64,000 nt of DNA from contig JARKIF010000001.1 in assembly GCA_029378245.1 (NCBI GenBank), forward strand, positions 3,906,001 through 3,970,000. Direction: 5' to 3'. The stretch is from Roridomyces roridus. Taxonomy: Eukaryota; Basidiomycota; Agaricomycetes; Agaricales; Mycenaceae. The notes below the pieces were generated by a model that was not told the DNA's origin, searched no databases, and saw only the letters and a program-made list of their open reading frames with translations. Within the stretch, counting starts at the first letter, position 1, and each line of letters opens with the position of its first letter. The position numbers were made by a program, and so were the translations under genes. Of the stretch, positions 1 through 64,000 are shown in pieces.

Positions 1-134
1 ATTTTACGGGTATATACTAGACCCTATAAGCTTCCTTTGAAGACCTTAACATTGCCCAGAAGTGGCGTGGCTGTGAAGCAATGCATCAAACAATTTCGAA
101 CCACGCGTGATCCATTACTTTTTCCGAGTCAGTG
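1..134 (+). mobile_element. Right end of a Tc1/mariner-like element, copy 1, cut by the window edge
   Basis: Bases 1-134 match 27711-27844 with only a handful of differences. The stretch ends in the same terminal repeat (…TTTTTCCGAGTCAGTG) and is followed by TA at 135-136. The full copy at 26282-27844 is bounded on both sides by TA and has a 28-bp perfect terminal inverted repeat, which identifies this fragment as the right end of the same family. The left part of this copy lies outside the window. No transposase reading frame is visible here. Confidence 0.8.
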
Positions 135-136
135 TA

Positions 137-894
137 GAGCCGCCATCAGATTGCGGAGCCTCAGTCGTTTCCCATTACGCCCCTTTATTCCTACCTCTGC
201 TACCTTACTTACAGGCTGTAGTCTTCTACAGGTAGGTATTTATATGAGTCGTTTCCCATTGGCGCCTGAGTCTTCTACAACTTGCTGTGCTCGAGCTGTG
301 CCAGTCCCGTACTGATGAGGGATAGCTACCCCCGTTTTGTTTTTTCTTCGCCGGCTTCTGCATCTGCACACACATGCCCGTATTGTGTCACGTCTCTCCC
401 TGTCTCCGCCGGTATATAACATCAAATGCCCTGGATCCTCCCTATTTCTCTCCCGCCCTCGGACCTGGTACCACCCTCAATGGAGAAGCAGGAAAATGCC
501 GCTCGTCACACTGCTGTAGCCTGACATTGTCGGATGGGATGGGCTGCTTTGTGGACTACGGTGCATGTCAAGCACACCCTCTTTTCCTCGTCAACTCACC
601 TGCGGTAACACTCAGGCACCTCTCGGGCTCCACCGCAGGCATGATGTCGGTGCCACATCGCGCCCCTTCATTGTGCGCCTATCACTGAATTTTGCGAAAT
701 CTGGATACCCCACTGGCCAGGTAATATTTCCAATCTGGCCCATTTGGCACCACTTCCTGGCTCGGGGTGGGGCCAGATGAATAAGACCCGGATCCGGCCA
801 GGTATGGCTACATGTGCTGGCACTGATAGCCACTCCCGAGGCTAAATCAAATATTTCCAGACATATCCAGTGTGTGGCTTTTCAACCTGTGCTT
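137..894. other. Gene-free stretch, nothing recognised
   Basis: Several short overlapping frames are open in both directions, but none shows a familiar domain, codon pattern or splice-supported extension. The part around 400-420 has a TATA-like run (ggtatataac) with no convincing gene after it. I treat this stretch as intergenic or repeat-derived sequence. Confidence 0.5.
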
Positions 895-1330
895 GTTACG
901 AGAACTTACTTGCTAAGTTCTCGTTCTTTTAAAATTCAGTCAGGCCACTGGCAGAATCCCAACAACTTTTTATATGCGTTCAGACTTTTGGTGAGGGCGG
1001 CTGTGCTGTTTCCTTTTTGCAGCTACAATCAGCAATTTTGACAGCTGCCATCAGTGAGTTTTTCCTTTCTCTCCAGAGCATTCAATTTCCGCTGAAATGA
1101 CCTGAGATTTTGCAAGCACACTCCTAGTAACTGGACTCGAGTTTCGTTCCCTCAATGTGAGGTCTCATTTCAGATATTACATATGATATCTGTGATTTAC
1201 CTGTCGTTTGCAATCAGCTCATTTTCAGTTAACCAGAGACCTTGGGTCTCTGGGATGTAGTTAGGCTGAAGAATGAGGTGTACTATTGCCTAGAACACCG
1301 TCCTTGAAAATTACAAAAAATCTTTGCAGC
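895..1330 (+). repeat. Dispersed repeat, copy 1, with a hairpin at its start
   Basis: The stretch from GTTACGAGAACTTA onward aligns with 13452-13880 in the same orientation, with substitutions and small indels. The start holds a perfect 9-bp inverted repeat with a 5-nt loop (GAGAACTTA, CTTGC, TAAGTTCTC at 900-922), present unchanged in the second copy at 13457-13479. No coding potential is evident. It is probably an old transposon fragment of unknown class. Confidence 0.65.
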
Positions 1331-1504
1331 CAAAAGAACATAAATTCTGTGATGGATATTCATATGCATGAAAAAAAAAATGATATGAAAGAAATAGATG
1401 TAAGCTTACTGTGTGCGCCTCAGGTCTGCTTGACTCCCAGAGCCGTACGTGTAGACTCGCGACACAATCGCGACATGACAATTACTCTCTGAGAGGAGTG
1501 ATAG

Positions 1505-1595
1505 ACTAAGTCCTGAACTTCAAACCTGAACTTTGCGTTCAGTTCGGTTCGGTTCGAGTTCGAACCATTTTCTCGAACCGGACTTTGACAACACT
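1505..1595. mobile_element. Possible 91-bp hAT-like remnant with 8-bp target duplication
   Basis: The 91-bp stretch is flanked by identical 8-mers AGTGATAG at 1497-1504 and 1596-1603. Its right end read inward is AGTGTTGTCAAAGTCCGG, which resembles hAT-type termini, and the left end begins ACTAAGTCC. The two ends share only AAGTCC, so the terminal repeats are poor. The interior is rich in GGTTCG/CGAACC repeats. An 8-bp duplication is the hAT hallmark, but a chance 8-mer match cannot be excluded. Confidence 0.4.
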
Positions 1596-1605
1596 AGTGA
1601 TAGTG

Positions 1606-3260
1606 TCCTCGACTCCTCATCATGTCGTGGTTCGGCGAGTAGTAGTGGTCAATGGAAATGATGACAGGAAGACGAGAATCCAATAGTTCCTTTGGCAGGA
1701 TGCTATCGTCATTAGGGAGCGGCACGAGTATCGAGTGCTGCGAATACTCGCAGCATTTCACTCGCGAGTACGAGTATTCATACTCGCGAGTGGGTGGTGG
1801 CTGTGCTACTCGTGCGAGTGCGAGTATTGGTTTCCAAAAACCTTGGTACTCGCGAATATTCACCTAGCTACCGTAAGCTCACGGAACAGACCCAGATAGG
1901 CAATTTGATCACCAGCATCACTCGGCATCACTTGGCATGCCGGCATGTAGCAATCACTCCGTAATGTATGTCTATTCCTGTACAGAATTCAATTTACCTA
2001 TCAGTCACTACCTGTTCATCAGGAGGAACAATAACGAAACTCTGCAACCAACTGAGTGAGCAATCAGCCCATTCCACTGTAATGGTCAGCCAGTGGGCCA
2101 GTGACCCGGACTTGATAGCAGTTGATGAGTTTGAGAAGCAGCTTGCAGAGGGTTGGACATGGAACAAGAAGTGGAAGGCCCCTGCTGCAGCAGAAGCCTC
2201 AGGATCAGTGAGAGTTATTGTCATTGATGATGATAGTACATAGCTTGGTAACTGAAATATATGATACTCATGAATAACTCACAAATAATTTGCAACTCGC
2301 GAGTATTCCAACTCATTGAGTGCAAGTACTTGCAACTCGCGAATACTCGCGAATATTGCTTACTAATACATGAATACTCGCCATCAATACTCGTGCGAGT
2401 GCGAGTATGGTTTTCCCAACTTCTGTGAGTACTCATACTCACGAGTGTATACTCGTGCCGCTCACTAATCGTCATGCAAGCTCTATTGCACCCTAACCTC
2501 TGTCAAGCGGCATCGTGAGGAGAGCACGGGAAGGAATTGGACGAATCCCTCGTAGTGTTTGAGATTGGGAAGCAAAGCGCCGGTGTTTACCGTGCTTGTG
2601 ACTCTTCCGCGGCCCAAGCCCCAGAGAGCAAGATCTGTTATAGTTGGATGGCGCGCCAAAAAACTGTACCACAGCAAGACAATCTTGATCGTCGACCGGA
2701 AGATATATTCTGCAGGTGGAAAGACAGGGAAAGGTTAGGGACGCAAGGCAGCTCACTGCTCGCGATGGGCTTTTGATATTGTCCCCGTCATCACAGAAAA
2801 ATGCTCCAGTTTCTTCATCAGTCCTGTCGATCCGATGAGAAGAGCATAGAAAGAGGATTCAAAACGCAAGTGGGAGGTACCACGACTGTGGAGGATGAGT
2901 TCTTTCACTGTTCAGACCTTTAGACAGTACGCCTACTCACCCGCTCTTGAAGGTGAGGGATCTGGTAGCACCGGCTCGCTCGGGATGGGCGATGATAGAC
3001 CGAAAGAACATCTCGATATCTCAGGGACGGATCATAAGGAGAACAACGTTGCGATTGAGGATGGGTAGGCAAAGCACGTGGAAGAATTTTGAGATGCGGC
3101 AGAGCGAAGCACTGGGTGCATATTCGATGATCTTTGCCAGCACCTCCGAGTCGTTGGGGAGCCGCTCGGTAATGGCAACACGGGAGTTGTGTGGCAGTTG
3201 TGAGGCATCGGAAGACATATCCTGGTGGATCGAGTGCATCACCAAATTTGTCAAACGCAT
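1606..3260 (-). pseudogene. F-box/LRR-like pseudogene split by a hAT element
   Basis: The 5' part (3260-3021) encodes an F-box-like segment: LPNDSEVLAKIIEYA, a Ser/Leu-rich stretch, then ISKFFHVLCLPILNR. The 3' part (2677-2483) reads like the LRR region of a fungal F-box protein (FLARHPTITDLALWGLG, LLPNLKHYEGF, RLTEVRV). The coding frame then resumes on the far side of the mobile element at 1713-2467 as DDSILPKELLDSRLPVIIS and continues to about 1606. Removing the element plus one copy of its target duplication keeps the frame open except for one TAG at 2483-2485. That stop and the insertion argue that the gene is dead. The splice structure between 2680 and 3020 is unresolved. If expressed, the protein would have been an SCF substrate receptor. 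Confidence 0.65.
1713..2467. mobile_element. Non-autonomous hAT element (755 bp) with 8-bp TSD
   Basis: The terminal inverted repeats are TAGGGAGCGGCACGAGTA (1713-1730) and the complement of TACTCGTGCCGCTCACTA (2450-2467), 17 of 18 matching. Perfect 8-bp duplications ATCGTCAT lie outside at 1705-1712 and 2468-2475. The size, the TAGGG-type terminus and the 8-bp duplication point to the hAT superfamily. Sub-terminal regions are packed with ACTCGCGAGTA-type palindromes, as expected of transposase-binding sites. The interior has one open frame of 91 codons (1968-2243) that I cannot recognise as a transposase, so the element is probably mobilised in trans. It sits inside an F-box-like gene. Confidence 0.88.
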
Positions 3261-3842
3261 GTAAGCACTTTTGACACTTCTGAGCGGCTATCAGAGTTTT
3301 GATCGGCTTGTCAGCGGCTTCTGAGCGCCCACAACCCTCTTCCTCCTCTCACAACCTCGTACAAGCCTTCCAGCCGTCATCCAAGCGCCATATACATCCA
3401 TCAAGACCCTCTTACCTGCCAGCTCATCCACATCCGCAGGTCTCCCGCTTTACCCGCACCCTGGATGCAGTCTTCGGGCCTTCTGCCAGGCACGTCCGCC
3501 TCGACGCCAACTTAACACCGCGCTCGACTCGCGACTTTACCGCGGTCTCAAAGGCCATGAGTTCTACGCCTTTCTATTGCTCTGGCTCCTGACTGCATTT
3601 CAGGGTGCGATCGCCTTCGGACAATGATTTTTGTGACGTCCAACGTCTAAATCGTCGTTCCAATGGACCCTTCTGGCCGACCTCGTGCACAAAGCTGTAA
3701 TACCTCGTCTATGCAATATATATTGTCCCCAGCTTGCCGATCTCAGTCGACACATCACCCTTCATTGGACACGGGTGTCTCGTCTCGTCCTCGTATGCGG
3801 CCAGTCCTCTGGCTATTCCTCCTCGCTGTTCTTCTTCTCTTC
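3261..3842. other. 5' flank of the KDZ transposase
   Basis: No gene is recognised between the F-box pseudogene and the transposase start. Overlapping open frames here are GC-driven and show no domain. The stretch should contain the promoter and the left terminus of the KDZ element, but I could not find a convincing inverted repeat partner downstream. Confidence 0.4.
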
Positions 3843-6800
3843 ATGCCGAAAGAATTATGCCTCTGGTGCGAACAAGAATTCGACGCTGGGCGAGCTATGA
3901 ACGCTCACACGCGGAAATGTACGGGGAAGCGGCAAGCCCACACCGAGACTGTCGAGCACGCCTCAACTGTCGAGGCGGCGGTCGCGGCGGCTACTGTGGC
4001 GGCCTTGGCTGCTGAACCAGTGCGCTTCATGCTCACCATCGGAGACTAATGCCCATTTATTTCTGCTAGCTTCATGAACCGGCGCCAACTCCCGCACCTC
4101 CGTCCCCGCCTGCTCTGCCCCCACGTCTTGATAAACGTCCTCGCCGGACTATCATCCTCCCTGCGAGATACCGCCAAGATGACAACGACGACGCTGCTCC
4201 GGAGCCCGTCTAAACGGTTGTTGCTGCCGCTGCCCCCGCCCATGAGGACTTTGCTGATCCTGACGGCGGAGATACTCCTCCAGCTACGTGGGTACGCACC
4301 ACCCCGAATCGACACGGCGTCTACAAGGTCCTAGTTCGGCCTACGACCCACGATCCGGACGACATTACCTCGCTCGATGATCTCTGCAAATCATCGAAGC
4401 TATCTGTGATGAAACGCCCCCTGCTCGCAAAGCCATCGAATACACCTTGGTGGTTTCCCTTCGCTAGCGCAACCGTGGCTCGCCTCATGATGTGGTTTCA
4501 TCTCGGCTCCAGTCTCAAATCCATTGAAGACCTCGACGCGCTCATCACCAATGTCTTGCTCCAGGACGACTTCAACCGCGAGGAACTTGTTGGATTCCGC
4601 GCCGCACCTGGCAACAAGACTCTGGACGACTTCAAATCGTCTCCGGATGGTATGCCAGTCCCAGACACTTGGAAGCGCACCTCCGTGCGCATCAAGGTGC
4701 CTGGGAAGAATGTTCGCACGGCCGAGGAGGAAGCGGTCGAGTTTGAGGTGGGAGGACTTGTTTATCGCGACCTCCTCGACGTGATGGTCGAGAATTTTTC
4801 CGGGCCTGCGTTTTCCGAGTACCACACCACGCCGTTTGTCTACCGCCTGGATCCAGCCTACGATCCGACCGATACAACGGACCTGCCCGATGCGCCCCTT
4901 GATCATGCTGGTCTTCCCCCTCTCCCTGACGATCACACCCCCGTGTACGGCGAGGTTTTTGCCTCGGAGCGGCTCAGGAAAATGCATAGCGAACTTCCTC
5001 CGTCTCCCACACCCAATATCGAGACGATAATTGCGGCGTATATGTTCTGGTCGGACGCTACTCACCTTGCAAACTTTTGGAATGTGTCTCTTTGGCCGCT
5101 GTACACCTTTTTCGGTAACCAGTCCAAGTACCCGCGCGCTCGTCCCACGTCGAATGCATGCCATCACACCGCTTATTTTCCATCGGTACGTTTCCTCCCG
5201 GGCTCATTGGTCTGTATACTAACAGTGTCTCAGTTACCCGACAGCATCAAGGATTTTTATCGGCAGCATTTCAATGTGGCGCCGAGTGCCGCTATCCTCA
5301 CACATCTCAAGCGCGAGTTGATGCATGCCATTTGGGACACGCTCATCACTGCCGAGTTCATACATGCCTACATCCATGGCCATCTGGTCAAATGTTTTGA
5401 CGGCGTCGAGTGTTTGGTATTTCCGCGATTTTTCTCTTACAGTGCCGACTATCCTGAAAAGTAAGCAATTTCATTTCTCGCTTCCTGGTTCTGAATTTTC
5501 ATAGAATCATTCTCGCGACCATTCGCAACTTTGGCGGCTGCCCGTGCCCGCGGTGTTTCATCTCCAAAGACAAGATTGACGACATGGGGACCCATAACGA
5601 CATGCGCCGCCGCAAGGAGACACGCGAGGACACCCCACGGTATCGCAGAATGATCGAGTCCGCTCGCAACTTCATCTTCAAGCTCGGTCGAGTAATCACC
5701 GGAGTGGACGTGGAGAAGTTGTTGAAACCACAGTCTTGGGTGCCCACACGGGTAAGTGTTTCATGATCCACGAACACACAATCTCACTATTATTTTCAGA
5801 ATGCATTCTCCAAGCTCGCCGAACACGGTCTCAATTTATTCAGCCTCTTCGTTCCTGATCTTCTCCATGAGGTTGAGCTTGGAACCTGGAAATCACTCTT
5901 CACTCATCTGCTCCGGCTTCTGCAAGCGCGCGGCGAGGAATTCATCCAGATGCTCGACGAGCGGTATGTGTACTTTTATTCCCTCTGATTTCGACTCATG
6001 CACGCTGAAGATTTCGATTGATTCCAACGTTTGGACGCAGCACCATTCGCCGGTTTACCGCCAACGTGTCGGAACTCAAAAAGCTCGCCGCTCGTGACTG
6101 GGAGGATATACTACAGGTGTGTTACAAGTTCATTCTCTGATCGCAGTCTTCTAATCTTGACCTAGTGCTGTCTTCCCGTTCTCGAGGGTCTGTTTCCACC
6201 CGAATATGAACCTCTCGTCCTCAGCCTCGTGTACACTTTCGCCACCTTCCACGCATATGCCAAGCTCCGCATGCACACGGGAATTACCATCGCGACTTTC
6301 CGCACCGTTACAAAAGAGCTGGGTTCCCAAGCACGCCGATTCATCCGCAAGACGGTCGATATCATGGTCTTTGAACTCCCCGCCGAGATCAGGCGCCGTC
6401 AGCGCCGAGACGCCAAGAACAAGAAGACGTCCGAGCCCACCGCAAAGCAGAAAAAAAGCTGGAACATCTCGACTTACAAGTGGCACGCGATGGGCGACTA
6501 CGCGGACAGTATCGAAGAATTTGGCACTCTGGATTCGTACTCCACCCAGATCGTGAGTAATTTGTGGCGTTGACTGAATCGGAAACTAACTATGGGCCTC
6601 AGGGAGAGCTCGCTCATCGTCTATGCAAGATTCTCTACGGGCGTACGAATCGGCGTGGATTTGAGTCGCAGATTGCTACTCACGAGCGCCGCCGCCGTAT
6701 CCTCCGTGGAGTACAGCAGAACATGCATACCGCCACTCTATCCGCCGACGACACTCGGGCTACCAGCACTACAAAATCCGCTTCTGATGTTGCGAAACCT

Positions 6801-7992
6801 CAGTCCACACACAAACGCCATAAAGTGCAAACGGTTCTGCTGGGCGATGATGAAATTCTACCCCCAACTCCGCCCAAGCAGCATCATCACATTTCGGACT
6901 CGCGCCGCACGTGGATGGATTTGACGGACATGCCGGATATCGTTGAGGACGAACCGGCATTTGAGGTGAATATTCCTTCAGCATCGTGATGATGGTATTC
7001 AACGATGTTGGGCAGGGATTCGTCGATAAACTTCGACTTCATCTCCTGGGGCGACTTCTGGGCTCCAGGTGGAACGGCCAATACACTCCGGACGACCTCA
7101 CCCAAATTGTTTTCGTGAAAGACCGCATCTTCTCGCACAAGTACATGCGGGTCAATTATACGACTTACGACTGCTTGCGTGATGCGGATATGGTCCATGC
7201 CACGACTCGCCCAGACATCCTGATGCTCTCTCGTGAAGAAAATCCAGCTCACCCGTATATCTACGCGCGCGTCGTCTCGATTTTTCATGCTCAAGTGCAA
7301 CACATCGGGCCACGATCCAAAAACGAGAGAAAAGTGCACGAGATGCAATTTCTCTGGGTTCGATTCTTCGAACGCGATACACGCAAGCCGGGCGGTTGGA
7401 AATATAAACGCCTCCATCGCCTGAACTTTGTTGGAACGAGTGATGACCCGTCTGCAGGTTTCGGCTTTGTAGACCCTGCTCGAGTCATTCGCGGCGTTCA
7501 CCTCATCCCGGCTTTCCACTACGGGAAGACGAACGATTACATGGAAGGCTCGTCTATTGTCCGTCACATTCACGGCGAAGACGATTCTGACTATACATTC
7601 TACTACGTGAATCAGTATGTCTTTCTGATTTTTTCGCTCCTCCTGTTTTCTAATGCATGTCAGATTTGCTGACCGTGATCTATTCATGCGATACGCCGGT
7701 GATGCTGTTGGTCACCACACCGCAGAGCTCTCTCCGGAAGACCTCGGTGTCGAGCTGGACAACGAGACGCAGGAGAGCGACGGGGAGGAGGAGATGGATG
7801 TTGACGACGAGCGACAATTGGATGCTGGATGTCGACGCACCAATGGATGAGGAAGAGGAGGAAGAGGAGATTGAGAGCAGTGAGGAAGAAGATGACGAAG
7901 AAGAAGATGACGAGGAACAAGATTTCGAGGCGCTACAGGGTGATTGCGACGATGAAGATGTGTATGACACGGTCGGATACGATGAATTGTAG
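3843..7992 (+). pseudogene. Plavaka-type KDZ transposase, decaying
   Basis: About ten exons with short introns encode a protein of about 1,240 residues. Exon 1 (3843-4019) starts with a Cys-rich motif (CLWCEQEFDAGRAMNAH...C). Exon 2 runs 4070-5185, then 5234-5460, 5505-5751, 5800-5963, 6041-6116, 6166-6552, 6603-about 6962, about 6962-7614 and 7664-about 7992. Recalled Plavaka landmarks are all present: PWWFPFASATVARLMMWF, SDATHLANFWNVSLWPLY, ELMHAIWDTLI, GGCPCPRC (a CxCxxC cluster), PDLLHEVELGTWKSLFTHLL, FGTLDSYSTQ, HPYIYARV..IFHAQV, VIRGVHLIPAF and DRDLFMRYAG. The C-terminus is a very acidic Glu/Asp tail. Three lesions are seen: an in-frame TAA at 4211-4213, a frame change near 6962-6985 with no adequate intron, and another in the acidic tail near 7800-7848. 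The function would have been cut-and-paste transposition; this copy is probably inactive. Confidence 0.87.
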
Positions 7993-8101
7993 ACAAATTG
8001 TAGATTTTTTCGATGAATCTTGCTATCAGACACCACCACCTGAGCGCCTGAGACTGCCTGAGGCCAGGTAAGGCGTCAGCGGGAATGGATGTGGTGATAG
8101 G

Positions 8102-8108
8102 TATAAAA
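8102..8108 (+). promoter_or_regulatory. TATA box of the DUF6698-like gene
   Basis: TATAAAA lies 57 bp upstream of the ATG at 8166 in the 173-bp gap after the transposase. Position and sequence fit a core promoter for the next gene. Confidence 0.5.
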
Positions 8109-8165
8109 GTGTCGCGTTGTTTGGACGCGCTTGACTCTTCTTGTCCTCTACCACCACCATCACTC

Positions 8166-11100
8166 ATGGCTCCCGCCCCCGAATCATCCTCTTCCGCCAC
8201 TTCCCGCTCCTCTCCCGAACCCGAGACACAAGAAGACACGTCCGTGTCGGACACGGCCATCGTCCAACGTATCAGCCGTCTACTCGCGCCGTATCTGGAG
8301 TCGGAGGGCACGGAATCGCGTCGGGCGGGCAAACGAGCGCGTCGAGGGCCTCTGTGAGTCACTTTACACGCAATAGGACCCATCTGACGCGTCGTTCAGC
8401 GACAACAAGACGCCGTCGGAGAAGCTCGCATCCCTTGCCAAATTCTGGTCGCGTGGAGTCTCCCCTTTCGATGACATTTCAGACTCCCTCACCTGCGCAA
8501 TGACGGCGCGTTTTGGTCCCACCGCTCCACCACGTCCTGCACCCAAGACCAAGTACGTATCCATCCGCCTCACTGTCAAGCCTCGTCGCCTGATTTCTTT
8601 CCAGGGCCCAGAAAGAGGCTGCTGCCAAACGCGAACGGCTGGAGAAGAATTTTGGTGTCATGCTTGCGCAAGCTCCAGACGTTATCGACCTCCTCAAAGC
8701 CGTCTTTATGAAGAAGAAGGACTGGAGTCCATTGATCCAGCTGGTGCGTCGTCGTTGCTTCATCATTATGCCCTCTCATCGCTGTCTACAGCTACGGTCC
8801 GCAGCCACCGGCGCAAGACACCACGACACCAACGGTATCCGCACCCACCCCTCCTACGCTTTGGAAGCCGGCGACGCCTTTATGCCTCCCATTCCTGACG
8901 ACGGCAACAAGTCCAAGCGCGGCGTGCACAACCTGACGATCCAGCGGTACTTGGCCCCGTGGCCTCTTCGGACGAAGCTTGAGGAGGTCGAGGTTGTAGA
9001 GGGTGTGGAGCAGCCCACGGCCAAGGCCCTGGAGTGAGTCATGCTCAACTCTCGCGCGCATATACTCATGTAATCTGTCAACAGGCTACGTGACGAGCTC
9101 AAATCTTACAAGCTCAAGCTCTCCGACCGTGACTACCCCTCCATTTTCTACGCTCCTGGAACTGTTTTCGACCCCGCTGACGTGGATGCGGGCCTCTTCA
9201 AGTCGACGTTCATTGTTCGAGTACGTGTTCATTAACTGACTGTTCTACTCACATATCCAGAGCTTGCGTCGGATTTGGACGGGTCCCAACACGGCTTTGG
9301 AAAGCTCTGAATCCTTGCATCCGACGTGCAACGCCCGCGCGCACGGTCAGTTCACGGTGACGGGTCGGATGGTGGCGTATGCATGTATACAGGTGCGGTG
9401 AGATCGTCTTCATGGTCTGTTCTCTGGCTGACTGCTCAGCAGGGACGCACGGCGTTGACTACCAAAGACTGGGGCCGGAATGCTGGAGGCACCCGTAGCA
9501 GTGGTCCCAATGCAAAGTAAGTCGATAACACTCCAGCGTGCCAATGCAAAGTTCACTGAGACTTGTCGGCCCACTGAAATTTAGTAGGGCCAGCTCCCCG
9601 GCAGGTGTTGGGTGACGCCGGCATCCCTCGGTTAGTGTTGAGTTTGATGGCAAGCACATATCCGTTGGAAATGGAGAAAATGGCTGATGGCAGATGTGAT
9701 AACCATAAACATTGATTCATGCCATCAGAACAACCCAAGGAATCATTGATACCTTTATCAATCGGTGAACACCCCCGGCATGGATCAAAAAATGATACAG
9801 GATCAAAAAATCAAAGTTGTAGAGTAAATTTCTAGCTACAGATTCACCCTATATAGTACTAGCTCAAAAAGCTTGGCTGGTTCAGGAAATGCAAAATACT
9901 TTCCAAGCCCCGGCTTCAAGAATGTGAAACCCCTTTACTATATGGTTCAAAATGTGTGGGCCACTTCTTAGGGTGTTTTGATGAAGATTTTTGGGGCACA
10001 CGGCACAGGACAGGGTTAAGAGAGGTACAACATGTGCGACCCGTGCATCGAATAGCCCCCTATGCAACAGTTATCATGCTGGCCTAGTGTAGTGGTTTCC
10101 GTGTTTCTTAATAACGTTCGGCTTATTCATCCATTTTGCAACGGTCTGGAGTTCAAATCCCGGCATGCACATCCCTTTTTTGTAGCCTCCATATGCTGTG
10201 ATGCCTCCATTCAGATCCTTTGAGTCTCTGTATACTTACTCTAGCACTCCTCCAGATGGGCCACATGTCTTTACACCAGCCATTTATGCTCTCTAAGAGG
10301 GGCAACTACTCAATGATTCAAAACATTGATTCCTTGGTAGTGACTGCTATTCTTGACCAGATGTGTGATCTGTGTGTTCAAAGTCTGATCCTAACCTACA
10401 GTAGCCCATATTTGAACATGGTTCAACTAAGGACCATGATCTCAGAGAGATTATGGCTGAACTCTGGGAGCAGTAGCTGGACCCCAGTTCTCACTACAGG
10501 TAGCTACTACACTGGTTCCAACACCACAGTGGACATGACCCTTGCCATTAGAATCTAATGGACGCAAGAAACTACCCAAAATATGGGCAAAGACCTGAGA
10601 TCTGAGTGCAATCATTTTCAGCTGATCCCTCTTATTCTGCACCTAGAGAGCCATGTATCTGCATTGAGAGGTTCAAAACTATATGGAACATCTTATGATT
10701 ACTCCCTCTACTCATATATGTAAAGGTTCTTGCAATATTCCTCTGGTTGAGTTGAGGTCTGTCCGTATTGAAGGGCAAGAATTTGTTCAAATGGCCAGTA
10801 GAGGTCTTGAACAGAACTCCATGGATCCTGTACCAATCCTCAAGATCAATGACATTTTCTGGACCCCTTGAGTTCCCTCTCCATACTGGTCACTTCCAAT
10901 GGGCCAGACTCAACTCCATTGGTCCCCTATTAGCAGAATGATTGGAAAATCTCTGTGCATATAACTTGCCCTTCTGAGAAGATATTCAACTAGTCTTTGC
11001 TGCTACAGGCTTCATGAAGGTAATAGAATCTGTATTTTATAGTTTGCCCAAGGAAGAAAATTGAAGAGCCTGAGCATTACAAGGAACACCTTCTCTAGTG

Positions 11101-12560
11101 GCATATGTCCCTTTCCCCTAGCCCATTGAGCAGCTTTATACAATGGGACTTCAGACTCCATTCAGAATATATACTCATTCCTTGGGGCACCAAAGATCGG
11201 GTTATCCAGTGCCACTATCAATACCTACACCTAGATCTACCTTTTATCTCATTCACTTATATTACTCTCCCAAGGGTCACATCCAGGCCGATATCTCAGA
11301 TCTAGTATCCTATGTGGTACCAGAGCATGTTTCGACCACAGATCACACAATTGCAAGACAGAATGGAAATGATATCAAGGATGCAAAAATAAACACACCA
11401 TTTGCACTTTTACAGCAGGTTCCTACACCGGATATGAGGATAGGTATTGTCAGACCATGTGAAAGGCTTATAGCAACAATAGTTGTCTGCAAGACAAGGC
11501 AAGGTTTCAAGAGGCAAGCACAATGGGAGTGCAAAAGCAGAAAATTGCCTATCTGGGCCAAAGGCGTAGTGGCCCAATTAGGAAGACCATCAGAAATGCC
11601 AAAGATTCTGAGATCCTGAGCTGATGGCGGCACCCCAAGGTCAGAAAAGACCACAATTGAGTGTGTAGGGAGTTGTGAGACCCAGTGGGCATCACAAGTA
11701 TACCACTTAGACATAAAAGACTCGTGTTTGAAAAAGTATTTTGCATTTTGCGGGCCAACCAGTCAGTTTGATATCAAACACTATTGACAACTCCTGTAGC
11801 CCTTGAGCGGCTCTACAACTTTGATTTTTCTGATGGCCGGATCATTCTTGATGCATGCCGCCGTTCTAAATCACTCAGGGATTCATATCACGTTTTGGCA
11901 CGGCCATCAATCATTTCTACCAATCCCGAGAAGGCCAAAGTCTGCCAAACAGTAAATTATTCAGTTTCAACAGTATATAGGTTTACCATCGAATTCTGAT
12001 GTGCTGCCGCGGTGTGCCGATCAAACTGAAGGGCTGCCGGAGAGCTGCCCCTACCAAATTTTAGTGGTCCGACAAGTCTCGACGAACTTTGCATTGGCAC
12101 GCTGGAGTGTTCACGGCTTGTTTTGCATTAACACTACAGCATGGGCTGCTGGAGGATACGATTATGTGAGGGTGCACCGGCAGATCGTCGAGTTGTTTGA
12201 GGAGGATCCAGAGGAGCCTTGGGTGGTGGAGACTCTCGAGTGGCTTACCCAGTGCGTGTTGGCGCTCGATCCCTTCCTTCTCTGACCCAATTTTCCAGAC
12301 GAGTCTTTCCTGCGGACTCGATCAACGGCGGTGACGAAGAGGAGGAGGAAGACGACGACATAAGTGCTACGAACATCATCCTCGCCCAACGCCGCGCTCG
12401 CAAAGCTGCCCGCGAGGCTGCACAGCGTGATGACGAGGAGCAGGAAGACTCGACGACACCTGCAAATCCCTCCGGGTCTTCGACCGCTGGTTCTTCTGGA
12501 GCGAGCGCCTCCGTGAGTTCTCAACTCTGCAAGGTATCGACGCTGATGCGGACTCAGTAA
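8166..12560 (+). CDS. DUF6698-like protein, split by an intronic transposon
   Basis: Exons fit 8166-8353, 8400-8552, 8605-8743, 8792-9033, 9085-9220, 9261-9392 and about 9444-9516. After a 2.6-kb insertion come about 12140-12259 and about 12306-12560. The N-terminus is Ser/Pro-rich and acidic with a basic KRARRG patch. The core carries DYPSIFYAPGTVFDPADVD.GLF.STFIVR, RRIWTGPNTAL, RAHGQFTVTGRMVAYACIQ and, beyond the insertion, YDYVRVHRQIVELFEEDPEE and PWVVETLEWL. This succession is what I recall for the agaricomycete DUF6698 family, whose function is unknown. The C-terminus is acidic then Ala/Arg- and Ser-rich. The exon junction across the insertion does not phase cleanly, so the gene may be impaired. 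It lies immediately downstream of the KDZ transposase on the same strand and could have been its passenger. Confidence 0.7.
9527..12111. mobile_element. 2.6-kb DNA transposon with 77-bp TIRs, non-autonomous
   Basis: The ends 9527-9603 and 12034-12111 are inverted repeats. The first 28 nt are identical (AACACTCCAGCGTGCCAATG onward) and the whole arm is roughly 88 percent matched. No target duplication is obvious just outside (GTCGAT on the left, CACGGC on the right). The interior is AT-richer than the flanking exons and holds no recognisable transposase; the open frames at 10220-10558 and 11143-11619 match nothing I know. CACT-type termini hint at a CACTA-like element, but this is weak. It lies within what would be a roughly 38-nt intron of the DUF6698-like gene. 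Confidence 0.75.
10079..10181 (+). other. Pol III promoter-like segment (A box, B box, T-run)
   Basis: Inside the 2.6-kb transposon, TGGCCTAGTGTAGTGG (10080-10095) resembles a tRNA A box, and GAGTTCAAATCCCGG (10149-10163) a B box. A run of six T (10176-10181) follows, as in Pol III terminators. The predicted T arm and acceptor stem do not pair well, so I do not call a working tRNA gene. A degenerate tRNA or a SINE head is possible. Confidence 0.3.
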
Positions 12561-13185
12561 CCCTACCGGTCCTTACTCGTGGTACGCCGTCTTAGTTGTC
12601 ATGCACACGGAGCTGACTCTCCTTCCAGATTTGATTCTCATCGTTCCCTGCATTCGGTATGATACTACGCATTTTTTTCTGGCCGGATGATTGATCCATC
12701 TTCAGGCTCATGGTCGTATCCGTCGTTCTTTTTGTATGTGAACCCTCGTGCACTGGGTGCGGCTCTGACATTTCTTCGCAGTTCCTCTCTGCTCGTTGGG
12801 AATCATTATTCAAGACCGCAACTCGTTCCTGTATCCCAACGTTATTCATTTCCCCACTCATACGTCCTTATATTCTTTCGAAGCGCGCTAATGTTGCTTC
12901 AGTCTCACTCTTTCCTTTGCAACTCGAAACAACGCGTGCGTGTCTCATCGTTTCCTAGCGCTTGTACTCATTCAATTCCACAGACTCTGTATCATTGAAA
13001 CTTGCACTTGTTCGTCCTCCTCAGTCTGCTCCGAACTCATGCTGATAATATTCCAGTCCTGTCTCACTCATTGTCCTCGCAAGTGAGTGTTTCCTGGTTC
13101 CCGAACGTTTCGTGTCCTCACTCCATGTTTTTAGAATCATTGTATTCGTCCTGTAGCCCGGATTCGCATGTCTCGTGTGTAGACC
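12561..13185. other. Downstream flank of the DUF6698-like gene
   Basis: No supported gene. The sequence has several CAG/GT-like sites and T-rich tracts and probably represents 3' untranslated region or decayed exons, ending at the AATAAA at 13186. Confidence 0.35.
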
Positions 13186-13191
13186 AATAAA
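13186..13191 (+). terminator. Candidate polyadenylation signal
   Basis: AATAAA in a T-rich context (AATAAATTTTATTTG), about 0.6 kb after the DUF6698-like reading frame. It could end that transcript, but no gene immediately upstream proves it. Confidence 0.3.
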
Positions 13192-13263
13192 TTTTATTTG
13201 ACTTTGAATTTTATGTGTGGTTGAATTGGGAAAGCAGGAGCGGGGCAGTAATGGTGGGCGGCG

Positions 13264-13434
13264 GGAGGCCTCCTACGGCCTCAGGAGCCCTCAAAAGCCC
13301 ATACAAGGGCCAGAAGCCTGCTGGGGGCTTGGGACAACTTTTGAGAGGGACTTGTGAGACTGTACAAGCCTTTTGAGGGCTCCTACCGCCTTTTGGGCCT
13401 CCTACACCCCTCCCATAGCCCTTGTATGGGTTTG
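13264..13434. repeat. GC-rich inverted repeats
   Basis: AGGAGCCCTCAAAAG (13283-13297) is perfectly complementary to CTTTTGAGGGCTCCT (13370-13384). CCCATACAAGGG near 13298 pairs with CCCTTGTATGGG near 13420. GGCCTCCTAC occurs twice in direct orientation and GGAGGCCTCC is a palindrome. The segment could fold into a long hairpin and may be a decayed MITE. Confidence 0.5.
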
Positions 13435-13451
13435 GCATTTTTGGTGATGTG

Positions 13452-13880
13452 GTTACGAGAACTTACTTGCTAAGTTCTCATTCTTTTAGAATTGCAGTGG
13501 GCCAAAATTTGGGTGAGGTTTCACAAAATGGGACTTTTGATTAAGCCGGCTGTGCACTTTCCTTTTTGCGGCCACAATCACTGATTTTGACAGCTCCCAT
13601 CAGGTCATTTTTCTTTTCTCTCTGGAGTTCCCAGTTTTAACTCCATTGACTTGAAACTTTGTGGGTAGACTCCTGGTAATTGAACTTGGATTTGGTTTCC
13701 CAGGATGCCAGTGCCATTCTCAAGATTGATGGTGATATTAGGGATTTACCCACCTTTTGTGATCACCTTCCACTGTACTCCCCAAGGGTTCTGAGTCTCT
13801 GTTGTGTAGGTAGTAAGGAAGGGCAGAGTGTTGTACCACCTCAAACAGCTCTCAGAAAAATTAGAAAAATCACCTGCACT
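13452..13880 (+). repeat. Dispersed repeat, copy 2
   Basis: Second copy of the repeat at 895-1330, in the same orientation. It keeps the 9-bp stem hairpin at 13457-13479 and the motifs CAGCTCCCATCA, TCTCTGGAG and GAGTCTCTG. Identity is moderate, so the copies are old. No coding capacity is recognised. Confidence 0.65.
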
Positions 13881-14187
13881 AGGAATGACATAAACTTGGA
13901 TCTAAATCTAGGTAATCAATTGTATTTGCCCGGACTTCCTGGAGTATGGAAAGCCAGAGCACCACGCTCAGTGATTGACGTCGCTTACTGCTTTAGGCAG
14001 GCGGACCCGGAAACCTCTTGCTTACTCAGTTACTTAACTGGGTTTCATCACTTGATAACCGATTCAGCCGTGTGTGGTCCGATCCAGGGCGTGGCAGACA
14101 CGGGTGATGGGGATTTGATGGGTCACCCGTACCTGCCGGCTTCTTGCATTTTAGGGTCCCCTGATAATTCGTGTCAATAGTGAGCGA

Positions 14188-14270
14188 CCTGACAATCGAC
14201 TGTCGGATCGGGCCCTGACAATTGACTATGTATTTTCGCAAGGCAGAAACACCGACCTGACAATTGACTG
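14188..14270 (+). repeat. Three copies of a CCTGACAATTGACTG motif
   Basis: Near-identical 15-mers start at 14188, 14214 and 14256 (CCTGACAATCGACTG, CCTGACAATTGACTA, CCTGACAATTGACTG). Such interspersed short repeats are typical of transposon sub-terminal regions. No element boundary was found. Confidence 0.45.
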
Positions 14271-14707
14271 ACTGCACCGGCAGCCGCCTCCGACGTGCTG
14301 TTGCCATCAGTAAATGGTCAGCCGGACCGCTCCGTCAACAATCCCGCACCAAATGCTTGCCAAATGCGATCAAGTTCAGCTTGCCCACCGCTGATGCAAC
14401 ATTGATGCATTGGCACTCAGATCACCGAGCTCCGGATCAGGCAGCTATTCAACAGCTATCGGGATTCAGAGGCCAATCCCTTCTCGAGCTTTGGAGCGGC
14501 GCTGGACAACACAAATCATATTCCGATGTTGACTCACGCTGCCCATCGAGATGACATTGAGCTGGCTGATTCCAAAACTTAGGCAGCGACGTGGTTGATG
14601 CGAAGGGAGTGTTCCAGAAGCTTCAAAAGCGGGTTGGGTAAGCGCTTAGTGGGCTCCGTGGATGATGCCGTTGAGAGATCACAAACATCGAGTCTAACTG
14701 ACTATTA

Positions 14708-14980
14708 CTGTACTATTTCGACCAAAGGTTCAGTGACGCGTGACGACCCCTTGTGAAATGAAGGATTTTGCACCCGGTGGCGGGTGACGGTCAACTTTTT
14801 TCGCTTCGGCAACTCGGGAAACAATGATTTCACATCAATTTCAGACGGAATATCTGATCCGGATGATACCATCAGTCCATATAAGGAAATTTGATGTGAT
14901 GGCCGCTCGGTGAATCTCTTATCTGGTGAATTTTGGCGGTGACGCGTGACACCCTGTAAGGATTGGTCGAAATAGTACAG
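14708..14980. mobile_element. 273-bp TA-flanked MITE (Tc1/mariner type)
   Basis: The ends are perfect 17-bp inverted repeats, CTGTACTATTTCGACCA (14708-14724) and its complement (14964-14980). They are flanked by TA at 14706-14707 and 14981-14982. Inside the repeats both arms carry a GACGCGTGAC motif. TA target duplication and the short non-coding length indicate a Tc1/mariner-type MITE. Confidence 0.8.
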
Positions 14981-14982
14981 TA

Positions 14983-15724
14983 TTGCCCGAACTGCCCGAG
15001 CACTGCCCGGGAGAGCGACGTTCTACGAGTTTCCATTCCAGGATATGAATCCATGTTTTTGTTGTAGTTTCCCATCAAATTTGACTTTCACCCCACTTCT
15101 CTCATAGATATTGGAAGCAGGCCGCGTTCATTGTTGGGACGAACAAGACAACGAGGAGGGCCGGAGGAAGGGAAGAGTCAAGAAAAAACTGTACCACCGC
15201 TGGCTACTTGAGAATAAAGCTACAAAGTAGTACATACTATCCTGGAGGCCTTCATGATCACGCTACTAGTAGTACTACTCAACGAACCCCGTGGTTGCAA
15301 GTTGAGAAGATGCTTATCAATGGGTCTCTGATGCGCCAGCACAGCACCACTGGTTGCCGATGCAGGCTGGTGTCCAGGGTCCAATTGCCTCAAATGCTAA
15401 CCGACGTCCATCAGATCAGCGTGGTGCTCTGGCTTTCCATACTGGAGCATGTACTCCTTGTCAGGCTATTTTACTGAAAGGAACCTGAATTTCATGGCCT
15501 CTAGGCACCAGTCTCATGGCTGAAAACCCGCTGGTGGCAGAAGTTTGATCATTTAGTGTTCTGTGATTTGCTTCAATTTTGATTCAATCAGCAAAGCACT
15601 TTGAAGCCCAAATAACTTCAATTGCACCCGCACCCTGCGACGCCTCGCCTAAGATCCACCAGTCCCTCTTGGTACTAATTCCTCCCCCGCAAAAGTACCA
15701 ACGAGGGCTGGTTCGAGTCTACCT
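14983..15724. other. Gene-free stretch before F-box gene A
   Basis: No gene or repeat boundary recognised. A small palindromic cluster of AGTACTACT/AGTAGTAC lies around 15226-15280. The last 150 bp would be the 3' flank of the minus-strand F-box gene. Confidence 0.4.
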
Positions 15725-18079
15725 TTACGCCTTCTTCCGTCCCCTAGCAGTCTTCAGCTGAACCCGCGGAAGCCACGCCTTCCCATCGCGGCTCGTCAGC
15801 TTGATATTTTTCTTTAACAGATACTCCGCAAACGGCACAACGTTGCTCCTCCGGATGTCTCGTCTACGACATGAGAAGACTTGAAGGGATGGAAATAAAA
15901 GAACACACTCGTTAGTGGGCCAGTCCAGCGTTTTGATCTGGATTTCTCGGAGAGCTGGGAACATTTCCTGGTTGAAGTCGTCCTCTTCCATGTTTCTATC
16001 GCCGTGGCGGTGAGTGGGAAGGGAGAATCGGATGTAAGTCTCACTTGGGCAGGTTCGAGGCGACTATCTTGGTTAGCGAATTGTGCGGATTGCTGGGATC
16101 GAACTGGGCCAAATTCCAATCCTAAGGAAAGTATAAAATCGTTCGTTGGTCCTTTCTGAGGAAGAGCGCACCCCGCTGAGTTCAATGTCAACCAGGTTGG
16201 GGCACATATCCAGGGCCGGAAAGTCGTTGATCTGGTCCATCATGAGATGCAGCAATTTTGCGCCATGAACCTCCACGAGTGAAGAAGCGGCTTTGGAGCG
16301 GTATTTAAACCGAAGACTGCGCAGAGACTCCAATCTGTCGAGCGGAGTTAGCCTCAATCGCGATGATATTCACCTATCACACACCGCATGTCCTCGAAAA
16401 CGGCCAGAATAACACTGCTATAGGAGTCGACTTCGATTTCCAGGTTGTGTAGCGACTTTAACGAATGCGAAGGCGAGGCCATTCTTCCTGCCTTGATATC
16501 CGACTCCGCAATGTCCAGAGTACGGAGCGCGGAGAAGGGCTCAAACATGGACGCCGATATAGACATATTTTCCAGAGTCATCGTGAGTTGTTGCAAAGAC
16601 AGAGCAGCAGTCTTTGTCAACAGCTCAAAGGCTTCTGACGAAACATGTTGGCGCGGGCACTGGGGCACGGGACTGAAGACCTCCAAATTACACGCCGACC
16701 GGAAGGCCGTCAGGACCGCATCCCGTATGTCTTGCCCAGGAATTGAAGTCGTAGTTGTTTGGACAGTCACCTCCGACGTGGTGAAAATGCGACGAATGAA
16801 GGATCCCAGAGTCGGTTCCTTATCTAGTCGCTCTCTGAATTTGGCAGCGTTGCGCGGTGTGAGCTTGACAGAATCGTATAGATGGGGCAGAGCGAGACGC
16901 TAATGGGCAAGATCAATCACCACCCAAGATTAACAGCCATGGCTCTGACGTACGTGGAAGTCCTTCGAGACGCACAATATCGGAACTGGGGATGGGCGAG
17001 ACGCGCTTGGCCGCCGAGAGAAAGAGGGGGACCGAGCCTCCTCCGCGTACATGGCGAAAAAGAGCACGCGCTGCCACACGGTCTCTCGAGCCTGCTCTGA
17101 CGCTGATGCCATTGGAGTAAACTGCGGGTCCAATGAGGGTGTGATGTCAGGCTCGCTCGGCACCACAGGCTCCTTGTAGCTGCTAAAAAAATGTCAAGAC
17201 GGTTGACCGAACCGAAACACGATGTCTCACTCCTGGACAGTATACTTGGCCAGCTTTCTGAGCCGCGGGTCCTGCTTGATGAGCGAAATCAAAGGACTGT
17301 TGATAATGGTGATGGGTTGCTCAAATTGCAACACCCGAAGCGACGGAATGTCGTAGAGAGTGCGTATGAATGCTGGAATGAAAGAAAACTCCGAGCAGAG
17401 GATAATTGTATGCACATGCGATGCGGCAAGTGCTTGGCTGAGTTTCGTTGCTCTCGGCCTATACGGTGCCATGTCAACGATGTCAGATGAGTAGGGGTAA
17501 TAGCATATTCTCTGAACGATTTTGAGCAAGGGTGCAAGGCACAGAAGAGAACATTACAAGATTATTCCACAAAGGGATGCACTCCCTGACTGCCTTCCTC
17601 AGGGCATCCCCGTCTTTATTTTTGCGAGGGCGAGACTCGCGAGATTCGCAGTTATCGACCAAAATGAGGCGATGGGGGTTGATTAGGGGGAGACCCTGGC
17701 AAAGCCCGTTCGTGTTGTCGGACGGCCAAATTGAGAATGAGAGGAAGAGGTCCGTGACATTCGGGGAGCACTTGAGAATTGCGTGCATCGGCGGCCCGTA
17801 CCCTCCCTCGACCCTGAGCTTCTTGATGAATCGACCAAGCTCGGGAGTATCTTTGAGAGCAAGAGCGAGAGCCGCCGCCTGTGCAGTGGAGCGGAGAACG
17901 ACGACATTGTAGAGTAAAGGGGTGGCGACACGAAGCCAATCTTTACACACGACCAGGTATGCGGAGGGCGATAGAGTGTAAGTGGAGAATGGGGAGACAG
18001 GCGAAGTATCCGAAAAGAGTTCTTCGGGCACTTTGAGACCGGGAGCGATGATTTTGGAGATGATTTCGTCGGGGAGCAT
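15725..18079 (-). CDS. F-box family protein A (basidiomycete-expanded family)
   Basis: Multi-exon gene beginning MLPDEIISKIIAPGLKVPEE, an F-box-like N-terminus. It continues with the family blocks LVVCKDWLRVATPLLYN, GRFIKKLRVEGGYG, MHAILKCSPNVTDLFLSFSI and GLCQGLPLINPHRLILVDN. Middle exons give SHVHTIILCSEFSFIPAFIR, IPSLRVLQFEQP and RLRKLAKYT, then a second segment TVWQRVLFFAM...VSKDFHRLALPHLYDSVKL. The 3' exons hold leucine-rich stretches (LEVFSPVPQCPRQH, NLVDIELSG, FPALREIQIKTLDWPTNE) and a basic tail (PRVQLKTARGRKKA). The protein would act as a substrate-binding subunit of an SCF ubiquitin ligase. The start was chosen at ATG 18079; frames extending further use non-ATG codons. It is divergent from the kinase at 18379. 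All visible exons are open, so this copy looks intact. Five relatives lie in the window. Confidence 0.8.
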
Positions 18080-18378
18080 GACGGTTCGGGACAAGATGAC
18101 TCGGCCCGAGTCGGATCACATGATGGCGACTGCCTTTGTCCTCCACCAATGACGACCATCCTGCTACGACGCGCGACTTTGAGCACTTGCCTCTGTGCTG
18201 CGTAGGAGCGGGCCATGCGCCCAGACGAATCTGGGCCCGCTCCGCGGAAGCAATCGATCAATGTCTCACTTTCTTCCGCTCCTTAAATTTTCGGGGCCAG
18301 CTCTCCTAACCCAACGCTTCTCTTTCCACAACCGCAACCTCTTGCACCCTTCAACACTCCAATATTCGACTTTTTGAC
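18080..18378. promoter_or_regulatory. Divergent promoter between F-box A and the kinase
   Basis: 299 bp separate two outward-pointing genes. The kinase-proximal part (from about 18187, ACTTGCCTCTGTGCTGC onward) is duplicated near 47275 upstream of the damaged kinase copy, including the GC-rich palindromic block around GGGCCCGCTCCGCGG. Conservation between the copies marks the kinase promoter. Confidence 0.5.
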
Positions 18379-19625
18379 ATGCCTTCTAATCCCAACCGTC
18401 TTCCTAATCTTACCGGCCACATCGTCGATGACGGCAGCCTTCAGCTCGAGAAGCTCGTAGGCGCAGGCTCATACGGCAATCTGTACCGAGCTTGCGACGC
18501 CGAGTCTACTCGCTCACGCCCCTCGTCATGGGCCTCCTCTTCCTCCGCTTCCTCCACCCCGTCCAGCTCGAGCTCGTCGTCCAGAGTGTTCGCAGTCAAG
18601 TGCCTGGCGAAACCGAACCTCGACAGCCGTGACGCCAAGCTGAACGAGCGCGAGCGTTTCCTTCACCGCAAGGTCTCCAGCCACCCTAACATAGTCACAT
18701 TCCACCGGAGCTTCGTGGATGACGAGCACGAGTACTTTGTCATGGACTTCCATAGGGCCGGCGACATGTCTCGTGCCATTGACGACTATGTCTACTACAA
18801 GGACACGCCGCTCATCAAGAGTACGTTCGCGGGCATCGTTGAGGCCGTTCTCTTTTGCCACCGTCAGGGTGTCTTTCACCGCGACATCAAGCCCGAGAAC
18901 ATTCTGGTCGACATTCTGGGTGGCAACCCCTGTTTGACCGACTTTGGACTGGCTACAATGTCCATAGTGTCGGAAACCCTGACGGGGACCAAGGCGTATA
19001 TGCCGCCCGGTACGTTTGCAGCCATCTCTTCCCCCTCCTGACTCACATCTCTGCAGAGTCCTTCCAGTCGGCGTACCACCCGGAGGATTCCGACGCTTGG
19101 GCTCTCAGCATCGCGCTGATCAACCTCGTCACCAGGCAGTGGCCCTGGACGTCCAGCAACCCCTGCCGCACCGGGTCCTTCAAGCAGTACCTTGCTAGTC
19201 CGGAGAACTATCTCCGTGAATCCCTCCCCATCTCGCCCCCTTTGGTAGACCTCCTCACGCGCTCGCTGCGCCTCAACTCCAGTGAGCGCTTGTCGATCGA
19301 GGAGTTTGCCAGCGAGGTGCAGGAGATCGACGAGCTCTTCATTAGCGATGAGGATCTCGCTCAGGCTCCCGTTCAGGTTCGCCGGGCGGCGAACTGTTCC
19401 GTCCGCGGCGTGGCATACGTCCAGGCTGTCTTCCAGGCTGTCGTCGACGTTGTCGCTGGCGTCGACTCTTCTACCAGCGGGAGCGAGGACAGCGTTCCTG
19501 ACCTCGCTCGCCCCACTCCCGACCCACTCACGCCTCTGCGTCTGCAGCCTGAGGTTGTCGAACCGAAACGCAAACCCGGCAAAGTCAAGTGCCTCGTCCG
19601 TGGTCTGCGCTTCTGGCGCAAATAG
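18379..19625 (+). CDS. Ser/Thr protein kinase (Ran1-like)
   Basis: Two exons, 18379-19009 and 19057-19625, encode 399 residues. Kinase motifs read in order: glycine loop GAGSYGNLYRA (about residue 30), a Ser-rich insert of some 25 residues, AVKCL with the ATP-binding lysine, catalytic loop HRDIKPENIL (about 170), DFGLA, and YMPPESF as the APE-like motif. All catalytic residues are present, so it should be active. The C-terminus after the kinase domain is acidic then ends in a Lys/Arg-rich segment (KRKPGKVKCLVRGLRFWRK). The single intron splits a glutamate codon cleanly. I compare it to fungal Ran1/Pat1-type kinases by overall look only. A frameshifted inverted copy lies at 45812-47074. Confidence 0.88.
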
Positions 19626-19956
19626 CGGCCTTCGTCTATCGGAAAATACTTAGCAAAAACATCATATAATTGGTGGAAAATACAATGCGCGGCTCGGAAT
19701 GTATGTAGTAGTTACTGACCAACCACAATGACATCGAAATTTCACAAGTCCTCTTGAGTCTTTGAGATGAAAGTGGGATCAGAGCGAAAGAGGAAAGTCT
19801 CGGCATCAATCCTCCTTTCTTCCGACTCTCATCATCCCTGTTCTAGACGCCCCTGTGCGCGCTGCTGGACTCCTTCTCAGCTCGCTGCATCCTTCAGGCG
19901 TACGTCCCATAACCCAGTATGGTCGGCTACATTGACTGACGATTCCCTTGAGACCG

Positions 19957-21564
19957 ATGGATGGCTTGCCAAACGAATTGCTGGATCGCATCTGCTCCTT
20001 CATGCATACAACGGAGCTCTGCACGACGATGCACATATCCTCCAGCCTTCGACGCGTCGCGTCGGCCCACTTGCTTTTCCAGCTAGGCATCTCGCAGGCC
20101 GACGTCCGAGCGGGCACCGTGACACTGGCGCTCTCCAAATCCCTTCACCTCATACTTTTCGTGGCCCACATATGCCCAATTCAGCGACTGGAGTGTTTCG
20201 CAAACTCAAAGAACATGCGAGCATTCGAGTTTCGGCGACTGGCTCCCATCCTGGGTGCGACGGCGCCCATTCCAGATATCTTGATCCACGACAAATTGGA
20301 GCATAGCCAACGGGAACATGGTCGCTCCCTCGTTCTTCATCTGCTCGCGCATCTCCCGCAAGCCGCCACGGACACCCTGTTGATTATCACGCGCTTTTCG
20401 ATCCATGTATCTCGCCACTGCTTTGGCCCACCCCCTCTGTTGGCCTTCCCCGGACTCCGCCAGATCTCATTCGCCTGGCTCCTCGTCTGTTTGCTCATCG
20501 ACATTCAGATATTGATCCTGTGCGCAGTATTCAACTTGTGCTCACTCATTTGGTGGTTGTTTCGTCGATCGGTGGGGCCCAGATGGTCGGTAGAAGATCG
20601 TATATCCGCAGACGTCTCCAATTCCAATTGGTTCCACTTCAGCGGAGGGATACGTGTCCAGAGTCTGCCGACAAATTACACACTGGTCACTCCGATCTTT
20701 AGGGAGAGCGGCTTCGTCATCGAGCCTCTGCACGGCGTCCCCGATTCGGTTTACTTGACCTGTCTCGCATCCCCCGATTTCCAGTTCAAGGATATCAAAG
20801 TGCAGTTGAATAGCCATATGACCTTTGCCGACCTCGTGGCATTCGTAGCCTGCCAGGAGGAACTAGCCTGCTCAACCAACTCGATTGCCAGGTCCTTCTC
20901 GCTACTATCAGCCTCGCCTCCTCACATCTCCAGCAAGATAACACGTCTCACCGGACCCGCCTCATACAGCCCCCATCTCCTTCCACTCACTCCACACGTT
21001 GAGCGGATCTACCTTTCCTTTCCTTCACTGGCGATTCGACTGCAAGTGATTTATATGATATATATTTTCTCCATTGGGCCACGGGTCTTTGACTACGTCG
21101 CCTATTGCACGACCCTCAATGCCATCGCTCGTCTCCCGGGATCGCACCCTCTCGCCCTGTCCTTCATCTTTGACCTCACCGAGGCGAACATCCCATGGCA
21201 AATGGATGCCACCGACGCCCCTCAACCGGAGTCGCAGCTCTACCGCGTTGAGCACCTTATGCTCCGTACCACCGAGTCCGCGCGCCAGACTGACATCTAC
21301 TATGACATTCCTTCCAGGACGCCTCTGCGACACGCATATGCCGCCTTTACGATCCGCGCGCTTGCGACGTGGCTGGCTCGTGTTTCCCGAGCTTGCGGCG
21401 CGTGTCGTTCGACCAGGGCGCTGTTGAGGCCATGTATGATGTCGCAGAGCCAGCGTCTCGAGGTGGTGGAGGCGATTGCTGGGTCGTGTGGTGGGTTGAG
21501 TGGTGCGGGAGATGTCCGTTTTCAGATTCGGAGGGAGGAGAGGATGGGGAGCGCGCTTTGGTGA
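19957..21564 (+). CDS. F-box protein, frameshifted near its 3' end
   Basis: Single open frame starting MDGLPNELLDRICSFMHTTE, a canonical F-box, then SSSLRRVASAHLLFQLGI. Long leucine-rich and hydrophobic stretches follow, including AWLLVCLLIDIQILILCAVF. Comparison with the inverted paralogue (43876-45482) shows that this copy has one extra nucleotide near 21375. That puts VSRACGACRSTRALLRPC out of the ancestral frame until the frame is regained near MSQSQRLEVVEAIAG. An extra G just before the end causes early termination at MGSALW. The first 460 residues are unaffected. It should be an SCF receptor if expressed. It lies 331 bp after the kinase, same strand. Confidence 0.75.
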   Translation: MDGLPNELLDRICSFMHTTELCTTMHISSSLRRVASAHLLFQLGISQADVRAGTVTLALSKSLHLILFVAHICPIQRLECFANSKNMRAFEFRRLAPILGATAPIPDILIHDKLEHSQREHGRSLVLHLLAHLPQAATDTLLIITRFSIHVSRHCFGPPPLLAFPGLRQISFAWLLVCLLIDIQILILCAVFNLCSLIWWLFRRSVGPRWSVEDRISADVSNSNWFHFSGGIRVQSLPTNYTLVTPIFRESGFVIEPLHGVPDSVYLTCLASPDFQFKDIKVQLNSHMTFADLVAFVACQEELACSTNSIARSFSLLSASPPHISSKITRLTGPASYSPHLLPLTPHVERIYLSFPSLAIRLQVIYMIYIFSIGPRVFDYVAYCTTLNAIARLPGSHPLALSFIFDLTEANIPWQMDATDAPQPESQLYRVEHLMLRTTESARQTDIYYDIPSRTPLRHAYAAFTIRALATWLARVSRACGACRSTRALLRPCMMSQSQRLEVVEAIAGSCGGLSGAGDVRFQIRREERMGSALW

Positions 21565-22087
21565 ACTATTTCTGGGCCGAGAGGAATTGACAACTTGGAT
21601 GGCCTGAAGGTGTAGCATCTGGTTCGCCCGGTCTCGCAGAAGGGGACTTGGGGAAAAGGAGAGGTCGGTTATACTATGATTCAATCAGCTACCGGGCCGA
21701 AGCCGCCGCGATGAAGTTTGAACCAATGTACTTATTTCCAGCTGCACCATGTTTTGTAGCATTGGAAGACCTGAGATGTCGACCCGACCCGTTGCATCGA
21801 TTCGGAAGGGAAAAGGCAGAAAAAGCGTCTCGGACCTTGCTGTGGTAAATATCAAGTGCCGGCCTCGTTGCAACCTCGGGCGCCAGTGGTTCGAATTCAA
21901 CGTGTAAGCGGCACATTCGCAGTAAGTACTAAGCAAGGTATGCATGCCTACTGCGGTGCCGTGCGTATGCCATGCGTGTTCCAACGGGTGAATATAAACG
22001 TCACGTCTGCTGCCGCATCCTATAGTCCCAAATCCTTACCTTTCCTCACCGCACGCACGGCGAACTCCCTCCACGGACAACGACGAT
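21565..22087. other. Intergenic, with a TATA-like site for the next gene
   Basis: No gene is supported. GAATATAAAC near 21990 lies about 95 bp before the ATG at 22088 and could be its core promoter. The inverted duplication ends at about 21570. Confidence 0.4.
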
Positions 22088-22523
22088 ATGAGCCCCTCAA
22101 GAACATCAAAGCCTTCCAAACTCGTCAGTTTCCTCCCTCGGCGCGCAGCTGATTCAGAATACTCACCTCATTCAAGCCGTCCTCTCGACTCGGAGTACCC
22201 TACCATGGCCACAAACCCGCACTTCTCGCGAAGAGGTCGAAAAAACCATTCTCCCCTCGCTGCCGCGCACGAGCTATTAAACACTGGCCGAGGAATATCA
22301 AGATCGTCGTGTCTTGTGCGTAGAACCTGCCCTTCATCGCACATCCGAACTACACTCTGAATGAGACGAAAACCCAGACCTGGACATCGAGGAGGAGCAG
22401 TACAAGCGAGAACTACTGGCGTATTCCACAGCCAGAGACGACTCGGATGCAGAATACACGCGCGAGGGTGTGTTGGAGATAATACCGCCGTTCGAGAGGA
22501 TGTCGATTTCAGATTGGCGATGA
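22088..22523 (+). CDS. Small hypothetical protein
   Basis: Starts MSPSRTSKPSKLVSFLPRRA, is rich in Ser/Pro, and contains YPTMATNPHFSRRGRKN and SPLAAAHELLNTGRGIS. A short intron around 22310-22370 is needed to join the acidic 3' exon (ENPDLDIEEEQYKRELLAY...PPFERMSISDWR). The exact splice sites are uncertain. The pattern of a fixed NPHF motif and a terminal DWR makes me think it is a conserved small basidiomycete protein, but I cannot name a function. Confidence 0.5.
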
Positions 22524-22602
22524 TAGGTAGAACCCGAGGTGGGGGGTTGAGCAGGATGCTGGGCATTCTGCATCTTTGATTTATTCGTACAATAAAACTG
22601 TA

Positions 22603-24574
22603 TCACTGATTCGTCAAATCCCCGACACTGTCCCAGAACCTACAACAAAATCAGTCGGGAACTCGGGAACAAATATAAGAGAACGCACCTGCACCGTTCC
22701 AACAATGCATCGTCGGTCTTGACGGGCACCACAACAGCCTCGTTCCCGGAGTCTGTCTTATTGAACAGCATCTCCGTGTGGCTGCCAGCCCACCTGCCCC
22801 ACGGCGGAGTGATACTCGTCACCGGCTGAATCTTTACATTCGGATCGAGCGAAATGGCGAATGATGTAAACATCTGTGCGAACGAATCGATGAAGGGAGT
22901 GTTTTGGAACGGCGGGGTGGAGAGCGTGGGTCAGTAATACGCGACATCGTTGGCGTGCAGGCCTGGGGGGATGGCGAATTCGGCCTTGAAGGCGCGAGTA
23001 CCGAATGCTTCGAGGAGGAAGTACGTCGGACAGATGAAGATGGCTGTTCGGTATCAATATTGAGTTTCACTCCAGGTTTAGACACGCACATTCGCCCTGA
23101 ACCGCATTCTCTGGGAACAAAGGCGTCCCCAAGCCAGCGTACAACGAGCCCACCCTATCCGCTTGCACCGGCCCAAAATCCGGGAACAAATTCAACGCAT
23201 ACTGCGTCACATTCGCTGTCGGACCTGTACTCTGATCGACGAAATCTGTCCCCTCGAACGTGTTGGTCACCGTCAAGATGACGTCGCCGTTTACTTTGCC
23301 TTGACGGAGGGACAGTGTCGGGCGTTGTGTGATGAATGAATCGTCGACGACAGGAACAAATAGGAAGGTGCCCCAGAACCCGCCGTTGTTGATCTGCGTG
23401 TTGGCGGTTTGGAGCGCGTTGGCGTCGGCAGTTCTTAAACAAGCCATCGTATCCGTTACTCCCGTGCAACTAGTTTCAAATAAGTGCTGAATTGAGCAAG
23501 TAGCGGAATGCTTACTTGACTTGCGCTACAACCTCACTGAACAACAACTACCAAAAGGTTTTAATCGAGATGTAGGTAATTGAAACGAGCGCGCTGACCT
23601 CAGGAACACGGTCGTTATAACGATACTGCGACGGCAGGAAAGTCGAGCTGGTGATAGCCCCTCTGAAAAGCTGAGGCTGGGTCTTTCCTCCATTCGCCAC
23701 GACATGCTGAAGGACCGAGCCAGCGCCGGCGGATTCGCCCCAGATTGTTACCTTGGAGGGGTCACCTCCGAATTTGCTTATATGCTTGTTTACCCATCGG
23801 AGAGCGGCGTCTTGGTCGACTGTGCGAATCTAAGGAAGGTGAAAGGGACGGCCGTAGGTTACGCACGTAATCCAGCGTTCAACGTTCCATTTTCCTTCAC
23901 CTCCGACCCGGGAAGGAATCCTATAACCACCATCAGGCCCAGCAGCGTCTTGAGAAAATCACTTACCGAAGACTCCCAGCCGATATTGAATAATAACGAC
24001 GACGATACCTCGATTACTCTGGTTAATCACATCCTCCCCGTTGTACGCGCTGGCCTGTCCCGCAAGGTATCCGCCGCCGTGTATCCAAACCAGCACTGGA
24101 AGATTTCCGGCGGGGGTACCGGATGCGTCGCTCGGGTAGTACACACTTTAAACAAGCATTAAAAACCCAATCGCGGAAATGAATGAAGGACGCACTTGAG
24201 GAATAAGCAATCCTCTGTAGAGATAACATCATCTGTCGCGCGATTCTCCAGCGGGTTGGTCGGGGACAATCCATTGGACGCTTGAAAGCACTGATTGGGC
24301 TCTTCCGTGGCTTGTTGCACGCCAGAGACGTTCACAGGTGGCTGCGGCGCACGGAAACGCAAGTCGCCTAGTGGGGAGTTTTGACTGGGTTCTACTGGAG
24401 GAGATTTTGAGACACACCTAGGGGGGCCGCGGCGTATCGAATTCCCAGAAAGTGGGATATGTTGGTAGGGGAGACCGTGCCTTGGTATCGCGCGTAGCCC
24501 AGATCGACTATGGGAGATTGGGCACGGACGCAGACTGCAACCAAGAAGATTTTCAAGCTGCGGGATAGGTGCAT
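22603..24574 (-). CDS. Secreted type-B carboxylesterase/lipase
   Basis: Nine exons phase correctly: 24574-24418, 24367-24196, 24145-23967, 23920-23867, 23819-23599, 23547-23516, 23469-23090, 23043-22689 and 22639-22603. The protein starts with a signal peptide ([19 protein letters not shown]). It shows the family signatures [32 protein letters not shown], the oxyanion HGGGY and the nucleophile elbow GESAGAG carrying the catalytic serine. A histidine in WGRWAGSH near the C-terminus is a candidate for the triad. It would hydrolyse ester or lipid substrates outside the cell. The gene looks intact and is the most ordinary one in this window. It closes the F-box-rich stretch on one side. Confidence 0.92.
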
Positions 24575-25104
24575 CGTGGGGCGGAAAACCGGTGCGACAG
24601 TCGAAGCTTTAAATGTATCCCGCCATGATGCATGACCATCTGCCAGGGAGGTTGATCAGCTGGACATAAATCAACGTGGTGCAGAACACGGCGGCAGACG
24701 GCGGCGCGGTGGAGGTGATGGGGAGTTCCCGATTGCCATTGAAGCGGGTACAGGCGGATTGACTGGGAAGAATGTGTCCAAAGAGTTCGAGGGAACCCGG
24801 AAGAAACAGGATGATTCGCCGGACTTGAGTTTGAGTCGAGTTGTGGTCGGGAGCAAGCCGCGTGGTCACGCTGCGACGCCATCACATGATGAGAAGATGT
24901 TCGATCAAAATTACACGCGTCGTGCCCCGATATGAGCATTGAGGCCTCTCCCATGCCACCCAAACCTCATGTTTCGAGGCGATGCCGTCCGCGTCAAGAC
25001 AAAGCGATTCAGTCTGTCCGCAGTCCCAGATGATCCAAGCAGGTTCAATCAAACGTAAAAACGACTCGCTTCAGTGAGATAAGTTCACACTCAGAAACCC
25101 AACA
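24575..25104. other. Intergenic region upstream of the esterase
   Basis: Contains overlapping frames without domain support. The esterase promoter should lie just above 24574. The 3' flank of the split F-box gene starts at 25104. Confidence 0.4.
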
Positions 25105-26281
25105 CTACGACGCCCTCCGCCCCTTGCCAGTCTTGAGTCGAGGAGTCCACGCCTTCTCCTCAGAATTCGTCAACTTGATATTCTTCTGCAGTAGAAATTC
25201 TGCGAATCGGACGAATCTACTCTTGGCAATTGCCCTTCTACGTAACGTGAGCCACGGAAAATAGGAAGAGAAGGAAGACAAACTCGGTAGTCGGCCATCC
25301 CAGTTCAAGGATCTGGATTTCTCGGAGCGCAGGAAACATCTCGGTATCAAACTCTATTTTCTTGATGTGGCTTTCAATATCTGAGACGACTATCTTACTC
25401 AGCGACTTGTGGGGTGTGTTGGAAACAAGGTCAGCAAGATCGCAGTCCTGGTTAAGGAAGTCATTAATATATGACGACGGCTGAAATGAGAACGCACGGA
25501 AGAGATTTTGATATCAAGAAGATTCGGACACTGATCGAGTGTAGGAAAGGCGTGGGTCGACTCAATCGTGAGATGCAGCAATTTATTTCCGTGTACGTTC
25601 AAGAATGCCGGTAACCCATTCGATGCATCGTCAGAATGAGCTGACAACTCGTGGGTGTGGCGGTTCTCCGGCGATGTATTTCCGTGTGCGCTCATGAATG
25701 CTCGTAACCCATCCAATGCATCGTCAGAATGATCTGACAATCCGAGGGTGTGGAGATTCTCCAATCTGGTGGCCAAGCTCAGCAAACCGTCACAAGGACC
25801 ATCGACGCGAACCTCATATCCACAAAGAGTTGGATGAACCGGCCGAACCTGCTGGAGTGTATGCGTAGAGTGTCTAGCATCTGTAGTGCATCTGGACGAG
25901 GCGACTCCAATCCTGCAACTTCGAGTCTCCTTCCTTCGATATACAACACACGGAGTGCTGTGAAGTTCGCCATATCGGAAGGCGACAACTGGGTGCTGGT
26001 CATCGATAGCGATAGTTGTTGAAGAGAGTGGCCGGCGGTGGTCCCCAGGACCTCGAGAGCCTCTTTCGACATATCGTTGAATCGATGCGAGGCAGGAGTA
26101 AAAACCTGGAGGCGGGTTGCACGACGAAGTACATCGACAATGTCAGCGTAAAAATTCGAAGAAGTGCTAATTTCCCCAGCCGCAAATGTGCAGCGGATGG
26201 AATTTCCAAGATGTGGGCGCTTGCTCAAGTTATCTCGGATACCAGTCGCGTTATATGGTGCGAGCAAGATAGAGTCGTATA

Positions 26282-27844
26282 CACTGACTCGGAAAAAGTA
26301 ATGGATCACCAGATCTTGAAAATTGGACTCGGTGTCAAGCCCGATGGAGGGACATTGGAAACTGGTTGTGGGGTGTAGTAGGAGCACAAGGAGGGCTATT
26401 ATCAGCAGGTAAAAATCGGAGTCCAAAATCGGCTTTGTTCGGCTTCGGTGGCGTGTCAAACGCGAACATGTGATCCATTTGTTATTCTGCATTTGGTTGA
26501 CCCACACTATTTGGCGTGAAACACTGCAACGACTGGCCCAAATGAGCTAAAATGTTGTACAACTCCTCTTCACTATCCCATCTTCCATCTGTGACCCAAA
26601 GTAGTGCACTTCCAGCCTGCTCAGGGACTCAGAAACATCAAATGAAGAAATCAGTAAAATAATCCTCCCGTGTGCCCAGGACCACTTACCTGTATGGTAT
26701 AACTTGTCAGTGGGAGCTCATGGATGCCAGAAAGGTTTAGTTGTCCTCAAAAAGTGGAAATTCAATGTGAAGAGTCCTCCATTCAATTTTCATTGCCAAG
26801 CTGAACATTGGGTTGAAAGTTCAGCACTTGTTCTCAGGTGTCGTGAGTGTCAATGCCATACAGAAACTGACCAGGATGAAGCCTAGAATACTCTACTCCA
26901 TTGATCCAATCTCCCAGGTACAAGAACAGAGCTACATATATGCCCCGACACCAGACAGTGTTGTTTTTCAGCATTGATCTGTGGCCGGATTTTCCCATAG
27001 GGTCAACCATCACACCATCGAGTCTGTGCATCTTCTAGGCATCTCATAGGATCCCAAAGAGCACAACTGATCAATCAAGACCCAGAAATATGGCTTACGG
27101 GGGCTGTTGGGAGGCTCCTTGCTCAGGCTGTATATACAGATCATGCAAAAATCAACATCAGGCAACCACCCACCATGCACGTCTGCATGAGTTGCCTTTT
27201 TTACACTCTAGGTGTAATTCAGTGACCCGCATCTACTGTTTTCAGCCGGACTTTCACACCGTGCAAGGCCCTATTTCAAGATCGAGGCCACCAAAGAGCC
27301 GTGGCCAAACGGTGGTTGAAGTTCTTCGACCCTGATAGGGTGTGAGGTGGTCACAGTCACCTTGCCTGTGTAATTGGGGCACTCCTTAGTATTGGGAGAG
27401 TTGCCCTATACATGCTTGAGACCTCTCATTAAAGACTACTGGCAGGCCATGGGCACCTTTGCCGGATTAGTGGTCACCACTTCATTGACCAAGGGCTTCA
27501 CAACCAACCCACTTGAGAGCGGATTTTTGGGCCCAGAATTGCTCAACAGACATCACATCATCATCCAGTCCAATTTCCAGCTGCACCTGCCCCATTGAGT
27601 CCTGGTAAAAGATCAAACACACAGATTTGACGGAAACCAGATTTTAAAATGGATCACTTTCATTTTTGTGATCGCTCTGCTACAGCAAGGAGAGGGTCAG
27701 GTGACTCAATATTTTACGGGTATATACTAGACCCTGTAAGCTTCCTTCGGAGACCTTAAAATTGCCCAGAAGTGGCGTGGCTGTGAAGCAATGCATCAAA
27801 CAATTTCGAACCACACGTGATCCATTACTTTTTCCGAGTCAGTG
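26282..27844. mobile_element. 1.56-kb Tc1/mariner-like element, copy 2
   Basis: A perfect 28-bp inverted repeat begins CACTGACTCGGAAAAAG at 26282-26309, with its complement at 27817-27844. TA flanks both sides (26280-26281 and 27845-27846). The interior is AT-rich and shows no recognisable DDE transposase, so it is non-autonomous or degenerate. Its last 134 bp match the window start (1-134), showing at least two copies nearby. The element interrupts an exon of the F-box gene B/C. Confidence 0.88.
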
Positions 27845-28638
27845 TAGATATGGGAGACCAAGGCGCTGGCCAGGGTCAGTCAACGGCCACACAACGCGAG
27901 GACTACAACACACACATGAAGATATCTTGATACAGTTAGGACGGCAAGACGAGATGAAGGGTGCCGGTGAGGCCACTCAGGGGTCCGCGTTTCTTCCACA
28001 AACATGGCGAAAAAGAGAACGCGCTTCCACACGCGCTCACGGGTCTCCTCGGAAGCGGAAACCATGGGGACAAAGTGGGGGTTTAACGAGGGAGTGATTT
28101 CAGGCTCAGTGTACGTCCGAGGCTGTCCGAGGCTGTTCTTTGTTTAGGTCGCTAGGAGGATCTTCAGGCACGAGAGAGACTGTAAGATTATAGAACTTGC
28201 CATAATTTAGTGTACTCTGCCAACTTTTTGAGTCGCGGTTCCGAGTCGATTTGTGAGACCAAAGAGTCGCAAAAGCGTGGGTCGATGAACGGGCGCTGGA
28301 ACCGCAGCACCTCCAACGAATGAATTTCACCGAGAGACAGAATGTGCCGGGGAATGCGGGTGAATGAGGAATGGAGGATGATAGTGTGTACTTGGGACTC
28401 GCGAAGGGCCTCACTCATCTTCTCCTGCCTCAGGTCACTCAAGTCAATCGGATACCCATATGGATATCCGAATATTCGCTAAGCAGGATTGGAATTAGCG
28501 ATCCAAGCATTGAGACAAGACGAGGAGTTTACCATCTTATCCCACGAGCGAAAGCATTCGTACATCCTCTTTGCCAAACTGTCCACCTGCTTATTCTTGA
28601 GGTTCGAGGGATTGAGCACGATGACACGGTGGGGATTA

Positions 28639-29678
28639 CAGCAGTTCCCGTAAATAATGTCAATCATGAGTTTTTTTTCCCGTGTCATCCCAAAAAGGAA
28701 ATTCTGGCTTTCTCGCCTTTGTCTCGAGTCTTCTCCACCCTTCTCCACCCGCCGCCCATTGACTTGTTACAGAACACTCTCCCCAAGGCCCTCAAGCTTC
28801 GCAGTAACACATACTGAGCTGTTCTTCCCCGTGGCCAAGCCCAGTCATCACCGTCGGTCGACAATGTCTACTGCGTTTGCGCGGGTGGATCTGCACCCAT
28901 CGGCATCCGAAACAACTAGCGGGCAGCCCGGAAAGCTCGTAGGGCCGGTTGGGGGCGACGGTGGCTGGACACGATGCGGAGATGATTGCAAGATGGAGTG
29001 TCGCGGCATCCATCTTGCCCAGGTGCGTAGTCCGACCTACTGTCTCGACGCCAGAAGCTTATGAGCCTTTCCATGCTGTCTTGTTTGGCGATGCTGGACC
29101 TCCCGCTCTCTTTGCATCATATCGCGCAGACATCCACCGACACGTCACCCACATCCGTCAACCCAGACCCAGTCGCCCACATCCACCTGTGCCGTTTCGC
29201 CCATCCGCCCGCCCCACAAGCCGCTCAGGACGCTCAGGCCACTTGCGTATACAACATCCTTCGTTGTCTTCTGACAGCCATGGTGCATAACTACGACGGT
29301 ACGACCCACGAGCGGAAGCACTGATGCAGCGTCCTCCGTGCCATCCCGTCCTCTTCTTGTGCGCAGCAGACGGCGGTTTGATCTTCCCAGTCGTGCGCCT
29401 GCATAAGTACGGCCATGTACCGGCCTCGTCTTACCTGGGCTCGCCGACCCGGCAGTCGCGGGCGCAGCCATTGTGCAGGGCGCGTTTCACGTCTACGTAG
29501 TTTTACTGTAGCTCCAAACCAATGAATTTCTCGTATACATACTTCAGAATGACGCCCTGTGTATGCACTCAGCCTCACGAGGGCAGAGGACGCGAGACGA
29601 AGCCGCGATGGCCTGAATTTCCTTTTCGGGAAAATGAAAAAAAAGTTCGGTGTTTGACATTATTTTCAGGAACTGCTG
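28639..29678. mobile_element. 1.04-kb TA-target element with GC-rich cargo
   Basis: The ends begin CAGCAGTTCC on both sides (28639 and, inverted, 29678). They stay alignable as imperfect inverted repeats for about 100 bp (…AAATAATGTCAA, then an eight-T run and GGAAATTC). TA lies at 28637-28638 and 29679-29680. It sits in exon 1 of the F-box gene B/C. The interior is GC-rich with open frames such as 28657-29064 and 29061-29324, none recognised as transposase. The composition resembles host exons more than the AT-rich element at 26282. Confidence 0.8.
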
Positions 29679-30257
29679 TAATGAGAGGGAGGCCTTTGCA
29701 CAGCCCGCTGGTGTTATCGGACGACCAAATGTACAACGAAAGAACGAGGTCGGTGATATTGGGCGCGGACTTGAGAATTGTATGCATCGCCGACCCGTAC
29801 CCGCCCTCGACTCTCACCTTCTTGATGAAGGGGCCGAACTCTGGGTGAGCTTTGAGGACGGGCTCGAGGGCGTTTGCCTGGGCTTTGGATCGGAGAACGA
29901 CCACGTTGTAGAGCAGGGGTGTCGCGACGCGAAGCCAGTCTTTGCAGACCAGCAGGTAAGCGGAGGTGGATGGGGGGTAGTTGGAGAAGGGGGAAGTATC
30001 GGAAGTATCCAAGAAGAGTTCTCCGGGCACTTTGAGAGCGGGAGAAAGGATCTCGGAGAGGATTTCATCGGGCAGCATGGTGGTGGTTCCGGACAAGCCC
30101 CGTTGATCGCAACACTGATGGGCCAAAATTGCTCGTTGACCTTTTCTATGTATGTGAAATGCTCCACGACTTATAATTGAAATGCCCATATTGACTAGCA
30201 TCAAAATTTCTGGTGCGCAAGGCCCCAAGCACCTTCCCAAGTTGCAGTGCACTCAGC

Positions 30258-32590
30258 TCACGCTCGACTCCGCCTACCCCCGGGCGCCGCCCTCTGGATC
30301 TTCAATCGCGGGGTCCACGATCTCCCCTCGCCGTTCGTTATCTTGATGTTATGTCGCAACAAAGCCTCGGCCATGGGAACGACATGACTCTTCGAGATAT
30401 CTCGTCTGCATCGGATGAGTTCGATGTGGAAGAACAGTTGAGAAATGCATACTCGGTCGTTGGCCAGGCCAAACAATCGACGTGGATATCCCGAAGTGCG
30501 GGGAACATCGCTGGATTGAATGCCATCTCTGCCATGTCCCTAATCTGAGTGTGAACGGTGGGTGAAGTCGTAGGTTAATGACCGCACCTTTGGTCCGGAA
30601 TCTGACGAGCAGATATCTTGGTCAGCGAATTGTGAGGGGCACTGTTAATCAGGGCCCCAAAATAACATGGCTGAAAGCATTGAGTGGTTCTTCCAACTGG
30701 AGTCTGGAGAACCGTACTTACCCCCAAAAGCGCGACCTCAGTCAGGTTTGGACACAAATCGAGAATCCGGAAGTCGCCCGACGGGCCTGACAAGTTCGGG
30801 AATATAGACAAACGCAACACCTTGTGTCCATGCACACGGAGAAATCCTACAAGTCCCGATTTGTCAGTAGCGCCGGTGATGTACAACTGTAAGTCGAGAG
30901 CGCGAAGGCATGGCAGTCTGCTTGATATTTAGCAAAGGGCTCGGTGGTATGGAAGCATCTCCTTACCTCACATCAGTGAGAAGACGACTTATTATGGTGC
31001 CTTCCGAATGGATGGACAGAGTATGGAGGGATTGGAACGAATCGGGATGCAAGCCATGGCCACCGGTCATCGTTATCGATGATCGCCACGCCAAGACGCG
31101 GAGTGCTATGAACGATTCCAGTACCGATCCAGATATGGGGACCTGCGATGGGGGCTCCGAGTCCAAGTGCACCGATAGGTGTTGCAAAGAATGGCCTGCA
31201 TTAGCTGCTAAAAGAGCTAGACCCTCCACAGGCAAACTTCCATTGGTGAAGTACCCTTCGAACGGGTGTGGAGCAAACACCTCGAGATTGTGTGCGTGCC
31301 GACAAAGGCTGAGTATGGCGTTGATAGAATCGGCTTTGAGATGGCGGCCGGAGTGACAAGTAAATACACGCCGAATGAAGGAGCCAAGATCGGGTCGGTC
31401 CTGGAGTAGCCTGGTGATCTTGGGGCAATTTTCTGGCGTCAATCTAATACATTCGTAAAGATACGGGAGCGCAAGACGCTGGTTCCAGTGATCAATGACC
31501 CAAATAAAAGGGACGGTCGGTCACTCACGTGGAAATATTTTGACACAGTTAGTATTCCCAGCGAGGGCGGAGATCGTTCCCAGGGAACGGGAGGCGCGCT
31601 CGCGGTCCCCATAGACATGGCGAAGAAGATGACCCGCTTCCAAACGATTTCCTGGGTCTCTTCGGACGCGGACTGCATGGGGATGAAATGCGACGGAGTG
31701 CTGTCGGGAGACATTGTTTTAGTTTCCTCCGAGTCGATGGTGTACTGAGCGAGGAGTTTGAGTCGGGGGGTCAGATCGATATGTGCCAATAGACGGTGAT
31801 AATGCCGTTGCGGGAAGGGACGCTTGAATTGTAATGTTCCAAGTGCCGGAATATTGCAAAGAGAGAGAATGAATCTCGGAATCTCGGGCTCGCGTCGACA
31901 GAAATCGCCGTTGAGAACGATTGTGTGAAGCTGTGAGTCGACAAGAGTTTCACTCAAGTTCGATGCTCTAAGCATCCAATGGGTGTGGCCAAAGACACTG
32001 AGCCCATACGGAAAGCCCAAGATCCGCTGGATAAAATTGATCAGTTCCGTCCAGCGGAATTTTTAGGTAAATACCAAATTGTTCCACGAAAGAAGGCAAG
32101 CGAACACCGTCTCTTCGAGAGCATCCAAATGTTTATTGTTGCGGACGTCGAGGTTGTCCACGATCACAAGGCGGCGAGGGTTGATGAGAGGCAGGCCTTT
32201 GCACAACCCGCTGGTGTTATCAGTGGACCAGATTGCGAATGAGAGGCACAGGTCCCGGATATTGGGGGAAGATTTGAGGATGGTGTTCATGCACGCCCCA
32301 TATCCTCCCTCGACCCTCAATTTCTTGATGAATCGACCCAGCTCCGGAACAGCTTTGAGAGTAGCTGCCAGAGCGATCGCCTGAGCAGTAGATCGGAGGA
32401 TAACGACCTTGTAGAGCAAAGGAGTGGCAACACGAAACCACTGTTTGCATACAAGGAGGGACTTGGAGGAGGATCGCGCATTATTTGAGAAGGGAGAGAT
32501 ATTGGAAGTGTCGGAGAAGAGTTCGTCGGCGACGTGAAGAAATGGAGATAGAATCTCTGAGATGATTTCGTCGGGGAGATGAGGGGCCAT
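30258..32590 (-). CDS. F-box family protein D
   Basis: Starts MAPHLPDEIISEILSPFLHV at ATG 32590. It carries LLVCKQWFRVATPLLYK, GRFIKKLRVEGGYG, SPNIRDLCLSFAIWSTDNTS and GLCKGLPLINPRRLVIVDN, then splices to GFPYGLSVFGHTHWM and LHTIVLNGDFC. Next come IVWKRVIFFAM...LTVSKYFH, PDLGSFIRRVFTCHSG, AGHSLQHLSVHL and NLTEVALLG, and a C-terminus with SKSHVVPMAEALLRHNIKIT and RLKIQRAAPGGRRSRA. No lesion was seen. It is a presumed SCF substrate receptor. Gene F (48309-50687) is a close duplicate including the promoter, so the two arose by a local segmental copy about 18 kb apart. The promoter abuts the 3' end of the kinase-fusion gene at 32876. Confidence 0.82.
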
Positions 32591-32706
32591 GGTGAGGGTT
32601 TGGGACAAGATTGAAAGTAGGCACGCACCTTAAATATCTCGAATCTAAGTGGCACATCATCGCAAGGGTCATTGTTATGCAGGTCCACTACAATGGTACT
32701 TGCATT

Positions 32707-32905
32707 GAGCCATTGACAGAATCGCGAACAAAGGTCGGCGCACTCTGCCGTTGAAACAATTGGACCGAGACCATGTGGCATGATGGACAGAGTCAAAGAG
32801 TGAAAGCGGTGCAGAACAAATGAGACCACATCAATATCGCCTTCGGCCCTAAAAGGCAACAAGTACACGGCTCTGTCAATATCCCTCTACAATCTCCGCC
32901 GAGCA
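32707..32905. repeat. Three-copy block spanning an F-box promoter and a gene end
   Basis: This block includes the upstream region of F-box D and the last codons of the kinase-fusion gene. It matches 43728-43905 (the shared stretch from 32781 is offset by exactly 11,000 bp) and, more weakly, 50816-50995 upstream of F-box F. Shared landmarks are GACAGAGTCAAAGAGTGAAA, ACCACATCAATATCGC and AAAAGGCAAC. Confidence 0.75.
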
Positions 32906-35900
32906 CTCGAGATACGGCTCAAACCGTCTCATCCTCCAGGTCATCGCAAAACCATTCGCCTCCACCGCAGATCGGAAATGCAGATCCAGAGAATCCGGCT
33001 CGTCCACGGATGTGTAGACGAGTAACGGCTCTACAAGAGCACTTTGTGGAAGTTGTGCGTGCTCCATCAGATTGTCGAATATCTCCGTCCTGAATGTCTC
33101 CTCTGGGTTAGAGAGGTCGAGGGATGGAACCGGACCGAATCGGACGAGAACCGTCTGTGCCGAGGGATTCGAGGGACTGCGCTGCTGCGGGGAGGAGGTC
33201 CTATTTTCTCGTGATGGGGCCAGCGGTAGGCCGGTAGTGTTCTGATTCATCGAGGAGAGCATATCATTGATCACGAGAAGAGCCGGGCGCTCCGCAGCCT
33301 CAGAATTCCAGCACCACTGGCAGATTTCCCAAAGTGTATCCGGCATCTCGACTCCCGCTTTATCGGCGGGTTTGTCGGGATACGGATTTTGTAGAGTCTG
33401 TCCGTCGGAGATCATTTCCATTCGGCTGAAAGGTACAGTGCCTTCCGTCCAGATCTTCGAGGACAATTAGATTTCTTCTAAATCTAATGAAATGAACGAG
33501 TACTCACCTCACAACAGACACAAGCAAAGGCCCAGACATCCGACGCAACAGTGCGCCGGAAACGCATTCCTGGGGGCTGATTCAGCAACTCGGGAGACAT
33601 CCACTGTCTAGATCCGCTGTGAGACGATGTGGTGTCGGCCTCGACGAATGCCGCCAGGCCAAAATCACTGAGACATGCACGCCCATTTTGTCCGATGAGT
33701 ATATTGCGCTGTGTATGAAATTCATGATCAAGTCATGTACAACGAGGGAGAGGAGACCTACGCCACACAAGTCTCCATGAATCACATTCCGTGAGTGCAA
33801 ATACTCGAGCCCGTCGATGATGTTGCGGCACTGGGAGAATGTCAGCGCGCGGGGAAAAAAAAGTGAAGTCTTCCTACCAAGTCAAGCGCATACGAACCCG
33901 CAGGCGAATTCTTTGCCAAAAAGTCCAACACACTCCCTTGGGCCATCCACGGAGACACCAAGGCCCGCTGTGGACTATCAAAAGTCGCCGAATCAATTCC
34001 CAAGAAAGGGACGACATTCGGATGCTTCAGATACCGCCACACCAACGCCTCCCTAGTAAACTTGTCCCATGTTCGGCGCTTCTCCTCCTCGGAGTGGTGC
34101 CCGAATATCGGGAGCACCTTGAGCGCCACTTCCACTGGCGCCGTGCCCACGGGGTCGGGGTAGAAACCCCGATATATGATAGCGAAACCACCGCGGTTGA
34201 CGGGGTGGTCACTCCGGAGGCTCACATTGGAGATGTCGAAACCATCGGGGAGGTGACCGAGATGCCCGACGAGGGCGTTGAGAATACGGTGCGTCTGCTT
34301 CAAGAAAGCTTCGAAAACCTGGCTGTTTTCTTCAAAGCCTTTGCTGAAGCCGTTGTCGAGTACTGAATGGATTAAATTGAGCACCCCCTTTGAATGTTCC
34401 CTGGGTACAACCTCGAGCGCTTCGCGGTAGTTGTCGAGAAGGAAAAGCTCTTGAAGCGTTTCTGCTACTTTGGTGTTGTCTCTGGCGAGCGCTTGCGAAA
34501 ATCGGGACGGAGCAATGGAGGGAATAAGGGAAATAATCTGAAATGTTAACTGCGTTCAAACAGTCAAAGAAGATCTACCTTTTGAATGTGCCTACGGTCC
34601 TGGGAGACTTTGTACCAATAGAAGAAAATATCGAGTGCTGTTCGGTCTGCAGGGTCTGTGTTCTTTCTGGTCCGGTTCTTGGATATTTGAGTGAGTTCAG
34701 GCCAAGTCCTGGTTGAAATCATGAGCGATAGCGGGAGGAGTCGAAAAACGGCCCGCCTTTCAGCGTCTAAACCCCCCATCCGATATACACCCTCCACCAT
34801 GAGTTTGAATACATTCTACAAGTATGATGAGCTCGTCAAAACCCAACAAAAAAGAACGCACCTCCGAGAGATGCGGCGGGCGAAGAGTCCCCCGCGTCTC
34901 CGAATATAGCAATAAACCAGGCTCAACGATATGCATTATTGGCAGAGACCCCAAGTTCAATGTTTGTTTCTTGACAACACGGCGGAATAGACGCGGTTCC
35001 GTGATGATGACGATTCGCAGAACCCAGGAGTATTCTTCCTTCAATTGGCGCTGCAAGATATGAATGATCTCCCACATCTGCGCAGCCTGCTCTTTGTTTT
35101 TGATACCGTGCACGACAAGGACTGTACCGAACATCTTGAGCTTCATGAGTACACCCTGATCGTCATAGCGGCGCTCGAACGGTTTGCCGATGCAGTCGTT
35201 CAAAAGGTCCTGCACGACAGTTGAAAGCACCGAATCAATTGAACAGGATTCAACTTACTTTTGGCTCGCGATACCAAGTTGAACTGGATTCAAGCATAGG
35301 CGGGACGAGATAGAATCTCCGATGTATCGGAAACCAAGCGAATAGTTGACTGATAACCTGGGGAAGCGTGTATCCCACCGTCCTCCGGAAATCTAGCGAT
35401 GCAGATGCCAGGCCGTGCACCAACGCCCAGCCCACTGTCTGCGCCCTGCTCACGTCGACCAAGCCTGCCCACAACCTCTTCTCGCCCTCAAAGATGCTGT
35501 TTGCTGCACATGCGAGACGATGGATGGAGCGTGGGTCCTCGACCGTGATCCACAGAAATTCGCCCGATTCGAGGGCTAACCAGCGAGATAGGTTTTCCTC
35601 GAATCCTGCTGGTGGGCTCCAAGAATCATCCGCAGGTGGTTGCACGGGGTCCGGCTCGGCGAGAGGAGTATCTTCTAGCTCGATCGGCTGGGCTTCCGAA
35701 TCGTCCAACGGCAAAGCAATCGCTCCCGCTCGAGAACGCTTCAATAGCCGTTTCAACCGGTCCCATAATCTTGTGCGTCTGGGCTGCGTTGTTTCAGGGC
35801 GCCCGAAGGCGAGGTATCCCAGGCATGTCAAAACTACACAATCAGCTGCGTCATCTTGCACAAGAGTGAGTCGACGCACTCATGTCACCCATCATAAAAT

Positions 35901-36592
35901 CTCGAAACTCCTTGTATCCCACAAGCCACCCTTCAGTGGCAAACAAGATCCATTGGTATAGAGCGAACGTCTGGAATGAGTCTGAGCATCCAATCGGTGG
36001 GAAAGGCAATGAGAGGGAGCTGACCCCAGTCCAGGTAATGATACTGTAACCAACGGCGAAGCGGAGCAATAATACAATGATGCTGGCAAGCATTATCTTC
36101 GAGCATTTCAGCGTAAGCCCAGACAAACCTGAAAACGCTGGTGACCCCTGCGACCGCCTACGAGTTACAGGCTCAATAGGAGAGGATCTGATATCCAAGA
36201 AAGGGACCTACAAAGAAGAATACACGGAAGAACGCATACGGCAGATCTCGAAAGTTGTACCCAGTGAGATATAATGTGAATTGGCATAGACTTCCGACGA
36301 CGAAGAGACTCACTGAAACGAAGTTCAGACAGATGAAGACAAGAGAGAAAGAGAGCGGATACGAACTGCAGAACGTCGACGCAAACCCATGAAATTCCTT
36401 GACCATGCCTGCCAGAATGTATCGGACAAGTCGGCCGACGCCGGCCCAGGTGCCTTGGTCTTTCCCTATATCCGGCGGGTCCCACTTGCTGTAGTCTTCG
36501 CCTCTGAGTTCGCTCAAGAGTGCCAAGACGACGCCGAGAGCATACGCAGGGCCCCAGATCCAGCTGTAGACGCGGGGAGAAAGCTTTGGCAT
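32876..36592 (-). CDS. Membrane protein with NACHT-like remnant and TKL kinase (copy 1)
   Basis: A dozen or so exons. The start at ATG 36592 (MPKLSPRVYSWIWGPAYALG) matches the start of its divergent paralogue. The N-terminal third has four or more hydrophobic spans (VFICLNFVSVSLFVVGSLCQ, MLASIIVLLLRFAVGYSIIT and others). Next, SRWLALESGEFLWITVEDP, LVHGLASASLDFRR, TVLVVHGIKNKEQAAQMW and RIVIITEPRLFRRV line up with the NACHT layout (W-x-P-loop, Walker B, sensor 1). The GxxxxGK[ST] lysine and the Walker B acidic cluster are missing. The C-terminal TKL kinase shows NRGGFAIIYRG, VALKV, REALVWRYLKHPNV, HGDL (in place of HRDL) and SDFGLA, so catalysis looks possible. A final 90-residue domain (VRFGPVPSLDL...HFRSAVEANGFAMTW) is conserved in copy 2. 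It ends EIVEGY. No break was seen. The location is presumably a membrane with the kinase cytosolic. Confidence 0.72.
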
Positions 36593-37005
36593 GACGGAGG
36601 GAAAACAAGGTTTCTTGGCGCCCATCTCACGACTACATGTGCGCGGCGGCGGATCGCCGGCGGTTGGGAGCTTCTCGACAGTTTGACCGGGACACAAGAC
36701 AGAGGTAAACAATCGAAGACCGCATGGCCCGGTGTGGAGCGCTCATGGACGTTGCTGCAAAGGTCTGCGGCCCATCTGATGCGCCGGAACAGCCACAGTC
36801 CCGACGCTTTGATTGCTACCACCTTTCTGCACTCGTCCTCATCTCTCACACCCGAACCAGCCCGATTCTCTAGTGCAAATATTCCCCGCGACAGGCTGAG
36901 AAATTTCTCAAGAAGCGGTGGACACATGGCATGATTGCATGATTAAGATGAACTTGCCGGAGGATGGGCGTCTATCGAAGATTCCACTTCTTTTCCTTCT
37001 CCGTC
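36593..37005. promoter_or_regulatory. Shared divergent promoter of the kinase-fusion pair
   Basis: 413 bp separate the two start codons (36592 minus, 37006 plus). Short frames overlap it but none is supported. The arrangement would allow co-regulated expression of the two paralogues. I see no clear TATA box for either. Confidence 0.5.
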
Positions 37006-40000
37006 ATGAAGCTCAAGATACCTCCCCGCGTCTACAGCTGGTTATGGACGCCAGCGTATGCAGTGGGAGTCGGCCTGGCTGTCTGGGGCGTCATAGACAC
37101 CCTACACGAGACAGGGAAGTTCTCGTTACCCTTCGTGTTTATGCGTATGTACTCCGACAGCCTTCTCGCTCAGGCCGTCTTAACACATTCGCAGTGTTTG
37201 GCTTCATCATAGCGAGTCTGCGGCAGTACTTTCTGTACTTTGTGTTCGGGGACTACTTCACCCGTGGTGTATATTTCGGGAACCGCATGTTCTTCACGGT
37301 CAGTCCGGGTTGTATCTCCCGAAGCCATCCATCCAATGCATCATATAGGTGTTCGCAATGGTGACCATGCTAATTTGGTGCGCTCAATCCGTCTTTTTTA
37401 TGTCGATTAAAACTCTTTGCCAGGGTCATGGCGTTACTGCTCTCCCGTGGCCAAGACAAAATGAAATGGGGCGGGGTCAGTTCAATCCCTTTCTCTGTGG
37501 CTTGTCTCACAAAGATTCTAGATATGTGCTCTCTACGAATGCACCCTGTGTGTAATTGAAGAATGGCTAGTTGGAGCTGTAGAATTCCGAGACTTCATGA
37601 TCAGTGACATGAGTGCGTGCAGGATCTTGCTAAATTACTTCGCTCATGGGCTGAGGCCAGCTTTGACGTGTCTCGGATACCTCGCCTACGGAACCTCGAA
37701 ACCGGCATATACAAGTCGCATGAGGAAACTTTGGCCCTGGTTGAGAACGTTCCTGAGGCAATCTCGTGCGGGACCTATCGCATTACCAGCCGACGACGCT
37801 CCCAGCCTCGAGCTAGAGACAGCCGGGCGCCGTATGCGCGGTCCATGGAGTGAGGTTGCAGGATTCTCCGAGAATATAAACCACTGGTTGCACACGACGA
37901 AATCCCTCTGGATTACTGTGGACGATCCAGAATCTAGAAAACACCTCGCAGATGCAGCATACACACTCTTCAAGGGCGAATCTGAGGGCAGTTTGCGTGT
38001 TGCGTCAATCGACATGAGTAACACCATCTCGGCTCGCTTCCACCTCGTTCACGGCTTGGCTTCTGCATCCACGGAATTCAGGCAAGAGCTGGAGACGACC
38101 ACGCCCGACATAATCAGCGACCTGTTTATCTTGTTCCCGCTTTATTCAATCTACCGACGGATCCGTGGTGCATCCGATATAAAGCGTCCTGACACTCCGT
38201 TAAAGGCGAGTTTTGCGAAGGTCTTACTTGTCACAATCTTGAAATTCAACCCAGGCCTTCGTCAAAGATTATATCTCCAAACCGCTCATTCGACTCTACG
38301 AGCAGCGACTCCTCGGCCCCAGCACCCCCGTACAGCCGCAAATGCTTCTCGTCCTGTATGGGATAAAAAATACGGCGCACGCTCGGGAGATTTTCGATAC
38401 AATCCGGCATTTACAGATCGACTTAAAGGACTACCCCCACGCGCTACGTATCGTAGCGACTTCGGAGCCTGCGTTTTTCCGCAACGTCACCGATCAACGG
38501 GCGGCAGCTTTGAGGTGCCTGGAAGTGGTGCATATCGTCGAGCCTAGCTTCATGATCTATTCGGGAACCAGTACGGGAACCAGTACGCCTCGCACGCCGT
38601 ATCTATCTAAGGTTTGGATTCGTATTATTTCTTCGATTTGGTGAGGACTCACAGTGCTGGTTAGAATATATTTCTTGTTCTCGTCGAGGAAATGTATCGG
38701 TTGGGGGGCTTGGATGCTCAAAAGTGAGTAGCCATAGAAGGACCAGTCGTTTGCTAAGCCTTTCGAACAGGATATGGCCCGAAATCGAGCAGATTTCCCG
38801 ACACGGGCTCGAACCGGATCAGGAGGCGGATAGAACTACATTAAGGATTTTTGCACAGCTGCACCGAGTGGCAGAGGACCGGGGGCGAATTCAAAAGGTA
38901 CGACCATCCCCATCATGCCGGCAAATTATCGACGTTCCGTTTCAGATCCTTTCTTCTATGCCCACAGTGACTCGCTCCAGAGTGTTTCAAGCACTCGTCA
39001 AGGATAACGCCAAGGTCGCTGAATTGCTCCAAGAGCTTTTTACGGTAGAAAATTACCGGGAAGAAATCAAGCTCGTCCCAAATGACCACTCATCTGCCGT
39101 ACTCAACCTGATTCATTCGGTAAGATATCGTATTACCAGGCAACCCAATGCTCATTTGAGGCACAGATACTCGACGCTGGTGGCGTCTTCAAAGACAACG
39201 CGGAGCTATTCAAAGCCTTCTCCAAACAGGCGCGCCGCATCCTCAGTACGCTTGTTGGTCATCTTGGCTTGCTCCCCGATGCGCTGGAAGTCTCCAATGT
39301 CCGCCTCGAAAAAGACCACCCGGTCAATCGTGGTGGTTTCGCCATGATTTATCGCGGATACTACGAGTCGACCACCGAATCCGGCACACAGCAGATTCAA
39401 GTTGCACTAAAGGTGATACCGATATTCGGGCACCTTTCGGACGACGAGAAGCGTCGCACGTTGGAGAAATTCTCTAAAGAGGCGTTGGTTTGGCGGTATC
39501 TGAAGCACCCGAACGTCATCCCTTTCTTAGGGATTGATTCTACCACGTTCGAAAGCCCACAACGCGCGTTGGTATCGCCGTGGATGGAGCAGGGAAGTGT
39601 GTTGGATTTTGTAGCAAAGAATTCTCCGGCGGCACAGCATGCCCTTGAACTGGTATGCGTTTTCAGAATCACCCATTGAGTGCGGCTCATCATCTCCTCA
39701 GTATCGCGATATCATTGAGGGTCTTCGGTATCTACATTCGCAGAATGTAATCCACGGAGACTTATGCGCCGTACATCTTCATTCCACCCAATCATATCAG
39801 TGGATTTAACTTGAATTTCACAGCGCAATATACTCATCAACGACGAGGGGCGGGCATGCCTCAGTGATTTTGGTTTGGCTGCTTTCGTGGAGGCCGATAC
39901 GTCTGCGAAAACGTCTTCTCGCAGCGGATCGAGGCAGTGGATGTCGCCCGAACTGTTGAATCCGCCGGACACTCATTTTCGGCGTACCATCCCATCCGAT

Positions 40001-40688
40001 GTGTGGGCTTTTGCGTGTGTTTGCTGTGAGGTGAGCACCATATCCTTCTTGGTTGTCAAATGCTCATAGATGACGAAAGATTTGGACCGAAGGCACCGTA
40101 CCCTACACCTACCTAGGCAAAGGCGACCCAGGCATCTTCTTCGCTCTCGGAAACGCTGTACAAGATCCCTACCTCCACCAGCCCCTCGATAAATCAGGGA
40201 ATTCAATGCCAGACGACCTTTGGGAACTCTGCCAATCGTGCTGGAAGGTCGAGCCCTCTGGGCGCCCGGCTGTTCAGGCTATTGTTGACAAGCTCTCCGA
40301 GATGAAGCCCCTAGAGGATATCGACACGCATGCAGATGAAGAGACTCGGATACCTTCTCGGAGTAAAGGAAAACGACGCGCCAACGCCACGTCAAATTCC
40401 TCTTCAACGCAACCAGTCGTCGTCCGATTCGGCCCATTTCCAGCCCTCGATTACACAAGTCCAGAGGACATATTCACCACGGATATCTTCGAGAGCTTGT
40501 CAAAGCGCGCGAAAGTTCCGCGGAACGCCCTTGCCGCACCAGTCTCCGTGTACGCGTCGACGGAGGAACCAGATTGTTTGTATCTGCATTTTCGGTCGAT
40601 GGTGGAGGCAAACGGGTTTGTGATGACTTGGGAGTTGCATCGGTTCCAGCCATATCTGGAGTGTTCGGCGTCGATTGTGGACGAATGA
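37006..40688 (+). CDS. Membrane protein with NACHT-like remnant and TKL kinase (copy 2)
   Basis: Paralogue of the gene at 32876-36592, in opposite orientation. ATG 37006 gives MKLKIPPRVYSWLWTPAYAV. Membrane spans follow (FGFIIASLRQYFLYFVFG, VFAMVTMLIWCAQSVFFM), then EEWLVGAVEFRDFMISDM and LTCLGYLAYG. The NACHT-like region has TTKSLWITVDDPES, HLVHGLASASTEFR, MLLVLYGIKNTAHAREIF and LRIVATSEPAFFRNV, again with no P-loop lysine or acidic Walker B. The kinase carries NRGGFAMIYRGYY, VALKVIPIFGH, EALVWRYLKHPNV, HGDL, NILI, SDFGLAAFVEAD and SGSRQWMSPELL. After IWTEGTVPY comes RPAVQAIVDKLSEM, then the conserved C-terminal domain (VRFGPFPALDY...HFRSMVEANGFVMTW...ECSASIVDE). All exons are open and splice sites are plausible. 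The role is unknown; membrane-proximal signalling is inferred. Confidence 0.72.
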
Positions 40689-40820
40689 GTATGTTGTTAG
40701 GGAAAGGATGGATGGAAATCCTTCTGATCCAACAAAGATGCGCCGCCCATGCCTCATTCGAATCGAAACACTGGAATCATATTCATGGAATGTCACTGAA
40801 CAAAAACATGAACATAGATC

Positions 40821-43295
40821 TCACACCAATCCAAATAGGTACTTGTACATCGCCATTGCCCCGAGCAGTAAGATGAGAGCAAGTCTGACGGATATCGGAC
40901 TCCAACGTGAAGGAACAACATCGTTGAACCCTTGAGAGAAGGTGATCAATCAGACAGATGTCCAATCCAACCATTGAACGAACCTTTATCTCCGCCAGAA
41001 ACAGCTCCGGCAGTGGTATCTGGATCGTTTTCAGATACTGAGACAATTGGTCAGATTCACTACGTATTTGTATTGCAGATGCCAGATGCGACCGGACGAA
41101 CCTTCAAGAATGCGAGACAATGGATGGAGTCCATCGCCATCAACCTCATAAAGCGGGTAATTGTGATGTTGAGCCGCTTCCTGGCTATACGGATCGAAGC
41201 CCTTTGCAGTGTGGAAGTCTCGCAGGGCTTCGTACACTTTGTCCTCCCACGTCCGAATCCAATACCTTGTGGAGAGTTGTAGGGATGGGAACCCGAAGCG
41301 CTCTGCCTGCTCGGGGCTCAGCGCCGGAGCCCCTGATGGGTCAAGAGACCAGTAAGTAGGACGCTCTGCCCACTTGCGGCCACCAGTAGTAGGTTCAATA
41401 AGTTCCTCCCACGGACAAATGAACAAGAATCCTTCTTGGGTGCACTGTTCCATTTGCAATAGATCCACTCGGAAGAGAAAATCAATCCGAGAGATGAAAC
41501 CTGCCATGGCGTTCATTTACAAAGTTCTATATGCGAGCCAAAGGCATACCATAATCATCGAAGTTTTTAGTGATCCCCGAGGCATGGAAGATGTGATTGG
41601 CTTGACTGAGCCATGGACTATGAAGAAAGAAGCGACAATATTCAAGCAACCCATTGTTTCCCAGCTTGCGAATCTCGTCAAAACTGACCCTGCGGTACAA
41701 GGGCTAATTCAGATAAACGCCGCATCAATGTGAATCTTACCTCTTCCAGCCATATACTGGCTCGAACCTCCATTCCAAAGGGCAGCGCACAGCAGGCCGA
41801 AAGTTGGGTAAGAACGCGATACGGGTCGCCTCTGTCGGTGCTTGTACGTCCAGAGAGCTCAGTTTTACCACAGAGCCGACATGTAGATGCATGTATGCTT
41901 CAATTGGCAAGTTCAACTCCAAGCACCGCGCCAAATAGCGGAGCATAGTCATCTCGAGCTCCCGAAGCGAAAGGAGCGACATGATTTCTGTCTCCGAAGG
42001 TAGGTCGTTGGTGATGCCACAATCCACCGGAGAGAAAGTCGCCTCCCAAAGAGGCCAGAAAAAAGCTTCATTTGGACGCGGTCCAGCATCTGCATATTCG
42101 ACGCAGATACGACCTGTCGAAGCACGGGCCCAGAATATTTCTTCAAAGCGAGGCTATATCATTGCGTTTGACAGGGGCCTGGGGAAACAAGTTCACGACA
42201 TACTAGCGTGCGTCCCCTCATTACAGCGGTCCAATGACGTCTCGCACTCTGAAAGGACATGAATCTTGCGACGCATCGTATAATTATGTGCTCGAACTCG
42301 CCTTGAAATCGGAAGACTATGTTTGCAATAAGAATCATTGAAATATCCAGAAGGAGCAAGACCAACCCCGCGTGTTACAACATAAGCAGTGAGGAGAGGG
42401 CTGTGAAGCATGGGTTTTATGCAGTAATCGTCGAATGGGATCAAGTCTATACATCGGCGGAGTCGTGAGCCAGACATTGGCGACAGATAGCCCGACTTGC
42501 CATCGTGAAAGATCGTGGCACACAGCTGGGAGGACACTGATGCAATTGCACAGAGCTGTACGAGATGTGGATCGCTGTAAGAATTTGAGCTCATCTCTCA
42601 CATAAGAGACGTATACGACGCTATACCGGAGCTCCAAGTGCTTGGCAATATCTTCTAACCATTTCTGACGACGTCAAATGAGCCAAGTAAAAGAAAGGGA
42701 ATAAGTCATACCTTTTCGGCGTCGCGACCCTCGTAAACAGCCACAGCATTGGCCGTATTTTGCTGTGCAGACCTCACCCTGGCGGAGTAAAGTTTCCGAA
42801 TGACGCGCTGACGCCGCTCAGGCCTGACAACAGCTGTGCGAGCACCGTACTTGGCTTGAATTTCATACTGAAGGTCGATATCGCAGAATGGAATCGTGCG
42901 GACCGCTATTGTCAGAACTTGATTTCAGCCTTTTCACCACAAAGTTGAATACAACCGACCTTCTGGAGTGTCCATGTGTTGGGTGACATAGCTGGTAAAA
43001 TTACCGTTGTTGACGGTGAGGTGCCGAGAATTTGGGAAGAAAGCGCCGGCGTTTATTCTACACCGCCAAAGTGCTGTCAGCCGACAGTGTCCAGATAAAT
43101 GGGCCCGGGGTTTCCAGGAAATGAGCAGACGACGTACCCAACGGACTGCGAGACAGAAGTCGAGAATGAACATCCAAATGGCGGCGCCGGCTTATCTCGA
43201 CCATCGTCGTCGTCGAACCGCGGTCCTTTGTCCTGCTCGCCGACCTGGACCGCAGCCACTGGTGGCACCGGCTGCATATCATCGAAATTATCCAT
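40821..43295 (-). CDS. Kinase-like protein with C-terminal membrane anchor (basidiomycete family)
   Basis: Starts MDNFDDMQPVPPVAAVQVGE. It continues with FFPNSRHLTVNNGNFTSYV, the linker block RTIPFCDIDLQYEIQAKYG, and NAVAVYEGRDAEK...WLEDIAKHLELRY, which resembles a degenerate kinase N-lobe. HATIFHD-like and DLIPFDDYC segments lie across an intron whose donor appears to be GC rather than GT (about 42496). The conserved block PTYWSLDPSGAPALSPEQAE, FGFPSLQLST and HTAKGFDPYSQEAAQHHNYP is what I recall from a large agaricomycete family without assigned function. A last exon encodes SPISVRLALILLLGAMAMYK and YLFGLV, a tail anchor, with the stop at 40821. It is convergent with the kinase-fusion gene ending at 40688. 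Confidence 0.65.
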
Positions 43296-43727
43296 GAATC
43301 GCTGGAATGGTAGGAGGGCGAGATGTGGTGTTGGTAGGAAGTCGACCCAGTTGGTGTGAGAATCCAGGTTCAGAATAGGTATGCTGCTGCAACGAGAAGA
43401 CCATGAGGCAAGAGCCAGAATAAGCACACTCGCCGCGGCAATCTTCAACTGCTGTATGTACACAAGCTGTATGATGGGAGACCTGCGACCAAGCGTGTAA
43501 AAGCGGAAATGGTAGCAAGAACAGCTTCCGGTGGGTAAGCGCCAATCGAGTTGCGTCGTCATGACCAGGCTGCCAGCTTTCCCAGCCCGATTCGATCTCT
43601 GCCGCCGGTGGGACTAGCAGACTTACGCGCGCGCTTGGAGCTCTGGACGAGGGATCCGTTCAACAGTGAGTTATCCACATACTGGGATACAAATAGGAGA
43701 CAATGAGTAGGAGAAAATTGGGATTGA
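43296..43727. other. Intergenic, upstream of the kinase-like gene
   Basis: The longest open frame (minus, reaching 43562) contains a hydrophobic segment (IAAASVLILALASW) in frame with the gene's ATG at 43295. The protein could therefore start further upstream and carry an N-terminal membrane span. I kept the internal ATG because the family usually begins near there. Confidence 0.35.
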
Positions 43728-43905
43728 GCCATTGGCACGATTGCAAACAAAGGTCGGCAAGAACAATTGGATCGAGATCATGACGGACAGAGTCAAAGAG
43801 TGAAAGCGGTACAGAACAAATAAGACCACATCAATATCGCCTTTGACCCTAAAAGGCAACAAATACACGGCTTTGTCAATATCCTTCTACAATCTCCGCC
43901 TCTGC
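43728..43905. repeat. Orphan copy of the F-box D/F promoter block
   Basis: Matches 32707-32905 closely and 50816-50995 more weakly. At the other two sites the block stands upstream of an F-box gene; here no F-box gene follows. It includes the last codons of the F-box gene ending at 43876, which therefore shares its EIVEGY ending with the kinase-fusion gene. Confidence 0.7.
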
Positions 43906-45482
43906 AAGTTTCAAGTATTCACCAAAGCGTGCTCCCATCCTCTCCTCGTCCGGAATCTGGAAAGCGACATCCGCAACACCACGCATCCCAGTACACACCA
44001 TAGCAATCGCCTCTGCCACCTCGAGACGCTTTTGCTGCGACATATTCTCGACGGCGCCCTCGTCGAACGACACGCGCCGCATGCTTGGGAAGCAAGCTAG
44101 CCATGGCGCAAGTGCATGGATCGTAGAGGCGGTGTATGCATGGGGGGTAGGCATCCTGGAAGGCATGTATATGTAGCACGCAGACTCGCTGGTGCGTAGC
44201 ATGAGATGCTCAACGCGGTAGAGCTGCGTCTCGGGTTGGGGGGCGTCGCTAGCGTTCATTTGCCATGGGAGATCTTTGACGGTAAGGTTGAAGATGAATG
44301 ACAGGGAGATAAGGTGCGACCCCGGGAGACGAGCTATGGCATTGAGGGCCGTGCAATAGGTGGCGTAGCGGAAGAACTGTGGCCCGATATGGATCACTCG
44401 TAGCGTAGGCACGAGCGAAGGAAAGGAAAGGAATATCCGCTCGACGTGCGGAGCGAGTGGAAGGAGATGGGGGATGTAGGAGGCGGGTGCGGTGAGATGT
44501 GCTATCTTGCTAGAGAAGTGAGGAGGCGAGGCTGATAACAGCGAAAAGGACCGAATCGAGTTGGTTGAGCAGGCTAGGCTGCGTAGTTCCTCCTGCCGGG
44601 CTACGAAGGCCACGAGATCGGCAAAGGTCATATGGCTTTTCCCGTCCACTTTTACATCCGTAAACTGGAAATCAGGGGATGCGAGACAGGTCGAGTAAAC
44701 CGAATCGGGGATGTCGCGCAGAGGTTCAATGACTGACTCTGCATGAAGACTGGAGTGATCAGTGTGTGCTTGGTCGCAAGACTCCGGACGCGTATTCCTC
44801 CCCCAAAGTGGAGAAGAAAATCGGAGACGTCTGCGGATACACGCTCTTCTACCGACCATCTGAGCCCGACCAATCGACGGAACAACCACCAGAGGAGCGA
44901 ACACAAGTCGTAGACTGCGCAAAAGATCCACATGTAAATGTCCAAGAACACCCCGACACAGAGCCAGGCGATTGTCATTTTAGGGAGCGGGGGGGAAACC
45001 AATGACGGGGGTGGTCCAAACCGGGGGCGAGATACATAGGTCGAATGGCGCGTAATGATGAAGAGTGTGTCCGTGGCGGTTTGCGGGAGGTGCACGAATA
45101 GATGAAGAGGGAGGGAGCGACGTTCCTCATATACATCCTCCAAATTGTCGTGGATCAAGATATCTGGAATCGGCGCCGTCGCACCCAGGATGGGAGCCAG
45201 TCGCCGAAACTCAGATGCTCGCATGTTCTTTGAGTTTGCGAAACACTCCAGTCGCTGAATTGGGCATATGTGGGCCACGAAAAGGATGAGGTGAAGGGAT
45301 TTGGAGAGCGCCAGTGTTACGGTGCCCGCTCGGACGTCGGACAGTGGAATGCCCAACCCAGAAAGCAGATGGGGCGAAGCGACACGTCGAAGGCTGGAGG
45401 ATATGTGCATCGTCGTGCAGAGCTCCTTTGTATGCATGAAGGAGCAGATGCGATCCAACAATTCGTTTGGCAAGTCATCCAT
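43876..45482 (-). pseudogene. F-box protein copy 2 of the inverted duplication, frameshifted
   Basis: Begins MDDLPNELLDRICSFMHTKE and is clearly homologous to 19957-21564 along its length. A net loss of four nucleotides near 44745, after LATKHTLITPVF, shifts the frame. The upper open frame stops soon after, while the ancestral frame continues as VIEPLRDIPDSVYSTCLASP to the end. The C-terminus keeps the unshifted sequence lost from copy 1 (SMRRVSFDEGAVENMSQQKR and DEERMGARFGEY). It ends AEAEIVEGY, a tail shared with the kinase-fusion gene through the block at 43728-43905. It probably yields only a truncated receptor. Confidence 0.75.
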
Positions 45483-45811
45483 CGGTCTTGAGGGAATCGT
45501 CAGTCATGTAGCCGACTATACTGGGTTTGGGACGTACCCCACAGTCGAGGCCAGCAGCAGAGTCCAGCAGTTCGCACAGGGGCGTCTAGAACAGGGATGA
45601 TGAGAGTCGGAAGAAAGGTCCAGGAGGATTGATTGCCGAGACTTTCTTTCGCTCTGATCCCACTTTCATCTCACAGACTCAAGAGGACTTGTCAAATTTC
45701 GATGTCATTGTGGTTGGTCAGTAACTACTACATACATCCCGAGCCGCGCATTGTATTTTCCACCAAATCATATGATGTTTTTGGTAAGTATTTTCCGATA
45801 AACGAAGGCCG

Positions 45812-47074
45812 CTATTTGCGCCAGAAACGCAGACCACGGACGAGGCGCTTGACCTTGCCAGGTTTGCGTTTCGGTTCGACCGCCTCAGGCTGCAGACGCA
45901 GAGGCGCAAGTGGCGTAAGTGGGCTGGGAGTGGGGTGACCGAGGTGCTCCTGTTCGATACCCGGAACGCTGCACTCGCTCCCGCTGGTAAAAGAGTCGAC
46001 GTCATCGACAACGTCCACGACCGGATTGAAAACATCCTGGACGTATGCCACGCCGCGGACGGAGCACTGCGCTGCACGGCGGACCTGAACGGGTGCCTGA
46101 GCGAGGTCCTCGTCGCTGATGAAGAGCTCGTCCATCTTCTGCACCTCGCTGGCGAAATCAGCGATCGACAACCGTGCCTCTGGGTCGAGGCGCAGCGAGC
46201 CCGTGAGGAGGGCGGCCAAAGGGCGCGAGATGGGGAGGGAGTCGCGAAGATAATTCCCCGGACTAGCGAGGTATTGCTTGAAGGACGTGCTGCGGACGGG
46301 GTCCGCCAACTTCCAGGGCCACTGCCTGGTGACGAGATTTATGAGCGTGATGCTGAGAGCCCAAGCGTCGCAATCCTCGGGGTAGTACGCCGACTGGAAG
46401 GACTCTGAAGAGATGTGAGCGGTGAGCGGGAAAGAAACAGCGGGAGACGAACCGGGCGGCATATACGCCTTGGTCCCGTCAGGGTGTCGGACACGACGGA
46501 CATTGTAGCCAGTCCAAAGTCGGTCAAACAGGGGTTGCCACCCAGAATGTCGACCAGAATGTTCTCGGGCTTGATGTCGCGATGAAACACACCCTGACGG
46601 TGACAAAAGAGGACGGCGTCGACGATGCCCTCGAAGGTGCTCTTGCGGCGTGTCCTTGTGGTAGACGTAGTCGTCAATGGCACGATACATGTCACCTGCG
46701 CCATGGAAGTCCATGACAAAGTATTCGTGCTCGTCATCCACGAAGCTCCGGTGGAAGGTGACTATGTTGGGGTGGCTAGAGACCCGGCGGTGAAGACAGC
46801 GCTCGAGCTCGTTCAGCTTGGCGTCCCGTCTGTCGAGGTTCGGTCTCGAGAGGCACTTGACGGCGAACACTCGGGATGACGAGCTCGAGCTGGACGGGGT
46901 GGATGAAGCGGATGAGGAGGAAGCCCATGACGAGGGGCGTGAGCGAGTAGACTCGGTATCGCAAGCTCGGTACAGATTGCCGAATGAGCCTGCGCCTACG
47001 AGCTTCTCAAGATGAAGGCTCCCGTCGTCGACGATACGGCCAGTAAGATTGGGAAGAGAGTTGGGTGAAGGCAT
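45812..47074 (-). pseudogene. Ran1-like kinase copy 2, catalytic core out of frame
   Basis: Begins MPSPNSLPNLTGRIVDDGSL and aligns with the kinase at 18379. Two deletions relative to that copy are visible: five nucleotides (CTCAT) at the 46645/46646 junction and one G within 46472-46477. Together they remove six bases, so the frame is restored, but about 55 codons between them are read in the wrong frame. The catalytic loop (HRDIKPEN) and DFG still exist in another frame and are absent from the predicted protein. The frame before and after stays open to the basic C-terminus (KRKPGKVKRLVRGLRFWRK). A translated product would be a catalytically dead kinase. The intron donor is GTTCGT. Confidence 0.8.
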
Positions 47075-47387
47075 GGCAAAAAAGTCAAATGTTCGAGTGG
47101 GGAAGGCAGTAAGAGGTAGTGGTTGTGGAAAGAAAAGCGTTGGGTTAGGAGAGCTGGCCCCCCGAAAATTTAAGGAGCGGAACAAAGTAAGACATTGCTC
47201 GATTGCTTCCGCGGAGCGGGCCCAGATTCGTCTGGGCGCATGGCCTGCTCCTATGCAGCACAGAGGCAAGTCTTCAGAGTCGTGGCTCGCAGCTTGGTTC
47301 GCAGCTCGATGGTGAAAGAAAAGGCTGAGATTTGATGATGCGTCAACAGATGCAAAGCATCTACGCCTTTGATCCTGCCAGCTCAGC

Positions 47388-48174
47388 ATGATTTCCTCTT
47401 CGCCCTGCCCTCATCTCTTGCAAAGCAACGATGTGCCGCTGGACGCAGACGTTGCTTCAATCCGCCGTTACATCTACGAAAGCCAGTCGCGTATGGGTCA
47501 GTTCAACTCAGTTGGAGGCCCGAATCAACGAATCGCGCGTCAAGATGCATGACCGCTGCTCCCGACCTTGTGTACTGTGGGATTGCCTCCAAATAGCCCT
47601 CACCTTCTCTTGACGGCGTCGTCATAGTACACCGTCACTGCTCCGTCGGCTTTGCGTGGAAACCAGCTTCTTGTTGGACCATATCACTGCTCCGATGCTC
47701 GAGTATTTTGTCTTCGAGGGACGCATTGATCCAGCACTCCCCTTCATAGAACGCTCATCGTGCGTACTGCGAAGCCTCGTTCTCACGGAGTACACTTTAT
47801 CATCTTCGAGCGCTCTCATCTACCTCCTCCGAGCCTTGCCGAATCTCGAATCCCTCATCCTCGACAAACGCGGGAGTGGAGTGAGGGACATCATACCCAT
47901 ATTTTGTTCTGACTCGCCGAATGTCTGCCCCAATCTCATATTCTTGGCGCTCCCTTGGAGTGAATCACTCGACACGCACATCTTCCCGTCCGTGCTTGCC
48001 ATGATACGATATCGTCATCCGCAGAGGCTCCGCACGCTGCGCCTTTTGTCGGTGCATCATTATTCCAATATTCCTTCCCAGCAACGGACGTTGGCGAGCG
48101 AGTTTCCAGAGTTGGATGTTGTTATGTTGGGCGGGAACCAGAGGACGATGTTTCTGGCCGAGTGCTGGATTTGA
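47388..48174 (+). pseudogene. F-box protein relic with large internal deletion
   Basis: The start (MISSSPCPHLLQSNDVPLDA, then YESQSRM) matches the beginning of the intact F-box protein at 61145. The F-box and central third are missing. The sequence resumes with leucine-rich 3' material from about 47656 (LDHITAPMLEYFVFEGRIDP, FIERSSCVLRSLVL, LLRALPNLESLIL) and ends FPELDVVMLGGNQRTMFLAE. Stops separate the two parts. The upstream GCAAAGCAT motif is shared with the second relic at 55976. Confidence 0.7.
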
Positions 48175-48308
48175 ACGAGTTGCCGGCATTGACAAATCTG
48201 GGGCAGTATACAGGTGGTGTTGAAGTAGTGGCCTTCAATATGTATTGTACGACTCTTTTCTTGGTTCAAAGTATTGAAAGAACGATTGCGATGTTTACGG
48301 TGGACACA

Positions 48309-50687
48309 TTATGATCGACATTGAAATGCCCACTGAACAGCTCCAGTAAGCTGCCGTTTATCCTCAACTCCGTCTATGACCCGAGTCGCTGCCCTCGCGG
48401 TCTTCAATCGCGGCGTCCACGACCTCCCCTCGCCGTTCGTTATCTTGATATTATATCGCAACAAAGCCTCGGCCATGGGAACAACAAGACTCTTTGATAT
48501 TTCTCGTCTATGCATCGGATGAGTTATATAGGAATGAACGATCGAAAGAGACATACACTGTTATCGGCCATCCCAAAGAATTGATTTGAATTTCCCGGAG
48601 AACGGGAAACATCTCTGGATTGAACGACATTTCTGATGCCATATCCCTAATTTAAACATTAGTGACACGAGTATGTTCAACGATGAACGGTGAGCGCACT
48701 TTCGTTCCGGAAGATATTTAGCAACTATCTTGGTCAATGAGCGGTGAGGTGCGTTGGAAATGAGCGCTCCAAGGTTACATGACTGAAAAACATTGAGTGG
48801 TTTGTCGTTGGCAACTTGAAACTCGAAAATCGTACTGATTTCCATAATTTCAACCTCACTGAGGTTGGGACAGAAATCCAAAACCGGAATGTTTTCCGAC
48901 GGGGCTGATCTCGGGAGTATAGTCAAGCGCAATACCTTGGGTCCATGCAGACGGAGGAATTCGACGAGTGCCGGCTTATTGGTTTCACTGATCCACAAGG
49001 TTAACTTCAGAATGCAAAGGCGTGGCAATCTACTGGATATTTAGCATACTGATGGCCGGTACAAGAAGCGTCTGCATACCTCGCATCAGTGAGGAGGCGG
49101 CATATCATGGTGCCGCCCGAATGGATATGAAGAGTGTGAAGCGATTTGAACGAATCAGGATGCCACAGGACACCGGTGACCTCTATCCAGGATCGCCACT
49201 CCAAGACACGAAGGGCTGTGAAGCATTCCAGTAAGGATGCAGATATTGAGCCCTGCGACTGGGTCTCCAACGACAGGTGTTGTAAAGAATGTCCCGAGTT
49301 TGTTGCTAAAAGCACCAAGGCTTCAATGGGCAAAGAATTGGCGCAAAGCCCTCTGGACAGATGAGGAGCAAAGACCACTAGATTATGAGCATGCTGGGAA
49401 ATGTCGAGTATGGCGTTGATAGCATCATCGTCGAGAGGGAGATTTCGGTAGCCTTCGAAGGTAAATACACGCCGAATGAAGGAGCCAAGATAGGGTCGTG
49501 CTTGCAATGCCCTGCTAAATTTGCCGGAATTGTCGCGCGTCAATGGAATGCACTCGTAAAGATACGGGAGCGCAAGACGCTGGTCCCGGAATCAATGACC
49601 GTCGAAAGAATAATGCACGGTAACTCACATGGAAATATTTTGACACAGTGGTTATCGGCAGCGGGGACGGATATTGTTCCCAGCAGACAGAAGGAGACCT
49701 CAGCTTCTCCATAGACAGGGCGAAGAAGATGACCCGCTTCCAAACGATCTCCCGGGTCCTCTCGGACGCGAACTGCATGGGGATGAAATGGGGGTTCGAC
49801 GAGAGAGTGATTTCGGGCCCAGTTGCAGTCTCCTCGACAGTGTACTGGGCCAGGAGTTTCAGTCGGGGGTTCAGATCTATCTGCGCCAGCAGATGGTCAG
49901 AACTCCAGCGCCAGAAGGGACGCTTGAATTGCAATAGTCGAAGTGCGGGAATATTGCAAAGCGCGACTATGAATGTCGGAATATCCGAGCGTCGACAAAA
50001 ATCGCCGCTGAGAACGATGGTGTGAACCTGAGATTCTGGAAGAACTTCGCTCAAATCCAGTGCTCTCTGCATCCAAGAGTTGTGGCCAGACACACTGAGC
50101 CCATAGGGGTAGCCCAAGGTTCGCTGAATAAAATCGATCAGTTCCGTTTAATGGTGTTTTTAGTTAAATATCAAATTCTTCCACGAACGAAGGCAAGCGA
50201 GCACCGTCTCTTCAAGAGCATCCAAATGCTTATTGTTGCGGACGTCGAGGTGATCCACGATTATAAGGCGGCGAGGGTCGATGAGAGGGAGGCCTTTGCA
50301 CAACCCGCTGGTGTTGTCAGAGGACCAAATTGCGAAAGAGAGGCAGAGGTCCCGGATATTGGGGGAAGATTTGAGGATGGTGTGCATACACGCCCCATAT
50401 CCTCCCTCGACCCTCAATTTCTTGATGAAACGACCCAGCTCCGGAACAGCTTTGAGAGTCGCTGCCAGAGCGGTCGCCTGAGCCGTAGAACGGAGGGGAA
50501 CGACCCCGTAGAGCAATGGAGTGGCGACACGAAGCCACTGTTTGCATACGAGAAGATACGGTGAGGATGATTGGATATTGTTCGAGAAGGGAGATGTATG
50601 CGAAGTGTCGGAGAAGAGTTCGTCAGAGACGTGAAGGACTGGAGATAGAATCTCCAAAATGATCTCGTCCGGGAGGTGAGGGGGCAT
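48309..50687 (-). CDS. F-box family protein F, duplicate of D
   Basis: Starts MPPHLPDEIILEILSPVLHV and shows LLVCKQWLRVATPLLYG, GRFIKKLRVEGGYG, SPNIRDLCLSFAIWSSDNTS and GLCKGLPLIDPRRLIIVDH. Next are GYPYGLSVSGHNSWMQRAL, VHTIVLSGDFC, IVWKRVIFFAL, PYLGSFIRRVFTFEG, SGHSLQHLSLET and LVEFLRLHGPKVLRLTILP. It ends with ISKSLVVPMAEALLRYNIKI and a tail diverging from D. Exon-by-exon similarity to gene D extends through introns and the upstream 300 bp, which supports recent local duplication. No lesion was seen. It is a presumed SCF receptor with possibly overlapping targets. Confidence 0.8.
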
Positions 50688-51372
50688 GGCGGGGGTTTGG
50701 GACGAGAGTCAGAGTAGGCACGCGCCTTATATCTAGAATGGAGGTGGCACACTCTCGAAAGGCCCATTGTTTGCCCATTGTGCCTCCTCGGGTCCGTGGA
50801 CAATGATACTTACATTGAGCAATCGTCGCGATTGCGAACAAAGATTGACACAGCGTGGACGGTGGCATCGGATTTATCCGGCTTTGCCGTTGAAACGATT
50901 TCGGATTGAGATGATGCACAAAGCCAAGGCTGAAAGCGGTGCCGAACAAACAGGACCACATCAATGTCGCTTTCTGGCCCCATAAGGCAATTACTATTGT
51001 AGGACTAACAGTAAAGCATGCATTCCAAAGGGTGACGCGACGGGTCTAGTCTCCACAGCTCTTCATCCAGCGAGTAAAGTAACGAAGACCACAGCGATAG
51101 GCCCGGCAAGAAATGCCCCCTCCAATGTGCAGACGGGTGCATATCGTGCCAGGCGAAAGCGTGCTCCATCCATGCAATTGGCTTGGAAACGGGTCCGCAC
51201 GTGGCGGGGAGCCCAATTGGGCCCAAACGCGCTCGCGAAAGAGTGGGTACGACGACTCTACAGAGGAGGTCAGTGACCCAGGGAAACCGGACATGGGGAC
51301 TTGCGAGAGATCGTGGCGAGGCCAGTCTACAAAGTTCATGAGTGACATGTGAAAGGACGGGGACTGCGACTA

Positions 51373-52980
51373 CTGACGAGTGCGCCGACGGTGCTTGGGT
51401 CGGTACCGACATTGACCGTACGACCCGCCTGCCATAGCTCCGGGGAAGATTGAGAGGGCTGCCACGCCGACCAGCTGAGTAAATGCTCCATGGGTCGTGC
51501 CCTCCCCGTTTGAATCTCCGGCATGCACCGCCTCGAGACACTCCCACACGACGACAGTCACTTTAGAGCTTTTCTCCGGAACGAGGCGAGGGAGTAAAGG
51601 CGTTGTCTGTCTCAGTCTCTCAGAGGCGCATTTGCGAAGGGTAGAGAGGTGGGGATCACTGAGGAGGGTGTGCAACGAGGGAGCCAATTTGGAGGGTGGT
51701 GATGGTAGAGAATGCAGTACGTCCGCTGAGCTCCGCGGGGGGTAGGCAAGGGGTAGGTATTGAGGTACAAAGTGGAATTATGCCACTCACCAGCTTGGAT
51801 TTCCTTAGGAATCACGATTCTGCCTGGTGGGATCCTCCTCCTCCTCCTCCTCACTGGCACCCTCCGACTGACTACCTTGTGATCCACATAGCGGACATGG
51901 ATTGTACGGCCACTGCCAGTGACGCGTCCGTTCACAACGAGCCGCAATGCACGAGGGCCAGTGCAGACACCCTTGGCGTAAGTTGAGTCGGAGAATCATC
52001 AGAAGAGGAAGATATTCATCTTGTGCGGTGCTGAGCGCTGATCGTCCATATCGACTCAAGGACGTCTGGTGCAGCCAAGGTGCAGCACACAGAAAAACGG
52101 CTTTGCACCACTATGCAGTAAATAACAGTGAAGTGTACAAGACCGGCTTCAAAGGAAAATATCGAAAAGTATAGACAATCACGCTCCTCCTCCACACCCC
52201 GTGCTAGAGGACGCTCAGGGCCAAAGAATGCCAGGCCCATTGTGTTGTTGAGGCCAAGACCGTGTTGTGGAATGCATCGGAAACAGCGTGGGCGAAGCTC
52301 GTTTCTTAGATCCATTGAGCCCGATTTGACTGACAGACGAAACGGAGAGCATACCTTGAATCCCGTCCACTCATATACCCACAGCCCCGGGGGAGTAAGG
52401 ACGCCTACGGCCTGCCCCATTTCCATAACAGTTTCACCCACTTCTCGAATTGTGACATGGAGCGCCCCAACGGACACTAATCCCGTGTTCGTCGCAAGCT
52501 GTTTGCGTGCTGTAACGACTGGGCTAAGGTTCCACCGCGCACGCTCACGTAGTGCTGTTAACGCATCCAACCTCGCGCCGCGTAGTGGATGCTCCGAAAA
52601 GGCCCGCACGTCGTCAATGATGGACGACACTGCGTTGACGATCGCGGTGAGAGACGCAAACAGATTCAGCGGCGTCTTAGCACGCGTAGCAGCGACGAAG
52701 TCGTCAATGCCCTGCAAGAACGCGGTGATGTGAGCTTCGGGGATACCATCTAATCAAAGGTGAGTCAAGTATCAGAGAGAGACACCAGCCCACCTCCACC
52801 TCGTACCCGAGGCAACTCGGCAGATTTAGTCTTTTCCAATACAAATTTGTCCTCAAGGATAAACCCGTTGACCGTTGCCTCTCTCTCGCGGATAATGGAG
52901 GAGTTTGTGTCAGGCCAAGTCTCCGGCGCATCAAGACATTCCGCGCCGAGAATTAGTCGAGCATCTACTTGTCGTGTCAT
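51373..52980 (-). CDS. Hypothetical multi-exon gene, unrecognised
   Basis: Open stretches with plausible splice sites are MTRQVDARLILGAECLDAPE (52980), then FLQGIDDFVAATRAKTPLNL through GETVMEMGQAVGVLTPPGLW (about 52717-52350). A further stretch LRLVVNGRVTGSGRTIHVRY with a run of arginines (about 51947-51795) follows, and then TLRKCASERLRQTTPLLPRL through SIFPGAMAGGSYGQC to a stop at 51373. Whether these belong to one gene, or whether the first piece is the 3' end of the neighbouring SHD kinase, is undecided. The block GIDDFVAATRAKTPL is helical in character. I assign no function. Confidence 0.35.
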
Positions 52981-55903
52981 TTACCGGAGAACGAGTCGAT
53001 GAAATCCACGAACCGTCACCAAACACCATCCTCTCAAACTCCCGGACAGAAGGCAAGGGCTGCTGCTCCAAAAGCTGACGACGGAATTTAGACGTGAACG
53101 AATCATCCCAGTCTTTCCCGATTCCTGTCTCAGTGGCTCCGATCTGGTCACCTATGAGCCTTTGGACGACCTGGGCAGCCGTCGGGCGATGCTCAGGCGT
53201 CCCGTGCCAGCAATCTTGGAGCAACGCCCACAGGCCATCCAGAGATGGCGATCCTGAACAGGAAGGAGGGCGCGGCGGTCGTCGGCCTTTGATGACTGCC
53301 ATGATGACTGCGCCATCAGAAGACATCTCTGGAAACGGAGCGTTCCCCGTGAGGAGCTGCCCGGGTGGTTCAGCGAGGTTGCTGGCATCACACAGGGAGA
53401 ATGCACCTCGTAGACAACGCATGCAAAGCCATAGATATCCGAGCGGAGGTCATTATGCCCTCCGTCATGCAGCTCCGGGGCCTGATAACGTACTGTCCCT
53501 CCCCTCGTGGCTTTGGAGGAGAGGGTAAACCGGAAGGATGACATGGAGGTGGTGATGGACGACAGGCCGAAGTCTGCAATGCATGCCCTCAGCGAAGGAG
53601 TCACAAATATGTTATCCTATCTCCGGGTCAGCCAGGAGAGGCATCAGAAGCAAACGACTCACGCCTTTCAAATCGCCGTGAACAATGCCCTTTGCATGGA
53701 GGTGCTCCAGGCCGCGGGCCATGTCGAGGATCTCAGTCTGGCTGAGCCGATTAGTCGAGCATGAGTGCCCAAAGACTCACCATGGAGAGGAGACGGTTGG
53801 TATCGCATGATTGATTCTTGAGGAATCCTCGGATATGCCCGTTTTCCATCCAAGGTGATACGAGGCAAAGGCGCTGGTGAAACTTGTAAAGCCCGTAAAA
53901 CGGGAGGAGATTGGGATGCGACAGCTGGCGCCATATGATCGCTTCTCGACCAAAGCACTGGTCATTGGGTCAGATGGATAGCGGAGGTAGAAGAAGAGCC
54001 CAAACCTTAAGTACCGCTTCAATATCCGACTGATCGAAAACCCTCATCATCTTCACTGCGACGCATTGGCCGTGGAGGTACCCTTGGTAGACGTCGCTGA
54101 AGGATCCGCCGTCCACAAGTCTTTCTTGCTCGAGATCTGTGAGCGTGAAGCATCTGGGATAAAGCTTCGAGTAGTCGGAGAGCCGGATCAGGGCCTTGAA
54201 GATTCTACGTCGGTCTGCGAGTGGGATATCTGCGTCGTAGTCGAGCAGCTACATGTATGTCGGCAAATGAAGTGATGATTCTGGGAGTGACCCACGTCTT
54301 GTAGGAGATCCAACAGCCACTGGGCAGAAGCATCCCTGCTATCCAGGAAACTCATGTACCACTTTTCATCGTCGTGAAAGAGCCTATCCAGCTGCCTCAC
54401 AAGCTCGCGGATGGTGGCATCTAGTGGATTGATTCAAAGCATCGCACAAGGTAGCGTGGACTACCCACCTCTGTGCTCGTTATCCGCCGCGTAATCTATT
54501 GGCAAGGTCAATGAATGGTACAGAACCACTCGCAGCCGTACACACCCGTTGTCGGCCACACGACCTCGTTTCTATTTGCCCAGTTATCCGTCTCGGAATC
54601 TACTAGAAAGGTCAATGAATGGCACAGAACCACTCACAGCTGTACTTACCCGATGTCGGCGACAGGGGCTGGCCCCTGTCTGCCCCGCCTAGACGAGCCT
54701 CGACGAGGTACTGCGAGAATGGGAGCGTAGAGCCAGCATCTGACGCTGAATTTACGCCGTCCCGTTCTTCTCCCCCAGGGCCGTGAGCACCATCTAGTCC
54801 GACCGGAAGCTGAGGAGAGTCGGGAAGGGTGCTTGTATCGTCAGGCAGGGCGCTTGTGGGAACATCCTCGATTCCAAGCGCTTCGATGATCCAAGTAACC
54901 GGCTCAAAGCTGCCGTCCTCCTGAGTTGTCGCTTCGACTTTTGTCACCGGTTTTACCCAAGGGGAGGAGCGTCGAGTGCGACCTGAGGCGAGTATCAGGT
55001 GACGGAGTGGAATGGAATGGAATGGCCTGTTGTACCTGAGGTGTCACAATCATCAGAGGCGGTCATCGCACAAAACGAGTGTCGACGTTGACGAAGCTCG
55101 TCAGATGTCTCCGCGCCGATGAGACGGTCGTCGGGTTCGCGATCTTGGCCAGAATTTTCTCGGCTTCTGTCCCCACCGTGAAAGTCGCCATCTGACTCGT
55201 CGCTCGAGGCCTGGCGCGGGAGAGTATACACGTTAGGACCGGTGCAACGCTGAGAGAGAGGCAACGCACGTCGTCGTGAAACTTTGGGTAGCGGCGAGCT
55301 AACTCATGGTGAACATCGCTGCAGAGATCTTGAAAGCGGGATTTGGGGAAACTCGCAAGCTTCTGTCGCGCTTGGTTTCGCTTTGGATGAAAGTCCGCAC
55401 GGAGTAAGAAACGAGGCACTGGAGGCCGATGAGAATGAATGGAGCGGAACACAGTCCGGCACACGCACATTCCGTGTCATGCTCCCTGCGACGCAGTTCA
55501 TCATAGACGTCCGTGGAAAGCTCGTAGCACTGCTGGATAGTAAGCCGAGTGAGCTTCTGGCGACTTTCCGAGCGAGGGTTTCGGGTGGCTGCGGTGAGGG
55601 TCAGCGCCGACAAGAAATAGGACTGCCTTCAAATAAGTACCGTCGGCGAGATAGTCAGCGAGGTATCGGCCCAGCTCAATGAAGTATATCGTCGAATCCC
55701 TGCGAATATTGGAAGAGCCGGGCCCTGGATGGGCGGGGAAACTCATCCCAGGTCAAACACGGTGGACGATGAGCAAGACCGCGTCGGCGCTTTTCAGCGC
55801 ACAGCTTCCAAAGTAGACGCCGAGTGACATCCGGATCCGAGTCCTCAGACGTGGGTGGCATTAGGCAAATGAAGAAAACGACGGCGGGAATGGTGGTGGC
55901 CAT
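52931..55903 (-). CDS. SHD-domain (Spa2/GIT homology) TKL kinase
   Basis: The N-terminal exons carry KRRRGLAHRPPCLTWDEFPR, STIYFIELGRYLADYLAD, and two SHD-type repeats: SRQKLTRLTIQQCYELSTDV (YDELRRRE) and ARQKLASFPKSRFQDLCSDV (HHELARRYPKF). These are the signatures I recall from Spa2/GIT proteins that link polarity factors to MAPK modules. An acidic middle follows. The kinase shows VDGGSFSDVYQGYLHGQCVA, VKMM, FGREAIIWRQLSHPNLLPFY, HGDLKG, IADFGLSS and RYQAPELH, then DCWHGTPEHRPTAAQVVQRL and a tail ending LPSVREFERMVFGDG. The catalytic Asp and DFG are present. The join near 55705 needs a one-base frame change or an extra intron, so the N-terminus may be damaged. The start is uncertain. Confidence 0.68.
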
Positions 55904-55975
55904 GATCGGCCGCGATCATCGGGTCAACAAACGCAAAGCATGTACGCTTTGCTCCCTCCTTTCATCTGCTCGAGC

Positions 55976-56425
55976 ATGAATTTCTCTTCACCCTGCCCTC
56001 ATCTCTTGGAAAGTAATGATTCAGATGCGCCTCTGGACGCAGAAATTCCTACAATTCGCCAATACATTTTCGCCAGCCACTCGTCAGGAAAACTGGTGGA
56101 TGATGCATAGGACTGCATAGCACCATACATAGTGCCCATATAGCTACATCCCTGCTATGCAGCACTATACAGCAAAATCCTCATACTCCGCCAATACATC
56201 TCCCAGAGCCAGTCGCGCATGGGCCGTCGGCCCGTCCATGCTTGGCATGATACGATACCGCCATCTGCAGCAGAGGCTCCGCACGCTGCGACTTCTCTCG
56301 CCGGATCGCTCTCCCAACCGCGATTGCAGGAGCAGTTGGCGAACGAGTTTCCAGAGTTGGATGTTGCGATTTTGTGTTACACAGAGAGCGAGACGTTTCA
56401 GCGCGAGTGCTGGATGCCAGTGTGA
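55976..56425 (+). pseudogene. Second F-box protein relic
   Basis: MNFSSPCPHLLESNDSDAPL and AEIPTIRQYIFA match the start of the intact gene at 61145; a stop follows. Further on, QYISQSQSRMGRR repeats N-terminal material, then about 60 codons of 3' material (MIRYRHLQQRLRTLRLL, ANEFPELDVAIL) follow. The F-box and most repeats are gone. The promoter motif AACGCAAAGCATGTACGC is shared with the relic at 47388. Confidence 0.65.
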
Positions 56426-56619
56426 ACGAGTGGTTGTTGAGAAATCTGTACGCAGTGGGTCTTTTTGTGCATTTTCTTTACATAACAGTTGAAACCAAGA
56501 CAAAATGTTACTACTATTAGCATAAAGGACACGATACGTACATGCTACTACTTCAACTTTCCGCAACTTACCGCAAGCAGGTAGATATTTTTTTGCAACC
56601 TTCAACTTCTTGACCCGAT

Positions 56620-58660
56620 TCATAAACGGATGGTCATCGGACTGTTCACGGTCATACCAGAGATATCTCCCACACTAACACCAGAAATTTTGAGTTGCGG
56701 GCGAGGCTCTGGAAGCGGGTACACATTGCGCAACAACCTCTGGAATTTCTTCGCCCGATTCTTCTTCTTGGCCAATTCCGGAAACAGTCCAAGCACGTAC
56801 TCGTACAGCTTTCCCGATACACAGGCTTCATGCAGCTTGAGCGGATTGGCATCCCGGCGCTCGAATATATCCCTGTAGAGATTTCTCAGGTCATGGTACT
56901 CGCTGTCCGACGCGCAGTACGCAAACCCATAGTCCGCATTCACGGACGGAATCAGGTGAGCGCGGGTTGCCTGCGTGGCCAGCACATGCTGTTTCAGGTC
57001 CCAGACCGATTTGAACAAGATAGGAGAGCGGGACAAGACGTCCTCGAGATACGGATGGATGATACGACGCCCACGAAGGTTGTGAGCGTCAAACAGGTCA
57101 GCCAACTTGGAGGTGCGGTAGGCGTTGAAGAATGCATCGAACGAACACCAGTCGGTGAGCATCCGATAGGTCTGCGACAGGAATCGCTCCTCCTCTTCGT
57201 CCTGGCAGGCGCAAAATCCAAAGTTCACCCAATACTCCAAGTCCGGCCCCGGATGGCAAACCTGCAGGCTCGAAATGAAGCGGAACACGTCCGCTTTTGT
57301 TTGAGGCCATGTTTTGCCGATAATAGACAATATTTCCTCGGCGTTTTGTGAGGGGACGTCGCCTACACGCTGCCACAATGCAACCATTGCCGCGCGGATT
57401 TTCGCGGCATCTGAGATACCAGGCTCCGGGGCAGGTGCAGACGGGTCGAATGTATGCTGGTTTTCGTTGAACCAGGAAATGATGTTGTAGGTTTTCCCGA
57501 AGTGAAGGCGATCGAGCAACGCTTTCAACTCTGGGTAGAGATTCCCTGCACGCTGCCATCCCATAAGTTCGCGTGGGCGAATTCCTTCATCGAAGACGAC
57601 CCGATAGACTTCCTGCAGGACGGCCTTGCCCCGGTCATCGACGCGCGTGAATCCGAACTCTGCTAGAATACCCAAATCATCGGGCAGCCTTCGACGATGG
57701 ATCGCGGCTCGCAGATGTTCTGCACTGGTGATAGAGCGCCCCGAAATTGCATAGCAGTCGACCAAGTGACCGCTCCAGTCATCCTTCTGGCATTTTTGGC
57801 TGCAATACCAAACCCTCTTGCACCCCGCGCATCGCACACCCGCGGAAACGCCACAGGAGGCGCACAGATGACGGGCTGGGATGGATACCGAAACAAGCGC
57901 CGTGGGGCTTGGCTCAAATACATCGAGGTGCTTCAGAAACCATGGATAATAGAGGCCTCGGGCCTGGACCGGAGTCGGCTGTAGCAACTTTGAGCAAGTT
58001 GTAATGGCAAAAATGGCGCGGTACTCACCTCATAAAGGGCTTTAATATTTTCTACCATGGTCCCCGAGATCCTCCATTCGTGAAGGGTACTTGGCTTGAC
58101 ATTATGGTACTTCAGGATACCGATATAAAGACCGAACAGCATCGTTTTATCGTGCGGGGTGCGTACGCGGGTGAAGAAATAGTCTTCGTTTGTTTGTGGG
58201 TCGTCGGGGAATAGATCATTGAACGTGGCAGTCGCGAGGTGGTCCGCAGTAGTGAGCGGCCGACAAGGATTCGCACAACGGCGGACGTGCCAGTCTGCCG
58301 ACTGCTCCAAACAAGAAGGGCTGCAGTATCTCTCGGTGCAACCGGGGCACTCGTAGGCGGGTGGTTCTGTGAGATTCGCTCCACACCAGTCGCATTCGAA
58401 GCGGAGAGGAGAGGGCGTGTTTTCACGAGGAGCCTCCTCCGAGTCGTCCTCTGCCGCACGCTCCGGCTCCTCGCTCGGCGTGTGCTCTGCAGATCTCATG
58501 AATAAGAGGCCTCGAGTTGTCCACTGCCTAAGAACTCACCGATCGGAGGCCCAGCATCGAGTACCGGAGAAGGATCACTGAGTGCTGAGTACACAGCGTC
58601 AGTAGCGGTCGTGACCACCGCTGTAACAGTGGAGGCGATTGCCCAGAAGGCTCGAGACAT
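56620..58660 (-). CDS. Double MYND zinc-finger protein
   Basis: Three exons phase exactly: 58660-58540, 58486-58029 and 57978-56620, about 645 residues. The N-terminus is hydrophobic (MSRAFWAIASTVTAVVTTAT). A first zinc finger (CDWCGANL...YECPGC...YCSPSCLEQSADWHVRRC) and a second (CASCGVSAGVRCAGCKRVWY, CSQKCQ...H...C) have the C-x2-C…C-x2-C…C-x3-C…H-x3-C spacing of MYND domains, which bind proline-rich peptides. The remaining 400 residues have no domain I know, though the MYND1 follow-on block (RPLTTADHLATATF) resembles the one after MYND2 (RSITSAEHLRAAIH), suggesting an internal duplication of MYND plus helical region. The gene looks intact. Confidence 0.85.
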
Positions 58661-59750
58661 AGAGCACAAGAAAAAAGAGCTTAGAGAAGGGAGCGCTCAG
58701 AGTGCGACAGCCTCGTGTGTCCAGAGGCGCTGATAAGGTGGGGCAAGTGCCCCGAAGCGCCCGGCGTGTTGCTTTCCTAAATAAAAAATGGGAGAGTATG
58801 CGAGAACCCATGTCGGACTGTCCGCTTGAAGCACGAGGGGAATCATGAGGGTCCGATCTTTTAGTTTATGATCACCGACCGACCCCGGCGGGCGTTATCG
58901 ACGAAAAACGGGAAAAAACACTGTTGCAGCTACTAGAACGTGGCGTGGTACATACACTAAGGACACGGACAGGCCGCAAGAGTAACTGCGAAAGGAATGA
59001 TAACAAGATTCCACATAGTAGACTCGTCAAGTGAGAACAGCACGCTACAGGTCCGATCTCCGCACCGCGCCATTATCCAGCGAGCACGGCGACGACGAGC
59101 TTTATTAGCCTCGCACGCTGTGAACCATGGCGTGCACAGCTTCAAGCGAATTCACCACCGGCCAGCGACGGAAGACCATCGCAATGACTCGGGCACGGTA
59201 CCAGTAGCCTGTCCCGCACGAGGTCTTCCCATGCCCGACAAAGCAAAATCGAAGAAAGAGATCAATGTGCTTACATAAACATCAGCGTCAAGCCGGAAGA
59301 TGCTCTTCCTTCAAAAGACGTCGCTGTCAGGCAATCCATGGGAGGGAGAGCAAGGAGTAGACGCACATGAATGCCCACCCCACAGCTCCGAGGCAGTTTT
59401 GAGGTCAACGACGCGCCATTCCTATCTGAAGGTCCAGTCAGCAAAAGACACCAAGACAGATCAAGACGCGGAGGAGGAGAGGAGAGGGATCAGCTGGAGT
59501 GCCCGAAGAAAATGAGCTGGCGGGCATTTTCGGCAGAGAGGTACGAAGACCGTCGTGTAAAGCATCATGCGAGGCGGAAATGTAGGGAGAGGGGGCGAGG
59601 ATAGAAGAGCGGACTCACAGCGGAGGCGACACGAGCGAGCAAGACCTCGGCTACGGAAGCGGTGGATGATGCTCCTTGTCGTCAACGGTAGAAGGTACCT
59701 GGAAGTAGGCGTCAGAATGGACTCGGAGCGGAGACGCAGAAGGAGGGATC

Positions 59751-59794
59751 AGATTTTCAATGATCTCGACACGAATGTTAAGACAGGGATAACT
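59751..59794 (-). repeat. Exon-like module, copy 1
   Basis: Preceded by a TTTTCAG acceptor, this module reads TTATCCCTGTCTTAA followed by GTCGAGA…ATTGAAAATCTGATCC. The same module with few changes is at 60391-60434, about 640 bp away in the same orientation. Confidence 0.6.
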
Positions 59795-60390
59795 GAAAAG
59801 GTATAGACTCATCGTCGAAGGCAAAAGGGCCTGCGAGGAGGGAAGGACTGGACACTCACGCGGCGGCGATAACGAGGCACGTTGGTAAGGTATACCGAGG
59901 GGACGATCAAAGTCCGCCTGTGAAGGAGCCTTAGAGGAGGACGAGGAACTACGAAGGCTGAATGCTAGGCGTGTGGCTGCAAACAAGTTTGCAGCGATTC
60001 AGAGCGACATCAGGGAGCTGCGGGAAACAATATCAGTGAGCCCATAGTAGATGGGGAAGCAGCTGGGATATTCACCTAGCGAGGAGCACGTTCGGACTAA
60101 AACCCTTTGGGACAGTCGGTGCGAGGACGCTCTCCGGAGGACGTCGGCGATGACGACCCGAGATGGGAAGAGGCACGGGCAGCCCATAGGTCGCGGTGAG
60201 GGAGAGAGCAGTCTACAACGGTCATGAGTACGTCGGTGAAGGACAGGACGGGGAGGGCGGCTACTCACGGCATTCACGGAACCGCCGAGGGTACTTGCGG
60301 AACATCCGCAACGGACGAACGGCAACGCATCTGAATAAGTGATGTCAACAAGGTCGCGGAAGACATGGAGGCGGAAAAGAAGGGAAGGAT

Positions 60391-60434
60391 CAGATTTTCA
60401 ATATTCTCGACAAAGGGATTAAGACAGGGATAAC
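60391..60434 (-). repeat. Exon-like module, copy 2
   Basis: Second copy of the module at 59751-59794, likewise preceded by TTTTCAG on the minus strand. The flanking intron-like sequence (ATCTTTTCAG, GATGAGCCT) is also similar, so the duplicated unit is longer than the exon. Confidence 0.6.
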
Positions 60435-61144
60435 TGAAAAGATAAAGGCTCATCACAGAGGGCGAGGCCGCTCGAGGACTGGGATGAATCGGATACTCAC
60501 GGACATGCATCCCGATGTGGACGAGGTCAGAGATTCCGACGTGGCAAACCCGCAGACACGATCTGCGCTGGAGATACCTGTAAGGTGGGTCAGAAAGGCA
60601 TGAAGGACAAGAGCGAGGGATGAGGAATGCGGAATCAGAATATTTCGAAAAATACAGCCATGGAATTGTCGTCAGTGCCTTGCGGCTCAGGCGGTAATTC
60701 CTATATCTCGTCGTGTGGTGGTGGAGGCATACAGCTGGAGTACTCACCATGTCCGAATGCGCTACAGCAGCAGAACCAGTTGGAGCCGCCACGGATAGCC
60801 AACGACATTCCCTGGGTGGCATTGTCTGGATGAAGAGTCAGTAACTCGACGTGGTTGAGGACGAGAAGACGAAGGAAAAGTTCAGGGTAACTATGACATG
60901 GGTCATGGTCCCAGGTCTGGTAAAGACGCGGAGACTCGAAAAAAAAGTAGGAAAATTATGTATCACGCAAAGCAGGACGCAGAGGAGAAAGACACGACAC
61001 ATACCATCGAAGGTGAACGCTGGATATCGTGGCATGGAGGAGCGATAAAGAGCAGAGCCAAGTCAACGGCGCCGTTGACCGTTGGCAATGTCGTGGTGGA
61101 AGACAAGAAAAAAGTTGGTCGATGCACTGCCACTGATCGGAGAC

Positions 61145-62692
61145 ATGACCGGAACCTCCTCCTCACCCTGCACCCATCTCTTGCAGTCCAACGAAGCGCC
61201 CACCGAGGCAGAAATTCCACCCATTCAACTCTTCATCTCCGAAAATCAGTCGCGTTTGGATGCACTCGACGTGCAGATCGACGACCTCCGTGCCCAGATG
61301 CAGCGCCTACAGTCTGAGCGCGCCACCGTTGAGGATTGCATCCACAGCCATCGCGCAGTTCTTTCAGCCGTCCGGCGTGTTCCTCACGAGCTAATAACCG
61401 AGATATTTGTCTGGACACTAGGCGGACAGACGTGGTTTCGTCCTCCTTGGTATCTTGCATTCATTTGCAGGTCTTGGAGAGGGATCGCGCTCTCCACTCC
61501 ATGCCTGTGGAGCTTCCTCCTTCTTGGAGGCACACCCCCTCATTCCCTCGCACGCACCTCCAGCATTCTCGAAACCTTACTTTACCGATCCTCCAATGCA
61601 CCACTCGACATAATGATCTCTTGCTACGCGTGGGATATGTATGCTGCCCAGCTTGACATGCTGTCGGCACACAGAAATCGCTGGCGCACTCTCCGCATCC
61701 ACACCCAGACCTGTGCAAAGTCTCCAGGTATTTTCAATTGCCGCTGGCTCGCGGGAGTCAAGGGCCAGCTCTCGCAGCTCATGACGTTTGAATACATCAC
61801 TTCTGAACAATCGAATGAAGCGGCCGATGGGAAGAAAGACCTCCACTTCCTCTCAGTGGCTCCTCGCCTCCGCCGCTTGTTCCTCACTTCACCTTCCACC
61901 ACTATCTTTTCGCCCCAACTACTCTTTCCTTCGACCCAAATTACCCATTACTTCGCGAAATCCAAAGCGGCGGTTCATCGCGAAATCCTGTCCGCTGCAC
62001 CGAACCTAGTTGAATGTATTCTCGCCTGCGGGAACAGTTACAAAACGTCGGAGCCCTCCCTGCCCACGAATGGGATTGTATCACTCCCCCGTCTGCGCCG
62101 ACTCCGCGTCGAGAATAGCTCCATATTGGAACATCTCTCGGCGCCATCGCTGCAACATTTGGTCCTGCAGGGCAACTTTGACGCTGCCCCCTCTTTCGTC
62201 GAACGGTCTTCATGCGTTCTACAGCAGCTCATGTTCACGGGGCGCTCGAACTCTCCAGCCAGCACCTTTTTGAGCCTGCTCCTAGCTCTCCCAAAGCTCG
62301 AGCACCTCATCTCCGAAATGGGGCAATATCTCGTTGCCGACCCACCATCCATAACCGAAGTAGTCCGGAGCGGCATGACAATCACAGATTCCCCAGACGA
62401 CCTCTTACCCAATCTCAAACTACTCGCGTGTTTTTGGAGCGACGATAAATCTGCAGACGAGATGGAATCCCTTTGGACGATGATAGAATCTCGCCACGGG
62501 CCCAGTTCTGTCCACCCGCTGCAAACCTTCCGTTTGCTCGTGGAGCCCTGGTCTTCGGGTTGGACGAAGGAGGCGCAGAACATTATCAATGAGTTTGATG
62601 GGATGGACGCCAAACTTCTGTCTGGGAGAGATAAGCAGTGTTTTCTGGATGAGCACCATGGTTTCCCGGAGTACGGCTTTCGCTGGAATTAA
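61145..62692 (+). CDS. F-box protein with N-terminal coiled coil
   Basis: Single-exon gene of 515 residues starting MTGTSSSPCTHLLQSNEAPT; a longer frame upstream lacks a good ATG and the relics at 47388 and 55976 begin at the same point. A heptad-like coiled coil (LDALDVQIDDLRAQMQRLQS) leads into the F-box (VLSAVRRVPHELITEIFVWT). Leucine-rich repeat-like segments follow (APRLRRLFLTSPS, VSLPRLRRLRVENSSIL, APSLQHLVLQGNF, LLLALPKLEHLI). This layout is typical of the large agaricomycete F-box family. It is expected to recruit targets to an SCF ubiquitin ligase. It is intact, in contrast to its two relics in the window. Confidence 0.88.
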   Translation: MTGTSSSPCTHLLQSNEAPTEAEIPPIQLFISENQSRLDALDVQIDDLRAQMQRLQSERATVEDCIHSHRAVLSAVRRVPHELITEIFVWTLGGQTWFRPPWYLAFICRSWRGIALSTPCLWSFLLLGGTPPHSLARTSSILETLLYRSSNAPLDIMISCYAWDMYAAQLDMLSAHRNRWRTLRIHTQTCAKSPGIFNCRWLAGVKGQLSQLMTFEYITSEQSNEAADGKKDLHFLSVAPRLRRLFLTSPSTTIFSPQLLFPSTQITHYFAKSKAAVHREILSAAPNLVECILACGNSYKTSEPSLPTNGIVSLPRLRRLRVENSSILEHLSAPSLQHLVLQGNFDAAPSFVERSSCVLQQLMFTGRSNSPASTFLSLLLALPKLEHLISEMGQYLVADPPSITEVVRSGMTITDSPDDLLPNLKLLACFWSDDKSADEMESLWTMIESRHGPSSVHPLQTFRLLVEPWSSGWTKEAQNIINEFDGMDAKLLSGRDKQCFLDEHHGFPEYGFRWN

Positions 62693-62744
62693 GACGCTTC
62701 TTCCCTGTACTTTGCTAATTATTTTGTACACAAGGGATCTCATC

Positions 62745-62885
62745 ATGCTGCCCGAGGGAATCATCTCCGAGAACCTGTCTCCCGCCCTCAAAATGCCCGA
62801 AGGACTCTTCTCAGCTAGCTCGAATGTGGTCGTGTCCCACATGTACTTGACACTTGCGTTTGCTCGTACCCATTTGTTACTCTGA
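62745..62885 (+). pseudogene. N-terminal relic of an F-box family gene
   Basis: MLPEGIISENLSPALKMPEG, then LFS, matches the start of the A/BC family (MLPDEIIS.ILSPALKVPEELF). Similarity ends within about 30 codons and the frame runs into the opposite-strand F-box gene. It is a truncated fragment left by rearrangement. Confidence 0.6.
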
Positions 62886-62913
62886 GCAAAATAATAATAA
62901 TCCGACGCTACTT

Positions 62914-64000
62914 TCAAGCTGCCTTTCGTGTCTTCCCAGTCTTCAACCGCGGAGCCCACGCTCGCCCCCAGTAATCCGTCATCTTGACATTCTTCTTCAG
63001 CAGCGACTCGGCGAACGGCACGACTTTGCTCTTTGCAACGTCGCGTCTGTAGCGTTGGTAAGCCGGGCTGAGCGTCACAGAAAGATGGATGGATAAATAA
63101 TCGTACTCGGTGGTAGGCCAAAAGAAACGATCGACGAGAATCTGCCTAAGAGCTGGGAACTTCGTCCCATCAAATTTGATGTCGTTGAGGTTCCTTTATT
63201 ATATAGAAAATCAACCTAATCCACGGTGAAAGAAATGCCTATACGTTGGAAGGTCCTTCAATGACACCTTTTTCAAAGCTTTGTGTGGACTCTCCACCGG
63301 TAATTGACCGAGTTTACAGTCCTAGTATGTGGTTCAGCATTCGTTAATATCCAACACGGGAAGCAATCAACGCACAGCGAGGAATTTGAGATCAACGAGG
63401 TTCGGGCATGAATCTAGACTGGGCAAGCTAGAGACTGGCATGTTCAACGTTAGATGCAGCAACCTTTCTCCATGTGCATTGAAGAATCTGAGGATTGTAT
63501 TCCTTTCGGAATAGTACGGCTTTAGAATAACGGTGTGGAGGGATTCCGATCTGCAAGTACTTTCTCAGCAAGCGCCGCACATAACTTCAGTAACCACCTG
63601 AGCTCACCTCACATCCGCGAAAAAATGCAGAAGAGCGCCCGTCGTATCTTTATGGATGGACAGCGTTTGCAGGGCCGGAAATGTATCTGGCGCCAACGTC
63701 CGATCCGCTGCCTTCAAATCATTCCCACCAATCTCCAGATGACGGAGCGCAGAGAGGGGCGCCAGTGGAGTTAGACTTCCTCCGGGTATAAGGGAAATCG
63801 AAAGCTTCCGCAGAGAATGCCCGGCAGTGTTTGCCAGAAGCTCCAAGGTCGCCACCGAGATGTGCTCGTAACCATTGATGGTCACAGGACTGAACACCTC
63901 CAGATTAGTCGCGTGACCACAGATGGCGTGTATGGGGTCAACAATATCGTTTGAAACTGGCCGGTTTTCGGACAAGTAACAGAAAGTAAAAATATGGCGA
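62914..64000 (-). CDS. F-box family protein I, 3' part (runs off the window)
   Basis: Exons on the minus strand give ATNLEVFSPVTINGYEHISV, AGHSLRKLSISLIPGGSLTP, LSALRHLEIGG and FPALQTLSIHKDT. Then come NAHGERLLHLTLNM, CPNLVDLKFLA, FPALRQILVDRFFWPTTEYD, VAKSKVVPFAESLLKKNVKM and the basic end PRLKTGKTRKAA, with the stop at 62914. These match the LRR half and tail of gene A. The F-box end lies beyond 64000. No lesion was seen in the visible part. Confidence 0.78.

What the first reader, a model, noticed from the sequence alone, without database searches (positions are those of the whole stretch)
32876..40688. Head-to-head pair of membrane, degenerate-NACHT, TKL-kinase proteins
Both genes share one architecture: several membrane spans, a region that follows the NACHT layout (LWITV.DP where a P-loop should be, LVHGLASAS, VLxGIKN where Walker B should be, RIV.I.EP as sensor 1), an apparently active TKL kinase, and a common C-terminal domain. 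The loss of the P-loop lysine and Walker B acids is the same in both copies, so the ATPase motifs were probably lost before duplication. A membrane-anchored, ATPase-dead NLR-like scaffold with a built-in kinase would be a new signalling design in fungi. The NACHT relation is my reading of motif order, not a computed match.
Basis: partly seen in the sequence, partly recalled or inferred. Interest (0 to 1): 0.88.

Follow-up and report, generated by a model that had tools for sequence, protein, structure and literature searches.

The report
Membrane pseudo-NACHT kinases of bonnet mushrooms
A bonnet mushroom carries two back-to-back genes, each coding for a predicted membrane anchor, an NTPase-like module likely descended from immune-receptor (NACHT) domains that has lost its ATP-handling motifs, and a kinase that keeps its catalytic residues, so the kinase would likely be controlled without the ATP switch that normally drives such receptors.

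The parts
32876..36625 (-). gene A: 13 exons, 1052 aa; exons 36625-36367, 36312-36212, 36157-36129, 36082-36025, 35970-35880, 35833-35259, 35209-34862, 34815-34757, 34708-34579, 34537-33878, 33830-33762, 33708-33508, 33454-32876
   Evidence: deposited protein P0061 (FB45DRAFT_889933) identical to A from residue 130 to the end. Intron 1 (54 nt, in frame) and the N-terminus are the least certain
37006..40688 (+). gene B: 14 exons, 1020 aa; exons 37006-37144, 37195-37298, 37349-37377, 37424-37475, 37522-37612, 37661-38220, 38255-38611, 38665-38723, 38771-38897, 38946-39119, 39167-39652, 39702-39770, 39824-40030, 40080-40688
   Evidence: no deposited model of B was seen in the list
36626..37005 (.). 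380 bp between the two predicted start codons, possible shared promoter (inferred)
   Evidence: coordinates
35802..36571 (-). A: hydrophobic N-terminal part (residues 19-190), predicted membrane helices
   Evidence: four long helices in the family model of P0064 (pLDDT 55-84 per block)
37030..37692 (+). B: hydrophobic N-terminal part (residues 9-149), predicted membrane helices
34889..35618 (-). A: NACHT-like pseudo-NTPase domain (residues 252-478)
   Evidence: hhalign; model; fold comparison; coordinates
37849..38572 (+). B: NACHT-like pseudo-NTPase domain (residues 202-431)
   Evidence: hhalign; coordinates
35523..35555 (-). A: LWITVEDPRSI where the P-loop should be
37906..37938 (+). B: LWITVDDPESR where the P-loop should be
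35096..35122 (-). A: VLVVHGIKN where Walker B should be (His in place of Asp)
38345..38371 (+). B: LLVLYGIKN where Walker B should be (Tyr in place of Asp)
34994..35020 (-). A: LRIVIITEP, sensor-1 strand position
38444..38470 (+). B: LRIVATSEP, sensor-1 strand position
33248..34228 (-). A: protein kinase domain (residues 654-929), VALK, HGDLCGRN, DFG kept
   Evidence: PF07714 E 8.9e-42
39296..40304 (+). B: protein kinase domain (residues 608-893), VALK, HGDLCARN, DFG kept
   Evidence: PF07714 E 2.8e-45
32879..33154 (-). A: small C-terminal domain (residues 961-1052), no Pfam match
   Evidence: strand-helix-strand-strand-helix-strand order in the P0064 model
40413..40685 (+). B: small C-terminal domain (residues 930-1020), no Pfam match

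Best explanation
Each gene codes for a protein predicted to sit in a membrane by an N-terminal helix bundle and joins a domain that is likely NACHT-derived, lacks the P-loop and Walker B residues and so likely no longer switches by ATP, to a kinase that keeps its catalytic residues and would be the output. Shown: the missing motifs, the kept kinase residues, one deposited protein that joins domain and kinase of A, and the same design in Mycena and Favolaschia proteins. Predicted: the gene models in full, the membrane helices and the P-loop NTPase fold. Inferred: the pseudo-NTPase domain serves as a docking or self-assembly scaffold (with itself, with its head-to-head partner, or with some of the many ordinary NACHT proteins of this genome) that gathers kinase domains at the membrane so that they activate one another and phosphorylate a target near the membrane.
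Against: Nothing measured: no transcript, localisation, ATP-binding or kinase assay. Pfam finds no NACHT, and a profile search of A, B and C found no relative at E up to 1 among the candidates scored. Structure alone does not single out NACHT: Orc/Cdc6 and RdrA score as high as STAND proteins, and Foldseek's own matches are weak (one with E below 0.001, TM-scores about 0.2-0.33, rmsd 15-21 A over long gapped alignments). The real NACHT profile scores 50.8 against AAA, over 40 columns round the P-loop, so scores near 50 can also reflect wider P-loop kinship. Four of 19 rows have Asp at the last Walker B place, so some nucleotide binding cannot be excluded. Two of three glycines of the kinase loop are changed. 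Hydropathy gives 2 to 4 segments, not always four, and the helices of the P0064 model have middling confidence. No partner or substrate is known.
Confidence: 0.6

Rival explanations
1. A membrane receptor kinase: the remodelled NTPase-fold domain is a new ligand-binding sensor whose old nucleotide site, with its fixed His, now binds another small molecule or a protein and gates the kinase directly.
For: Some of the most conserved columns of the domain lie at the former nucleotide site: Trp of LWIT 15 of 15, His at the Walker B Asp 19 of 20; a family-only Tyr-Ser..Pro motif follows the fold (Ser 21 of 21, Pro 20 of 21).
Against: Conservation can also be structural; no ligand is known.
Confidence: 0.2
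2. The domain is an AAA+ P-loop NTPase relative of another line (for example Orc/Cdc6-like or RdrA-like) and not of NACHT descent.
For: Best structural neighbours are RdrA and Orc5, tied with STAND proteins within about one Z unit.
Against: Sequence profiles match the genome's own NACHT (48.3) and not its AAA (12.1) or NB-ARC (10.7) profiles; those two comparison profiles are small (5 and 3 sequences), and no Orc/Cdc6 or RdrA profile was tried.
Confidence: 0.12
3. Decaying NLR relics: the NACHT part is dead weight on an ordinary kinase and will be lost.
For: Copy C is broken by a transposon; 7 of 22 aligned rows do not reach the P-loop site, which may also be annotation error.
Against: Domain kept in three genera with its own conserved motifs and with dN below dS between A and B.
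Confidence: 0.06
4. Gene-model artefact: separate neighbouring genes joined by mistake.
For: The deposited model of A differs from mine before residue 130; no transcript data were available.
Against: Deposited A protein identical over 923 residues; annotations of the same fusion in other species; NACHT-like and kinase trees agree on A+B+C.
Confidence: 0.02

Closest known systems
Fungal NACHT NLR proteins (NPHP3_N, PF24883 / PF05729)
   Same: central domain likely of the same descent, same motif order; the genome has 150 listed places with PF24883 (lower bound, some are copies on paired contigs)
   Different: no P-loop, no Walker B Asp, no C-terminal repeats found, membrane part in front, kinase behind
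Fungal NLRs with an N-terminal protein kinase domain (PKinase, PF00069, in the table of PMC4986451; passages read)
   Same: NACHT and kinase in one protein
   Different: there the kinase is listed among N-terminal domains; here it is C-terminal, the NACHT motifs are gone and membrane helices are added
TKL / FslK kinases of mushroom-forming fungi (PMC3937382: passages and sections 6 and 7; PMC2838846: passages)
   Same: PF07714-type kinase, expanded in Agaricomycetes; no Pro before W[MT]APE
   Different: PMC3937382 reports that only 16 of 241 FslK members have further domains; here a front half invisible to Pfam is attached
Atypical NLRs that act as modulators, such as NRCX of Nicotiana (PMC9851556; passages)
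   Same: idea of an NLR relative that lost an executive feature and regulates others
   Different: NRCX keeps its P-loop; no kinase or membrane part is mentioned in the passages; resemblance is of concept only
Solved STAND NTPases Avs3 (8dgc_A) and, by recall, MalT (8bob_C)
   Different: both are ATP-dependent (recalled); sequence identity of the matches is 6 and 12%

Membership tests
NACHT / STAND NTPase | P-loop NTPase core fold | tested here: met
   predicted model, pLDDT 82; the 50 VIA-align rows are AAA+/STAND-type entries by title; Foldseek scores themselves are weak
NACHT / STAND NTPase | sequence profile closer to NACHT than to other P-loop families | tested here: met
   hhalign 48.3 against NACHT; 12.1 AAA, 10.7 NB-ARC (comparison profiles of 5 and 3 sequences only)
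NACHT / STAND NTPase | curated Pfam score for NACHT (PF05729, PF24883) | tested here: not met
   no match at E up to 1 in A, B or 18 fragments
NACHT / STAND NTPase | Walker A GxxxxGK[S/T] | tested here: not met
   0 of 15 rows that reach the site; pattern absent before the kinase in all 22 rows
NACHT / STAND NTPase | Walker B acids | tested here: not met
   Asp replaced by His in 19 of 20 rows and Tyr in B; 4 of 19 rows have Asp at the last place
NACHT / STAND NTPase | ATP binding or hydrolysis | not testable with these tools
   needs protein
NLR receptor | C-terminal sensor repeats (WD, ANK, TPR, LRR) | tested here: not met
   Pfam shows no repeat family in A or B at E up to 1; the P0064 model shows a helical linker, a kinase and a small domain behind the NACHT-like part
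Protein kinase (PF07714) | profile match and catalytic Lys, HxD, DFG | tested here: met
   E 8.9e-42 and 2.8e-45; Lys 21/21, HGD 21/21, DFG 20/21
FslK lineage | absence of TK-specific motifs (AARN; Pro before [KR]W[MT]APE; GxR[LM]) | tested here: inconclusive
   catalytic loop DLCGRN in 15, DLCARN in 2, DMCARN in 1, DLSGRN in 1 and DLRGGN in 2 of 21 rows, so CARN in B is one letter from AARN; GSRQWMSPE lacks the Pro; third motif not compared. Criteria from PMC3937382 section 7
FslK lineage | place in the kinase tree | not tested
   no FslK reference set was at hand
Receptor kinase | membrane helices plus extracellular sensor | tested here: inconclusive
   2 to 4 hydrophobic segments, four long helices in the P0064 model; no large outside domain seen

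The most novel reading that the evidence does not exclude
Mushrooms of the bonnet family run a membrane-bound signalling device in which a NACHT domain has permanently given up ATP and become a pseudo-NTPase scaffold, with its Walker B Asp turned into a fixed His, that clusters a built-in kinase: an NLR-derived receptor kinase of fungi that taps the large NACHT repertoire of these genomes.
Probability: 0.3. Interest if true: 0.85.

Novelty: new variant of a known kind. Interest (0 to 1): 0.66.

Why it matters
Mushroom genomes such as this one hold many NACHT proteins and many kinases but, as far as the searches made here tell, no described receptor kinase that links membrane, NACHT and kinase in one chain. 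If true, this shows how a STAND domain can be kept for its shape after losing its ATP switch, offers a direct link from the fungal NLR repertoire to phosphorylation signalling, and shows that standard domain libraries hide such parts: more than half of each protein has no Pfam match. The family is small and defined, so it can be tested.

Tried and rejected
Pfam alone: no NACHT match in A or B, nor in 18 family fragments. A first protein search with all of B, words from its first 500 residues, gave 59 hits, all with kinase domains; a search with an alignment of A, B and C found nothing at E up to 1 among the 7991 candidates scored, although relatives exist in the database: a search on B residues 430-1020 found them. 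A profile of the domain against solved-structure sequences gave only weak matches, best E 0.2. Artefact and split genes: rejected by the deposited protein, the annotations in other species and the agreeing trees. Decay: rejected by conservation and dN below dS, with the caution that dS is saturated. Presence/absence between haplotypes: not decidable, since the flank 41000-44000 also has only one full-length place in the assembly. Canonical NACHT-kinase fusions in this genome: by eye over the tables, which are lower bounds, the only neighbours within 10 kb are one pair on C212 and its copy on C61, about 5.5 kb apart on opposite strands, so separate genes. AAA, NB-ARC and kinase comparison profiles are small (5, 3 and 4 sequences) and so weak controls. 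Literature: seven searches, none listing a paper on this family; most subscription papers are not held. The family set comes from one search, which ranks by the C-terminal part, so it is no survey; an HMM of the middle stretch, built from 15 relatives without window genes, hits 20 of the 178 proteins held (15 of them its own rows, one P0061, which is gene A), all from Mycena, Roridomyces or Favolaschia (family Mycenaceae for one species of each). P0068 has only the last part of that stretch, P0063 starts at the sensor-1 strand, P0075 and P0082 shortly before Walker B.
Full report
Where it is. The window is G000:C1:3906001-3970000 of a 90.8 Mb, 501-contig assembly. A deposited protein, P0061 (FB45DRAFT_889933, Roridomyces roridus), lies on a contig of 4,570,463 bases, the length of C1, and equals my gene A over its last 923 residues. 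So the fungus is R. roridus, family Mycenaceae.

The genes. I built both models by hand from the sequence and from each other. A (minus, 36625 to 32876) has 13 exons and 1052 aa; B (plus, 37006 to 40688) has 14 exons and 1020 aa. Introns are 34 to 54 nt; all are GT-AG but one GC-AG in A. All 12 introns of A coincide with introns of B in alignment column and phase, and B has one more. As each copy guided the splicing of the other, this is partly by construction; the deposited protein is independent and covers 9 of the 12 introns. The N-terminus of A and its first intron are the least certain; the deposited model differs from mine before residue 130. No deposited model of B appeared.

What Pfam sees. 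Only kinase families pass: PF07714 at E 8.9e-42 (A) and 2.8e-45 (B); no NACHT at E up to 1. The 18 family fragments of the middle region give only scattered chance matches.

The family. A search on B residues 430-1020 found relatives in Mycena sanguinolenta, M. venus, M. leptocephala, M. capillaripes and Favolaschia claudopus among others, 40-46% identical for those named. I aligned 19 of them with A, B and the N-terminal piece of a third copy C (22 rows). An HMM of the middle stretch, built from 15 relatives without A, B and C, hits 20 of the 178 proteins held, all from Mycena, Roridomyces or Favolaschia: its 15 own rows, P0061 (gene A) at 1.2e-54, and four that carry only part of the stretch; none of the other kinase hits held (for example from Thelephora, Rhizoctonia, Pleurotus, Lentinula) scores at E up to 1. 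Since the set was chosen by the C-terminal part, this is not a survey. In trees of the NACHT-like part (18 rows) and of the kinase (22 rows, C with one exon) A, B and C form one group at 100/100 (unrooted, order within the group open), so both halves seem to have duplicated together, apart from the sampled Mycena and Favolaschia relatives.

The NACHT question. I compared the family alignment of the middle stretch with an alignment of 21 NACHT domains from this very genome (from the loci, chosen for an intact P-loop pattern in an open frame). With A, B and C only: probability 81.6%, score 42.8; reversed 11.2; best of 60 shuffles 19.1. With 18 rows: 87.7%, 48.3, model columns 3-229 against 30-235, so over the whole domain; with A, B, C left out 81.7%, 45.1; reversed 14.8; best of 100 column shuffles 24.1; five other segments of the same proteins 12.3 to 14.8. 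Against AAA, NB-ARC and kinase profiles of the same genome the scores are 12.1, 10.7 and 14.1; these profiles hold only 5, 3 and 4 sequences. For scale, the true NACHT profile scores 50.8 against AAA (40 columns round the P-loop) and 30.3 against NB-ARC, so the method sees distant P-loop kin, and a score near 50 is not by itself proof of NACHT rather than wider kinship.

The lost motifs. Of 22 rows, 15 reach the P-loop site: none has GxxxxGK[S/T], and no row has that pattern anywhere before the kinase. Twenty rows reach Walker B: the Asp is His in 19 and Tyr in B; of 19 rows with a letter at the last acid place four (P0064, P0066, P0073, P0077) have Asp. The His is among the best kept columns of the domain, with the Trp of LWIT (15 of 15) and a Ser and a Pro behind the fold (21 of 21 and 20 of 21). 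So the loss is older than the A/B/C duplications, and the domain has since been kept with its own signature. Between A and B the NG86 values of the domain are dN 0.54, dS 2.28; of the kinase 0.19 and 1.40; YN00 failed for the domain. dS is saturated, so only the direction counts.

Kinase, membrane part, tail. Catalytic Lys 21 of 21, HGD 21 of 21, DFG 20 of 21 (EFG in P0070). The glycine loop reads NRGGFA in A and B and mostly HGGFS in relatives, with two of three glycines changed, a caution on activity. HGD in place of HRD makes it a non-RD kinase (term recalled). Nearest solved kinases by sequence are mostly tyrosine kinases such as EGFR and ABL. Against the TK motifs given in PMC3937382 (section 7) the catalytic loop reads DLCGRN in 15 of 21 rows and DLCARN in B and one relative, close to but not AARN, and the Pro before WM[SA]PE is missing; membership in the FslK lineage is open. 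Hydropathy above 1.5 marks two to four segments in the N-terminal part of 13 proteins with a full front end, and one in the truncated P0061. The full-length model of P0064 (20 sequences, mean pLDDT 75.4, pTM 0.60) shows four long N-terminal helices (2-37, 39-64, 70-97, 100-150) at middling confidence; its tail domain has the order strand-helix-strand-strand-helix-strand; that fold was not searched.

Mechanism. Shown: missing nucleotide motifs, kept kinase residues, a deposited protein joining domain and kinase, conservation in the family. Predicted: complete gene models, membrane helices, NTPase fold. Inferred: that ATP no longer switches the domain; that it acts as a scaffold or docking surface; that the kinase is the output and works near a membrane; that A and B act together because they stand head to head. 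I give this reading 0.6. The main rival is a remodelled ligand-binding sensor.

What is known. PMC4986451 (2014; passages) lists PKinase among the N-terminal domains of fungal NLRs and notes non-canonical P-loops. In PMC9815663 (passages), a survey of effector domains of fungal NLRs, the word transmembrane does not occur and kinase occurs twice, in the reference list. PMC2838846 (passages) reports the TKL expansion in Laccaria. PMC2939053 (2010; passages) reports that LRR receptors are almost absent from fungi and that NACHT proteins were then seen only in filamentous ascomycetes, which the 150 places here outdate. No paper on this family appeared in the searches. So: a new variant of known parts, in a new order, with a dead NTPase.

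Third copy. C (C1, about 3.84 Mb) has the same design but is interrupted by an insert of about 2.6 kb with a transposase-like frame and repeated flanks, and its tail looks frame-broken by eye. It was used only in pieces.

Noticed in passing
L025 about 3524-6150 (C1 about 3840.5-3843.1 kb): Insert of about 2.6 kb in the third copy, with a transposase-like frame, a zinc-binding stretch and a zinc knuckle (MULE-type by eye and recall), flanked by a repeated stretch of roughly 30 bases.
   Followed up: partly
18310-19625 (+) and 45812-47410 (-): Two copies of a kinase of another type (Ran1-like by eye), each beside F-box-like reading frames (19936-21564 and 43876-45503); what looks like a third lies beside copy C in L025. 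Points to larger inverted or segmental duplications in this part of C1.
   Followed up: no
G000:C412:260929-261194 and C467:43697-43962: A short chimera: 93% identical to a piece of the kinase exon of B (39375-39509) next to a piece 76-77% like the tail of A (33000-33107); two contigs, perhaps alleles.
   Followed up: no
window 28636-29681: A 1046 bp stretch present at 100% identity at several places of the assembly, with inverted ends, likely a recent transposable element.
   Followed up: no
56620-58535 (-): Reading frames with cysteine patterns like MYND zinc fingers (by eye).
   Followed up: no
G000, whole genome: 150 listed places match NPHP3-type NACHT (PF24883), a large NLR-like repertoire (a lower bound, and contig copies may be alleles).
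   Followed up: partly
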